NCBI GenBank assembly: GCA_963965975.1
Contig: OZ014417.1
Location: forward strand, 2,337,821 to 2,401,820
Reading direction: 5' to 3'
DNA length: 64,000 bases
Source of the DNA: Xestospongia bergquistia
Taxonomy: Eukaryota; Porifera; Demospongiae; Haplosclerida; Petrosiidae
Shown here: positions 1-64,000 of the stretch, piece by piece
How the letters are laid out: each line of letters opens with the position of its first letter
How positions within the stretch are numbered: the first letter of the stretch is position 1
The notes under the pieces: generated by a model
Database searches by the model: none
The model's input: only the letters and a program-made list of their open reading frames with translations
Told to the model about the DNA's origin: nothing
Position numbers and translations under genes: made by a program

Positions 1-48
1 AAGATAAACAAACATAACTTAAAATATATAAAAGTTGTTATGACTTAC

Positions 49-147
49 CAGTGTTCTCAGAAATGTTAGGTTCATTTCTAGCAAGACCTTTTTCCTAAGG
101 ACATTCAGAGCCTGTACTTTCTCTTACATTTTGCTCTGGTTTAACAT
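49..147 (-). pseudogene. Gene A downstream linker exon with in-frame TAG
   Basis: Between acceptor cttgtag and donor CACTG/GTAAGT. Phase from the previous exon gives NVKPEQNVRESTGSECP, then TAG, then EKGLARNEPNISENT. The same exon in the remnant at 9055-8957 has CAT CAA where this copy has CCT TAG, so the stop is a derived change. If the gene is expressed, it would end here without a third death domain. Confidence 0.55.
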
Positions 148-199
148 CTACAAGAATATCATACCTTCAGATAGTTAAGAGCATATATTTTAAACTTAC

Positions 200-508
200 T
201 TGTACCAATCAGTTGCTTATCACTTTCTTGTTTTAGTGCCTGGTATATCTTCATAGCCAAGGCATTATTCTGAACTAGTGGTCCCTTAACAACATCTAGA
301 ATTGCTTGCCAAGTGACTGGAGTAGCTTGACCATCCATTTCTATCCACTTCTGAAGGACACAATCAAGTTTTGTTTGATTAGACTTGTTAGACTCAGCCA
401 AACCATCAAGGTCATTATTACTTACACCAAGATCTAAGCCAATACCACGCCATGATGCATCAATTTCAACTAGCCATTCTAGAACATCAATTTTTCTTGG
501 CTTTTCAG
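200..508 (-). CDS. Gene A second death-domain exon
   Basis: Open exon from acceptor attatag to donor ACAA/GTAAGT. It encodes EKPRKIDVLEWLVEIDASW, then GIGLDLGVSNNDLDGLAE, LDCVLQKWIEMDGQ, TPVTWQAILDVVKGPLVQ and MKIYQALKQES, a full six-helix-length death domain (about 85 residues). It pairs with gene B exon 22845-22537 and gene D exon 57515-57201. The preceding 78-nt linker exon (639-562, ...NEMSSFAKL) is in the right phase to join it. Confidence 0.75.
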
Positions 509-823
509 CTATAATTAAAATCAATATAGAATATTTTCCCTTTAAAATACTAATAACTTACATAGTTTAGCAAAACTGCTCATTTCATTTGTATGGCTCT
601 TTGTAGCTACTACTTGCTCATGATGACCTGTACGATTATCTGAGATTGAAATAAAATAACATGATGAAATGTATATATGTGAATTATTGAAAGACATTAT
701 TTACAACTGTTAAAATGTTATCTGTACATTTATCATTTGAAAACAATAGCAAAAATGTAAATGTGATAAGTATATGATTATACTAACATATCTGTAAGGT
801 TATTTCATGAACTGTACACTCAC

Positions 824-1131
824 TTTGTCTTTTAGCTCTTCTGTATTCAATTCGAATTTTCTTCAAATGTTTTTGAATAGTGATAGCTACATTTTGATTT
901 TGAACAACAGGGCCTCCAACAACCTTTATGATGTTGTCCCAAGTAACAGGAGTGGGTTTCATTTCTATCCACTTCTGGAGAATTTCTGTTAATCTAGTTT
1001 CGTCGGATTTGTTCAAACGTTTCAAACCATCAATAAATTAGATTCTACCCCAAGTTGGTCACCAAGTAAGTCCCATCTAGAACTGACAGGAGCTAACAAC
1101 TGCACAAGATGTCGCAGTTCAGGTCTTTTAC
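824..1131 (-). pseudogene. Gene A first death-domain exon, frameshifted
   Basis: Begins GKRPELRHLVQLLAPVSS after acceptor ctatag and ends IEYRRAKRQ at donor AAA/GTGAGT. Conserved death-domain marks are present: LLGDQLGV, LQKWIEM, TPVTWDNIIKVVGGP. The intact gene-B counterpart is 23463-23155. A single-base deletion near 1035 shifts the frame between GVESN and the LNKSDETRL segment, so the domain is not readable as one frame. Confidence 0.7.
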
Positions 1132-1188
1132 CTATAGTTGTAATGACAATATGTAAGTACTATTTCAATAATATAAATATACATATAC

Positions 1189-3294
1189 CTGGATTGCTCT
1201 TTAAAGAAGTAATCCACGACATACGTGGAGTGCCTTCTGTGTCTTCAACATAACAATCATGACAACCATCAGGCAAATTACAGTGAAGCTTGTGATATTG
1301 CTGCTTTAAAATAGCGAGATGGCGACGCTGTTTACCACATGGACAAAAGAAAGCAATATCTAATTTCATTCCTTTACCAATGTTCCGTCTCTTTTTGGTC
1401 TCCTTGATAGCATTTTCAATGGCTTCCTTGACTTCAGACTGATCTTCACGACATTCACAGTGGATCTCAAACCAATCTGAAGATTCCACCAAACCAACTC
1501 TTCCCAGCAAATCGTAGTTGCGCAATATAATAGCATTGGAGTACATTTTGGGAGTAGACTTAGTGTCAAGTTCCCACGAAAAGTCATTATAGAGTCTATC
1601 GTCATCATCATCAGTGATATAATCTTCACTTGAGAGGAGGTTGACTATCATAGCACAAAAGAGGCCAACTGGTGCACCATTTTTAAAGTAGAACAGCAAA
1701 GGACTGTTAGCAGGTGACTCAAATGGAATTGCTTTCAATGGATTGGTTAATGGCAACAAAGCAGGCATAAAGTATTTATCATTAAGTGGTTTGTTACCAG
1801 GCAATTTTTTGGCAATCAAAAGATGTGTAAAAATATTAAATAAATGAGACTTAAAATCACTGTATTTGCTGGACACTGTTGCAAACATTTTAAGATGATC
1901 TTCATGTGAAAATACATCACTAGATATGATGCCAAATTTTGCTACATCTCGCAATGCTAGTGTACCTCGACCAACATTAATGCCATTACGAGCTTTACAG
2001 ATAAGAACCATCAGCTCATTGATTACTTGAATTAAGCTAAAAGGATCAACAAAAACAAGCTTGGTGACATTTTCTGGATAGTACAAAATTGAGTTGAAGA
2101 GATACAAAAATTTTAGAGCACTTGTAATTTCCCCTTCTTCTAACCCTAACTCCATTCCAGAAGTAGTGCACTCTTCCAAAGTAAGTACACTGCAACTGTC
2201 ACGAGATTTTTCACGCAAAAGAATTTCATATGCATACCAACTGATTGGAATCTTGACTTCGAACGCTTGCTTATTTAATTCATGTCGAATATCATTGATC
2301 ACTGGATCATCAGTGATCCTTTGAGACGCTTTACAACCATCAACTTCAGACAAAATCTTCCCTGTCACAGGATTTTGATACGACAAATTACCTTCTACTG
2401 ATTGGAAAATCTGTTTAAGTCGTTCTTCTTTGTCTTCAATGGTTTCGGTAATCTCTCCTTTCATTAGGAGCTTATCATACTTGTCTCGATGAGTAGCAAT
2501 AGCAATGACTTTCAATTTTTCAGGGGGCTTTATTGCAGCAGATAGGTGGTTGTCACCACTGGTCAAATCCTCGTGTTGATTGCTGTAATTGACCATACTT
2601 ATGAGACATTTTAGGAGGGTCTCAGTTGAGAGCGAGTGCTCACTCACTATGTACTTTCTATCTGCACACTGTAATTCAGCAGATGACTGGTTAGAGAGGT
2701 CATCAGCTAGACTGATAACTAACATAAGGATCGATGCACATGGTATAAAAGCTTGTAAGATTTGTTGAAATTGGATTTGACCTCCGGAATCAATGAAGTA
2801 AAGCCAGTCCTTATAAAGTGTTAATTTGTCAGCTTTGCTAGAAGCTTTACTAAGAATTTCTGACAACTCTTTTGCTGCATCATCACTTTCTTCTATCGGT
2901 TGGAAATCAGTAGGTGAATCAGAAGAACTATCAACGTTAACATTTTGCAACTGGTGAGACTTTTCCTCTTCATCTGACTGTTTCTTGCTGTTGTCATCAT
3001 CTTCAAGCAATAAAGCTTTGATATCATTAGCAAACATTTCAATCGTTCTGTCATCATTAACCAGTTCCCAGGTACTTTCACTGGCTTGACCAAACTGTGT
3101 TATTGAGAAATCCCCTACTGCCACTTGAGGACGTTCAACAGCCCCAGTGCTAACTATACTCTTGTAAGGATGACCAAGAACTAGACATTTTGTTGAGGTT
3201 TTGCCAACACGTGCAGGACCTTGTACAAGGACTTTTGAGACACTAGCTTTCACAGATCCACCCTTTTTGATAGCCTTACGCAAAAAATTGTGGT
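1189..3294 (-). CDS. Gene A exon: P-loop GTPase plus COR-like region
   Basis: Open throughout (about 702 codons). It starts at an acceptor (tttcag, exon base 3294), not at a methionine: the first residues HNFLRKAIKK align with SQHLRKAIKK of gene B. P-loop GPARVGKTS lies about 25 residues in; the G3-like motif is DSGGQIQFQ near 2790 and the G4-like motif THRDK near 2490. An acidic, serine-rich insert separates P-loop and G3. The part after G4 (WYAYEILLR, then FLYLFNSILYYP and LVFVDPFSL) resembles the winged-helix COR segment of Roco proteins. A small Cys-containing segment (FFCPCGKQRRHLAIL) and SWITSLKSNPG close the exon before donor GTATAT. The domain call is by motif order; Roc-COR is likely but not proven. 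Confidence 0.75.
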
Positions 3295-5096
3295 CTGAAA
3301 ATACAAATAAAGCTAAGCAAATGAAATAAGTCTAGCTTCAAACTAATTTTAGATATTTTCTGCCTTGGCCACTCTTTAATGACACTTAGTTACACCCATT
3401 CTCTATATTAGATTATCAATTAGAAAATTTCTTTGTTAATGAAAGCATAGTGCATGAACATACGTTCTTTTTAAGCTAGCTAGTAGCTAGTGATGCACAT
3501 AATAATTAACAGCAAAAACAAGATTATAATTGAAAGAAATCATCATATTATTGTCTTAGAAGATACTGATTTCAAAGTGAAACACTGACAAGAGAGAATG
3601 CATAATTAACAGCAGTGTCAACAGAACACTAATAGCTATAGAATGCTAGAAATATAGAAGAGCAAGCTAGTGAGAAGTTTTGAGCATTGTCACTTACACT
3701 CATTACTGTACCACCCATAGTTATGGTCAATGAAATTCATTGGTTGCGGTATGCATAATCAATTAAAGTAATGTTATTTGTCACTCTTGAAAGTCACATA
3801 CAACAATAAATTAAAATAATGAAAACAAATATAACCTATATAAATGATTATAGGACCACCTGCCATGTGTAGCATGCCAAGTAGAAAAAAATCATTCTAT
3901 AATTGTTTAAGAAGACACAGTTACAATAAATGAAATTTATTAGTTGCTATTTAATTTTTTCTGTCTCTTTCAATTGTCACATATAACAATAGAATAAAAT
4001 GATAAAAATGCTTCTTTTGGACAATGTATTATGTATACATGTATGTTGGACATACAAGTATAATATAACTTGTTGGACAGCTAAGAAAGGCTACACATGT
4101 AGTCCATAAACTTTAGAGCAATGTGAGAATACTCTAGATAAGCAATAATAACAACTTGCAATGAAAACACTGGTAAAATAACAACAACAATACCATAAGA
4201 TAAAAGTCAAGACTTTAGACAAAGTCAATGAGTATTGTAATTATAACTTTATATAATTTACACTTGCGCTTAGTGGTCTGTGTTAGCCAAATTGTTGTGA
4301 ATATGAAGCAAGCACAAAACTTGCTAACAATGAAAGTTCCTTCCTTTATTAACAATAGAAATAGTACTATGAAATCTAATACTATAGAGTATACAAGTTA
4401 GCTAATATTCACATACTAGATTCTGTTAGCATTATTAATTGACTTATTTCTCCTTCTTTATTCCACATTATTAAGTAGTTCAATTATCATTTCAAAAGCA
4501 CGTTTATTTTTGGCATGTTTATTTTCATCATTATTTTCTATTGTTGATTGTACATGTATGTGACAAACAAAACAACATAAATAAAGTGTGTACTTCAACT
4601 ACAGGTGCTGTTGTTTTTATTATATTATTATGAATTCTATCTAAAGAGGATTTTTCATCTGAAATGAAAATATTACATAAGAGAAGAATACAAATCAAAT
4701 CTAAAGCAGGGGTTTATAAGAGACACATGCATTTACAAAATTAACATTTACGCTTAAATTTATTTTAACTATATGATGTATTAACTTGATAATCAGACCA
4801 AAAATTTCAATTATGGACTACTTGTAGAGTCTATTCACATGGCCTTTTAAAACATCTGGCAAGGAAATACAATAGTCATAGTATTTCTTACTTATCACAT
4901 TATAATTGAATGAATTGTAGCTTTGAGGTATGTATGTGTAGAAGGTATAATGTCTAAATATGTAGAATCATATGATTCTAAAGCAGGAAACATAATAGAG
5001 CACACTATTTTTGATATTTGCTAATACATCAAATAACTATTAAGATATAGGAGATTTAATATGTACTCATAAGTAGACAGTTTACTTGTTCCATAC
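3295..5096 (-). other. Gene A 5' intronic region, no convincing exon
   Basis: AT-rich. A candidate minus exon at 4658-4594 (acceptor atttcag, reading DEKSSLDRIHNNIIK) has good splice sites but its phase does not join the GTPase exon at 3294, so I do not call it. A stretch at about 3540-3725 recurs at about 53190-53350 in a gene D intron. Confidence 0.4.
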
Positions 5097-5140
5097 CTTG
5101 AATGTCATATGCACCTTGTCTCTTTTCAGTAGTTTGATCA
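5097..5140 (-). CDS. Candidate upstream exon of gene A
   Basis: 44 nt between acceptor aacatacag and donor CAAG/GTATGG. It reads DQTTEKRQGAYDIQ and its end phase fits the GTPase exon at 3294. Gene B has a small exon in the same place (27329-27285) starting DQQEDFVKAAEAQ. The start phase differs from gene B, so this is tentative. Confidence 0.33.
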
Positions 5141-5269
5141 CTGTATGTTATTTGTAGAGTGATAGTTGACTGTGTAAAAATATTAAAAATATGCTTTTCA
5201 AATAGAATAAAAAAATCTCAACATCACATCCAGTACACATACAATTTATACTACATCATATTACTCTTA

Positions 5270-8200
5270 CTGACTATTATATTGTAAAGAAGACATTCAG
5301 ATGACAAATAATTACAGCACAATAGACATGGAAACAGAGAACAATAGAGTAAAAAATGTTAATGTCACATTCAATACACCTTGGTTTTATGCTACTGTTA
5401 TATCACACTTACCAACTGTTATATTCTAAAGGACACATTCAGATGACAAGTAATTAGATCACAATAGAAGTGGAAAGAGAAATAAATACAGTAAAATATG
5501 TTAATGTCACATTCAATACACTTAGAATTTATACTACATTACATCACACTTCTATATTGTAAAGGACACATTCAAATGACAAGTAATTACAGCAAACAGA
5601 TGTGGAAACAGTAAACAATAGAGTGAAAAATGTCAATGCCAAATACCCTTAGAATTTATACTACATTACATCACACTTCCGACTATTATATTGTAAAGAA
5701 TACATTCAGATGATAAGTAATTAGAGCACAATAGAAGTGGATAGAGAATAGAGTAAAATGTGTTAATGTCACATTCAATACACCTACTACATTATATCTC
5801 ACTCACTGGCTATGATATTGTAAAGGACACATTCAGATGACAAATAACTACAGCACAACAGATGTTGAAACAGTAAACAATAGAGTGAAAAAATGTCAAT
5901 ACCAAATACCCTTAAATTTCATACTTATTATATCACACTTACTAACTGATATACTGTAAAGGACACATTCAGATTACAAGTAATTATAGCATAATAGAAG
6001 TGGAAAAAGAAATGAATAGGGTAAAAAAATGTCAACATCACATCCAGTACACTTAGGATTTACTCTACATTATATCACACTTACTAGCTATTATGTTGTA
6101 AAGCACACAATAGATGACAAGTAATTACAGTACAATAGAAGTGAAAACAGAAAACAATAGAGTAATTAAATGTCAACATCACATCCACTACACATAGGAT
6201 TTCAACTACATTATAATACACTTAACGACTATTAAATTGTAAAGGACATATTCAGATGACAAGTAATTACAGTACAATAGACATAGAAACAGAGAACAAT
6301 AGAGTAAAAAATGTTATAGTCACATTCAATCCACCTAGGATTTATACTACATTATATTACACTTACCGACTATTAAATTGTAAAGGACACATTCAGATGA
6401 CAAGTAATTACTGCACAATAGACATGGAAACTGAAAACAATAGTGTAAAAAATGTTAATGTCACATTCAATACACCTACATTATATCTCACTTACCGACT
6501 ATCATATTTTAAAGGACGAATTCAAATGACAAGTATATCACACTTACTGATATTATATTATAAAGGACACATTCAGATGACAAGTAATTGCAGCACAATA
6601 GAAGTGGAAACTGAAAACAATAGTGTAAAAAATGTCAATGTCACATTCAATACACCTAGGATTTATACTACATTATATATCACTTACCGACTATTATATT
6701 GTAGAGGACACATTCAGATGACATGTAATTACAGCACAATAGACATGGAAACAGAGAACAATAGTGTAAAAAATGTTTATGTCACATTCAATACACCTAG
6801 GATTTATACTACATTATATCTCGCTTACCAACTATTGAATTGTAAAGAACACATTCAGATGACAAATAATTACAGCACAATAGAAGTGGAAACAGAAAAC
6901 AATAGTGTAAAAAATGTCAATGTCACATTCAATACACCTAATACATTATATCTCACTTACCAACTATTATATTGTAAAGGACACATTCAGATGACAAGTA
7001 ATTACAGCAAACAGATGTGGAAACAGTAAACAATAGAGTGAAAAATGTCAATGCCAAATACCTTTAAGATTTATACTTCATTATATCACACTTACTAGCT
7101 ATTATGTTGTAAAGCACACAATAGATGACAAGTAATTACAGTACAATAAAAGTGAAAACAGAAAACAATAGAGTAATTAAATGTCAACATCACATCCACT
7201 ACACATAGAATTTCAACTACATTATAATACACTTACTGACTATTATATTGTAAAGGACACATTCAGATGACAAGTAATTACAGCACAATAGACATGGAAA
7301 CAGAGAACAATAAAGTAAAAAGTGTTAATGTCACATATGATACACCTAGGATTTATACTACATTATATCTCACTTACCAACTATTATATTGTAAAGGACA
7401 CGTTCAGATGACAAGTAATTACAGTACAATAGACATAGAAACAGAGAACAATAGTGCAAAAATTGTTAATGTCACATTCAATAAACTTAGGATTTATACT
7501 ATAATTATATCACACTTTTTGACTATATATTATAAAGGATACATTCAGATGACAAGTAATTAGAGCACAATAGAAGTGGAAACTGAAAACAATAAAGTAA
7601 AAAATGTTAATGTCACATTCAATAAACTTAGGATTTATACTACATTATATCTCACTTACCGACTATTATATTGTAAAGGACACATTCAGATGACAAGTAA
7701 TTGCAGCACAATAGAAGTGGAAAGAGAAAACAATAGAGTAAAAAATGTCAATGTCAAATATAATACACCTAGGTTTTATACTATAATTATATCACAATTA
7801 CTGACTATTATATTATAAAGGACACATTCAGATAACAAGTAATTACTTACCGACTATTATATTGTAAAGGACACATTCAGATGACAAGTAATTACAGCAC
7901 AATAGACATGGAAACAGAGAACAATAGAGTAAAAAATGTTAATGTCACATTCAATAAACCTAGGATTTATACTATGTCATATCTCACTTACTGACTATTA
8001 TATTGTAAAGGACACATTCAGATGACAAGTAATTAGAGCACAATAGACATGGAAACAGAGAACAATAGAGTAAAAAATGTCAATGTCAAATATAATACAC
8101 CTAGGATTTATACTATAATTATATCACATTTACTGACTATTATATTATAAATGACACATTCAGATAACAAGTAATTACTTACCGACTATTATATTGCAAA

Positions 8201-8445
8201 GGACACATTCAGATGACAAGTAATTACAGCACAATAGACATGGAAACAGAGAACAATAGAGTAAAAAATGTTAATGTCACATTCAATAAACCTAGGATTT
8301 ATACTATGTCATATCTCACTTACTGACTATTATATTGTAAAGGACACATTCAGATGACAAGTAATTACAGCATAATAGACATGGAAACAGAGAACAATAG
8401 AGTAAAAAATGTTAATGTCACATTTAATACACCTAGTGATTGATA
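5270..8445. repeat. AT-rich satellite, unit about 141 bp
   Basis: About 22 tandem units, each carrying the landmarks ACATTCAGATGACAAGTAAT, then CACAATAGA, GGAAACAGAGAACAATA, TGTTAATGTCACATTC and CACTTACCGACTATTATATT. Successive starts of TTCAGATGA at about 6251, 6392, 6572, 6713 and 6854 are mostly 141 bp apart; shorter units also occur (132 bp, partial units near 6520 and 7840). Blocks of units are themselves repeated: 6081-6236 recurs 1011 bp later, and 7831-8163 recurs with a period of about 332 bp. Because 141 is a multiple of three, plus-strand ORFs of up to 257 codons run through, with a 47-residue repeated peptide. I read these as a by-product of unit length, not as a gene. Confidence 0.9.
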
Positions 8446-8515
8446 TTAAGGCTCATATCATACATACCAATGTTGAACACATGTCCTAACTTCTTTGGTT
8501 AATTTGATGCATTAA

Positions 8516-8759
8516 CACTGTAAAGAATGATTGGTTGATTTAACCATTATTTGGTTATACAGGTTGCAATTACAAACTTATTTTTGCTAGAAAAGTAAGC
8601 ATAATACTGTTTTCATTACTAATGTACTACTGTTTATGTAGCTACATAACCAATAATTACATAATACAGTAGTAATCAAAGTAGTATTAAGGTTATTTTT
8701 TACATATGCAACCCACATAAACATGTATTGGTTAAATTAACTAATCAATTTTTACAGTG
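8516..8759. mobile_element. Fold-back MITE with CACTGTAAA termini
   Basis: 244-bp element whose ends are inverted repeats of about 30 bp: left CACTGTAAAGAATGATTGG and right, read on the minus strand, CACTGTAAAAATTGATTAG. Further inverted pairs lie inside (GGTTGCA, and GTACTACTGT with ACAGTAGTA), so it could form a long hairpin. It has no ORF. No clear target-site duplication is visible. Class II family not assigned. Confidence 0.65.
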
Positions 8760-8904
8760 AATAAGTTGACCTAATTGCATGTTAAGATTCTTAACATATA
8801 GAATCACTTTACCACCTGACGTGTCAGGTATGTCAGTAATATTCATAAACTAGTTTACCAACAATACTTATTCCATCATACTTGAAATTATATGTTCCTT
8901 TTTC

Positions 8905-9269
8905 AATGCCTATGATAAAATAAACAAATATAACTTAAAATATCGTTATAACTTACCAGTGCTCTCAGAAATGTTAGGCTCATTTCTAACAGGATCTTTT
9001 TCTTGATGACATTCAGAACCTGTACTTTCTCTTATATGTTGCTCTGGTTTAACATCTACAAGAATATAATAATATCAGATAGTTAACTGTTATTTTAAAG
9101 TTACTTGTACCAGTCTATTGCTTATCACTTTCTTGTTTTAGTGCCTGGTATGTATTAATAGCCAAGCCATTATTCTGAACTAGTGGTCCCTTAACAACAT
9201 CCAAAGTAACTTGTCAAGTAACTGGAGTAGCTCAACTGTCCATTTCTATCCACCTCTGAAGGACATAAC
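8905..9269 (-). pseudogene. Remnant of a gene-A-like 3' end (linker and death-domain exon)
   Basis: Closely similar to positions 1-365. It includes the linker exon 9055-8957, which reads NVKPEQHIRESTGSECHQE with donor CACTG/GTAAGT, and a decayed death-domain exon around 9110-9260 (still showing the VVKGPLVQN part). It is cut abruptly at about 9270, where DEPDC5 intron sequence begins. Confidence 0.7.
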
Positions 9270-9270
9270 C

Positions 9271-10190
9271 AAAGATGAGATACAATTAGACACCTTGATC
9301 AATGCAAGTAGTTGTTATTAATACTGAGTATCCTCTAAGTGCATATACACACATTAATATCAGCATTGTTAACACATTATTTTAAATGTGTTATAACACT
9401 GTTTATTTATTTTTACAGATTCAAAGAAGACTCATCCATTAGTCTCATGTATCTCTTTCAAACTATTGTAGACAAGTAAGCAGTAGACTCCAAATTGACA
9501 ACATGTAGCTATACTACTAGTGTGATATATTATGTAGTTTAATGAGTTACATTCTTTATACTACATACACTGGATATAAAGTTCTGTTTTGTCTTTCATC
9601 AGGTTTGGATTTCTTGTTGATCCCTCAAGTGTTTCAACTGATATAGATCTGTCTGATATTACATGGAAACCTCATCTCAATCATTTCTTGTCACATGTTT
9701 TTATTCATCATTCAGGTTGTGCTCTATTACAACCAGTTTATGAATGTCAACCAGTTTATGATAGTCAGAGGAGGACAGGTGGTTCTCCTTATAAGGAAGG
9801 TGGTTTAGAGAGCAAGTTTGAGTGTGGTTTTAAATGGTTTTGTAATAGCTATTATTTGAGGCAGAAATCAACTGAACAAAGTATATTACTCAAATATGAG
9901 GAATTAGTAGAGAGATTTAGTTATTTCTGTACAACTTGTAATGGAGAATTAGCTGTATTATTGTGATAATACTTTTTTGTAATATTAATAACATCATTAA
10001 AAAGTAATAACAAAATCACAGTTTTGTAAAATAATGGAAAGTTAACTATATTGTGTAATGAGATAATAAATGTGAATACACTCTAATAATGTTTATAATG
10101 AACTAAAAATAGTGATTATAATTTTTAATACAAAAGGACATGGTAGAAATGTAGTCTAGGAATAAAGTGTGAACCAACATGAGAAATTAT
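9271..10190 (+). pseudogene. DEPDC5: DEPDC5 fragment C1: last two exons and 3' flank
   Basis: Nearly identical to the 3' end of copy A (19896-20820), starting in the intron with CCAAAGATGAGATACAATTAG. Exons 9419-9475 (DSSISLMYLFQTIVD) and 9603-9966 (FGFLVDPSSVSTDIDLSDI onward) are recognisable. Compared with copy A there is an 18-bp tandem duplication (QPVYECQPVYDSQ) and a deletion that removes the last residues (CNKILQTV), so it ends ELAVLL. The 3' flank matches copy A up to about 10190, where sequence jumps to the middle of the gene. Confidence 0.85.
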
Positions 10191-12151
10191 TACAATCCTC
10201 CAAGACAATGGACTAAATATAGATTTCAACCTAGAGTGAAAATCTCTGCCCATTTAGTAATTTAGGAGACAAGAGGAGGATTAGTAATTGATATAATAGA
10301 ATACTTAATATATTTACTGACGTTAGGTCAATAAACACCTTAAAATAAGAATGGCACCACGCAGCAGTCTTAAAAATGTCCCAAATGAACAGCTTACTAA
10401 ACGAGGTAATATAGAACAGTGTTAACAATTCATTAATCAGATGTAATTTATATACATGTATTTACTGTATATCCTTGTGTTTCAGACCCTTCTCCATTAT
10501 TGGATCCTAATGACCCCCTATCTCGTATGGACTATGATGAATATGATGCTAATATTTTTACATCAAGACCAACTACTGCTAGTACTACTTTTAGGAAAAT
10601 ATATAGTTTTAATGAAGATATTGTAGATGGACCAGAATCTGTATCCTAATTTTTTGCTAGTAATTTGAATATAACAATTTTATTAGCTACATGTTAATGT
10701 TGTTTGTCTTAAGGAATGACTTGGAATTGTTTTTTACAAAAAAAACATTTTTATAGACTAATGTTACATAATGCTCTGAAGTGCTCAATATTATTGTTAT
10801 CACAAAACAATTTGTTAATATTATTATAACTACTTTAGTATAGTTGTTAAGTATAGTTACCTTAACTTACTATTAGTATTCTGAAGATGTAGAAGTCTTT
10901 GAAATGAAGTCACCAGTAGAACTAAAGAATACTCTACTTGGTGTGAGTTGATATATCATTCTCTTTTATAGAGCAAGTCCAGTATTTAATATCAGAGAGA
11001 ATCGAGAGGTATAAAATAATACATAAATACTTAGTACAAACTATTATTAGAGAATTTTTGTACCTTATAATAAGACTTTGAACAACAAAGGCAAAGTTAT
11101 GATAGATAAACAAAAAAGGTCAAAGTTAATATGATCAGACTTTAATAATGTTTTGTTATAATAAATAGACCAGTAATATTATATAATGTAAATGGACAGA
11201 TAAATGGATGTATGGTTTAATTAATGGATAGAGAGATAGTGTAAATGGACAGATGAATAGGTTTATGGGCAGATGAGCATTTATAAGATGTGTTATGTTA
11301 TGTTATATTATGGTTTACAGTTAGTTTTTCATAGTAATAGTTTGTTCACACTTCACAACTTTACACAAAAATCACACATTAAAACAAAAACAAACTTTCT
11401 GCCCTCTTTATATCAACTCTTGTCCTGTCACTACTCACTATAACTCATCTACATATATTATATAACATGTTATGTTTTAAGTATATAACTAATAATATTT
11501 TTATTATTTTTTTATTACTATTATTTTTTATTAAATATTCTTTTTGACAATCCTCCATTATGATTCTATATAAATTCATGTGTATAATCTCCAATAAGGA
11601 TCACTTCTGTAAAGTCAAAAACAACAAAGATTAGTATAATATTTTAAATTAAGTTTTTAGTTTATTCAAATTCTTACCCTAAACATACATGTAATAAACT
11701 GTTATACTTTACTATACTGTAAATCATAATGTATTCACTGATAAAAAAAAATTGTTGTTCTAGTTTATATATTAATTATTTTAGCAAATAGTTTCTGATT
11801 TATAGTATAATCATCTTTTGTTGATGCATTTTATTCTTTCTTAACAGAATCGTCTCCACTCTTTACCTTCCTGGTCTCTCTCATCACAACAAACCTGGTC
11901 TCTCTCATCACAACAATCCTCTCCCTGTCCCTCTCCTTCACCTACACCCCCAAGACGCAAATCCTCAGACAGTGACTACCCTCATGACATCAGGAGTCAG
12001 TCAGTTACACCTATTTGCTCCATTACAACCCCAGCAATGACAATGTCTGCACCACGTCCACCAAAATATGGATCTAGGACACGGGGGATGCGTAAAGCAA
12101 AGTCTAGAGAACATGTCTCTATGGGACGGCACATTTAAGAGGGAGAGAGAC
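10191..12151 (+). pseudogene. DEPDC5: DEPDC5 fragment C2: scattered middle exons
   Basis: Starts inside the exon equivalent to 13664-13795 (from TACAATCCTCC). It keeps, in order, exons for the RFQPRVKIS piece, the DPSPLLDPNDPLSRMDYDEY piece (near 10486-10650), YSEDVEVFEMKSPVE (near 10877), a GFQLVFHNGS-like piece (near 11320) and the exon starting NRLHSLPSWSLSSQQ (11849 to about 12150). Intervening coding exons, such as the INPFDPTKV exon and the NWNYLDQHV exon, are missing. A derived stop follows SMGRHI. The right junction is at about 12151 inside the GAGAGAGAC string, after which copy A begins. Confidence 0.8.
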
Positions 12152-12762
12152 GTTGTTGTTTATTGTAGGTTGTGTTCAGGTCATCATCTTCTCAGATGTT
12201 CCTCTTTCTTCAAGTTAGTTTTGAAACATGGGAGCTTGATCCAAATGGTTAGTAAGTAATATAATATGACAGTATTGTATGTAACATATATAGGAGACTT
12301 ATATTTTGATAAAGGAGTAGATGGATTCTTAAGGACCTCTTCTCACAATGGAAGGTAGGTTACTGTTATTAGCAAACATAATTATTTCTTTGTGACGATA
12401 GGAGAAAAAATGTAATCATGAAGTAACACTTGTTTTATTTGCAAGAAAGTACTACCAGTCACAAGGTAGGTTATATTGTTCCTATTATAACATGATCTAT
12501 GTACTATATTTTAAGATACTACTGATGGACGAGAGAAACATATCATACAACAAGATATATGTGGTAGATGGTATCAAGATTACTACAAGTATGTTATATA
12601 TCTACATACATAATAGATCCATTATTGGTTTGTAGTTATTTTAATATCAATGTGAAGTGAAAGTGAATATACATTTTATAATTAGTACATGAAATTTTGT
12701 TATTTTGTAACAATATAAATAGTCTTCACTGTTATTAAAGGTTACAATAGTAGGTTTGTATT

Positions 12763-12780
12763 GGGGGGGGGGGGGGGGGG
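12763..12780. repeat. Poly-G tract (18 G)
   Basis: Uninterrupted G run inside a DEPDC5 copy A intron. It could form a G-quadruplex and is a likely site of length error. A twin of 17 G lies at 43135-43151. Confidence 0.95.
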
Positions 12781-13198
12781 TGACTCCTGGCAAAACTTTC
12801 AAACTTTTTTTATAGAACTATTTTATTTTATTTAGAGTTATTGTTCAGAGAGAAAGTCGTGATGATTGGTCAAGTGCTATTATTGAAGTGAAGAAGAACT
12901 TCCAAACATTTCAACAAGTCCTTAAACCTGGAATTAATACAAGTCACCTAATATATGGTATATAATATTATAACTATTAATATACGGTATGTAATATTAT
13001 AACTATTAAAATTATTAATATGTAATAGTGTCATTTGCAACGTTACTATATTTTCAGAGGGAGACAATATTGATGAAGAACAAGATGAATGGATATCAAC
13101 AGCTGCTGAAGGAAATGTTTTAGAAGCTATTAACTTAGCAATAAATGGTATAACCACTTAGTAATTTAACAAATCTTTTAAAGTTTATCTCACCCCTA

Positions 13199-13204
<6 letters not shown>

Positions 13205-13250
<46 letters not shown>
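13205..13250. repeat. (TC)n microsatellite acting as polypyrimidine tract
   Basis: About 22 TC units that run straight into the TTAG acceptor of the 13253 exon of DEPDC5 copy A. Confidence 0.95.
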
Positions 13251-13251
<1 letters not shown>

Positions 13252-13433
13252 GTATTTGAGTCTCAACACAAAGACTGTAGTTTTAATACAACAGGTCAAC
13301 AAATAGTCTTGATATCTCCTGGAGTAGGAGTATTTGAAGTAAATAATATCAACATGTTTGTTAATATTACATGTATTATATTATTAGGTGGATCATGAAT
13401 TAAGTAGATTAACTAAAGAGAGAATTATAGATC

Positions 13434-13437
<4 letters not shown>

Positions 13438-13512
<75 letters not shown>
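13438..13512. repeat. (TAA)n microsatellite at a 5' splice site
   Basis: About 25 AAT/TAA units starting two bases into the intron, directly after the CATG/GT donor of the 13388-13436 exon. Confidence 0.95.
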
Positions 13513-13514
<2 letters not shown>

Positions 13515-15877
13515 GTAATAACTCATATACTATATTATATCTCTTATATATTAAGGTATTGGTATTGATTTGATTTGTCTCAATGAACAACCACTTCATG
13601 CTGTCCCTTTATTTAAGGTATTTTATTACTATAATTATATTGTGAGTGTTTTCTCTCCTATAGTATTATCATGGACTAACTCTACCAGAGGAACATTATC
13701 ACATTCCATATTGGATTAACTATAGTTTTTACAATCCTCCAAGGCCATGGACTAAATATAGATTTCAACCTAGAGTGAAAATCTCTGACCATTTAGTAAG
13801 TAAAGAGGCAGGGAGAGGATTAGTAATTGATATGATAGAACATTTAATATGTTTTACTGACATTAGGTCAATAAACACCTCAAAATAAGAATGGCACCAT
13901 GCAGCAGTCTTAAAAATGTCCCAAATGAACAGCTTACTAAACAAGGTAATAAAGAACAATGTTAACAATTCATTTGTTAGATGTAATTTTTATACATGTA
14001 TTTACTGTATATCCTTGTGTTTCAGACCCTTCTCCATTATTGGATCCTAATGACCCCCTATCTCGTATGGACTATGATGAATATGATGCTAATATCTTTA
14101 CATCAGGACCAACTACTGCTAGTACTACTTTTAAGAAGACATATAGTTTTAATGAAGATATTGTAGATGGACCAGAATCTGTATCCTAAATTTGTTTACA
14201 AGTAATTTGAAATGTAACAATTTTACTAATGACATGTTAATGTTGTCTGTCTCAAGGAATGACTTGGAATAGTTTTTTAACAAAAAAAACAGTTTTTACA
14301 AGTTAATGTTACATTATGTTTTGAAGTGCTCAATATTATTGTTATCACAAAACATTTTGTTAATATAATTACTTTAGTATAGTTGTTAAGTATTGTTACC
14401 TTAACTTACTATTAGTATTCTGAAGATGTAGAAGCCTTTGAAATGAAGTCTCCATTAGAACCTAGGTAAGGAATACTCTACTAGCTGTGAATTGATATAT
14501 CATTCTCTTTTATAGAACAAGTCCAGTATTTAATATTGGAGAGAAAAGAGAGGTACAAAATAATACATTGTAAATACTTGGTATAATCTAATATTCGACC
14601 TGCTTTATATGTGTGTGTGTGTGTGTGATGAAGAGAACTCTAAGTAACTTACCAATACACTTACAAAGTATAGTCTTGGTTTCTATAGTGGTTTCATTAA
14701 AGTCTATTCATGTTTATTTTGACCTTATAAATCACTTTAATGGCTTCATATTTATAATACACAAATTTATATGCACCTTATGGCTAACATTGGAACCATC
14801 AAACATATTGACTACAGACATGTGCTGTATTAACAGGAAGTACTATCAGAGGAATATGGTACCTTATAATCAGATGTTGAACAACAAAGACAAAGTTATG
14901 ATAGATAAATAAAAAGGTCAAAGTTAATATGATCAGACTTTAATAGTGTTTTGTTATAATAAATAGACCAGTAATATCATATAATGTAAATGTACTTGTA
15001 TTGTTTTGTTAACTGGTAATTCATTCATTGTTAATTTGTTATATACAGTTGAAACAAAGACTATCAAAGGAGAGTGTCCTATCTACATCATTAGGTCGTG
15101 GAGGAAGAATTCCTAGTGAGTTATAGCTGTTGACTGATATTCTCATTATATCTATAATATTAAAGGGACACGTTACTTTTCTGACAATTATGAGAACCAG
15201 GGTTTGGAAGATGGAGTTATGAAGAAAGTTGGAAGTGCTGAGAATGTACATCCATTATCAGGTCATCCCACAACTGGTACTCCTGTGTTCAGACGTAAAA
15301 AATCATTTATTAACCCTTTTGATCCTACAAAAGTTCACAATGAGAAAAACTCTCATCTTTGTCGTTGGATGCATACATTTCCTCGTGACTCTTCTGGACG
15401 TGCTTTTCAAACTCACCATATAGTGAAAAAATTAGAACCAGTAGATGAGAATAACGAATTCAAAATGGACTCAGATAATAGGAGCATTCCCTCATTAGAC
15501 ACAACATCATCTGACCATCAGACATCAGAAAGTTTACCAAATGAAAACAGCTCCACTTCATTAGTATCAGTGGGTGGAACAGTTTCACCTCTTAAAAAAA
15601 CAGTAGTGGAAAACTTTGCTTCTGTTCGATGAGCTGGTATGGATTGGACGTCATTAACAGAACCAGCTTGTCTACCGATAACTACTGATTATTATCCTGA
15701 TGAGTCATCTATTAGTCGTGATTATTTATATTATCCTAGTTCATTAGTAGTTAATAATTTAAATGAATCCAGTAAATCTAGTAAAGTGACTAATGGTTGG
15801 AGAGCTAATCATCAAAATATGACAACTTATCAAGCTTTTAAAGAAATGATATCACAACGTTTGTCACAAGTATGAAT

Positions 15878-15985
15878 GAATAGATGGACAATGCATTGAT
15901 GGATGGACAAATAGATGGATTGATAGATGTATAGATAGATAGATAGATAGGGTAGATGGACATATGAGTGGACTGATAGACTGAT
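15878..15985. repeat. GATA/GATGGA minisatellite in a DEPDC5 intron
   Basis: Irregular tandem GATA, GATGGA and TGGACA units in the intron between exons 15166-15869 and 16038-16121. The same intronic repeat marks the left end of DEPDC5 copy B (43690-43890) and a stretch of fragment C2 (11190-11275). Confidence 0.85.
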
Positions 15986-18356
15986 GGATGAATGATCATT
16001 TACAAGATGTACTATTGATTTCATTTTTATGTTATAGGGTTTTCAGTTAGTTTTTCATAATGGTAGTTTGTTTACACTTCATAAAGACTTGGCAGACTTG
16101 GAAAACAAGAGAAGAAAACCAGTTAGTCAATAATAATGTACATGTGTATTATAATATAAAATATATAATATCATTAATATTTGTTAACTACACACTATAT
16201 ATATATACATGTACTACTGTATTTAAAATTATTTTGTGACTTCTTGTTTTGTAGAAAAAAGTTGAAGTCAAGTTCAGTTTGGGTCGAGTATTTCAAACAA
16301 TTGATCTTGTCTATCCAGACATGTCTACTCATGTCTACAGATCAAAGTATTGTATCAATACATTTATAATAAAGCTCTCTTTTAATGTTCTTCTTTAGGA
16401 CATCATTAGGAGTAAAACCCTTTACTTATCATTATAAATTAGTCTCTAATAATGACCCTAGTGATGATGGTCATGTGACATCATGTACTATTGGACATCA
16501 AAGACCTGAGAGCTATAATTGGAACTATTTAGATCAACATGTTTGTGGACATGATGAGTTTGAAATATATCAAGAGGTAAATAAAGAAACTTTATACAAA
16601 AATCACACAATAGAATAAAAACAAACTACAACTCTCTCTCTATATCAACTCTTATCCTATCACTACTCACTATAACTACATGTAGACTATAGTGTAATTG
16701 TACTGACTTTATTAGAAATGTGAGATGGAATATATTTGGAATGTGAAGAATAGTATGTGTGATATAAGATGACAAAGTTATTTACTTTCTTTAAGGTCCT
16801 AAGTCAGTACAATCATACTATAATATCTTCTATCATTGTTAAGTTTACTAAATACTTTATATTATATTAATGTATACACATATACATATATACAATGTAA
16901 TGTTGATATATTATTATATTGTTGATTTCTAGTCTCACAAGTACTGGAGATGTCGTATGTTAGTTCTTCCCTCAACTCCACCTCCTCATGACAGTCCATG
17001 TGAGGAGAGAAACAAATGGTCACTAGACAAGATTAATGGATTTGTTAGATTACTTGAATTATTTAATAATATCAAAAGAGGTCATAATGGATCAGGACAA
17101 AACAAGAAAGAATTTGTAAGTATTATATAGACCACAATGTATCTTAATTGTATGAACATTTGTTCTAGTCCCTCTTTGTAGAGCTCAGTAAATGCTAAGG
17201 AAATTTATATATATGTTTTTTATAGCAAAGTTCCACTATGATATACTTTGTAACTAAACTCTGTTTGGTTGGAGTTTGTATAATGATTTTTAACCTTTAC
17301 TTTACTATTCACAAAGTAATTGATATTTTGATTTTCTAAAAATAGTTTCTGATTTATAGTATAATCATCTTTTGTTGATGCATTTTATTCTTTCTTAACA
17401 GAATCGTCTCCACTCTTTACCTTCCTGGTCTCTCTCATCACAACAAACCTGGTCTATCTCATCGCAACAATCCTCTCCCTGTCCCTCTCCTTCACCCACA
17501 CCCCCAAGACGCAAATCCTCAGACAGTGACTACCCTCATGACATCAGGAGTCAGTCTGTTACACCTATCTGCTCCATTACATCCCCAGCAATGACAATGT
17601 CTGCACCACGTCCACCAAAATATGGATCCAAGACACAGGGGATACGTAAAGCAAAGTCTAGAGAAGACGTCTCTATGGGACATCATATTAGAGAAGGAGA
17701 GAGACAACCTTACTTATCACCTTCTGATTTAGAATCAAAAAGTCCACAACAATCTCTCTCTAGTAGATTTTTGAGACGACGTAATAGTCAAGAGGTTATC
17801 AAAGATTTAAAAGTGTTGACAGTACCATCAGGACGTCGTGCTGTTAGTCCTAACCCACAAAAAATGAAGTGGTCAAATAAAACTGATAGGACAGAGAACC
17901 TCCAAACATCTGTAGAAGAAGATGATAATGATTCAGATTCTTTACATCCTCCACTTCTTGTACCTCCTTCTCCAAATACAAGTTCATCACATTATGATTA
18001 TCAAGAAGGAGAAGAGGATTTAGAGAATCCTATAGATTATTCTACTCTTGAAGAAGATACTTCACTCACTATAGACTCTCCATTACATCTTATTTTACAG
18101 GCACTCCTTAATAAAGAGTATGTATAATGCTTTGTACTCAGATTGATAATATATCTAAACTAAATGTATTTATACAGACAGACCCAGTAATTACTTCTAC
18201 CATAAACTATCTCAGATCCATTCCACTGACTACTATAAATATATTGTGTCAGAGATAAATCATGTCTTTTAAATGTACAGTTTGTAGTACAATAATACTG
18301 GGTCTAGTTTCTGACTTACTTTTATATTTTTGACTAGTACCTTTTTATTATTGTAG

Positions 18357-18625
18357 TGATGGAATAGATATAATGAACCAACCATCATTAAAGACAAAAT
18401 GTTTTATTTCAATGGAGGCTATAAAATGGTTACAAGAGAAACTAGATGGAGAACCAACTAGAAAAGACATTGTGAAACTATGCAGGTAAGAGGAAGCATT
18501 ACTGTTAGTACTGACTAATTTGTTGTATTATTAGAAAATGATTAAGGATGGATTACTACTACATGCTTCTGGTAATCATTGGATACCATTTATTGATGGT
18601 TACTATTTCTACTATGCTCCTGAAT
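18357..18625 (+). pseudogene. DEPDC5: DEP domain exons of DEPDC5 copy A
   Basis: Two exons (18357-18485, 18535-18625) encode the DEP domain: LKTKCFISMEAIKWLQEKLD, then KMIKDGLLLHASG and IPFIDGYYFYY. The exon joint here reads GTGAAACTATGCAG; copy B has one more A and reads VKTMQ, the expected frame. The later exons (EWCYIQYDHTY, FQWMACTISLL, SYYLRQKSTEQS) make the conserved C-terminal domain. Confidence 0.8.
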
Positions 18626-20591
18626 GTAAGTATATATCTAATACATTACATATATCATATATAGTTGAGGTACATGTATATTGTATGTTCATACTGAATT
18701 CATTGATGTTTGTAATGATTTATTCAAACATTTTATTCATTAAATATTTTACATCTGTCTTTGACATTTTTAATTTACTGATCAATTCCATTGCTAAAGT
18801 ACATGTATAGAAATATTGTCACATTTAACTTGGTATAGTAAATTTAGTTTAATTCAAGTATTAACTGTTTATCTTATGTCTTTCATTTTCTCCATTAGAT
18901 CAGTCCTTACCTCAACCTCTACAAGAAGAGGAAGATTGGGATTCCTTTAGAAAGAAGTGGTTTGAAGTAGCTATTATACATCCTCTAGATATCTTATCAC
19001 AAAATGGTGGAACTGAATCTGTTAGTACATCTAGCCACGCCTCCTCATTTCAGAGTTCTCCTTACTACGTGCATCATGAAGAACAAGTTAAAAGTATGTA
19101 ATAAATCAATTTACATGTATAATGTATATATGTGGGAGTGTATATGTTAAATGACATTCTCCTTGAAATTTATAATTAGTGTAATTGAATTTCTTTGTAT
19201 ACTTGGACTGATTTTTCCTTTAAATAATAATACCTCTGAATGTTTATGAAGTCTTATGATTTTTTATGCCAATTTATGATCAGAAATAAAGATTTACTTT
19301 CCACTGTTCTACCTGTCCAAGTATCACCTGTCTTTGATATCAAATGACCTGTGTCCCTCTCTCTTTCTGTAGTTCCTAATGATAAATTTTCTCGTTATGT
19401 GGAATATAATCCTGATCTTCATGGTCTCTCTGATCGTCCTGAGTGGTGTTATATTCAATATGATCATACTTATAATCCAACACAAGGTTATGAACTAGAG
19501 TTTCAATGGATGGCATGTACCATCTCTTTATTACATAAATCAGTAAGTACTTAGTATAATAGAACACTATATTTCTAATAATATCAATTAATAGAATATA
19601 AATTGATACATTAAAATCTAGTTAATTAAGACATGACCTACTTTCTGGATATATCACTTAACTTTATAAAAATATAATAATTTCCTCAACATTTTCTGAT
19701 ATACTCTCTCTAGATTCAAAACTGGGCTCACAAAGCAGCAATGTGTGGTTTCAATATAGTACCTGTTCATTCATTGGGTACACTAGGATTAGTAGATAGT
19801 ACTATAGACACACCTCATCCATTTCTATGTCCTGTTTTCTTACCACTAGAACTTCCTCAGGAATTCAGAAACCACCTTGAAAGTAAGTCAATCAAAGATG
19901 AGTTACAATTAGACACCTTGATCAAGTAGTTTTTATTAATACTGAGTATCCTCTAAGTACATATATACACACATTAATATCAGCATTGTTGACATATTAT
20001 TATAGATGTGTTATAACAGTGTTCATTTGTTTTTTATAGAATCTAATGAAGACTCATCCACTAGTCTCATGTATCTCTTTCAAACTATTGTAGACAAGTA
20101 AGCAGTAAACTCCACATTAACAACATGTAACTATACTACTAGTGTGATATATTATGTAGTTTAATGATTTACATTCTTTATACTACATACACTGGATATA
20201 AAGTTCTGTTTTGTCTTTCGTCAGGTTTGGTTTCCTTGTTGATCCTTCAAGTGTTTCAACTGACATAGATCTGTCTGATATTTCATGGAAACCTCATCTC
20301 AATCATTTCTTGTCACATGTTTTTATTCATCATTCAGGTTGTGCTCTATTACAACCAGTTTATGATAGTCAGAGGAGGACAGGTGGTTCTCCTTATAAGG
20401 AAAGTGGTTTAGACAGCAAGTTTGAGTGTGGTTTTAAATGGTTTTGTAATAGCTATTATTTAAGGCAGAAATCAACTGAACAAAGTATATTACTCAAATA
20501 TGAGGACTTAGTAGAGAGATTTAGTTATTTCTGTACAACTTGTAATGGAGAATTAGCTGTATTGTGTAATAAGATACTACAAACAGTTTAA

Positions 20592-21159
20592 CAATGATTG
20601 TTGTGATAATGTCTTTTTTGTAATATTCATCACATCATTAAAAGTAATAACATATAAAATAATGGAAAATTAGCTATATTGTGCAATAAATACTAAAAGT
20701 GAATGATAATGTTTACAACAAAATAAAAATAGTAATTTTAATTTTTAATACAAAAAGGACATGAGAGAAATGTAGCTTAGGAATAAATAAAGTGTGAACC
20801 AACATGAGAAAAATTATTTCATTTACTGTAGTACAAATAGCCTAGAACAACAGTGATCAAGACTACTATTACAAACACTTCAACATACAGGAAACTCCAT
20901 TGGTTGATATGATTGTCTAAAGCAATAGACACATTTGTAAAATCATATGAAATCAAAGCATATACTAGTAACCACATTAGTTTTAATTAACATAAGCTAT
21001 GATGCTTGTAGGATAATGAAGAACTAGGAAAGTGAAATATATGAAGACACAAGCAGAGTCAGGTAATTGTGAGCCAAATGTATACAATTGCAAAAACACT
21101 ACACATCAAACTCTGGTACTGCATTAATTACAATGGCATGTACACAATTCTAGTTACCT
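20592..21159. other. Convergent intergenic region between DEPDC5 copy A and gene B
   Basis: Tail-to-tail spacer of 568 bp. Its first part is the DEPDC5 3' flank (also present after fragment C1). No gene, RNA or repeat seen beyond that. Confidence 0.6.
20685..20690 (+). promoter_or_regulatory. DEPDC5: Possible polyadenylation signal of DEPDC5 copy A
   Basis: AATAAA about 95 bp past the TAA stop at 20589-20591. In this AT-rich DNA the motif is weak evidence alone. Confidence 0.35.
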
Positions 21160-21449
21160 CTATAATTGAAGTACTTCTTTCATTTTAATTGCAGCATCTT
21201 TGTCTCCACATTTCTCTACTGCATCTACTAACTCCTTCCATTCTGGCTGACCAGTGTGTTTTTTTATCCAACAATCTAATGACTCCTCTAATGCTGATTC
21301 TAAATTATATTGCTCATTGATTTTAGTTTCAATTTCATTTCTTTTCTCGTATGGAACTCGTAAGCGGCGTGCTAACAAATTCCAGAAAGATACTTTAAAT
21401 CCACAATGATCAAGTAGATCAAAGGCAGTATCAACAGTGAGTGCTTTGT
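21160..21449 (-). CDS. Gene B terminal death-fold exon
   Basis: Reads TVDTAFDLLDHCGFKVSFWN, LLARRLRVPYEKRNEI, LDCWIKKHTGQPEWKELVDA and ends KMKEVLQL. This is a death domain divergent from the other two. The linker exon 22205-22119 (CQESSLDIGAAKTENITV) precedes it in the correct phase. Gene A would have its equivalent left of the window. Confidence 0.75.
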
Positions 21450-24400
21450 CTATAAACAAGATAAGACTTCCAATTAAAACAAACAAACATATTTCGATCT
21501 AATTATAATTATCATTCACAGTCAATTAATTTGCTTTAGTAAATCCAACATATTCTCACAATCCATTATTGATCTCCAATTCACCAAATTACTATTAAGT
21601 GTAATTTTTGTAAGCTGCACCCACATGGGACAAAATGGTGGACATAATAAGTTATATAAAATGTCCCTCTTGAAAAAAAATGTTAACACATCTTTTGCAT
21701 TTAAATATGTGCTGGTTTTTTAAAATTTTTATCTGGAAGTCTAGAAATGCTCAAACATAATTATTTATTTATGAAATTATTATTTATTAGGTGTAACTAG
21801 TGACACTCCTTCCTTTTAGTTAATTATGTTAGTAAAGAGTAATAAGAGATAACATCTTTGAACAAATATTATACTTCCGTTTGACGATCCTACCAAGATG
21901 GACTTACTAATCAATATGTGTGGACACACAGAAAATTGTGTGTGCACAAGTGATTTCGAACTTGCATGTGTAATGCTTTCAAGGCTCTACTTTCACCTTC
22001 CTCACCTACTTAATTTCCTGAAAGCCTGGGAATGGGGCTACCAATAACATGCAACTTTAAACCTTTAGCTATAACTGCTTTGAGATTTTGTACTTAAATA
22101 ATTGTAGAAGTGACTTACACTTGCTAGATGTAACAGTTTGGGAATTGATAACAGTGATATTCTCAGTCTTAGCTGCACCAATATCAAGAGAAGATTCTTG
22201 ACAACCTGAGATAATAAATTCAAATTAAAAGTAATAATAATGGTATTTGAATAGCCAATAAAAGATGTAAACAACATTTAATGTTGCCATAACTTAAAGA
22301 TTATTGTATTATACTCAATAATAATTATGATCTCTTATCAACAATTGTCTCTTTGTAATTCACACATGTATTGACACTCAAATATTCTCTGGAAATACTT
22401 TCTATTCAGCATGTCAAACACATTACTAACATCCTATACTTCAGACCACTCACATGTTCACTATAAATGGAACTTTGACCTCTCATTATTTCATAACCAT
22501 ACATACACCGTGCTAGTAGTTAATTGTACTACCTACCTGTAGCTTTTTGTTGTCTAGTGCTTTCTTGTCTTAGTGACTTGTATATCTCCATAGCCAATTC
22601 ATTATTCTGAACTAGTGGTCCCTTAATGACATCTAGAATCATTTTCCAAGTGACTGGAGTAGCTTCACCATCCATTTCAATCCATTTCTGAAGGACAATA
22701 TCAAGTTTTGTTTGATCAGGCAAGTTAGATTGAGACAAGCTTTGAAGGGCATTATAACTTACACCAAGATCATAACCAATACCACGCCATGATGAATCAA
22801 TACATACTAATCTTTTTAGAATATCAAGTCTTGTTGGCTTTTCAACTACAGGAATAAAGTAAAATCAGTATAGAATACTTTTGCCTCTAAAACAGTAACA
22901 GCTTACACAGTTTAGCAAAATTACTCATTTCATTTGTGTAGTCGTTACCAGTTATCACTTGCTTATGGTCACCTGTGCAATTACCTGAAATTGAAAAATA
23001 CACAATTTGGTATTTACTTCTATAGCATCATTATTAACCCCACTAGAAGAACTATTTTTATCCAAGATGTGACAAATAACAACTATTACTCAGGTATATT
23101 ATTTTGACATTAATCAACTCATCATCATTTATTATCTATTTGTTGCAAACTCACTTTGTCGTTTAGCTCTTCTATACTCATTTCGAATCTCCTTTAATGA
23201 TTGCTGAATACTGATAGCCACATTTGGCTGCTGTACAACAGGACCTCTTACAACATTAATGATGTTCTCCCAAGTAACAGGAGTAGATTTCATCTCTGTC
23301 CATTTCTGTAAAATTTTTACTAGTTTAGTTTCCTTTGACTCGTTAGATTCGTTCAAACATTTAATGGTGTTAGAGTCTACTCCAAGTGCAACTCCAATCA
23401 AATACCATTCACAACTGACTGGAGCTAACAGACGCACAAGATGACGTAGTTCGGGTCTTTTACCTGTATACAGTTATAAGGAAAACAAAGTAACTTTTTC
23501 AACATTTTCACTAAAATATGTTCATTTACCTGGATTGCTCTTCAAAGAAGTAATCCATGACATATGTGCAAAACCTTGGGTGTCTTCAACACGACCACCA
23601 TGATGCAACTTACAGTAAAGCACAAAATTTTTCTGCTTCAATATTGCAAGGTGACGAGGTTGATCACCACAAGGACAAAAGAAAGCAATTTCCAATTTCA
23701 TTCCTTCACCAATGTTTCGTTTCCTTTTAGTTTCATTGATTGCATTTTCAATAGCTTCTTTGACTTCAGCCTGATCTTCATGCCGTTCACAGTGGATCTC
23801 AAACCAATCTGAAGATTCTACTAGACCAACTCGTCCGCGAAGATCATAGTTTTGCAATATAAGAGCATTGGAGTACATTTTGGAAGTAGATTCATCGAGT
23901 TCCCATAAAAAGTCACTATATAGTCCATCATCGTCACCACCATCATCTGTAATGTAATCTTCACTTGAGAGGAGGTTGACAATCATTGCACAGAAGAGGC
24001 CAACTGGAACACCATTCTTAAAATAGAAAAGCAATGGATTACTATTAGAAAACTCAAATAGATTTTCCTTCAAAGGATCAGTTAATGGCAACAAAGCAGG
24101 CATGAAATAGTTATCATCAGTTGATTTTCTACCAGGCAGTTTTTTGGCAATTAAAAGATGTGTAAAAATACTAAATAAATGAGATTTAAAATCAACAAAT
24201 TTTTGTGAAACTTTTGTAAACATCTCAAGGTGATCTTCTAGTGAAAATACATCACTAGATATGATGCCAAATTTAGCCATTTTTGGCAAAGCACATGGTC
24301 CTCGACCGACATTCACTCCCCTGCGTATTTTACAGGTAAGAACCATCAGTTCATTGACCACTTGGACAAGGCTATAGGGATCAATGAAAACTAAGTTAGT

Positions 24401-27329
24401 GACATTTTTTGGATAGTAAAGAATACAATTAAGGAGATACAAGAATTTTAATGCACTTTGAATTTCTCCCTTTTCTAACCCTAAGTCTATACCATAAGAT
24501 ATGCACTCTTCCAATGGCAATACACCACAACTGTCACTAGCTTTTTTGCGCAGTAGAATTTCATACGCATACCAACTTAAAGGAATATTAACTTCAAAAG
24601 CTTGCTTTCTTAATTCAGAATGAATGCCTTCAATCACTTTTCTTAGGTTTTCATCGTGCTCGTCTTCAGGAACAGATGCTTTTCTGCCATCAACTTCAGA
24701 TAGAATTTTTCCAGAGACAGGGTCTTCATACGATAAATTACCCTCCACTGATTGAAAAATCTGTTTAAGTTGAGCCTCTTTCTCTTCAATTGTTTCTCCT
24801 TTTTGTTTCAATTTATCACGATGAGTAGCAACAGTAATGACTTTTAATTTGTCTGGAGGTTTAATTGCAGCAGTAAGATGTTTATCACCACTAGTCAAAT
24901 GTTCTTGCTGATTGCTGAAATTGACCATACTTATAAGACGTTTTAAGAGAGTCTTAATAGAAAGTGAGTGCTCACTTACAAGGTACGTCTTTCCATCTGA
25001 ACATTGTAGCTCAGAAGAAGACTGGGTAGAGAGCTCATCAGCTAGACTGATAACTAACATAAGGACTGATGCACATGGTATAAAAGCTTGTAAGATTTGC
25101 TGAAATTGGATTTGTCCACCAGAATCAATAAAGTAGAGCCAGTCTTTGTACAATGTTAATTTGTCGGTCCTGGTAGAAGCTACACTAAGAATTTCTGACA
25201 ACTGCTTTGATGCAGAATCTCTATGAGCTGTTGCATTATTGGCACTTTCCTCTGTTGATTGTAAACCAGGGTCTTGTTTGGGGTCTGGAGACATATTAGT
25301 AGTGATGTTAGGAACAGGTCCCTCCACACTTTTATGCTGAGCCTCCTCTGCATTTCTGCTATCTTCCTCTTGATCAATGTTATCTTCTTCATTTTGATAG
25401 ACACTATAATTAAAATCTATGTCAATATGGTGATCCGTTTTTTCTCTTCTACTATTAAGGTGGCTGACATCTTGTGTTTTCTTACTGTATTCTAATTCTT
25501 TCTTTCTAGCATCATCTCTTTCTATAAGAGACTTAATATCATTTGCAAATATTTCAATTAAATTGTTATCTGTGACCAATTCCCATTTCTTTTCTTGACT
25601 TTGACCAAACTGTTCCATTGAAAAGTCTCCAACTGCTACTTGTGGGCGCTCAGCAATACCAGTACTGACTGTACTAGTGTAAAGCTTAGAAAGAATAAGA
25701 GATTTCACTGAGGTCTTGCCAACTCGAGCTGGACCTTGAACAAGAACTTTTGAAACCTTAGCTTTGACCTTTCCACTTTTCTTGATGGCTTTCCGAAGAT
25801 GCTGAGAATCTATTAAAATAAATAACATCATTTAGTTACTAAAAACCTATTAGTTAAAGATATACATCAATAATTTATGAAGAGTCATGTATATACAAAG
25901 TCTGTTAACAGATAGTCATAAACATTTATAAGTTAGTGCCTGGGTATTTAAATATAGATTCAAATAATCAATGTTAGAACATTTGCTGGTCAGTTAAGCA
26001 AAAAGCAACCTAAACAAGCTGCAAGAAATGTTGTAATAGTTAATATAGAGCTATATTGACTTCAAATTTTATACAACTTTCAAAAAAGATGTTCTTGCAA
26101 TGTTTTCAGAATAAGAAGAATCATGCCTGTCTGGGAACAAAGAATTATATTGAGAAAAACCATGTATGTTTGTCAAATTAAATTAACACTATATACTCCA
26201 CTGAAATTTTTAAAGGTTTTTCCCTAAAGCATAGTGCATAAGCTAGTGGGGGAGGAAAAATGTATTGATATTGCAATTATTATTATGCAGAATTATATTT
26301 AAATTAACAATGACCAAAGTTACAAGATTTGAAAGTGAACTAACATTTTGTCCAGGATGTCAATCAAGAAAAACTTTCCTACCCCATAACAAGGGACTTT
26401 CTGATTTTTTTCTTTTTTGCAACATAAAATTTATATAAATATGAGAAAAAGGCATGAAAAAATTTGATCATTTGGTTCCATATAATACTCTTCAAATGAT
26501 TTCAGAATTACTTGTCACATTAACCTATAGAGTTGTCATGAGGTGTGATGTTAATCATGTTATGTGCGTTATTTTTGCTGTATACAAACAGTAAAGTTTG
26601 TCACCAGGGTATATTGATCAGTATATTGATATTGTCTCCTGATGAATTGACAGGTAGTTTAAAGATATATTTAACAAGTAAAAAAAAAGCATTTTAAAAA
26701 TCAAAGATGCAGTGATGACAACCTCAAAAAGGAAAGAAACACAGTACAGGGATGAATACACAAATCCATACAAAAATCCCAATATAAGTAACCAATCAAT
26801 ATCAGTCTTATAAACATTTATTTGATTCAAGGTATAAGACTACATGTATAGCAGTATCAGTATTATAGGCTTTTATTCAATCCTGCATGGATGCATTGAT
26901 GGCACTGAGAAACCATATATCATGATATAGCAGTCTTTAATATTCAAGTTGTAGTGCCTAATAATTTTCCTCAAGTTAAAATTAGACTACTTGTATATGG
27001 ATTGTATGGATTTGTGCATGTGACTCTCATGGAGAGAGTATAGACTTTTGTTAATAATACATTTATTTAAGTGAATGTAGTAGCCACTTTTTCTGGGTCC
27101 ACCCCTACTTATTAAGCACTACTGTGCTCAATGATAATTTAAAAATGAGTAAAGTGAAATAATAGTAATATTTTCAGTAGGTACAAGGAGATAGTTCCCG
27201 TTGTGCAGTTGACAATCTAATTATATTGTGGGTATTATGTGATAATTGAGATAAACCTACTTCCTACTGTGAATTTTAACTAACCTATTTTCTGAGCTTC
27301 AGCAGCTTTAACAAAGTCTTCCTGCTGGT
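21160..27329 (-). CDS. Gene B: Roc-COR-like GTPase with three death domains
   Basis: Minus-strand exons 27329-27285, 25809-23530, 23463-23155, 22984-22907, 22845-22537, 22205-22119 and 21449-21160. All phases join and the whole reads open to TAA/TAG at 21160, about 1130 residues. Order: short N-terminal exon (DQQEDFVKAAEAQKI), P-loop GPARVGKTS, an acidic and charged insert of roughly 120 residues, DSGGQIQFQ (G3-like), VATHRDK (G4-like), COR-like winged-helix part (WYAYEILLR, LVFIDPYSLVQVV), a Cys pair (FFCPCG), then three death domains. The product should be a cytoplasmic GTP-regulated scaffold that recruits death-domain partners; the pathway is unknown. The 5' start was not found: the upstream DNA holds the hAT and copia insertions, so the first exons may be beyond them or lost. 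Confidence 0.78.
22537..22845 (-). CDS. Gene B death domain 2
   Basis: After the 78-nt linker exon 22984-22907 (SNCTGDHKQVITGN...NFAKL). Reads FEKPTRLDILKRL, SWRGIGYDLGVSYNALQSL, LQKWIEMDGEATPVTWK, DVIKGPLVQ. Close to gene D exon 57515-57201, which also starts FERPTR. Confidence 0.8.
23155..23463 (-). CDS. Gene B death domain 1
   Basis: Reads GKRPELRHLVRLLAPVSCEW, LIGVALGVDSNTIKCLNESN, LVKILQKWTEMKSTPVTWEN, NVVRGPVVQ. Acceptor tatacag, donor AAA/GTGAGT. Intact, unlike the gene A copy. Confidence 0.8.
23530..25809 (-). CDS. Gene B GTPase exon
   Basis: A single 2280-nt exon from acceptor tttaatag to donor CCAG/GTAAAT. It holds all GTP-binding motifs and the COR-like part. It is about 58 codons longer than its gene A counterpart, all in the low-complexity insert between P-loop and G3 (around 25180-25500). 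The rest aligns without gaps of note, which argues for selection on the core and freedom in the insert. Confidence 0.8.
25810..27284 (-). other. Gene B first visible intron
   Basis: About 1.5 kb of AT-rich DNA with no exon, repeat or RNA gene that I could support on either strand. Confidence 0.5.
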
Positions 27330-28798
27330 CTACAAAGAAATAAAAAATAAGCTCACTATTTTACACAATGCTGTCAATGTTCACCTTGCATATAATAGAC
27401 CAAAATCAAATGCAAAGGATAAATTGTATTCGTAAACTTAAGTAACAATTATACTATCAAGAAAACATGGAATATAAACACACATGACTTGTTTATATAC
27501 ATTGATGTGATCATGCAACGAAAAGTATTTTACTCAAATGAGACTTGGGTGATTAAGTAAGCAGACTTATAGTTGTATTGGGACAAGAGTTATGTACAAA
27601 TTGATTGTGTTCTATATGACACATCAGAGGTTCATACAGGATTTGAACTTTGGGGAGGGGAGAAATTTGGTCAATTCTCCTCTTATGTCCCATACAGTAT
27701 TGTACTATATATTCATGGTGTATTTCATTGTTCTTTCTTTAGAAAATTATCACTTATTGTATTATACAATGTAACATGTAACAGTTGCATATTAGCATTT
27801 TCTATATATACCATGTCATTGTGCTACAAACAATATAAAAGTAGAGTATAGTAGTATATTAGACTAAGAATAAAGTAAAATGGACCTCAGGAACTTTTTT
27901 CAAGAAAGCAAGCACATTTTCAACCTAGCAGTGAGTTTTACTCCACTAATAAAACTGAAGACAGAGAGGAAGAGACATCCCAAATTGAAACTGTTGAAGA
28001 GACACCTCCTACCACTTCTAAAGACGGAAGACCATTTCTTTCAAATCCTCAGAAGAGAAAAGTTCACAAATCTAAACTTAGCTACAGAAGGGAGTGGGAA
28101 CAAAAGTATCCATGGGTACACTGTGATAGTCCAGTGGAAGGAATGTTTTGCAAGGTATGTCAAAAGGTAGGAAAAATACCACCAACTTCAAAAGGTGCAT
28201 AGGTTACAAGAGGTGTTAAAGACTGGAACCATGCAACTGAGAGATCATAATCAATCCAAATGGCACAGAGATGCTGTAATGCATGCCCGAATGGTTGAAC
28301 AAGGAGAGAAGTGTAGCATGCTAGATCTTCAGTGTTCAATTGCTGCTAAAGAGGCAGAGGAAAGAAGAGCAAGGAACAGAGCTATAGTGTAAAGTTACTA
28401 AGGTCTGTATACTTCATAGCCAAGAATCGTCTACCTCTTATAACCATTTATAACCAGTTGATTGAATTACAGATAGCTAATAGAGATAGACTTCCACAGC
28501 ATCATGTTGAGGTAGGCCCTAAGAATGCCCAATATAATATACCTCAAAGTTTTCATCAGTGATGCTGGTAGAAGCCATTGACACATGGGCCTGGCTAGAT
28601 ATGAAGCTAACAGAAAGCTTAAGAAGAAGTCCATATTTTTTTGTGTTAGCTGATGAGTGTGAGGACATCAGCACTACAGAGGAGCTATCAATCTGTTGCA
28701 GATGGATTGTTAATGGAAAACCAGAGGAACATTTCCTCATAGTGTTTCACATAACTGCCTTGGATGCTGCTACCATTTCTGAAAAAATTAGTCGTTTT

Positions 28799-29028
28799 TG
28801 TTGGAGAACACAGTGATTTATAAGTATGAATGTGTTAACCACTTATGTAAACATAGTTATGTAGTACTTCCTGTAAATGATGCCATATAAAATGAATGAT
28901 TTTTGTATTGTTATATATATGTCTATTGATCAATCTCTCTCTTGCTAACTTGCTATTTCTGATTATATTTATTGTTGTTATATTATACTCTCTCATAATC
29001 AATTCGTTGCTTAAACTCTGCTATAACA
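28799..29028 (+). repeat. 5' LTR of the copia element
   Basis: 230 bp, starts TGTTGGAGAAC and ends CTATAACA. Nearly identical to 32542-32768. Confidence 0.95.
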
Positions 29029-29054
29029 GGTTATGAGCCCAGATCAACGCTGTT

Positions 29055-29918
29055 ATGGCTGAAGCAACAATTGGACAAACAAAATGTTCTATTGACAGAC
29101 TAGATGCAAACAATTGGTTTGTTTGGAAATTCAAGATGAAACATCTGCTGGCTAATGGTCTGTGGGGCCTAGTAGACGAAACAGAGGTACTCAGGCATGG
29201 AGCGACAGCTCAAGAAGAAGCTGAATACAACAAAAGGGTGCAGAAAGCGTTCTTGACAATTGTACTCGTTATCAGCCTGTCACAACTTTACCTTATTACT
29301 TCATATGATAGACCGAAGCAGGCATGGGATGCTTTGTGTAACCATTTTGAGAAAGATACACTGGCTAACAAACTCCTACTGAAGAAACAATATTTTCGTT
29401 TAGAGATGAAAGAAGGTACCTCCGTCAAAGCTCACATGAAAAGGATGAAGGAATTGACTGATAAGCTCTCCGCTCTCGGAGCACCTATTGCAGAAGAAGA
29501 CCAGGTGGTAATGCTCCTAGGTAGTTTGCCTGCAAGTTTTCAAACGTTAGTTACAGCTCTAGAGGCTCGAGACACAGTCACTTTGAGCCATGCTCAGCAA
29601 TCATTGATCCACGAAGAAAAGAAGCTGAACGGGGAATATGGTAGGAAAAGGCCAGATGACTCTGGTACAGCACTCTACCATCGTCAGAGAGGTAGTAACA
29701 GGCAACGTCGCCAATGGAAACCGAAGTGCTTTATGTGTGGACAAACAGGACATCTTCGACGGGACTGTCCTAAGAAACCACAAGAGCACAATCCTAAACC
29801 AACTGGTAGACACAATGCAAAACCTATGTCACAGGAGTCAGAGGGAGTATTTACAGCCTTGGCTAATTCGTCAGTGACTGAAGAGTGGATTATAGAATAT
29901 AGACTCTGGTGCCAATAG
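29055..29918 (+). mobile_element. Copia gag region
   Basis: Encodes a UBN2-like gag (LDANNWFVWKFKMKHLL; QAWDALCNHFEKDTLANK) and a CCHC zinc knuckle, CFMCGQTGHLRRDC, near 29727-29770. Part of the fossil element. Confidence 0.9.
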
Positions 29919-32480
29919 TCACATAACTCATTCAAAGGAACTGTTGTATCAGTATTGCAAGTTTGAAGTTCCAGAGAAAGTGAGCCTTGGTGATGGACGT
30001 CATGTAGAAGCTCTTGGTACAGGAGATATTCAAGTTAATATGACATTTAAAGTTAGCAAACAGAAAAATTGTGTCATGAGATGTGTGTTGTATGTCCCTA
30101 AACTTACAAGTAATTTGTTTTCAGTGAGAGCAGCAGTATCAAAGGGTAATACTGTTAGATTCACAGACCTAAATTGTTTTATTAAGAATAGAAAAGGGAA
30201 GTTAATTGGCATGGGGTCGTTGGTTGACAATAAGTTATACAAGCTAAACTGTAAACCCGTGGTGCAGGTACAACAGTGTGCCTCATCAGCGTTTGAAAAG
30301 GGTAATTCAGCCGATTTATGGCATAGAAGACTTGGTCATTTAGGGAAACAGCAAATGAGAGAAGTAGCTTCTAAAGAGCTCGTGAGAGGAATCACCATTT
30401 CGAAGAATGATGAGCTATCATTTTGTGAATCATGCATTGAAGGCAAACTGCACAGAAAACCGTTTGAGCGTGTTGGAGGAATTCGCTCCACCAGAAAGTT
30501 ACAATGTGTTCACAGTGACATGTGTGGATCGGTACACTTTGTACAGACAATGGAGGGGAGTATGTTTCTAAAGAATTTAGAAGAATTTCTTAAGTCTAAA
30601 GGTATCAGATATGTGCATATTCCCCTGCACAGAATGGAGCAGCAGAAAGACTAAATCGCACTTTGATGGAGTCAGCAAGAACCATGATTAGATTTGCAAG
30701 GTTACCTGATAGCTATTGGGGTGAAGCTGTGGCTACAGCAGCTTACATTAGAAACAGAGTTCCCACCAGTGCATTTAAAGAAAGGGTATCACCTTATGAG
30801 AAATGTTACCAAAGGAGACCAGACCTAAGTCATCTGAGGGTGTTTGGTTGTGTGGCTTATACCCATATTCCAGACTGTCAAAGAAACAAATTAGACAAAA
30901 AGGCTGAAAAGTTTAAATTTGTTGGTTATAGCCAAGGTTATAGGTTGATGAATGAGAAAACCACCAAAGTTGTGATAAGCAGACATGTGGTCTTTAATGA
31001 AAATGATTTTTAGGTAAACAAAACTGAAGCAGAGACAATCACCCCAACTGTGGTGAATGTTCAAGTAGACTCTGATGAGAATGACATAATAGGCCAGTGG
31101 AAGAGATACGTCAGTCAATTAGGCAGAGACATCCTCCAGTTAGGTTTGGAACGGATGAATATGTCGAAGCTGCAATAGTGAATGAAGTGGTAATACCTGA
31201 AAGTATAGAAGAAGCGTTTGCCACTGAAAATTGGAGTGCAGCAGCTAATGCAGAGTATGAATCCCTAATGGAGAATGATACTTGGGAACTGGTCGATCTA
31301 CCAGAAGGTCGAAAGCCAATAGAATGTAAACGGATTTTTAAAGTTAAGAGAGGAAGTGATGGTGACATAAAGAGATATAAAGCTCATTTGGTGGCAAAGA
31401 GATTTACTCAAAAGTATGGAATTGATTATGAAGAAACCTTTGCACCAGTAGTACATTATTCCTCGATTTGAACCCTGTTGGCATATGCTATACAGAATGA
31501 TATGCTATTACACCAAATGGATGTTGTGACAGCATTTCTCAATGGAACACTCGAAGAAGATATATACATGCAACAACCGGCAGGATATGTCCAACCAGGA
31601 AAAGAAAAGATAGTTTGCAAGTTAAAGAAATCGTTGTATGGGCTAAAACAATCTCCCAGGTGTTGGAACAAGGAATTCAAAGAACATATGAAATCAGCTA
31701 ACTTTAAGCAGAGTTCTGCAGATCCGTGCATCTTTACTAAGACAGAAGAATCTGGAGAGATTATAATAGTTGCTGTATATGTAGATGATCTGATAATTGC
31801 TGCCAAGACGAATGAGAAGATGAATGAAGTAAAGAGAAATCTAACATCAAGATTCAAAATGAAAGACTTAGGAAAATTGCATCACTGTCTTGGGATAACA
31901 GTTGAGTATGATGAGAGCAGGAGGTGCTTGTGGTTACATCAGAAGTCATATATCTCAGCAATGTTAGAAAAGTTTGGATTGTCACAAGCTAAGGAGGTAT
32001 CAACACCTGCTAATCTTAATGAGAAGCTCAAAAAGGATGATGGAACCAGCAAATTGGTGGATCCTACATTGTATCAGTCTATGGTTGGAAGTCTCTTGTA
32101 TGCAGCTATAGCCACTCGTCCTGACATTTCACAAGCAGTGGGAGCAGCGTCAAAGTATTGCTCAAATCCAAGTGAAGCTCACCTAACAGCGGTAAAGAGG
32201 ATCTTAAGATACTTAAAGAAGACCATTTACTTAGGACTGAAATATGAGAAAGTAGTACTCTAGTAGGATACTCAGACGCAGATTGGGTGGGTGACCTCGA
32301 TGGTCGTCACTCAACAAGTGGTAATCTATTTTTACTTGCTGGAGGACCAGTAAGCTGGCTCAGTAAGAAGCAATCTACAGTGGCCTTATCAACTGCGGAG
32401 GTAGAATACATGTCATTAAGTGGTGCCACACAAGAAGCTGTTTGGTTAAGACGACTGACTACTTAGTGATTTCAAATTTA
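29895..32480 (+). mobile_element. Copia pol region
   Basis: Parts in copia order: protease motif DSGANSH near 29903, integrase zinc-binding region LWHRRLGHLGKQQM near 30316, later integrase part near 30660-31010, reverse transcriptase from about 31220 with the catalytic YVDD at 31778-31789, and RNase H near 32270-32460 (DGRHSTSGN, STAEVEYMSL). Broken; treated as a fossil. Confidence 0.9.
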
Positions 32481-32541
32481 ATGGGACTAGAATCGTTACC
32501 AACCACTATTCAAACAGTGAAACTGATAAATCAAATGGGAG

Positions 32542-32768
32542 TGTTGGAGAACCAGTGATTTATAAGTATGAATGCGTTAACCACTTATGTAAACATAGTT
32601 ATGTAATACTTCCTGTAAATGATGCCATATAAAATGAATGATTTTTGTATTGTTATATATATGTCTATTGATCAATCTCTTTCTTGCTAACTTGCTATTT
32701 CTGATTATATTTATTGTTGTTATATTATACTCTCTCATAATCAATTCGTAACTTAAACTCTGCTAACA
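32542..32768 (+). repeat. 3' LTR of the copia element
   Basis: 227 bp, starts TGTTGGAGAAC and ends TGCTAACA, followed by the GTTTT target duplication. Confidence 0.95.
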
Positions 32769-33045
32769 GTTTTTTTGCAATCTAAGAACTTGGATTATTG
32801 CAAACTGGTTGGCCAAAGCTATGATGGGGCAGCTACATTTGCTGGAACACAAAATGGAGTTCAAATAAGGATTTGAACTCATGCTGCGCATGCTATATAG
32901 GCTCTAACTAGCAAGCCTTCAAGCTGCAAAACGTGTTCGTGAGATTAACAAAATGTTTCAAATGATGGGAAACATAAGGAAGTTCTTCTACTACTCCCCC
33001 AAAATGGCAAAAAAACTTCGAGTAGTCCAATTTTAGAGTTTGTCA

Positions 33046-35003
33046 TGTTGGGTAGCAAAAATGTGTCATAAGGGTTTGATGCTAATGGCCACTAGCACTG
33101 CAACCAACTTCAATCAACTGCTAACCCAACTTCCAATTTACTTACAATTGAGGCATGTTGACACATATTTGGAATGAACTGGTGCTTGTATAAATATGCA
33201 TTTGGTGTTGTTATGCCGTAATTTTGTACAAGATGTTTACTAAATTTGAAATTCAGAATGACCAATCATCAGACTACTTGGACACCTTAACATCACATAC
33301 AATACATTCTACCTTGCATAAAGTATAGTGGAATGGTGGTATGAATTTCCAAAAGCTATATCAACTCTATTGTGCATGGTTCTTTGGGCTATAAGTGTTA
33401 TATAAGCCTGATTGTGACTTTTGAAACCATGGTACCTTTGCTAGTATGTGGGAATGATGCTATTGCCATCCCTATGCTATCTAGTTTGTATTCTTTGTAT
33501 AAACTTATACTAGCCATCCCTACATTTACTTCATTTTTATAAAATATTTTTTATTTACTTGTTTGCTTGACTTTTTTTAAATGCAAGTGTTTCGATACCT
33601 AATAGAGAAACCTGTAGTATCCTGGAAGGCAGTAAGTTTCCATGTTAAATGTAGTGTGGTGAGACTAGCTCATTTGCTGACAAAAAAGCATTCTTACATA
33701 TTGTGGTGAAGAAATACCAATTATTATGACTAAAGTGATAACAAAATTAGCTGGGAATTTGAAATAGTTCCATAAAGAAGGAGTTCTAGATCTAAGAAAG
33801 ATGTAATGATATTAAATTCAATGCATCATAGCTAGGCTTACTGTCACTAGCATATCAGTCACATATCAATTATCATGGATCATCTTTTAAGATGAACATC
33901 AACACAGGAAATAGTCTACACTTACTGCAAGTAGTAGTAGGCTATGCTAATATTCTTCATTCACATCTGATTCTTTCTGTTAATATTAATTATTCTTAAA
34001 ATGGCTTCTCTAATAGAAGCTATCATTTAACTGCTGAACTGCCTTTGATTCAAAACCACTCAAAATGTGAGATGCAAAAGTAGATAGTTCGTTTGAAATT
34101 GTCCTTCATCTGTGAAAGAGATGGCAAATCTTTTACTTTTGAGTTATTGTTGTGGACAAAATAAGCAGAAGAAACATGAATAACTCAACATTTTCGCTAA
34201 CTTCTACTGTGATGATTAGAAACATTGCTTCAGCATATAAATTAGTGAGATACTCTGTGTTCTGACAATACATTTCAATGGACAATCTGTGCCATCCCTA
34301 CATAAGCATTGTTATTGCATGGCTTTACTACAAATATAAGAGTGGGAGGGAAAACGTTATGGTGAAGTGGCAGAAGAAAACTACACAATACTTAAAAAAA
34401 CTAAAATATCTTTGACCATATTTCCAGATGTAATGCCTTGAGGCTTTCCAGTTTCTGGGTGTGTATGCAGTTTTGTTAATCATTGAATTAACTGATTTTC
34501 ACTGCATCTCTCCATTGCATTTACTATAAGGTAAACAACTGGCCTATTCTCATGATGGTTCTTCATCATTCGACGAAGGTAAGTATGCCTCTATTCAATA
34601 ATGTAAGGTTGTTCATAGTAATGGTGTCTGTCATCCACTCTATTATGTCTATAAAGTACAATATATTAATCGGCATCATAATAAGAGTTATGGTGACTGA
34701 TTGGGCTAACAGTTATTCGTTTTTATCAGACTCTATCACAGTGTTCTCATCAGAAAATCAAATACAGAGGGTACAAGTAGTATGTATGTAAATTTTTTAG
34801 CATTTAATTAGCAGACATTCATAAGGGTGTGGTCAATTATTTCTCACAATTATGATTAAAATGCCTATACATGTGTAAGAGAGCACTGGCTACTTTAACA
34901 AGTAGCAATATATACATGGGAGCTTCAAAGGTTGCTGAATCCTTTGAAGTAAACATAAAGATAATAATACACTATAAAGCAACATTTTACCAATGAACAA
35001 AGA
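33046..35003. other. Intergenic region, dispersed repeats only
   Basis: No supported gene. 33046-33170 matches 56762-56880. 34715-34800 (TTTTTATCAGACTCTATCAC onward) matches 53030-53115. The 79-codon plus ORF at 34552-34791 spans the second repeat and is not a gene. Confidence 0.55.
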
Positions 35004-38000
35004 CTAACTTTGGTGCATCTTCTCAACAAGTGATTTAGAGGCATGTTCAATGTCATCTTTAGTTAATGAAGGAGGAGCTAGTTCCTGTACATAATGTAGA
35101 TAGAGCAGTACAATAAGATAATGTTTAAAATTACAACTACATGTACATTGCTTACATGTACATTTAAACAAAGTAATAGTACATTCACTTACCAAAGGAT
35201 TATGTATTGCAAAGACATATTTATTATATACATCAGATCTCTTCAGAAATGTACGAATGTTATCACCAATTTGACAATTGTTCACAATTGGACCATCCAA
35301 TTCCTTTAATAATGCCTTCCATGTTGCTTCATTTGATTTCTCCTCTAGCCATTTATTGATCACAATTGACAGGTTCATCTCTGATGAGTTATTGCTTATC
35401 TTTAAGCTTTCTAATTCACCAGTGTTGACTTCAAGTGAGACCCCAATGAGGTACCATTTTTCTTTAATAGGCATTAGTAAAGCTAGAACATCTTTCCTTT
35501 TAGGAACTTTAGAAAGAATTTGGTCAATATCTACAATAGGATATACATGTTCTTAAAATCAAGTCTTAAACAATATTGTAGTAATAATGACAAACATGCC
35601 AACAAGCCATTTTACTTTTAGTAATCTTACCTAATACATTTTCTACTGGTGTATTTTCTAGATGTGATGAATCAGTAATGTCATTTGATGGCCCTATATC
35701 ATATTTAGAAGATACCTTTGGATTCGCTAAGAAGTCTGGTATAGTCTTGGCTAGAACTGGTTCATTGATAGGATATTCTGTAATGACATCAATAAGGTTC
35801 CTCCAGGTCACGTCAGATCTTTTTGTATCAATCCACGTCTGCAAGACTTCAGAAAGCTTATTACTGTCATCATAATGAGCATCATGTTCAATAGATAGAA
35901 TTATTCCTGTAGGTATTTCCAAGGCTTCTCCAATCTCTCTCCATTTATGTTGAATGGGACCAAGGACACGTTGAAGATGAACTTTTTTAGGTTCTTTGTC
36001 TAAAGATTAAAAAACATTAATGCTATATTGTAATGCTTTTAATAATAAGATGACCTCAACAGAAAGGTAGAGTAATACATCAAAGGATATTGTATTAGCT
36101 ACTTTAGTCTTTGAGGGTATACTTAAAACAATGGGATGCATTGTAATTAATAACAATACAAGCAATACTCAGAAACTGTACTATACAACTCTTACCTAAT
36201 AATACATTAAGATATGATGAATCAGTAGTGTCATCTGATGTCCCTTTATTATATGAGAAATGAGAATATGAATATGAACAATGGTTAATAAATTACATGA
36301 AGAAGGATACCTAAGCTAACAGTAGTTACCCTTGTTTTATCAGACCATATCAAATAATGTGCAATCAAACATTATATCACTGAACAAACAGAGACTAACC
36401 AAGTGATTTAGAGGCATGTTTAATGTCATCATCAGTTAATAGAGGGGAGGCAAGATCCTGTACATAATGTAGATAGAGCAGAACAATAAGATAATGCTTA
36501 AAATTAAAACTACATGTACATTGTTACATGTACACTAAAAGTAAATCATTAATAACACATTCACTTACCAAAGGATTACGTCCAGCAAAGACACTCAAAC
36601 AGCTACAGTGCTCCTTTATAGCGACGTGTGTACATTCAACAGATGATAAAAATATGTCACCACAGACATCTAGAATGTGCTGAAGATAATCATCTTGAAC
36701 TGGTAACTCAGCATTTCTTGTATTGAACAGTGCTTTTGTTACCAAAGGAGCAATACAAAGGAATGGATCTCTATTTCCAACAATCTCTTTAACATCAAAT
36801 GTAATGCCATCTGTGTCTATAACTTTGGCTTTAGTAAGAACAGCGAAAGCAACATCTTCCATTGAAAAAAGTGTGCGCTCATAGACGTCAATAGTATGAG
36901 CAGTAGATACTTGATCTGGTGCAATCAGATATTCATCGCTTGTACACGAACATAACTGCTTTTTAAGACTTAGGACTTTCCTAATGATTGAGTTAAAAAC
37001 TTGGTGACTTTCCTCCATTTCTTTGTTTGAGGTAAGTACTGTTACACATCGATTGTATTCAGATACTTCAACAAAAACCTCAAATCTACTCTTCCAATAT
37101 ATACCATTAGTCCATAAAGTACACCTACGAGATAATCTTTGTATAGTAGGGTTAGCTACATTTGCTATACCAGGTTTTCTTCGAAGAGAGAGGCAATAGA
37201 TATAGGCAAGTGAAAGGAGAAGGATGTGAAGAAATCGCGTTGAGAGGAATTCATTGGGATCAGGACACCACAGACACCATCCTAACCCATTCTCTATTTT
37301 GATATCAGTAGGACGTTCAGCACTGATGAGTGCTGGAAAAAATAGGACCTCATCCAATGGCAGAGGTATTGATGCTGATATGTTAGTATCAAGATCACCA
37401 AGTGTGCCTGATTCAATCACATGGCAAAACTGGAGACTTCTAAGAAAACCAACTAACATATCAGTATTGTAATGAGGAAATACTTCCTTTAGAGCTGATA
37501 GAGGTACAACACCAGTATTACTAGCAATATCTCGATAAACATGCTGAATTGCTGCTGGAGCAAATAGGACACCATTGATTTCTGAAAGTAGAGCAGTCTT
37601 ATTTATAACTATCCAACTTTGACCTTCCTCATTTCTGAGGAATAAGATAAGACCTTTATCACTTAAAGAGGTCAGAAGTTCAAGTAACACTGACATTTCA
37701 GATGGAAGAGAAGGATCATTACGCTCTTTTAATAAAGCACATAGCTCTTCTAAATTAATGGCTACTCTTTGAAGAAGCTGCAGGAAGGAGTATTGGACGT
37801 GGCAATAGATACTAATTTTATTGGCTCGATCAAGGACAGTTTTACAGCTCTTTGACAATGTAAAAATAAATTCTTTGACTCCTTTCCCTCCAGGACGATG
37901 ACATTCCATTGGTATAAACCCACAAAATTCCTGTGAATAGATTGCCTTCTCAGCAACTTCGTGAACCAATCCAGATATTGGATCCAAAGCAGTAGTCAGT

Positions 38001-41000
38001 TCATCTAGTCGACTTCCAATGACAATGATTTGGGATCGGTTTGAACTCTTCATTCCTTTGCTGACATTTTCAAGGAAGTTAAACCAGTAGAATAAATCCT
38101 TTCTCATAGTCTCCCTGTCATTGATTAGCTTGGAAAGGACCAAAAACACAGCAGGTGAGCTAAGCATTAGATTTTCTAGGACAGCAGCATGACTACTGTA
38201 ATATTCCCTATGACCAGCGAGGTCATAGAGAACTACATTCCCTATTTCATGGCTTGTAAAGGTATGTACATTAATACCAGCTGTTAGTGGTTCTACGGTG
38301 ACACATTTGGATATATCAAACTTGTAATCAGCTGGTTTCTTAGCTCGTTCCATGATAACAGCAGCAAGAGAACTTTTCCCTGAAGCAATGCTGCCACACA
38401 TAAAGACTTTACCATAGGATTCCACGGGGAAGTCAGCTTGACTTTGCTGAAATGGCTCAAACATTTTTAAAATTTCAAAACGATTCTTGTGATGATGAGG
38501 AACAAGTTCCATAGGTGCTTGTTCATCATTATTCTTGGATATTGGATCCACTCGCCCTGACGATAAGAGAACCTTGATAGTGTCAACTGAACCTTGAGAA
38601 CAAGCATCATGAAGTGGCGTATTCCCACTCTAAGAAAGAAAACGAAAGCTTTAAAGTTCTATAATATTGTTGATTTGATACTTAAAATACAAATAATAAT
38701 GAAATGAGAAAATGTTGTTACAATTATTTGCATTAAATTCATGTATTAAAAATGAATGGCCTAGTTAAATAAAGGTAGAAAATGATATACATAAGGTGCT
38801 GAAAAAGATCATCTTATAAAGCAGTCAAAGGACCATTTTGTCTATGATAAAATGCTGAATAACTGTTGCTCTGTCCTTAAAGACTTACTATAAGAATTAA
38901 ATACTTTCTACTGAATTTCTATGTCACAACCAGTTCAATTAATATTTTCTTTACTTTATTAAAATTTAAATTGAACAGTAGTCTCTATACAAAATTGTAT
39001 AAAACTAGTAAACACAATTAATAATAGGTTTAAAGTTTTTAATAGTTTTAGGTTTTGTAATTACTACAAAAAGTAAACAATGGCCAAAACCCATCAATAC
39101 AATCTTGTACAAAATAAAAGTTAAATAGTTCTATTTAATTATACTCACCTGATTCTTAACGTCAATATGAATAGTATGGTCCAAAAGCACCCTAATAATG
39201 TCAACATTATTATTGTAGGCTGCCCAGTGTAAAGCAGAGTCATTATCCTGAGAATACAAAGACAATGTAATAACAATATAATTTGTACTGTGTAGTAATA
39301 ATGCTACTACAGTAGATATATAATTTATATATTAATGTAACATAATTAAATGTATTCTATATTAGATAAAACTTAATATTCAGCATACATATACATGTAA
39401 ATACAATATGCTGTATATATCCAATAGACAATAGAGATTTATAAAGATGAGACTTTTTCCAAAGTTTTATCTTGTAATATTTAAATATGTGCTTAAGGTT
39501 TAAAGAGCCAGTCCCTCCTACTTTTTGGCAAGCTGATTAGTTGAGGTAGTCTTGTCCTCAAGCTACAACACTCATGGTAAAAGGTATTCTGGTATCTTTG
39601 CTCAATTTTTTGGGACAGGAAATGATATACACACTGGTATCAAGGTGTTCAACAAAATCACTTAAATCCAAATGTTGCCACATGAATGTTGTTATTACGA
39701 CATGGCATCTGAAGCTAGATTTATTTTTTGACATGGCAAAAATAGGATGTAGAGAGATTAATGTCATTATTTCAACATTTAAGATTTTCTGCCTTAAGAG
39801 AAACAAGAAAAAACACCATACTACCTTTTGCAGTGAGTATAGAACTAAAGGATCTAGAAGGAAACTACCGCCCTGTTTTATCAAATGTGATTTGATTAGA
39901 TTGCCTTTGAAAGGCTACTTTGACAAGTTTGTACAAAATGTTGCTCATATTTGCAGAACTTGACATTAGAAGATTAAGCTTGACAAACTATTCCTGCCAT
40001 TATTTTTTACTTGTAGATGAAGAATTTTAGCCTCCAATTGAAAGAATAATAAATACATAGAAAAGAAGTCATGAATGATTCCACTGATATAATAATAGTA
40101 TGACAACTAATAAGCATCATGATACTATCCTGTTCATCTTATTTCCAGACTATCATGCCCAGTATTGTAGTGTCCAATTAAATTGCTTAATTCAAAACAT
40201 GACAAACAAATATCTTTATTATCATGTGACATTTAACACTATAGCAACTATTTTAAGACTCAGAAGAAAACAGGATGTGGATGGATAAATGTCTTTATTA
40301 CAACATTTATTGTCCCAAGAAAATCAAGGCAAAGATACCGGAATATAATAGACCATGGTAGTCTGGAAGATAAAATTATTGTCCTACATTCCAGTTATTC
40401 CAATAGGGCAGTAGGCCTAGTTTGTTCCTAAGCCTATTAACTTGTCAATATGAAATAGTTTGTTAAACTAAAGATATGAACTATTATAGTAAGTATCTTT
40501 GTTAAGCAATGCTACTAACTATATTGCTTACTTCATCTTTAACATCAACAGAACAGCCACTCTCAATCAGAAAAAGTACAATATCTGTATGGTTCTTCTC
40601 AGTAGCCACAAAGAGTGCTGTCTTTCCATTCTAATATAACATAAGATACACATGTATAAAGACATGTATTCGTGTACATGTAAATAGAATTTTGTCATTG
40701 TTTTGTTTTGTTAAGATCAAAGTTTGACAAGAATGTATCACTTACTTTGTTAACAAGGTCTAGATTAGCTCCTTTCTGTGTTAAAAACAAAACAATGTTT
40801 TTGTGTCCCTCCTTCGCTGCTAAGATGAGAGGAGTAAATCCCTCCTAAAACATAACATAATAAATCTATTAATACATAATAAGTAGAACTAGAAATAAAA
40901 TAAACTCATTTAGAAATAACACATCTAAGAAGAATTTTGCAAAGTTACTGGATATCTTATACAAAATGTTAGCCTTGTGCCCAGTAGTTCAGTGAAAGAA

Positions 41001-43244
41001 AGGAATATCTGATAACTACTGTTTGGGCATGAATGTAATTCCCAACATATGTTGGAAAATAGTATAACTCTGTCAACTATGATGTAAGATCCCTTTTAAC
41101 TACAATGTTCACTATCTATGATGGCTACTTGTAGTGCTGATAATCACTTCTCCAATGCTCTACTCTACATTCTAAAGCAGCTAGGAAGAGAAGATGTATC
41201 TCTTTAAAAAGAGCAGTTCTTATCTGTTGAAGCTATGCATGACAGAAAAGATATCCTTTAGGTTGGCAACAGACTTCTTTGAAAGACACATTTTGAAGCT
41301 TGCACTTGAGAAAAATATACGAAGAGATTCCATCATCTCTAGAAATGGTAATATCTAGTAGACTAGTTATTGTGAAGCCTATTTATTTTGGATCCCAATT
41401 TTATTAAACAATTGTACTGCTCCTTTTACAGGCACTAAATCTCTACACAAATGACTGTTTGAAACCATGCTTAAACTTGTGTAGTAAATAATATGTCGTC
41501 AGTAAAAAATCAACCTGTTGATTTGTCATTTCCTATAAAATGTTGTAATTATGATGTCATTATATTGTTTAAGTTACTATAATTATGTTTATCACAAGCA
41601 GTAGTTAACAGACATTCCATCTTTTTGCCAAACATCTTAGTATGAACAAGGCTAACAAAATGTCTGCAAAAGAACTACTTGTAAGCATTCAAGCTTTCTC
41701 TACACATTAAGTATGGTTTCCCTAAATTGGGTGGCATATCGTCTAAGCCATGTTTTCCTTAATAGTATTCATCTTGTTATACCTTACAGATTACCAAATA
41801 TAGTAATACATTGATCTGAATACCTCAGTAGTAACAACATTGATATCAGCATTATGACTGAGTAGTACTTCAGTGATATCTGTATGTCCTTTATAAGCTG
41901 CGTGATGAAGGGCACACCATCCATCCTATAGTAATGACAAACAAATATGAACAATAAAACTACATTACCACTAGGAAAATGAGCTTTAACTAAAGTTTTG
42001 ATTCTGATATCCTTTTTCTTTAAAAGATACTATAGCTTTTGTTATAATTGTATGTCAAACAAATAAACTGAAAGCATCAATTTTGTAAACCTCTGAAGCC
42101 TAAATCATATGTATGACATAAGAACCTGTAATCAATATATCTATTATTTTAAATAATACATGTAGTAACAGCCAAAAAATCAAAAGAAGCTAAAATGTGA
42201 TTTTCAGTATCAGACAAATAGGAAAGTAACAAATAATAAATATCTGTAACACCTAGATTAATACAATGTTAAGACTACTGATTATGATATTCACCGTTTT
42301 GACATATGCTTAATTAAAGGATATTTATATTTTAATAACAATAGTATGTTAATAATACTTATCATTAAAATGCAAAATATCATAATTTTATTATAGTAAT
42401 TCTGAAAGGAAAAATGTGACTGAGAAAAAACAACAGTTGATATTTAGTATGTGTTATTGGCTGAGGGATAATAAATAAATACCTGCTCTGTTTTAATGAT
42501 AGATCAAAATGTTCAGATTAAATAAACATTAGGTACTTAATCAAGGAGGCATAGTAATTAATTTATAAGTCAACTCTTTTATCTTATGCCCAATATTGTG
42601 TGGTATAAATAAACTTACATCATCCAGAGTCATTACATTTGCTCCTTTTGAGAGAGCATCTTTTACTCCTGATAAGTCTCCATTTTTAACAGATTTAATA
42701 AGACTGTCGTTCTAAGATAAAGACAATTATTATAACATGTTTATAGTTAATTTAGCTATATATAAAATATAATCATAATCAATAGTCTTCTTTTATATCA
42801 CAAATTAAGGAGATTACTATTTAGTAATTTTGTCACTTAGTTAATGTATCACTCTATCTACATGTATAAATACATCACTTATTACTTATGTACCACAAGA
42901 TATAATTTGGTTATTAATTTAAAAAGGAGGAAGATGACTTTATAGATATTCAACTATAATTTCTTAAAAAGGGCACTAAGTATATGCAACGATCTCTCTA
43001 TGAAGAAACATATTAAAGAAATTGGTTGAAAAGTTATATAGAATGTTATTGTTAAATGATTATGGCAACTTTTCAAATATATAACTTGGGACTGGTTTCC
43101 AACATCAAGCCTTAACAACATTTATTTGGATTGTGGGGGGGGGGGGGGGGGTGAATCCCAGTGCCCTATCTCTATGAAACAAGAGTCTTTTTACTATTGA
43201 TAAAATGTATATATACATGTCATTACCAGTTCATCTTGACTCAT
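35004..43244 (-). CDS. Gene C: ankyrin-Roc-COR-death-death protein, DAPK-like without kinase
   Basis: A complete minus-strand gene. Exons 43244-43227, 42711-42619, 41925-41824, 40844-40746, 40630-40532, 39247-39149, 38629-36569, 36457-36400, 36243-36196, 35999-35631, 35530-35193, 35084-35004. The total, 3465 nt, is 1154 codons plus stop, with every phase joining. Start MSQDEL at 43244 is the first exon of 18 nt. Then about six ankyrin units, one per exon; a Roc GTPase (P-loop GSIASGKSSLAAVI, G3-like DLAGHREYYSSHA, G4-like IGSRLDEL); a COR and DAPK-type region (GWCLWCPDPNEFLS, VEVSEYNRCVTVL); and two death domains. This is the DAPK1 body without its kinase or calmodulin region. Likely role: a GTP-dependent death-domain adaptor in the cytoplasm or on cytoskeleton; inferred from the family. 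Confidence 0.87.
35193..35530 (-). CDS. Gene C death domain 2
   Basis: Reads LMPIKEKWYLIGVSLEVNTG, ELESLKISNNSSEMNLS, INKWLEEKSNEATWKALLKE, LDGPIVNNCQ. It ends FAIHNPL at a GTAAGT donor, echoing the FAGRNPL end of the Roc-COR exon. The final exon 35084-35004 (ELAPPSLTKDDIEHASKSLV...) follows. Confidence 0.78.
35631..35999 (-). CDS. Gene C death domain 1
   Basis: Reads DKEPKKVHLQRVLGPIQHKW, then REIGEALEIPTGI, LSEVLQTWIDTKRSDVTWRN, LIDVITEYPINEPVLA. It ends in a Ser/Asp linker GPSNDITDSSHLENTP, a sequence repeated in the small exon 36243-36196 (TSDDTTDSSYLNVLL). Confidence 0.78.
36569..38629 (-). CDS. Gene C exon: last ankyrin repeat, Roc and COR
   Basis: 2061 nt (687 codons), starting SGNTPLHDACSQGSVDTIKV (ankyrin) and ending FAGRNPL before donor GTAAGT. 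Gene D's counterpart (60054-57994) has exactly the same length. P-loop near 38400, switch motif DLAGHREYYSSHAAVLENL near 38215, SRLDEL near 38010, conserved CHRPGGKGVKEF near 37895. Confidence 0.88.
39571..40361. mobile_element. Inverted-repeat element, likely non-autonomous DNA transposon
   Basis: In a gene C intron. Left end CTCATGGTAAAAGGTATTCT...GGTATCTTTGCTC...TTGGGACA (39571-39617) pairs, inverted and about 80 % by eye, with 40311-40361. The interior has overlapping ORFs (up to 129 codons) with no recognisable domain. No target duplication confirmed. Confidence 0.5.
43135..43151. repeat. Poly-G tract (17 G)
   Basis: In gene C intron 1, on the plus strand (C run on the coding strand). 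Confidence 0.95.
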
Positions 43245-43680
43245 GATAACATAATTAACAAACAACAGCGAAGACACAGACAAAAACGAAAAGAAGACCA
43301 GAATACGCCCCAACTACTCCAACTATCACGTAAGTTTTAAATATGGGCTGAGCCTCATTTTTAACCCTGTGCTTACAAGGTTTATCAATAGTTTTGTATT
43401 GATATTAGAAAATATGAACATTTAACACGGACGTATAAGATTGTCTCCTCACTCAATTATCATGTCTTATTAAGGTATTTATCTGTAGTATAATTTGTTT
43501 TTTATGTAATAACTAAGTCCCGTGGAGGCTTGATAATGTGATGTAACGTATATATAATTATGTACTATAATTATTATATACATTACATAATATTATAACT
43601 GTATATAGATGTGTAAGTTATGTTTTGTCAAGGAATAAAGATGGTCCATCATTTCCAGACAATTTAGAAAGCACAATCAT
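43245..43680. other. Head-to-head spacer and likely gene C promoter region
   Basis: Lies between the gene C start codon and the left end of DEPDC5 copy B. It must hold the gene C 5' UTR and promoter if transcription starts nearby. No TATA box or initiator can be singled out in this AT-rich sequence. Confidence 0.35.
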
Positions 43681-46600
43681 CAAACTATGAATACATCTGG
43701 TACAGATGATGGATTGATAGATAAATAAATGGACAATGATAGATGATGGATGGATGTACAGATGAATAGATGTATGGTTGAATGAATGGATAGATGGACA
43801 GATAGATGGACAGATAGATGGATTGATAGATGGATAGATAGATAGATAGATAGGGTAGATGGACAGATGAGTGGACTGATGGATGAATGATCATTTACAA
43901 GATGTACTATTGATTTCATTTTATGTTATAGGGTTTCCAGTTAGTTTTTCATAATGGTAGTTTGTTTACACTTCATAAAGACTTGGCAGACTTGGAAAAC
44001 AAGAGAAGAAAACCAGTTAGTCAATAATAATGTACATGTGTATTATAATATAAAATATATAATATCATTAATATTTGTTAACTACACACTATATATACAT
44101 GTACTACTGTATTGAAAATTATTTTATGACTTCTTGTTTTGTAGAAAAAAGTTGAAGTCAAGTTCAGTTTGGGTCGAGTATTTCAAACAATTGATCTTGT
44201 CTATCCAGACATGTCTACTCATGTCTACAGATCAAAGTATTGTATCAATACATTTTGTAATAAAGCTATCTTTTGATGTTCATCTTTAGGACATCATTAG
44301 GAGTAAAACCCTTTGTTTATCATTATAAATTAGTCTCTAATAATGACCCTAGTGATGATGGTCATGTGACATCATGTACTATTGGACATCAAAGACCTGA
44401 GGGCTATAATTGGAACTATTTAGATCAACATGTTTGTGGACATGATGAGTTTGAAATATATCAAGAGGTAAATAAAGAAACTTTATACAAAATCACACAA
44501 TAGAATAAAAACAAACTACAACTATCTCTATATATATCAACTCTTATCCTATCACTACTCACTATAACTCATTTACATTGTACATTTATAACATATTATG
44601 TTTTAAGTATATAACTACATGTAGACTATAGTGTAATTGTACTGACTTTATTAGAAATGTGAAGTGGAATATATTTGAAATGTGAAGAATAATATGTGTG
44701 ATATAAGATAACAAAGTTATTTACTTTCTTTAAGGTCCTAAGTCAGTACAATCATACTATAATATCTTTTATCATTGTTAAGTTTACTAAATACTTTATA
44801 TTATATTAATGTATACACATATAGATATATACAATGTAATGTTGATATATTATTATATTGTTGATTTCTAGTCTCACAAGTACTGGAGATGTCGTATGTT
44901 AGTTCTTCCCTCAACTCCACCTCCTCATGACAGTCCATGTGAGGAGAGAAACAAATGGTCACTAGACAAGATTAATGGATTTGTTAGATTACTTGAATTA
45001 TTTAATAATATCAAAAGAAGTCATAATGGATCAGGACAAAACAAGAAAGAATTTGTAAGTATTATATAGACCACAATGTATCTTAATTGTATGAACATTT
45101 GTTCTAGTCCCTCTTTGTAGAGCTCAGTAAATGCTAAGGAAATTTATATATATGTTTTTTATAGCAAAGTTCCACTATGATATACTTTGTAACTAAACTC
45201 TGTTTGGTTGGAGTTTGTATAATGATTTTTAACCTTTACTTTACTATTCACAAAGTAATTGATATTTTGATTTTCTAAATATTCTTTTTGACAATCCTCC
45301 ATTATGGTTCTATATAAATTCATGTGTATAATCTCCAATAAGAATCAAAAACAACAAAGATTAGTATAATATTTTAAATTAAGTTTTTAGTTTATTCAAA
45401 TTCTTACCCTAAACATACATGTAATAAACTGTTATACTCTACTATACTGGAAATCATAATGTATTCACTGATAAAAATAATTTGTTGTTCTAGTTTTATA
45501 TATTAATTATTTTAGCAAATAGTTTCTGATTTATAGTATAATCATCTTTTGTTGATGCATTTTATTTTTTCTTAACAGAATCGTCTCCACTCTTTACCTT
45601 CCTGGTCTCTCTCATCACAACAAACCTGGTCTATCTCATCGCAACAATCCTCTCCCTGTCCCTCTCCTTCACCCACACCCCCAAGACGCAAATCCTCAGA
45701 CAGTGACTACCCTCATGACATCAGGAGTCAGTCTGTTACACCTATCCGCTCCATTACATCCCCAGCAATGACAATGTCTGCACCACATCCACCAAAATAT
45801 GGATCCAAGACACAGGGGATACGTAAAGCAAAGTCTAGAGAAGACGTCTCTATGGGACATCATATTAGAGAAGGAGAGAGACAACCTTACTTATCACCTT
45901 CTGATTTAGAATCAAAAAGTCCACAACAATCTCTCTCTAGTAGATTTTTGAGATGACGTAATAGTCAAGAGGTTATCAAAGATTTAAAAGTGTTGACAGT
46001 ACCATCGGGACGTCGTGCTGTTAGTCCTAACCCACAAAAAATGAAGTGGTCAAATAAAACTGATAGGACAGAGAACCTCCAAACATCTGTAGAAGAAGAT
46101 GATAATGATTCAGGTTCTTTACATCCTCCACTTCTTGTACCTCCTCCTCCAAATGCAAGTTTATCATATTATGATTATCAAGAAGGAGAAGGGGATTTAG
46201 AGAATCCTATAGATTATTCTACTCTTGAAGAAGATACTCCACTCACTATAGACTCTCCATTACATCTTATTTTACAGGCACTCCTTAATAAAGAGTATGT
46301 ATAATGCTTTGTACTCAGATTGATAATATATCTAAACTAAATGTAGTTATACAGACAGACCCAGTAATTACTTCTACCATAAACTATCTCAGATCCATTC
46401 CACTGACTACTATAAATATATATATTGTGTCAGAGATAAGTCATGTTTTTTAAATGTACAGCTTGTAGTACAATAATACTGGGTCAAGCTTATGACTTAA
46501 TTTCCGGTATATATTTTTGACTAGTACCTTTTTACTATTGTAGTGATGGAATAGATATAATAATGAACCAACCATCATTAAAGACAAAATGTTTTATTTC

Positions 46601-48785
46601 AATGGAGGCTGTAAAATGGTTACAAGAGAAACTAGATGGAGAACCAACTAGAAAAGACATTGTGAAAACTATGCAGGTAAGAGGAAGAATTACTGTTAGT
46701 ACTGACTAATTTGTTGTATTATTAGAAAATGATTAAGGATGGATTACTACTACATGCTTCTGGTGATCATAGGATACCATATTGTATGTTCATACTGAAT
46801 TCATTGATGTTTGTAATGATTTATTCAATCATTTTATTTATTAAATATTTGACATCTGTCTTTGACATTTTTAATTTACTTACCAATTCCATTACTAAAG
46901 TACATGTATAGAAATATTGTCACATTTAACTTGGTATAGTAAATTTAGTTTAATTCAAGTATTAACTGTTTATCTTATGTCTTTCATTTTCTCCATTAGA
47001 TCAGTCCTTACCTCAACATCTACAAGAAGAGGAAGATTGGGATTCCTTTAGAAAGAAGTGGTTTGAAGTAGCTATTATACATCCTCTAAATATCTTATCA
47101 CAAAGTGGTGGAACTGAATCTGTTAGTACTTCTAGCCACGCCTCATCATTTCAGAGTTCTCCTTATTACATGCATCATGAAGAACAAGTTAAAAGTATGT
47201 AATAAATCAATCTACATGTATAATGTATATATGTGGGAGTGTATATGTTAAATGACATTCTCCTTGAAATTTATAATTAGTGTAATTGAATTTCTTTGTG
47301 TAATTGGACTGATTTTTCCTTTAAATAATACCTCTGAATGTTTATGAAATCTTGTGATTTTTATGCCAATTTATGATCAGAAATAAAGATTTACTTTCCA
47401 CTGTTCTACCTGTCCAAGTGTCACCTGTCTTTGGTATCAAATGACCTGTCTCTCTCTCTCTTTCTGTAGTTCCTAATGATATATTTTCTCGTTATGTGAA
47501 ATATAATCCTGATCTTCATGGTCTCTCTGATCGTCCTGAGTGGTGTTATATTCAATATGATCATACTTATAATCCAACACAAGGTTATGAACTAGAGTTT
47601 CAATGGATGGCATGTACCATCTCTTTATTACATAAATCAGTAAGTACTTAGTACAATAGAACACTATATTTCTAATAATATCAATTAATAGAATATGAAT
47701 TGATATATTAAAATCTAGTTAATTAAGACATGACTTACTCTCTGGATATATCACTTAACTTTATAAAAATATAATAATATCCTCAACATTTTCTGATACA
47801 CTCTCTCTAGATTCAAAACTGGGCTCACAAAGCAGCAATTGTGGTTTCAATATAGTACCTGTCCATTCATTGGGTACACTAGGATTAGTAGATAGTACTA
47901 TAGACACACCTCATCCATTTCTACGTCCTGTTTTCTTACCACTAGAACTTCCTCAGGAATTCAGAAACCACCTTGAAAGTAAGTCAATCAAAGATGAGTT
48001 ACAATTAGACACCTTGATCAAGTAGTTGTTATTAATACTGAGTATCCTCTAAGTACATATATACACATTAATATCAGCATTGTTGACACATTATTATAGA
48101 TGTGTTATAACAGTATTCATTTGTTTTTTATAGAATCTAATGAAGACTCATCCACTAGTCTCATGTATCTCTTTCAAACTATTATAGACAAGTAAGCAGT
48201 AAAAATTCACATTAACAACATGTAACTATACTACTAGTGTGATATATTATGTAGTTTAATGACTTACATTCTTTATACTACATACACTGGATATAAAGTT
48301 CTGTTTTGTATTTCATCAGGTTTGGATTCCTTGTTGATCCCTCAAGTGTTTCAACTGATATAGATCTGTCTGATATTTCATGGAAACCTCATCTCAATCA
48401 TTTCTTGTCACATGTTTTTATTCATCATTCAGGTTGTGCTCTATTACAACCAGTTTATGATAGTCAGAGGAGGACAGGTGGTTCTCCTTATAAGGAAGGT
48501 GGTTTAGAGAGCAAGTTTGAGTGTGGTTTTAAATGGTTTTGTAATAGCTATTATTTGAGGCAGAAATCAACTGAACAAAGTATATTACTCTAATATGAGG
48601 AATTAGTAGAGAGATTTAGTTATTTCTGTACAACTTGTAATGGAGAATTAGCTGTATTGTGTAATAAGATACTACAAACAGTTTAACAATGATTCCTGTG
48701 ATAATGTTTTTTTGTAATATTAATCACATCATTAAAAGTAATTAAAAAATCTCAGTTTTATAAAATAATGGAAAATTAACTGTAG
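43680..48785 (+). pseudogene. DEPDC5: DEPDC5 copy B: 3' half, pseudogene
   Basis: Very similar to copy A from its 15.9-kb intron to its 3' flank. Exons: 43932-44015, 44145-44236, 44290-44467, 44872-45054, 45579-46294, 46544-46676, 46726 onward (truncated), 47000-47194, 47470-47639, 47811 to about 47978, 48134-48191, 48320-48686. Derived damage: TGA at 45953-45955 where copy A has CGA (SSRFLR then stop), loss of the second half of the DEP exon near 46780, a one-base deletion near 47840 (copy A AATGTGTGG, here AATTGTGG), and TAA near 48591 in the last exon (SILL then stop). Homology ends at about 48785. No 5' exons are present, so no promoter is expected. Confidence 0.88.
43690..43890. repeat. 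GATA/GATGGA minisatellite at the left end of DEPDC5 copy B
   Basis: Irregular GATA, GATGGA and GGACA units, longer than in copy A (15878-15985). The homology to copy A starts inside this repeat. Confidence 0.85.
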
Positions 48786-49231
48786 ACATTTTGGTCAGAT
48801 ATTCCCCAAGCTCAAATGCAACAAACCAATTGGCTAGAGTCTCAATGTAAAATCACATAATAGATTTAGGTTCCAAAGTTTAAGAGTTTAGGGTCTAGGA
48901 AGTCAAGTTGTATTTACTAGACTTGCATTTTCTACTATGATTTGTGTAAAATATTGACCAACAGTCAGTGCACCATCAGACGCTGTACTTGTTAATTGAT
49001 ATCAACATTGCCTACTGTTATATAATTATGTGTACTAAATTTTAATTTAGCAAGTAGCGTAATATATTTGCTAAAAGTAAAAAATTCATAAATTTTTGTA
49101 AAGTTAAATTAACAAGGAAACAAGGAAAAATTATTACAACTAATACCTGCTAATCTGAATGTTACTAAATTTATTTTCAATTAATAGTCAGTTATGATAC
49201 CCTATACCTGGCTTGTGTAGCATTTGCAATT
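48786..49231. other. Convergent spacer between DEPDC5 copy B and gene D
   Basis: No gene seen. TTTATT at 49170-49175 reads AATAAA on the minus strand, 57 nt past the gene D stop, and is a fair candidate polyadenylation signal. Confidence 0.45.
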
Positions 49232-49527
49232 TCAGTTCTGTCTATGGTGGACATGATCATGTATCTGCCCTGCTTTCCTTTTGTTATTAACAAGAGGTCC
49301 CTCGATGGCAGAAATCAGTGCCTCCCAGGTAACAGGGGATGACTCAGTATTTATCCACAGTCTTATTACTTCAGAAAGCTTGCTGTTGTTATTGCAGGGA
49401 GCTTTCACTAAGCCATCCAAATCATTTTTAGGAACTTCAAGGGCTAAGCCAACATCTTCCCAGCGGGCACTAATATCAGCCAACAGCTTAAGCACTTCAT
49501 TATGATCAGGAGCGTTTTTAAAATGAT
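49232..49527 (-). CDS. Gene D terminal death domain
   Basis: DHFKNAPDHNEVLKLLADIS, RWEDVGLALEVPKNDLDGLV, LSEVIRLWINTESSPVTWEA, LISAIEGPLVNNKRKAGQI, ending HVHHRQN then TGA. Family pattern of death domains, C-terminal as in PIDD and UNC5. Confidence 0.82.
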
Positions 49528-52500
49528 CTATAAAAGAACATAGTTCATTGACAATGACCACTGCAGTACTGTTATAGTAGCTATTAGTTTCAGAATAATA
49601 ACCGTAATAGTTATTTAATGATAATTATTATATAGTTCATGTGTGGCTTCATTAAAATATCTTCTACTAAAAGATAAAAATGATCACACTAACTATGTTG
49701 AGTTATTGTTACAGGTAAAGGCTCAAACATCAATTAACTAAAATTATGTATACAACATTGTCAAAGACAATGGGAAAATGATTAATGCAATCAAAAGAGT
49801 TCAACAATTTAACATAATGATATAATGGATACCTTAATTTTAAATTACTATAATGTTTACATGAGAACTTCATAAAAACTTAAAAAATAGAATTTTAAAT
49901 AAAATAAAATAAACAAAATAGTATTTTGTGAAGCACTGAATTGGATAGTTTTGCATTAATTAAATATGGCAGACAACAGAAAATTAATCTAGCAAAGAAT
50001 GATTTTTGCTCAATTTCACAAAAAAACTTTTATGGGCATGATTTGTCTTAAGTATTCAGTAATATACATATTTCTGTACTGATGACCAATATATAGAGTT
50101 ATACAAACCTTGTGATAAAATAGTAGGTGTGTGCACATGAACATCATTATTACTTGATGATATTTTGTCAACACCTATACAAGGAAATAAGAGATATATA
50201 TTATTGTGTTGTTGAGTTACTAAAAATATATCTTACCAGTCCTGGACAAAGAGCAAAATAGACATATCTTCATGTCATTTGGTTCCACTCCATTTAAGGG
50301 AATATAGTGACTAATTTTTGTTGCAGTAGTGGTAGAACTAGGTTCAAAAATCACTGTAAACAAACAGTCGGGGTAGTGGGGTGGACTTTGAAAACCAAAT
50401 CTGTCCACATCATGCTTGAAAATCTAAACAAATTTTGTAATTACTTGATGAGCAACAACCAAAAGCAACTCACTCGACTGGGATGAACACGTGGATGAAT
50501 ACTCCAACCATTACCAAAATCAATTGACTCATTTCCAAATACCAATTCAATGAAGTCATTAGTGGTAGTTTGAAACGTGAACGAAATTTGTATATCTTTC
50601 TTAGCATTACTTGGTAGAGATTTTTTAATATACTAAACCCAAAAAATTAAGCTATATAATTGAATTACTTAATAAAAATATACTCACTTTTAGTAAAGCA
50701 TCAAGTTCTTTAGCAACTATAAATCTCATTAACCATTCACGATTATCTTCTTGAACTTCATATACAACCTGACCTATATATTTGTTATCAGGTGATAATG
50801 AACTACTCCTAAAATTAGACATTTCTGTAATGATAAAAAGATTATGATGACAATGAGCACTTAGTAACACTATGTACATTGAATTGTAAAAAACTAGTTT
50901 TTGAACTGTTTGTCAGGTATAGTTAAGTTGTAGTTCAAATTTAAATCAAAGGGCTTCTTACCTTCTTTTGATTGAGCTTCACCAGTAGAGATATGTGCTG
51001 TAGAAGCATCTGCTCTAACTGCTACATGATCATCAGAGGATGATTGATATGTAGGTTGGTTGACAATGGTTCTTTCAATAACTGTATCTTCAGATGATTT
51101 GCTATTATATTTCGTTTGAAATAACATTGTAACTGGACCAAAAAGCGATTTTACAATGGTCACTAAACAAAAATGATGTAAAAAGATGCTGCCATATTGG
51201 CTACCGGGATAAAACCGTCCTCCTTCTACTATCTGGAAGTTATAAGGAAGTATGTCTTGGTTAGAAGAAGCTTTCACAAAAGTAAGGTAAGCAGTATGAT
51301 CTTGAGTAACTAGCTGTGCACAATGTTGTATCTTTAATTTGATTGGTTGAGCAAGTGGCTTAGTAATAGATAGAGAATATATAGCACTGACAGCTTCTGT
51401 TTCCTTAGGAAATTGAAACTCTCCACCAACCAATACTGCTACAGCTAATTCAACAGTCTCTTTTGAAGATAGGGTATTTTTAGGAACACTAATTCTTAAA
51501 CCATGTTCATCCCAGTTAAAAGATTGAGGACAGTCACCTTGAATTAGGAATAATTTCTTGTCTCCTACATGCACACTGCGAAGATTATCTTTAAGACAAA
51601 AAATATGGAAGATATGTATTATGTAATTTATGTTATATGCATTACCATACCATTTACTGGTACAAGGTAGCTAAATTGGACAGATACATCTCTTGTAGCT
51701 AGTGATGACTTCTTTGTCTCTGTTAGGATAGCTGTACTCTCCTTCTTAAAAACAATTGTTTCTTCTATAGTATATAAAGTGAACATATATTAATGATTAT
51801 AGTATATAGATTATACACAGAAATTTTCTGAATTATAAATTACTTAAAAGAGAACCTTGGGTATGACATAGAAATTGGCTAATAAATCTAACACTACATA
51901 TATACATATGTTGATATACATAGTACAGGCTATTGCCTAACAAAGAGAACTTTATTGTTGATACAGTGTGTGATGTCTTGGGATACAGCATACAGCCCTT
52001 GACATCACACACTGTATCAACAATAAATCCTAAATCCTGAGAGGTTAGGCATATATGTATTTGTGTCTTGATAACATAAGAAATTCAGTGATTTTCAAAG
52101 TTTTAAGGTTTATGAATGTATGTAACACTAGCAATTTGATGCATAACTTTTTGGTGTTTGTAGATGTCATAAGAGTGTATATGGATATACTACTGTGATG
52201 TCACTTTAGCTTTTTATCAGTATGTCACAATATCTAATAGAGGTGCCACCAAAAAACTACAGACCTAAAAGGCACTAATTGAGAGTATTCCAATTACTGT
52301 CAGAGTATTCTGATGGCACCAACATGATCATTAGAATTATTATAAGGTAGTCATTATTGGCTATTAAGATACCTAGCATGGACAGCAAAGCTATATTAGT
52401 GTATAAATCATTCCACTATGCCACAAAGCACACGAGAAACAACATGTACACACAAGTTGCAATATCTATCTCTATTTTTTAAATGATGCATGCCAACAAA

Positions 52501-55500
52501 AGTTATTAAGAGAGCAAGTACTATCAAATATTTAGGAATGGCATTGTCCAGGTTGTGGTGGCATAAAAAATATAGTTTGTTATAATTATACATACGTACA
52601 TACATACATACATATATATGTGTATGTATACATATATATATATTATATATATATGTTACAGTAAGATTGTGCATATAGGGATTTTGCGAAATCCCTGAAA
52701 CTTCCAGGGAGTTTGTGAAATCATGTTTTCACTTAGGGACTTCATAAATTCATTAAAAACTCTAGCAATTTCATGAAATCACTGGAAATAATACCATAGT
52801 TTTGATGACTACTCTGAGGATTTATCATAGTTCAGAGCAGTTCACACTTCCTTTAATGTATTGTTGCACAAATCGCTAGAGTCTTTTAGTGAATTTACGT
52901 ACTGGTTTGTACTGCAAAGCAAGCACCAAAGTTACAAGGTTTGATGACTTCCCATTATAAAAATAATGTGATCTTAATAATATTACATTTCAAGGTTTTA
53001 TTACCTAAAGATGGGAAGCTAATTGGGGTAATTGTTATTCCTTTTTATCAGACTCTATCACAATGTTCTCATCAGAAAATGAAATGCAGAGGGCACAAGT
53101 AGTATGTATGTAAATATTTTAGTCCAGTAAATTTGTAAGGTAGTACATGGGTACTTAAAGAGACTTTAATTGAAAAAAACATCCTATAAATATTTTGGAA
53201 GATACTGACTTCACAGTGAAACACTGACTAGAGCTACAAAGCAGGAGTGTCAATGGAAGGCTAATAGACATAGAATGTTGAAAATATAGAAGAGAAAGGT
53301 AGCGAGAAGCTTTGAGCATTGTTAGTCATACCCATCGTTGTATCACTTGCAGTTAAGGTGTAAAACACCTTAACTGCATGTGATCAAGTGATACTCATTA
53401 ATTGTTACTTTTGCCATGTAAGACATTTTCTAATGCTTTAAAACTTTTATTGCACATACGAACATTTGTTAATAATAAATAAACTATAAGCATTGACTTT
53501 TGGCAATTACTACCCTCCTGGGTACTTGTATAGCATCATAATCTCCTAATTGTGTAGTATACATGCATATAGGTTGATTAATTATGCAGTAAAGCCAGCT
53601 CATTATAGCACTATTAATAACAATAATACTGACCACAGTAATTGTATGCAGGGAGAGTAAAGGCTTGTCCACCCTGTAAAAATTAGCAATACCCAGCAAC
53701 CTTATGCACAAATCCTGTTACCCCTCCCTTCCTATGTAAGTGGCCAGTGAGAAAGGAGGGGTCACAATTCCATATTAAAAGTAACACATAGTACTGTATC
53801 GAGATATGGTGCTAACATCACTTTGAACTTTTATGGTATCAAGCCACAAGTACATTATTGCCCAACCTCTTTTTTTACTGAGAAAAGGTATGAAGTGGCA
53901 TTTAACTAATGTTTTTAATGTTGTTATAAAGAGTTCTTGCCAACTGGTTCCCTTTTTATATTTTTTACTTCATTAATTTAGCTGGAAAGTGATAGTACTT
54001 TTTCTTATTAAAAGTGTTATTATTCGTTTACAAAGAACTTGATGACACTTTAATTAATCATTTCAGTCACTATGATGATACTTTTGTAATTACGATGATT
54101 TTATTACATTATGATATTTTTGCAGATTTCTAGTAATTTGCTTAACATAAAAATCTTTAAAATTATTTTTAAAAGCGTTTTATACAGGAGAACCAATTTT
54201 TAGTAAATTTAGAAAAAATCAAAATTAAGACTGTAACCCCTTAATGTAAAACTTTGTTCATAGTCAAGCTATATCCTTCATATTCTGAAAAATTTTACAA
54301 GAGGTCCTTTTGAAGTCAAAATAAACTCTTATTGCTCAACTACGAGGGCTTTATTATTGATACAGTATTTGATATCTCATGCCTATGGTCCTCTATGGTC
54401 ATCAATGCATTTTTTGTCAAACACCACTAGACAGAATCCTAATTTGTTCAATTTTGGTCTCCAAAAAAATTCTTAATAAAAAACAGTAGCAGCCATAACA
54501 TTAAATACTAAAGGTCTAGACTCTTTAAGTTTAACTATATGTATTAATCTAACCAGAGTAAGGAAATGTTTGAAGCAGCAAATGTAAAAAGTAAAACTGT
54601 GGACACTAAGTAGGCAGAGTTAAGCTTGCAGAATATAGAAAACAAAGGACTTTGTCATACACTAGGTAATTCAAGTATCTACCATTCTATCTATCATTCA
54701 AGACAAGTAATTAAAATATATTGCATAAGAACAATCATGTCTTATTAATTTTTTTTTATTTTGTTATGTATATATTATATCTTACTTTCTAGTTGAATCT
54801 TCATTTTCACACCAATGTCTTTTAACTCATTGCTCTGCTTCAGAAAGAAATCACAGACAGCTTTTAAAAACTCAATTCCTTTTACGTCAACCTGTTGTTG
54901 TAGTTCATTAACTACTTTGTCTGCTTTGTCATAAGTATCACCACTCATACTTAGTACATGTTCTTTAAAATTTACTGATATCAACTTAGCAGCAAAGAGC
55001 TGGTTAACAATAGAAAGAGGTTTAACTTCAATGGCATCAGCAATATCAGCAAAATAGTCTAGAAATATTTCAGATGGATCAATAGTACCTACATAATATG
55101 ACAAGAAAAGGAAAGGTAAATGAGTTAAAGAATAGCCTTGTTGTCAGTCTTTTAAAGAAATGAAATGAAAACACAAAATTTTACACATTTTTATCAATGT
55201 AGACCTTGCATAATAGGATATATCCAGTGTAAAGGATCATTTGTGTTCAAAAAACAAACTATAACTAGAATATGACTCAATTAGTCATTTTATTGCTAGT
55301 TTGTGCTTGAACTAAATGTAAGAAAGAATGTCTGGTAACGTTAACTATTTTCTTGGCATTTAATGCAGGTTTAGGTGAGATATACAATATTTTCCATCAA
55401 TGGATTTCAATAGATGATCCAAGACATCCAGTTAATGATATTGACCAAAGTTATTAATAAAACAAGGAGTGGCAAATGTCGGAGAATTGGCCAGACAGTG

Positions 55501-58500
55501 GGTGGTGGTGGCATAAAAATATACAGTTGATTGGAATAATATATATACATTGCTTATAAGAAGTGCATGTTAAAATGAAAGCTCCCTATTCCACATGCAG
55601 TTCTGCTAACAGTTATATTCAATACCATATATTGTCTTCTTTTACAAAGAAAGACTATTAAATTCAACCATAATGATATGATAATTTTTATTACTCTTAC
55701 TATATAATTGTACATATTATAGTTCCAACTTAACTCCAAAACAGTATGAGTGAAAGTATTTATTACATGCCATTGGCAATATTGCTTTAAAACTTACTAC
55801 TCTCTTGATAAGCAATACTCAGAGGTAAGTCAGTTATTTCTTTTCCTTCTTCATCACTTTGAGATTGAGAATCTATAAAAATGATTTACAAAGGCAATAA
55901 TTATAAAAGTCACAGCAAAGGATTTATTAAATTTAACAGGAACAAGTATATATATAACTGAAGCATCCTTCTACAATTGTTTTGATGATATCGATTTCAC
56001 AAAAACATTTTATCATTAAGGAATTGAAGAGATAACAGTGACAAACAGAAACTAGAAGGCAGAAGGCAAGCTAGCTTGCCTAAAGTTTGAAGAAGCTTCA
56101 AAACTTAACCAGCTATACACATCATCTTAAGGCTCAGTTTAGGCCAATGAAATTATTTTATTGTCAAAAATTATTTGAAAATTGCAAAGATTTTTGCTAA
56201 TGTGAAGACCTTGCTTATATTTGCTTTCAAAAGTAAAAAACTTAGTGATATATGACATGCTACAGAAGTATAGACATCACAAGCAGATCAGAAGAAAAAC
56301 TTTTATTGTACAATCAGAAAAATTTAGGGCCTTTATTTAATAATTATAATACACTAGTGCTCACAAAGTTTAAACTAAACTTAATAGAACATTAAAAGTA
56401 AACGAGTATTCTTGCTTATCATTTCAAGACTGAATAGAGGTGGAGAATTTTGATTCAATCAATAAATTTAAACAAAATCAGTGGGCATAATGTTGTGATA
56501 GTTGTAAATTCAGATGAATCCAAGGATGTACAATGGCATATAAGGCTTAACATGCAAGACTTGTTTATATCCACTGATGTGAACAGAAAGTATTTGCTCT
56601 CATACATGTGAATGGATAATTAAGCAGACGTATATTTGTATTGGTACAAGTATTATGCACACATCGATTGTGTTTTAAATGACAATAGAGGCTGTGTGGA
56701 GAAATAATCCTAAATATACTTATGTTCAGACTCATAATTTGCATGTTGAATTCGTCATATTTGGTAGCAAAAGCATACGTGTCAATAAGCATTCAATACC
56801 AACAGCCACTATCACTGTGAAGTACTTGAAGAAAACTGATTTCAAATGTTAATAATAGTCAAGGCATGTTGACAATCATAGAGTACTTCATTAGATATAG
56901 AAGCAAGATGGCTGACATCTGATAGCAAGTATAACATCTCCATGCTAAAATTAATCCTAAGCTAGTTATTACAGTTTATTACTTCAGCACACAACTTCTA
57001 TTGATAATGCTAACTAAAATTGGCAACAAGATTAATAAAATCTATGAAGACCTTTTATTGAACATTTTCCAAGCTAGGACAAACTGTCTCTTAAAATGAC
57101 CTTCAATATGGTTTAACATGCGTAATCTTTAGTGATCATGGAATTATTATGCAAGTAGTCTATATGATTCTAAGAACTAAAGATATTATTACATATTTAC
57201 CTTGAATATTCTGTTGTAAAGAGCTTTCTAGTTTCAAGTATTCATATATTTTCATAGCTAGAGCTATGTTTTGAACAAGTGGACCCTTTATAACATCTAA
57301 AATAGTGATCCATGTGACAGGAGCACCTTCACCTTGACCATTCATATCCAACCAATTCTGAATAACTTGATCTAGTCTTGATTGATTTTGTATGTTGGTA
57401 TTGGCCAAACCTTGAAGGACATTAAAACTCACTCCAAGACCATATCCAATACTACGCCATAAAGCATTAATATTAGCTAGTTGGATTAAAACTTCATGTC
57501 TTGTAGGCCTTTCAACTGTAAGAATACATACAAAGAAGATAAAGAACTGTCATACAAGATTGCTTAACATACATAATTTAGGGAAATGATTGAATTCATC
57601 AGTTATACTATCCTTTGTAAACATTGTCTCCTGACTACTACCTGTAATATAACAATGTATAACAATTAATGAAAGTAACTAAAAATAAAAGTAGTAGATA
57701 TAAAATCAAGAAATTAAATAATAAAATATCAGAAATATGATACTTTCTAACTTACCTCCAACATCATATGGTGACATCTGTTTGTCAGGTTTGATAACAG
57801 AATTAATAAAATCTGTAATATTAACTAAGTCAATACAAGAGAATACTGACATAATTAGAACCTTTTTTTGTTCTTGTCAGAACATGTTTTGACAATCTTT
57901 GTATTACTTCATCTTTTATTGGTGGACTGGGTATACTCTAAGACAAAAAATTTCCATAGACACACAGTTAAGAGAAAGTGAATGTAAACTTACCAAAGGA
58001 TTACGTCCAGCAAAAATACTAAATTTGTTGAGATGTTCTCTTACAGAGAGGTAGGTAAAATCAGATGATGGATAGAAGAACATGATCTCCCCACATACTT
58101 CTTCTATATGTCGGATGTAGTGATCTGGTAGTGGTAGATATTTGTTGGTGTTAGTAAAGAGAGCTTTGGTCACCAGAGGAGCAATACAAAGGTATGGCTC
58201 TTTTTCACCAACAACTAATTGGACATCAACTATTTCATTGTTAGTAGAAGTAGCAGCTCCTTTCAGTAATACTGCTTTAGAAACATTTCTAAGAGCATAG
58301 ACTACACGATGTCTCTGTTCCTTATCCATGACATCCTTAACATTACCAGGTGCAATAATAAACTGTTTTGAAGTGCATGGACATAATTCATTTTTAAGGT
58401 TAAGAATTTTTTTGATGAGTGATGTACGGAGTTGATAACTTTCCATTAAATGGCTGTGAGACACAAGAACTGTAACACATCTGTTGCATTCAGTAACCTC

Positions 58501-61500
58501 AACCATGACTTCAATATTATTCTCTTTCCAATAAATACCACTTTTCCACATAGTACAGACTCGATGTAACAATTGAGTTGTTGGACTATCAGTAATAAAA
58601 CCAGATTCAGTGGGAGGAGGACAGCAAGTATAAGCTAAGTGAAGAAGTAGAGTATGGAGAAAACGCATAGAGAGAAATTGGTGTGATTCAGGACACCACA
58701 AGCACCAACCAAATCCATCTGTTGATTCAAAGATTGAAGAGGGCTTGTCTTCGTAAATAAGTGCAGGAAAAAATAAAAAATTCTCATCTTTACTAATAGG
58801 GAAGTCATCAGATGGTACATTGTTAGTGATACTTGAAACAGTATAAGAGTCCAACTGATGACAAAATTGTAGACTTGTTAAGAAACGAATCAGCATATCT
58901 GTGTTATGGTTACAGAAAAGTTTTGCTAGAGTAGAGACAGGCATTATACCAGTATTACTGGCAACTGGTTTACGCACACGATCAATGCTTTTATTGAATA
59001 AAACACCATTTACCTCAGTTAAGAGAGCTTTTTTGTCAATAATCACCCATGTGTTAGCCAGAAACAAGATGAGACCCTTGCTTCCAAGAATAGTCAAAAA
59101 TTCTAACACTATAGATCTATCTGTCAAAAGACAAGGCTCATTTAGTTTCATTAATTTGAAACATAGCTCATCTATGCTAATAGCAACCACCTCCAGCTGT
59201 TGAAGATAAGAATTTAGACAGTGGCAGTGATAGCTCATCTTATCATTTTTGTCCACAACAGCTTCACAGCTCTCTCTTAATTTATTCATGAACATTTTGA
59301 CACCATATCCTCCAGGTCGATGACAGTCTATAGGAAAAAACCCTTTGTAATTCTGAAAACGAACAGCCAAATTTGCAACACCATTTACCAAAGGCTGGAA
59401 GTCTTTTATACTGGGGATTACATCAACATGACTTCCAAGGACAAATACTTGACTTGAGCTAATTAACTTCATGCTTACATTTTCGACAAAGTTAAACCAG
59501 AAAAGCAGATCTTTCTTAATTGTCTCCTCATCGTCTGTAAGGTTTCTTAAAATTGCAAATACAGCTGGTGACCTCAACAAGAGAGTTTCCAGTACTGCAG
59601 CATGGCTACTGTAATATTCTGGATGTCCAGCAAAATCAAAAATTATAATATTTCCTATTTCGCTACTACGAACACTGTGGTACTCAATTCCAGTGGTTTG
59701 TAATACAACACCTTCAACACACATTTCTGCATCAATATTATGAAAAGACCAATTGTTAGCACGATAAGAAATAACAGCAGCCAATGAACTTTTACCAGCT
59801 GCTGTCTTTCCGCAAAGAAATAATTTAGCATATGATTCTGTGAGGTAGTCTCTGTGACATTGTTTGAATGGCTGAAACAACTTCAATAGTTGAAATCTAT
59901 TTCTGTTAGATGGTGAAATACAATCTAATGGCATTTGTTGATGGTTGTTTAGAGCTACTAGATGATCTGGATCTAGCTGGACATTATGTAAAAGGTAGCG
60001 TATCATTTCTTCACTGCCACTTTGACAGGCTAAATGTAGTAGATTATTACCATTCTAAAATGAAAATAGTGAAATCAGAAATAATTACTGTATATATAAT
60101 TTAATATATTTCATGTGCAATACAATAACAAATACACAAATTAACCTGGTTATAACAATTCTTAAGAAAGCTTTTGATATATAACCACAAAAAAAACTGA
60201 ATCTTTCAAAAGGCAGTTACAACATTAAACATTTTAAAAAATATATTCAATAAAATATTTAAAATAGCACTTGCCATTTTTAAAAAAAGCTAATATTTAC
60301 ATCTTGATGTATTTGGTATAGTGAATTATCACATACTGGTTCAGTATTTATATAAAGAAGGAGTATTGAATACATCTGTGTATTAAAGTGTCTGTGTGAA
60401 ATAGACATTCCACAATGACACTAGAAGTGAAAATGGCAACAGTGAAATTTAATTATTTTCTAAAGTCTATTTAATTTCCTCCTTCTTTGAACATTCATTC
60501 AATATCATATTAAGACTTAGTCTTTCACTTAAACAATCCCTATAAGTCAGAATACAAAAAAAAAGAGACAAGATCTTCACTCAGCAGTTGCTCTACCATT
60601 CTCTATACTCCATGGAGTGACACCATACATAAGACCAATTATTGATCCATTTATGAATAGTATCATTAATTAATATAACAACAGCAGCCTATGTCTGACA
60701 CAATACAAGTGAAAACTGAGATTAAGGGTCATAAAAGCAATTAAAGAAAATGTCAATCCTCAAAGAAAGAACTAGAAATTTGAAAAAGCATGTCCTTTCT
60801 TATTAATGGGTTGTAATATTCATTGTTAAACTCTTCCAATGGTAGGAATTTTGTCATTTTAATTTGGCTTTAGTACTTTTCCAACTGCGAATGATTACTG
60901 TTCTTGGAATCTACTTAATTACAAAAACCACATTAACTATATACTTATTAAATTATCATGCCAAATTTGACCAATGATTGTAAGTACATATTATAAATAG
61001 GACTCTCAATATAAAGAGTAGTTAAACTACAAGACACCAACAAACTCTCTATTAGATATATCTCATCTTATGTGTCATATCATGACATGTGCATCAAGTC
61101 ACTAACAAGCTAGAACATCAAAACACTTAATTCAAGTAAAGTAATAAAAATATGCATGTCTAAGCTTAACTAACGTCTATGCTCTAGTATATTATTGGTG
61201 ACATGATTTGATGACTTTAGTTATTATATAATTTTACATTGTCACATTGTCTATATGTTGTTGTTAGAATGCTATTAAGGTGTGATTAGGAAGCCTATAA
61301 AGTTCTTGTTATCATATTCATTGTGTAATGTAATATAGTAATTAAATAATATGCAACAGTTTGAACACATTTTTCTCAGTTCTATCACCAGGAGTGCATG
61401 AGTGTTGCAAAGCAACGTGAAGGAGCATCAAATTAACTCACATTATATTTATATTCTAACAACATGGTCAGGGATTATTCCATATAAGGAAAATACACTT

Positions 61501-62907
61501 ACTTAGCATAAGTACTGTTAAGTACATGACAGAGCAATGAATATTATTACAATCAGCAATGGTGAGTAAAATGAAGAAGTTATGAGACACTTAAAAGAAT
61601 TGGACATGGAGATTATGAAGATTTTTGTCATTAAAGAGGTGGAAACAATTGAACAACATATATCTCTTTATCCAACAAGATGAGTTCTTTGGCAAGACTA
61701 ACTCCAGGCTAGGGAAATTGCTGGAGTTCTCACAGAGAATTTCTCTAGCTTTTTTGCATCTATTACAAGGTTGCTTGACCATCTTCTTGACCTCTCTTCT
61801 TTTTTTTATCTATTTCAAGCGCACCTAACTAAGAGGTTACAGCTCATAAACTATTAAAATGCAAAACAGTTAGTAGTTATACCCATATATGGACATACAT
61901 TCCTAGCCTTGATTCGACAGTTAGAGAAGTTGGATACTCCTTCACATCGCTTTGTGACACTCATGCACTCCTGCTATTACTCATAAAGAATTTTATTTAT
62001 AATCTGAGTACATGTACAGGTTAAACAGATGGTTTTACTATTCATTCCTTGCATTGTTCATGTCATACTGTAATTGGTGAATTAATGTGGTGTTAAAATA
62101 ATGCAAACTGCCCAAAATTTAGCTGTTGAACACACATACACACACACAGGCACAAGGTTGACATGGTTCACTTGGCACTTGTATTATGTTGTACCATACA
62201 CTAAGGTAGTGCATGTTAAGTATCTACTGTCCATTGATATCGGCAAAAGGGTCATCCTCTGAATCACAGTCACTCTTAGTTTTGTCCATTGCCTCATAGA
62301 TTCCTGCATGGCTCCACAAACCCACCATGCACAATTCCAGCCTCAGTTCTTTCACTTTGTCCCACTAGCTCCGCTTCTCTCCTCCAATAAGATGTTCTCC
62401 ACAGCATTGCTGACTTCTCTTGTGACAACATCTGGTAGCTCAGCTTCGTTGCTAGTAGGAAGAGACTGCTTCTTGAAATGCTTGAATAACGTAGCCATTT
62501 CTCTTGATCGATTGTTGGATAGAACTAGAAGTGCTAAAACATGCAGTTTAACACATTCGATCTAAATTAATTTCTGTAAAAAAATATTTTCTTAATAATC
62601 CCGAAGCTAGTATACTTCCTATAGTATACTTTTTGTCAATTAATTTGGGCTTCAGTTCTTTTCCAACTGTGATAGATAGGATTATAGTTTTTTGAAAGTT
62701 TTGGTCAAAAGCATGTTATCAAGATTTGAAGTAGTAGATAGTCTGGGTATCAATTTTGAATGCCTCATTAAAATGTCATGCTTGAACAACTGTAATGTGA
62801 CTTACTTTGTCCCTAGCATTCACATCAACTTGTCCAATTTCAATTAATAACTTCAAAACATAAACATGACCCTCCTTTGTTGCAACATGTGCAGGTGTTT
62901 GTTCATG
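49232..62907 (-). CDS. Gene D: ankyrin-Roc-COR-death-CARD-like-ZU5-death protein, 5' end outside
   Basis: Minus-strand exons 62907-62806 (ankyrin), 60054-57994 (ankyrin, Roc, COR), 57937-57862, 57812-57756, 57641-57573, 57515-57201 (death), 55872-55798, 55088-54786 (CARD-like), 51764-51651, 51588-50962 (ZU5), 50824-50688, 50632-50474, 50423-50237, 50174-50109, 49527-49232 (death, stop). From 60054 the exons sum to 4542 nt, 1513 codons plus stop with every phase joining; with the first exon 1547 residues are visible. The Roc body is DAPK-type, the ZU5-to-death tail is the PIDD/UNC5/ankyrin type. Expected to act as a GTP-switched death-fold scaffold; no enzyme other than the GTPase is seen. The N-terminus must lie past 62907; I see no further exon up to 64000. 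Confidence 0.82.
50109..50824 (-). CDS. Gene D region after ZU5, possibly UPA-like
   Basis: Four exons (50824-50688, 50632-50474, 50423-50237, 50174-50109) read YIGQVVYEVQEDNREWLMRF, ISFTFQTTTNDFIELVFGN, RFGFQSPPHYPDCLFTVIFE and ISHYIPLNGVEPNDMKICL. The position between ZU5 and death domain fits a UPA domain, but I do not recognise the sequence with confidence. Confidence 0.5.
50962..51588 (-). CDS. Gene D ZU5 domain exon
   Basis: Reads FNWDEHGLRISVPKNTLSSK, VELAVAVLVGGEFQFP, AVSAIYSLSITKPLAQPIKL, LPYNFQIVEGGRFYPGS, GSIFLHHFCLVTIVK. This is the beta-rich ZU5 pattern of UNC5, PIDD and ankyrins (a 'beta, IPxxxL, beta' start and a final strand before the UPA part). The conserved HFS autoproteolysis motif of PIDD is not visible: HFCLVTIV stands where it might be, so self-cleavage is not supported. 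Confidence 0.8.
51951..52027. repeat. Perfect 27-bp inverted repeat
   Basis: Arms 51951-51977 (TTTATTGTTGATACAGTGTG...) and 52001-52027, spacer 23 bp, in a gene D intron. GCCTAAC and GTTAGGC pair further out (51936, 52043). A degenerate single arm recurs at 54349-54377. Probably a small fold-back element. Confidence 0.85.
52583..52660. repeat. (CATA)n/(TA)n microsatellite
   Basis: Mixed TACA, CATA and TA units in a gene D intron. Confidence 0.9.
53348..53378. repeat. Hairpin with 14-bp perfect stem and AAA loop
   Basis: TGCAGTTAAGGTGT, loop AAA, ACACCTTAACTGCA. Lies at the end of a dispersed repeat shared with 3540-3725. In a gene D intron. Confidence 0.85.
54786..55088 (-). CDS. Gene D second death-fold domain, CARD-like
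   Basis: 101 codons: STIDPSEIFLDYFADIADAI, PLSIVNQLFAAKLISVNFKE, DKADKVVNELQQQVDVKGIE, FLKAVCDFFLKQSNELKDIG. The pattern 'leave no later than, then DKA...LL...V...G...F...L' is that of a CARD, but no residue is fully diagnostic. Could also be a divergent death domain. Confidence 0.6.
57201..57515 (-). CDS. Gene D first death domain
   Basis: FERPTRHEVLIQLANINALW, SIGYGLGVSFNVLQGLANTN, LDQVIQNWLDMNGQGEGAPV, TWITILDVIKGPLVQN. Closest in the window to death domain 2 of genes A and B, and preceded by a linker exon (57641-57573) ending in ITDEFNHFPKL that matches their NEMSNFAKL linker. Confidence 0.8.
57994..60054 (-). CDS. Gene D exon: ankyrin repeat, Roc and COR
   Basis: 2061 nt, starting NGNNLLHLACQSGSEEMIRY. 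P-loop LCGKTAAGKSSLAAVI, switch DFAGHPEYYSSHAAVLETLL, G4-like GSHVDV, CHRPGGYGVKMF, then the COR and DAPK-type region GWCLWCPESHQFLSMRFLHT and VEVTECNRCVTVLVSHSHL. Ends FAGRNPL, as in gene C. Confidence 0.88.
61389..61973. mobile_element. Non-autonomous DNA transposon with 41-bp inverted repeats
   Basis: Termini CAGGAGTGCATGAGTG... at 61389-61429 and inverted at 61933-61973, about 36 of 41 bases matching by eye. Flanking CTATCAC (61382-61388) and CTATTAC (61974-61980) look like a decayed target duplication. 585 bp, no domain in the small ORFs. In a gene D 5' intron. The CAGG ends and 7-8-bp duplication suggest hAT, unproven. Confidence 0.75.
62224..62498 (-). pseudogene. Transposase relic: N- and C-terminal pieces only
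   Basis: Minus ORF from ATG at 62498 reads MATLFKHFKKQSLPTSNEAE, LPDVVTREVSNAVENILLEE, then stops at 62354. A further piece (62294-62224) reads EAMDKTKSDCDSEDDPFADI and stops. The start resembles the N-terminus of uncharacterised transposon proteins that are abundant in sponge genomes, as I recall them; the pair looks like the two ends of an element with the middle deleted. Confidence 0.4.
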
Positions 62908-64000
62908 CTAGAAAAACGAAAGAAAATAGTTAATCAATTACAAAATCACAGGAACTATCAAACAATAAACTATACAGTCAAAGTAACTGTCTCCATTGTA
63001 TTACCATGCTAAATTGAATGTACCACATATACAACACACTCAATACAAACTAAAACAGTAGCTAGGATGTCCTTATATATAAATGCAGACAGCAAAAGTG
63101 TACCTTTGTAGTTTAAATTTACAATCAACATATTATATGAAACTACTTATATGAAAAATTGTAGAGGAAATGTTCATAAATGGATTACATTTGTGACACA
63201 TGCAAATATGCCGTACTTCAAAAAAACTATTATAATACCAAGAGCTCATGAACTCATGATTACACAAGATGTATATGTGTTGCTATTCCTACATACTTCA
63301 ATGCTCAAGTACTATCAAAGAATTGATTCACTGAATTTGTAGTTTATTCCAAGGATACAAATGTTTGAATTAAGTAAATGTTGCAAAATGAGTTGCTAAG
63401 TCTTCTTTTTTGACATATAAACAAAATTAAAAATAACGTGCCATAAAAAACACTCAATTGGAAGTACAATGAAGTAGTGATTTTTCTAATTCATAACTGA
63501 CTACAAAACAACTTTTAATAAAATATTGGCATTATTATATTATTATCTAAAATAGGTGCTTCATAAAAATAACAACAAAGCCAAAATCTGCTTAGTTTAA
63601 AAAAAAATATAATTAATTTAAAAGTTGGAACATGCTTGAACTGAGGAGGTATCTTTTTATGTGATTAGACCAAATTACTAAATAAGGATGGATATTTTAA
63701 CGTTAACAAGAATGTAATAAGTCATCCTAAGATTACATTGATAGTGCTTCTGTTGCTGTAAAGGACTAGATTATTGCTAACTTAGGGTTTAGGGTTTGAG
63801 ATGGAAATTAATAACAGCACAAAAGTATAGTATAATGCAGGCAATACCATTCCAACAATCATCAGAACATTTTTAAACAAATGCATGCCATACTAGTGGT
63901 ACCTTTGTCAACAATACCAAGATGATTTCAAGGATATGTACTATTAGAACAAGCCACATATACTGATAGCTACCACCAACTATGTTTGTTAAGCTTTACT
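62908..64000. other. Right end, nothing identified
   Basis: AT-rich, probably gene D intron. No ankyrin exon, RNA gene or repeat element seen on either strand. Confidence 0.4.

What the first reader, a model, noticed from the sequence alone, without database searches (positions are those of the whole stretch)
49232..62907. New domain architecture: DAPK-type ankyrin-Roc-COR body fused to a ZU5-death tail
Fourteen consecutive exons sum to 4542 nt (1513 codons plus stop) with every phase joining, so ankyrin, Roc, COR, death, CARD-like, ZU5 and death domains belong to one open gene. Known proteins carry either ankyrin-Roc-COR-death (DAPK1) or ZU5-(UPA)-death (PIDD, UNC5, ankyrins); I know of none with both. 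A GTPase switch with three death-fold docking sites would make a large signalling hub.
Basis: partly seen in the sequence, partly recalled or inferred. Interest (0 to 1): 0.8.

Follow-up and report, generated by a model that had tools for sequence, protein, structure and literature searches.

The report
Mosaic GTPase–death-domain gene with ZU5 tail
A probable sponge gene joins a DAPK1-like ankyrin–GTPase body to a ZU5–death-domain tail like that of PIDD or UNC5, apparently assembled from swappable exon modules; the combination looks new but is built from known cell-death parts.

Summary
The exon chain is real: 14 exons 60054–49232 (minus strand) give 4542 nt, 1513 codons plus stop, GT-AG throughout, phases joining. 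A further ankyrin exon lies upstream; the 5' end is outside the window. Ankyrin is solid. Roc (Pfam E=0.0025; 1.5e-4 in a 47%-identical paralogue; LRRK2 Roc top PDB match) and ZU5 (E=6e-4) are supported but below Pfam's curated cut-offs. Both death domains are supported. COR, CARD and UPA labels rest on position; two structure predictions were poor. The window holds three sister genes. All 10 death-fold, CARD-like and ZU5 exons examined begin in phase 1; 7 of 8 non-terminal ones also end in it. The first death domain groups with one neighbour (96/96), the GTPase body with another: the gene looks like an exon-shuffled mosaic. An H-H-F-C tetrapeptide lies near where PIDD and CARD8 self-cleave; untested. 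That ZU5 shares the transcript is likely but unproven: a 3.0 kb intron separates the halves, and short hidden exons cannot be excluded. New variant of a known kind, moderate interest.

The parts
62806..62907 (-). Ankyrin exon, 34 codons, phase 0-0, follows an acceptor (5' end of gene lies beyond 64000)
57994..60054 (-). 687-codon exon, phase 0-0: ankyrin repeat, Roc GTPase (aa 111-245 of the 1548-position model; G1 GKTAAGKS, G3 DFAGH, G4 GSHVD; motif names recalled), then about 470 aa in the COR position
   Evidence: Pfam Ank/Roc, LRRK2 Roc match, 47% identical to 38629-36569, motif positions; COR not confirmed
57862..57937 (-). linker exon, phase 0-1, weak donor; same place and phases as linker exon 36457-36400 of sister gene B
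57756..57812 (-). linker exon, phase 1-1
57573..57641 (-). linker exon 1-1 ending in FPKL(F), like the FAKL linker exons before death 2 of genes C (22984-22907) and D (639-562)
57201..57515 (-). Death domain 1, single exon, phase 1-1
   Evidence: 53-57% identical to gene C/D death 2; groups with C_D2 at 96/96
55798..55872 (-). linker exon 1-1
54786..55088 (-). CARD-like exon, phase 1-1 (label unconfirmed)
   Evidence: no Pfam/PDB support; poor all-helical model
51651..51764 (-). linker exon 1-1 at start of the ZU5 module; no in-frame ATG
50962..51588 (-). ZU5 exon 1-1; Pfam ZU5 at residues 26-98 of the 208 aa scanned
   Evidence: 20.4 bits, E=6.4e-4
51167..51178 (-). H-H-F-C tetrapeptide (aa 1195-1198), about 40 residues after the Pfam ZU5 match; candidate self-cleavage site by analogy with PIDD HFS / CARD8 SFS
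   Evidence: position; motif from PMC3210808 passages; untested
50237..50824 (-). three exons (50824-50688, 50632-50474, 50423-50237; phases 1-0, 0-0, 0-1) in the UPA position between ZU5 and death; unconfirmed
   Evidence: only a weak DUF5884 match; last exon has a negative codon score
50109..50174 (-). linker exon 1-1, weak donor, codon score about zero
49232..49527 (-). Death domain 2 and stop codon
   Evidence: Pfam Death E=0.0012; FADD chains the only PDB matches of the tail (6 of 6 rows, best E=0.2)
35009..42711 (-). Sister gene B: ankyrin exons (upstream ones recognised by eye), Roc/COR-position exon 38629-36569, two death exons; no ZU5 found; 5' and 3' ends unresolved
21160..25831 (-). 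Sister gene C: GTPase-like exon (Pfam Roc only E=0.078) and three death exons
159..3331 (-). Sister gene D: exon similar to that of C (no Pfam hit of its own) and death exons; runs off the window; death 1 match split between two frames

Best explanation
This is one animal (probably sponge) gene for a large intracellular Roco-type GTPase scaffold with several death-fold docking sites. Its ankyrin-Roc-(COR) body is of the type of neighbouring gene B; its first death domain is of the type of neighbouring genes C and D; and it carries a CARD-like exon and a ZU5-(UPA-like)-death tail. These pieces are phase 1 exon modules, so they can be inserted or exchanged without breaking the frame (exon shuffling in a local gene cluster). 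Likely working: the ankyrin repeats bind a trigger or partner; the Roc GTPase switches shape or pairing state; the ZU5 module holds the last death domain closed, as in UNC5b, and may release it, possibly after self-cleavage at H-F-C; the freed death folds seed assembly of FADD/caspase-type partners. Shown here: exons, phases, paralogy, Roc, ZU5 and death matches, mosaic ancestry of death 1. Inferred: single transcript, COR, CARD, UPA, GTP switching, cleavage and downstream partners.
For: Frame-joined exons with no internal stop. No segment of the 3.0 kb intron scores above 6.8 bits on either strand, the level of the other two long tail introns (7.0 and 6.8). No in-frame Met in exon 51764 or before aa 1212 in the ZU5 exon, so a separate ZU5 gene would need a hidden start exon. 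Roc; motifs. ZU5. Deaths. Body is B-type (47% identity) while death 1 groups with C_D2 (96/96) and shares the layout of C and D, a short linker exon ending F-x-K-L and then a single death exon. All 10 death-fold, CARD-like and ZU5 exons examined start in phase 1 and 7 of the 8 non-terminal ones end in phase 1. Local duplications in the window, including one inside gene B at 86% identity.
Against: Roc, ZU5 and Death 2 lie below Pfam curated cut-offs; COR, CARD and UPA gave no hit; a PDB search with the ZU5 exon alone found nothing. The two structure models were poor (pLDDT 40 and 49); ZU5 was not modelled. No ZU5 or CARD relative elsewhere in the window, so the fusion is seen once, though only gene C appears to end inside the window. 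Two donors are weak, three exons have no codon-bias support, and only 4 of 15 exons outscore the best intron ORF. The 3.0 kb and 1.3 kb introns could hide a gene boundary: several accepted exons score as low as 2-4 bits, so a short hidden exon would not be seen. Linker exons are also phase 1-1, so that symmetry is general to the tail, not special to the domains. The death tree has 8 short rows, long branches and 4 of 5 inner branches unresolved, including the place of death 2.
Confidence: 0.6

Rival explanations
1. Two adjacent genes: an Ank-Roc-(COR)-Death-(CARD) gene ending near 54775 (the CARD-like exon reads into a stop three codons past its donor), and a separate ZU5-death gene whose first exon is hidden in the 3.0 kb intron.
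For: Read-through of the CARD-like exon meets a stop at once (ORF 54775-55143); largest intron of the chain (3021 nt); no ZU5 found near gene B; a phase match at this junction alone has about a 1 in 3 chance; codon scoring could not see a short start exon.
Against: Good donor GTAAGA after the CARD-like exon; no coding-like segment in the intron on either strand; exon 51764 has an acceptor and no Met; a 2751 nt intron also occurs between the ankyrin exons.
Confidence: 0.26
2. Domain labels over-read: the body is a divergent GTPase not of the Roco family and the beta-rich exon is only ZU5-like, so the DAPK1 and PIDD/UNC5 comparisons are misleading.
For: Sub-cut-off scores; no COR, UPA, FIIND or Peptidase_S68 hit; poor structure models.
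Against: Seven of ten PDB rows for the Roc-COR profile are LRRK2 Roc, including the best; Pfam Roc at the same place in two diverged paralogues; the ZU5 match covers 76 of 97 profile positions.
Confidence: 0.13

Closest known systems
DAPK1 (Roco group 3: kinase-CaM-Ank-Roc-COR-Death)
   Same: Ankyrin repeats directly before a Roc GTPase and a COR-sized region, then a death domain
   Different: No kinase seen (5' end missing; one catalytic-loop pattern searched, none in window); extra CARD-like, ZU5 and second death modules; COR unconfirmed
PIDD1 / UNC5 / CARD8-NLRP1 (ZU5-UPA-death fold)
   Same: ZU5 followed by a UPA-sized region and a terminal death domain; an H-F-C near where PIDD has HFS
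   Different: N-terminal part is Ank-Roc rather than LRR, receptor or NACHT; UPA unconfirmed; Cys instead of Ser at the candidate site; the His and Glu residues that help CARD8 cleave were not traced; cleavage untested
Other invertebrate death/NTPase fusions (anemone NG3 kinase-death-TIR with Roc/COR, PMC5094078; NACHT-Zu5 and NACHT-Ank, PMC12909245; amphioxus repeat-ZU5-kinase, probably LRR, PMC9573974; Amphimedon TRADD-N expansion, PMC8195603; passages only)
   Same: Same domain vocabulary recombined in lineage-specific ways
   Different: None of the passages read describes Ank-Roc-COR with ZU5 in one protein

Membership tests
Roco (Roc-COR) proteins | Roc GTPase domain | tested here: met
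   Pfam Roc E=0.0025 (gene A), 1.5e-4 (gene B), both below the curated cut-off; LRRK2 Roc best PDB match E=0.0047
Roco (Roc-COR) proteins | COR domain in tandem after Roc | tested here: inconclusive
   No Pfam COR hit at E up to 10, filters on; AlphaFold model pLDDT 40; a conserved region of about 470 aa follows Roc in A and B
DAPK1 group | N-terminal CaM-regulated kinase | tested here: inconclusive
   No match to one kinase catalytic-loop pattern in six frames of the window, but the 5' end of the gene is outside it and a split motif would be missed
DAPK1 group | Ankyrin repeats before Roc and a death domain downstream | tested here: met
ZU5-UPA-death proteins | ZU5 domain | tested here: met
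   Pfam ZU5 E=6.4e-4, 20.4 bits vs cut-off 21; PDB search by sequence found none
ZU5-UPA-death proteins | UPA domain | tested here: inconclusive
   No UPA or FIIND hit; only a weak DUF5884 match E=0.032
ZU5-UPA-death proteins | Terminal death fold | tested here: met
   Pfam Death E=0.0012, 19.3 bits vs cut-off 22.6; FADD best in PDB (E=0.2 alone; E=0.003 for the 7-member family profile)
Self-cleaving ZU5 (PIDD/CARD8) | HFS/SFS site and autoproteolysis | not testable with these tools
   HHFC at aa 1195-1198; Cys replaces Ser; needs biochemistry
CARD family | CARD profile or fold | tested here: inconclusive

The most novel reading that the evidence does not exclude
A single polypeptide fuses the equivalents of DAPK1 and UNC5H2, two proteins reported to interact in cell death (PMC4917528 passage, citing Llambi 2005), so it is a 'Rosetta stone' for an ancient DAPK-ZU5/death pathway; and it uses an H-F-C site for thiol-based self-cleavage to release a death-domain fragment under GTPase control.
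Probability: 0.12. Interest if true: 0.72.

Novelty: new variant of a known kind. Interest (0 to 1): 0.43.

Why it matters
If it is one transcript, it couples two switches that sit on separate proteins in the papers seen (a Roco GTPase and a ZU5 death-domain latch), and shows concretely how an early animal could build death/immune scaffolds: by exchanging phase 1 exon modules between neighbouring genes. The mosaic origin is testable in other sponge genomes.

Tried and rejected
Structure prediction of the Roc-COR exon with a two-sequence alignment (pLDDT 40) and of the CARD-like exon alone (pLDDT 49) was poor; Foldseek with the latter gave 0 of 90 matches at E<=0.001 (50 rows shown) and is not used. 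Scans of viral contigs with the Roc-COR alignment and the ZU5 exon and of bacterial/archaeal genomes with the Roc-COR alignment found no relatives, as expected for a eukaryotic gene. NCBIfam gave nothing credible. I considered a kinase upstream in gene B: its first recognised ankyrin exon (42711) follows an acceptor, so something lies upstream, but one kinase pattern found nothing. I considered that gene B also carries ZU5: loose tblastn found none (best ZU5 E=1.4), but B's last recognised exon (35084-35009) ends in a donor and a retrotransposon lies downstream, so this is open. I considered pseudogene status for gene A: no internal stop or frameshift in the chain. On checking, I corrected an earlier reading of the amphioxus protein in PMC9573974 from ankyrin to repeat (probably LRR)-ZU5-kinase, since its column label was not seen.

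Full report
1. The exon chain. I rebuilt the gene from the minus strand. All 14 acceptors are AG and all 13 internal donors GT; phases join throughout. Two donors (after 57862 and 50109) are weak. An extra in-frame ankyrin exon, 62907-62806, lies upstream and itself follows an acceptor, so the start of the gene is outside the window; no further ankyrin exon was seen by eye up to 64000. Codon scores trained on the sister genes favour the chosen frame over both others in 15 of 15 exons (stops in the other frames are penalised, which helps this); 12 of 15 are above zero, one of them (57641) barely, and three (57937, 50423, 50174) are at or below zero. Only 4 of 15 exons outscore the best of 177 intron ORFs (15.9 bits, at 62561 in the first intron).

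2. The domains. Pfam gives ankyrin (E=1.6e-12) and Roc (E=0.0025; below cut-off) in the body. The paralogous exon of gene B gives Roc at the same place with E=1.5e-4. A two-sequence profile of the body finds LRRK2 Roc as best PDB match (E=0.0047), and 7 of the 10 PDB rows are LRRK2 Roc. The GTPase motifs are intact by eye: GKTAAGKS, DFAGH, GSHVD (motif names recalled). No COR hit was obtained. The ZU5 exon gives Pfam ZU5 with E=6.4e-4 and 20.4 bits against a cut-off of 21; by PDB sequence search it finds nothing. The last exon gives Death, E=0.0012, below cut-off. The first death exon has no Pfam hit of its own, but 6 of 7 aligned death domains of the four genes hit Pfam Death at E<=1, best 2.7e-6 (the eighth, C_D3, was left out of that alignment and hits Death on its own with E=6.8e-9), and their profile best matches FADD (E=0.003). 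The CARD-like and UPA-like labels could not be confirmed.

3. The neighbourhood. The same strand carries three sister genes. Gene B (42711-35009 as recognised) has ankyrin exons, a 47%-identical Roc/COR-position exon and two death domains. Genes C (25831-21160) and D (3331 to 159 and beyond) share a different exon with a P-loop-like start (Pfam Roc only E=0.078 in C; nothing in D) and death domains. No ZU5 or CARD relative was found elsewhere in the window, and no match to one kinase pattern. D runs off the window and B's 3' end is unresolved, so absence of ZU5 is firm only for C.

4. Mosaic origin. The body of gene A matches gene B, but its first death domain groups with death 2 of gene C (ultrafast bootstrap 96, SH-aLRT 96; a tree of 8 short rows with long branches and 4 of 5 inner branches unresolved, so only this one node is used). 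It is 53-57% identical to death 2 of C and D, against 24-32% for gene B's death domains (56-59% and 25-32% in the alignment). It also shares their layout: a short phase 1-1 linker exon ending F-x-K-L, then a phase 1-1 death exon (315 nt in A; 309 in C and D). Counting A_D1, the CARD-like exon, the ZU5 exon, A_D2, B_D1, B_D2, C_D1, C_D2, C_D3 and D_D2, all 10 start in phase 1 and 7 of the 8 that are not terminal end in phase 1 (B_D2 ends in phase 0). D_D1 was left out because its match is split between frames, and the three UPA-position exons (1-0, 0-0, 0-1) were not counted. Most linker exons are also 1-1, so the symmetry belongs to the whole tail. Phase 1-1 exons are the classic substrate of exon shuffling in animals (recalled; PMC8001218 on this subject was seen only in a search listing). 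The window shows recent duplications as well.

5. One gene or two. For one gene: phases, a good donor after the CARD-like exon, no coding-like segment in the 3.0 kb intron (at most 6.8 bits), and no Met before aa 1212 in exons 51764 and 51588. Against: the CARD-like exon meets a stop three codons beyond its donor, the fusion is seen once, no cDNA is available, and accepted short exons score as little as 2-4 bits, so a short hidden start exon would escape the test. I put one gene at about 0.7.

6. How it may work. By analogy only: Roco GTPase regulation of DAPK1 (PMC4917528 and PMC6337361, passages); ZU5 packing against the death domain in UNC5b, and self-cleavage just before the last ZU5 strand at HFS in PIDD and SFS in CARD8 (PMC3210808 passages). 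Gene A has H-H-F-C about 40 residues after the Pfam ZU5 match, followed by the hydrophobic LVTIV. In that paper the serine was needed for CARD8 and NLRP1 cleavage; whether cysteine could take its place is my inference, and the helper His and Glu residues were not traced here. DAPK1 and UNC5H2 are reported to interact (PMC4917528 passage), which makes a fusion of the two types suggestive.

7. Novelty. In four searches of the paper library (20 of 47 listed, 13 of 14, 2 of 2, 10 of 15) I saw no description of Roc-COR with ZU5 in one protein; only two papers hold both 'ZU5' and 'COR domain' and the passages read from them do not join them. Supplements and subscription papers were not searched, and no collection of animal genomes was on hand. 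Similar recombinations of the same vocabulary are in print. Hence a new variant of a known kind, moderate interest.

Noticed in passing
45495-48742 and 17320-20648; 44610-45279 and 16671-17340; 43772-44572 and 15870-16681; 9267-9969: Direct segmental duplications (91.5-98.8% identity) between the GTPase-death genes; the copied + strand segment resembles DEPDC5 (label recalled from a motif; no Pfam hit for the pieces scanned).
   Followed up: partly
28799-32765: Copia-type retrotransposon on the + strand (RVT_2 E=1e-51) with 225-base end repeats 97.3% identical, between genes B and C.
   Followed up: partly
36400-36593 and 35027-35217: Gene B contains an internal duplication (86%) spanning the end of an exon, an intron and the next linker exon, showing module copying inside one gene.
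   Followed up: yes
1129-861: Death 1 of gene D matches in two different frames, so this copy may be broken or misassembled.
   Followed up: no
5201-8474: Long array of mutually similar repeats.
   Followed up: no
62561-62355: Coding-like ORF fragment inside the first intron of gene A, possibly from a transposon; no Pfam hit.
   Followed up: partly
52027-51951: Inverted repeat with 27-base perfect arms in the 3.0 kb intron, like a small inverted-repeat transposable element.
   Followed up: partly
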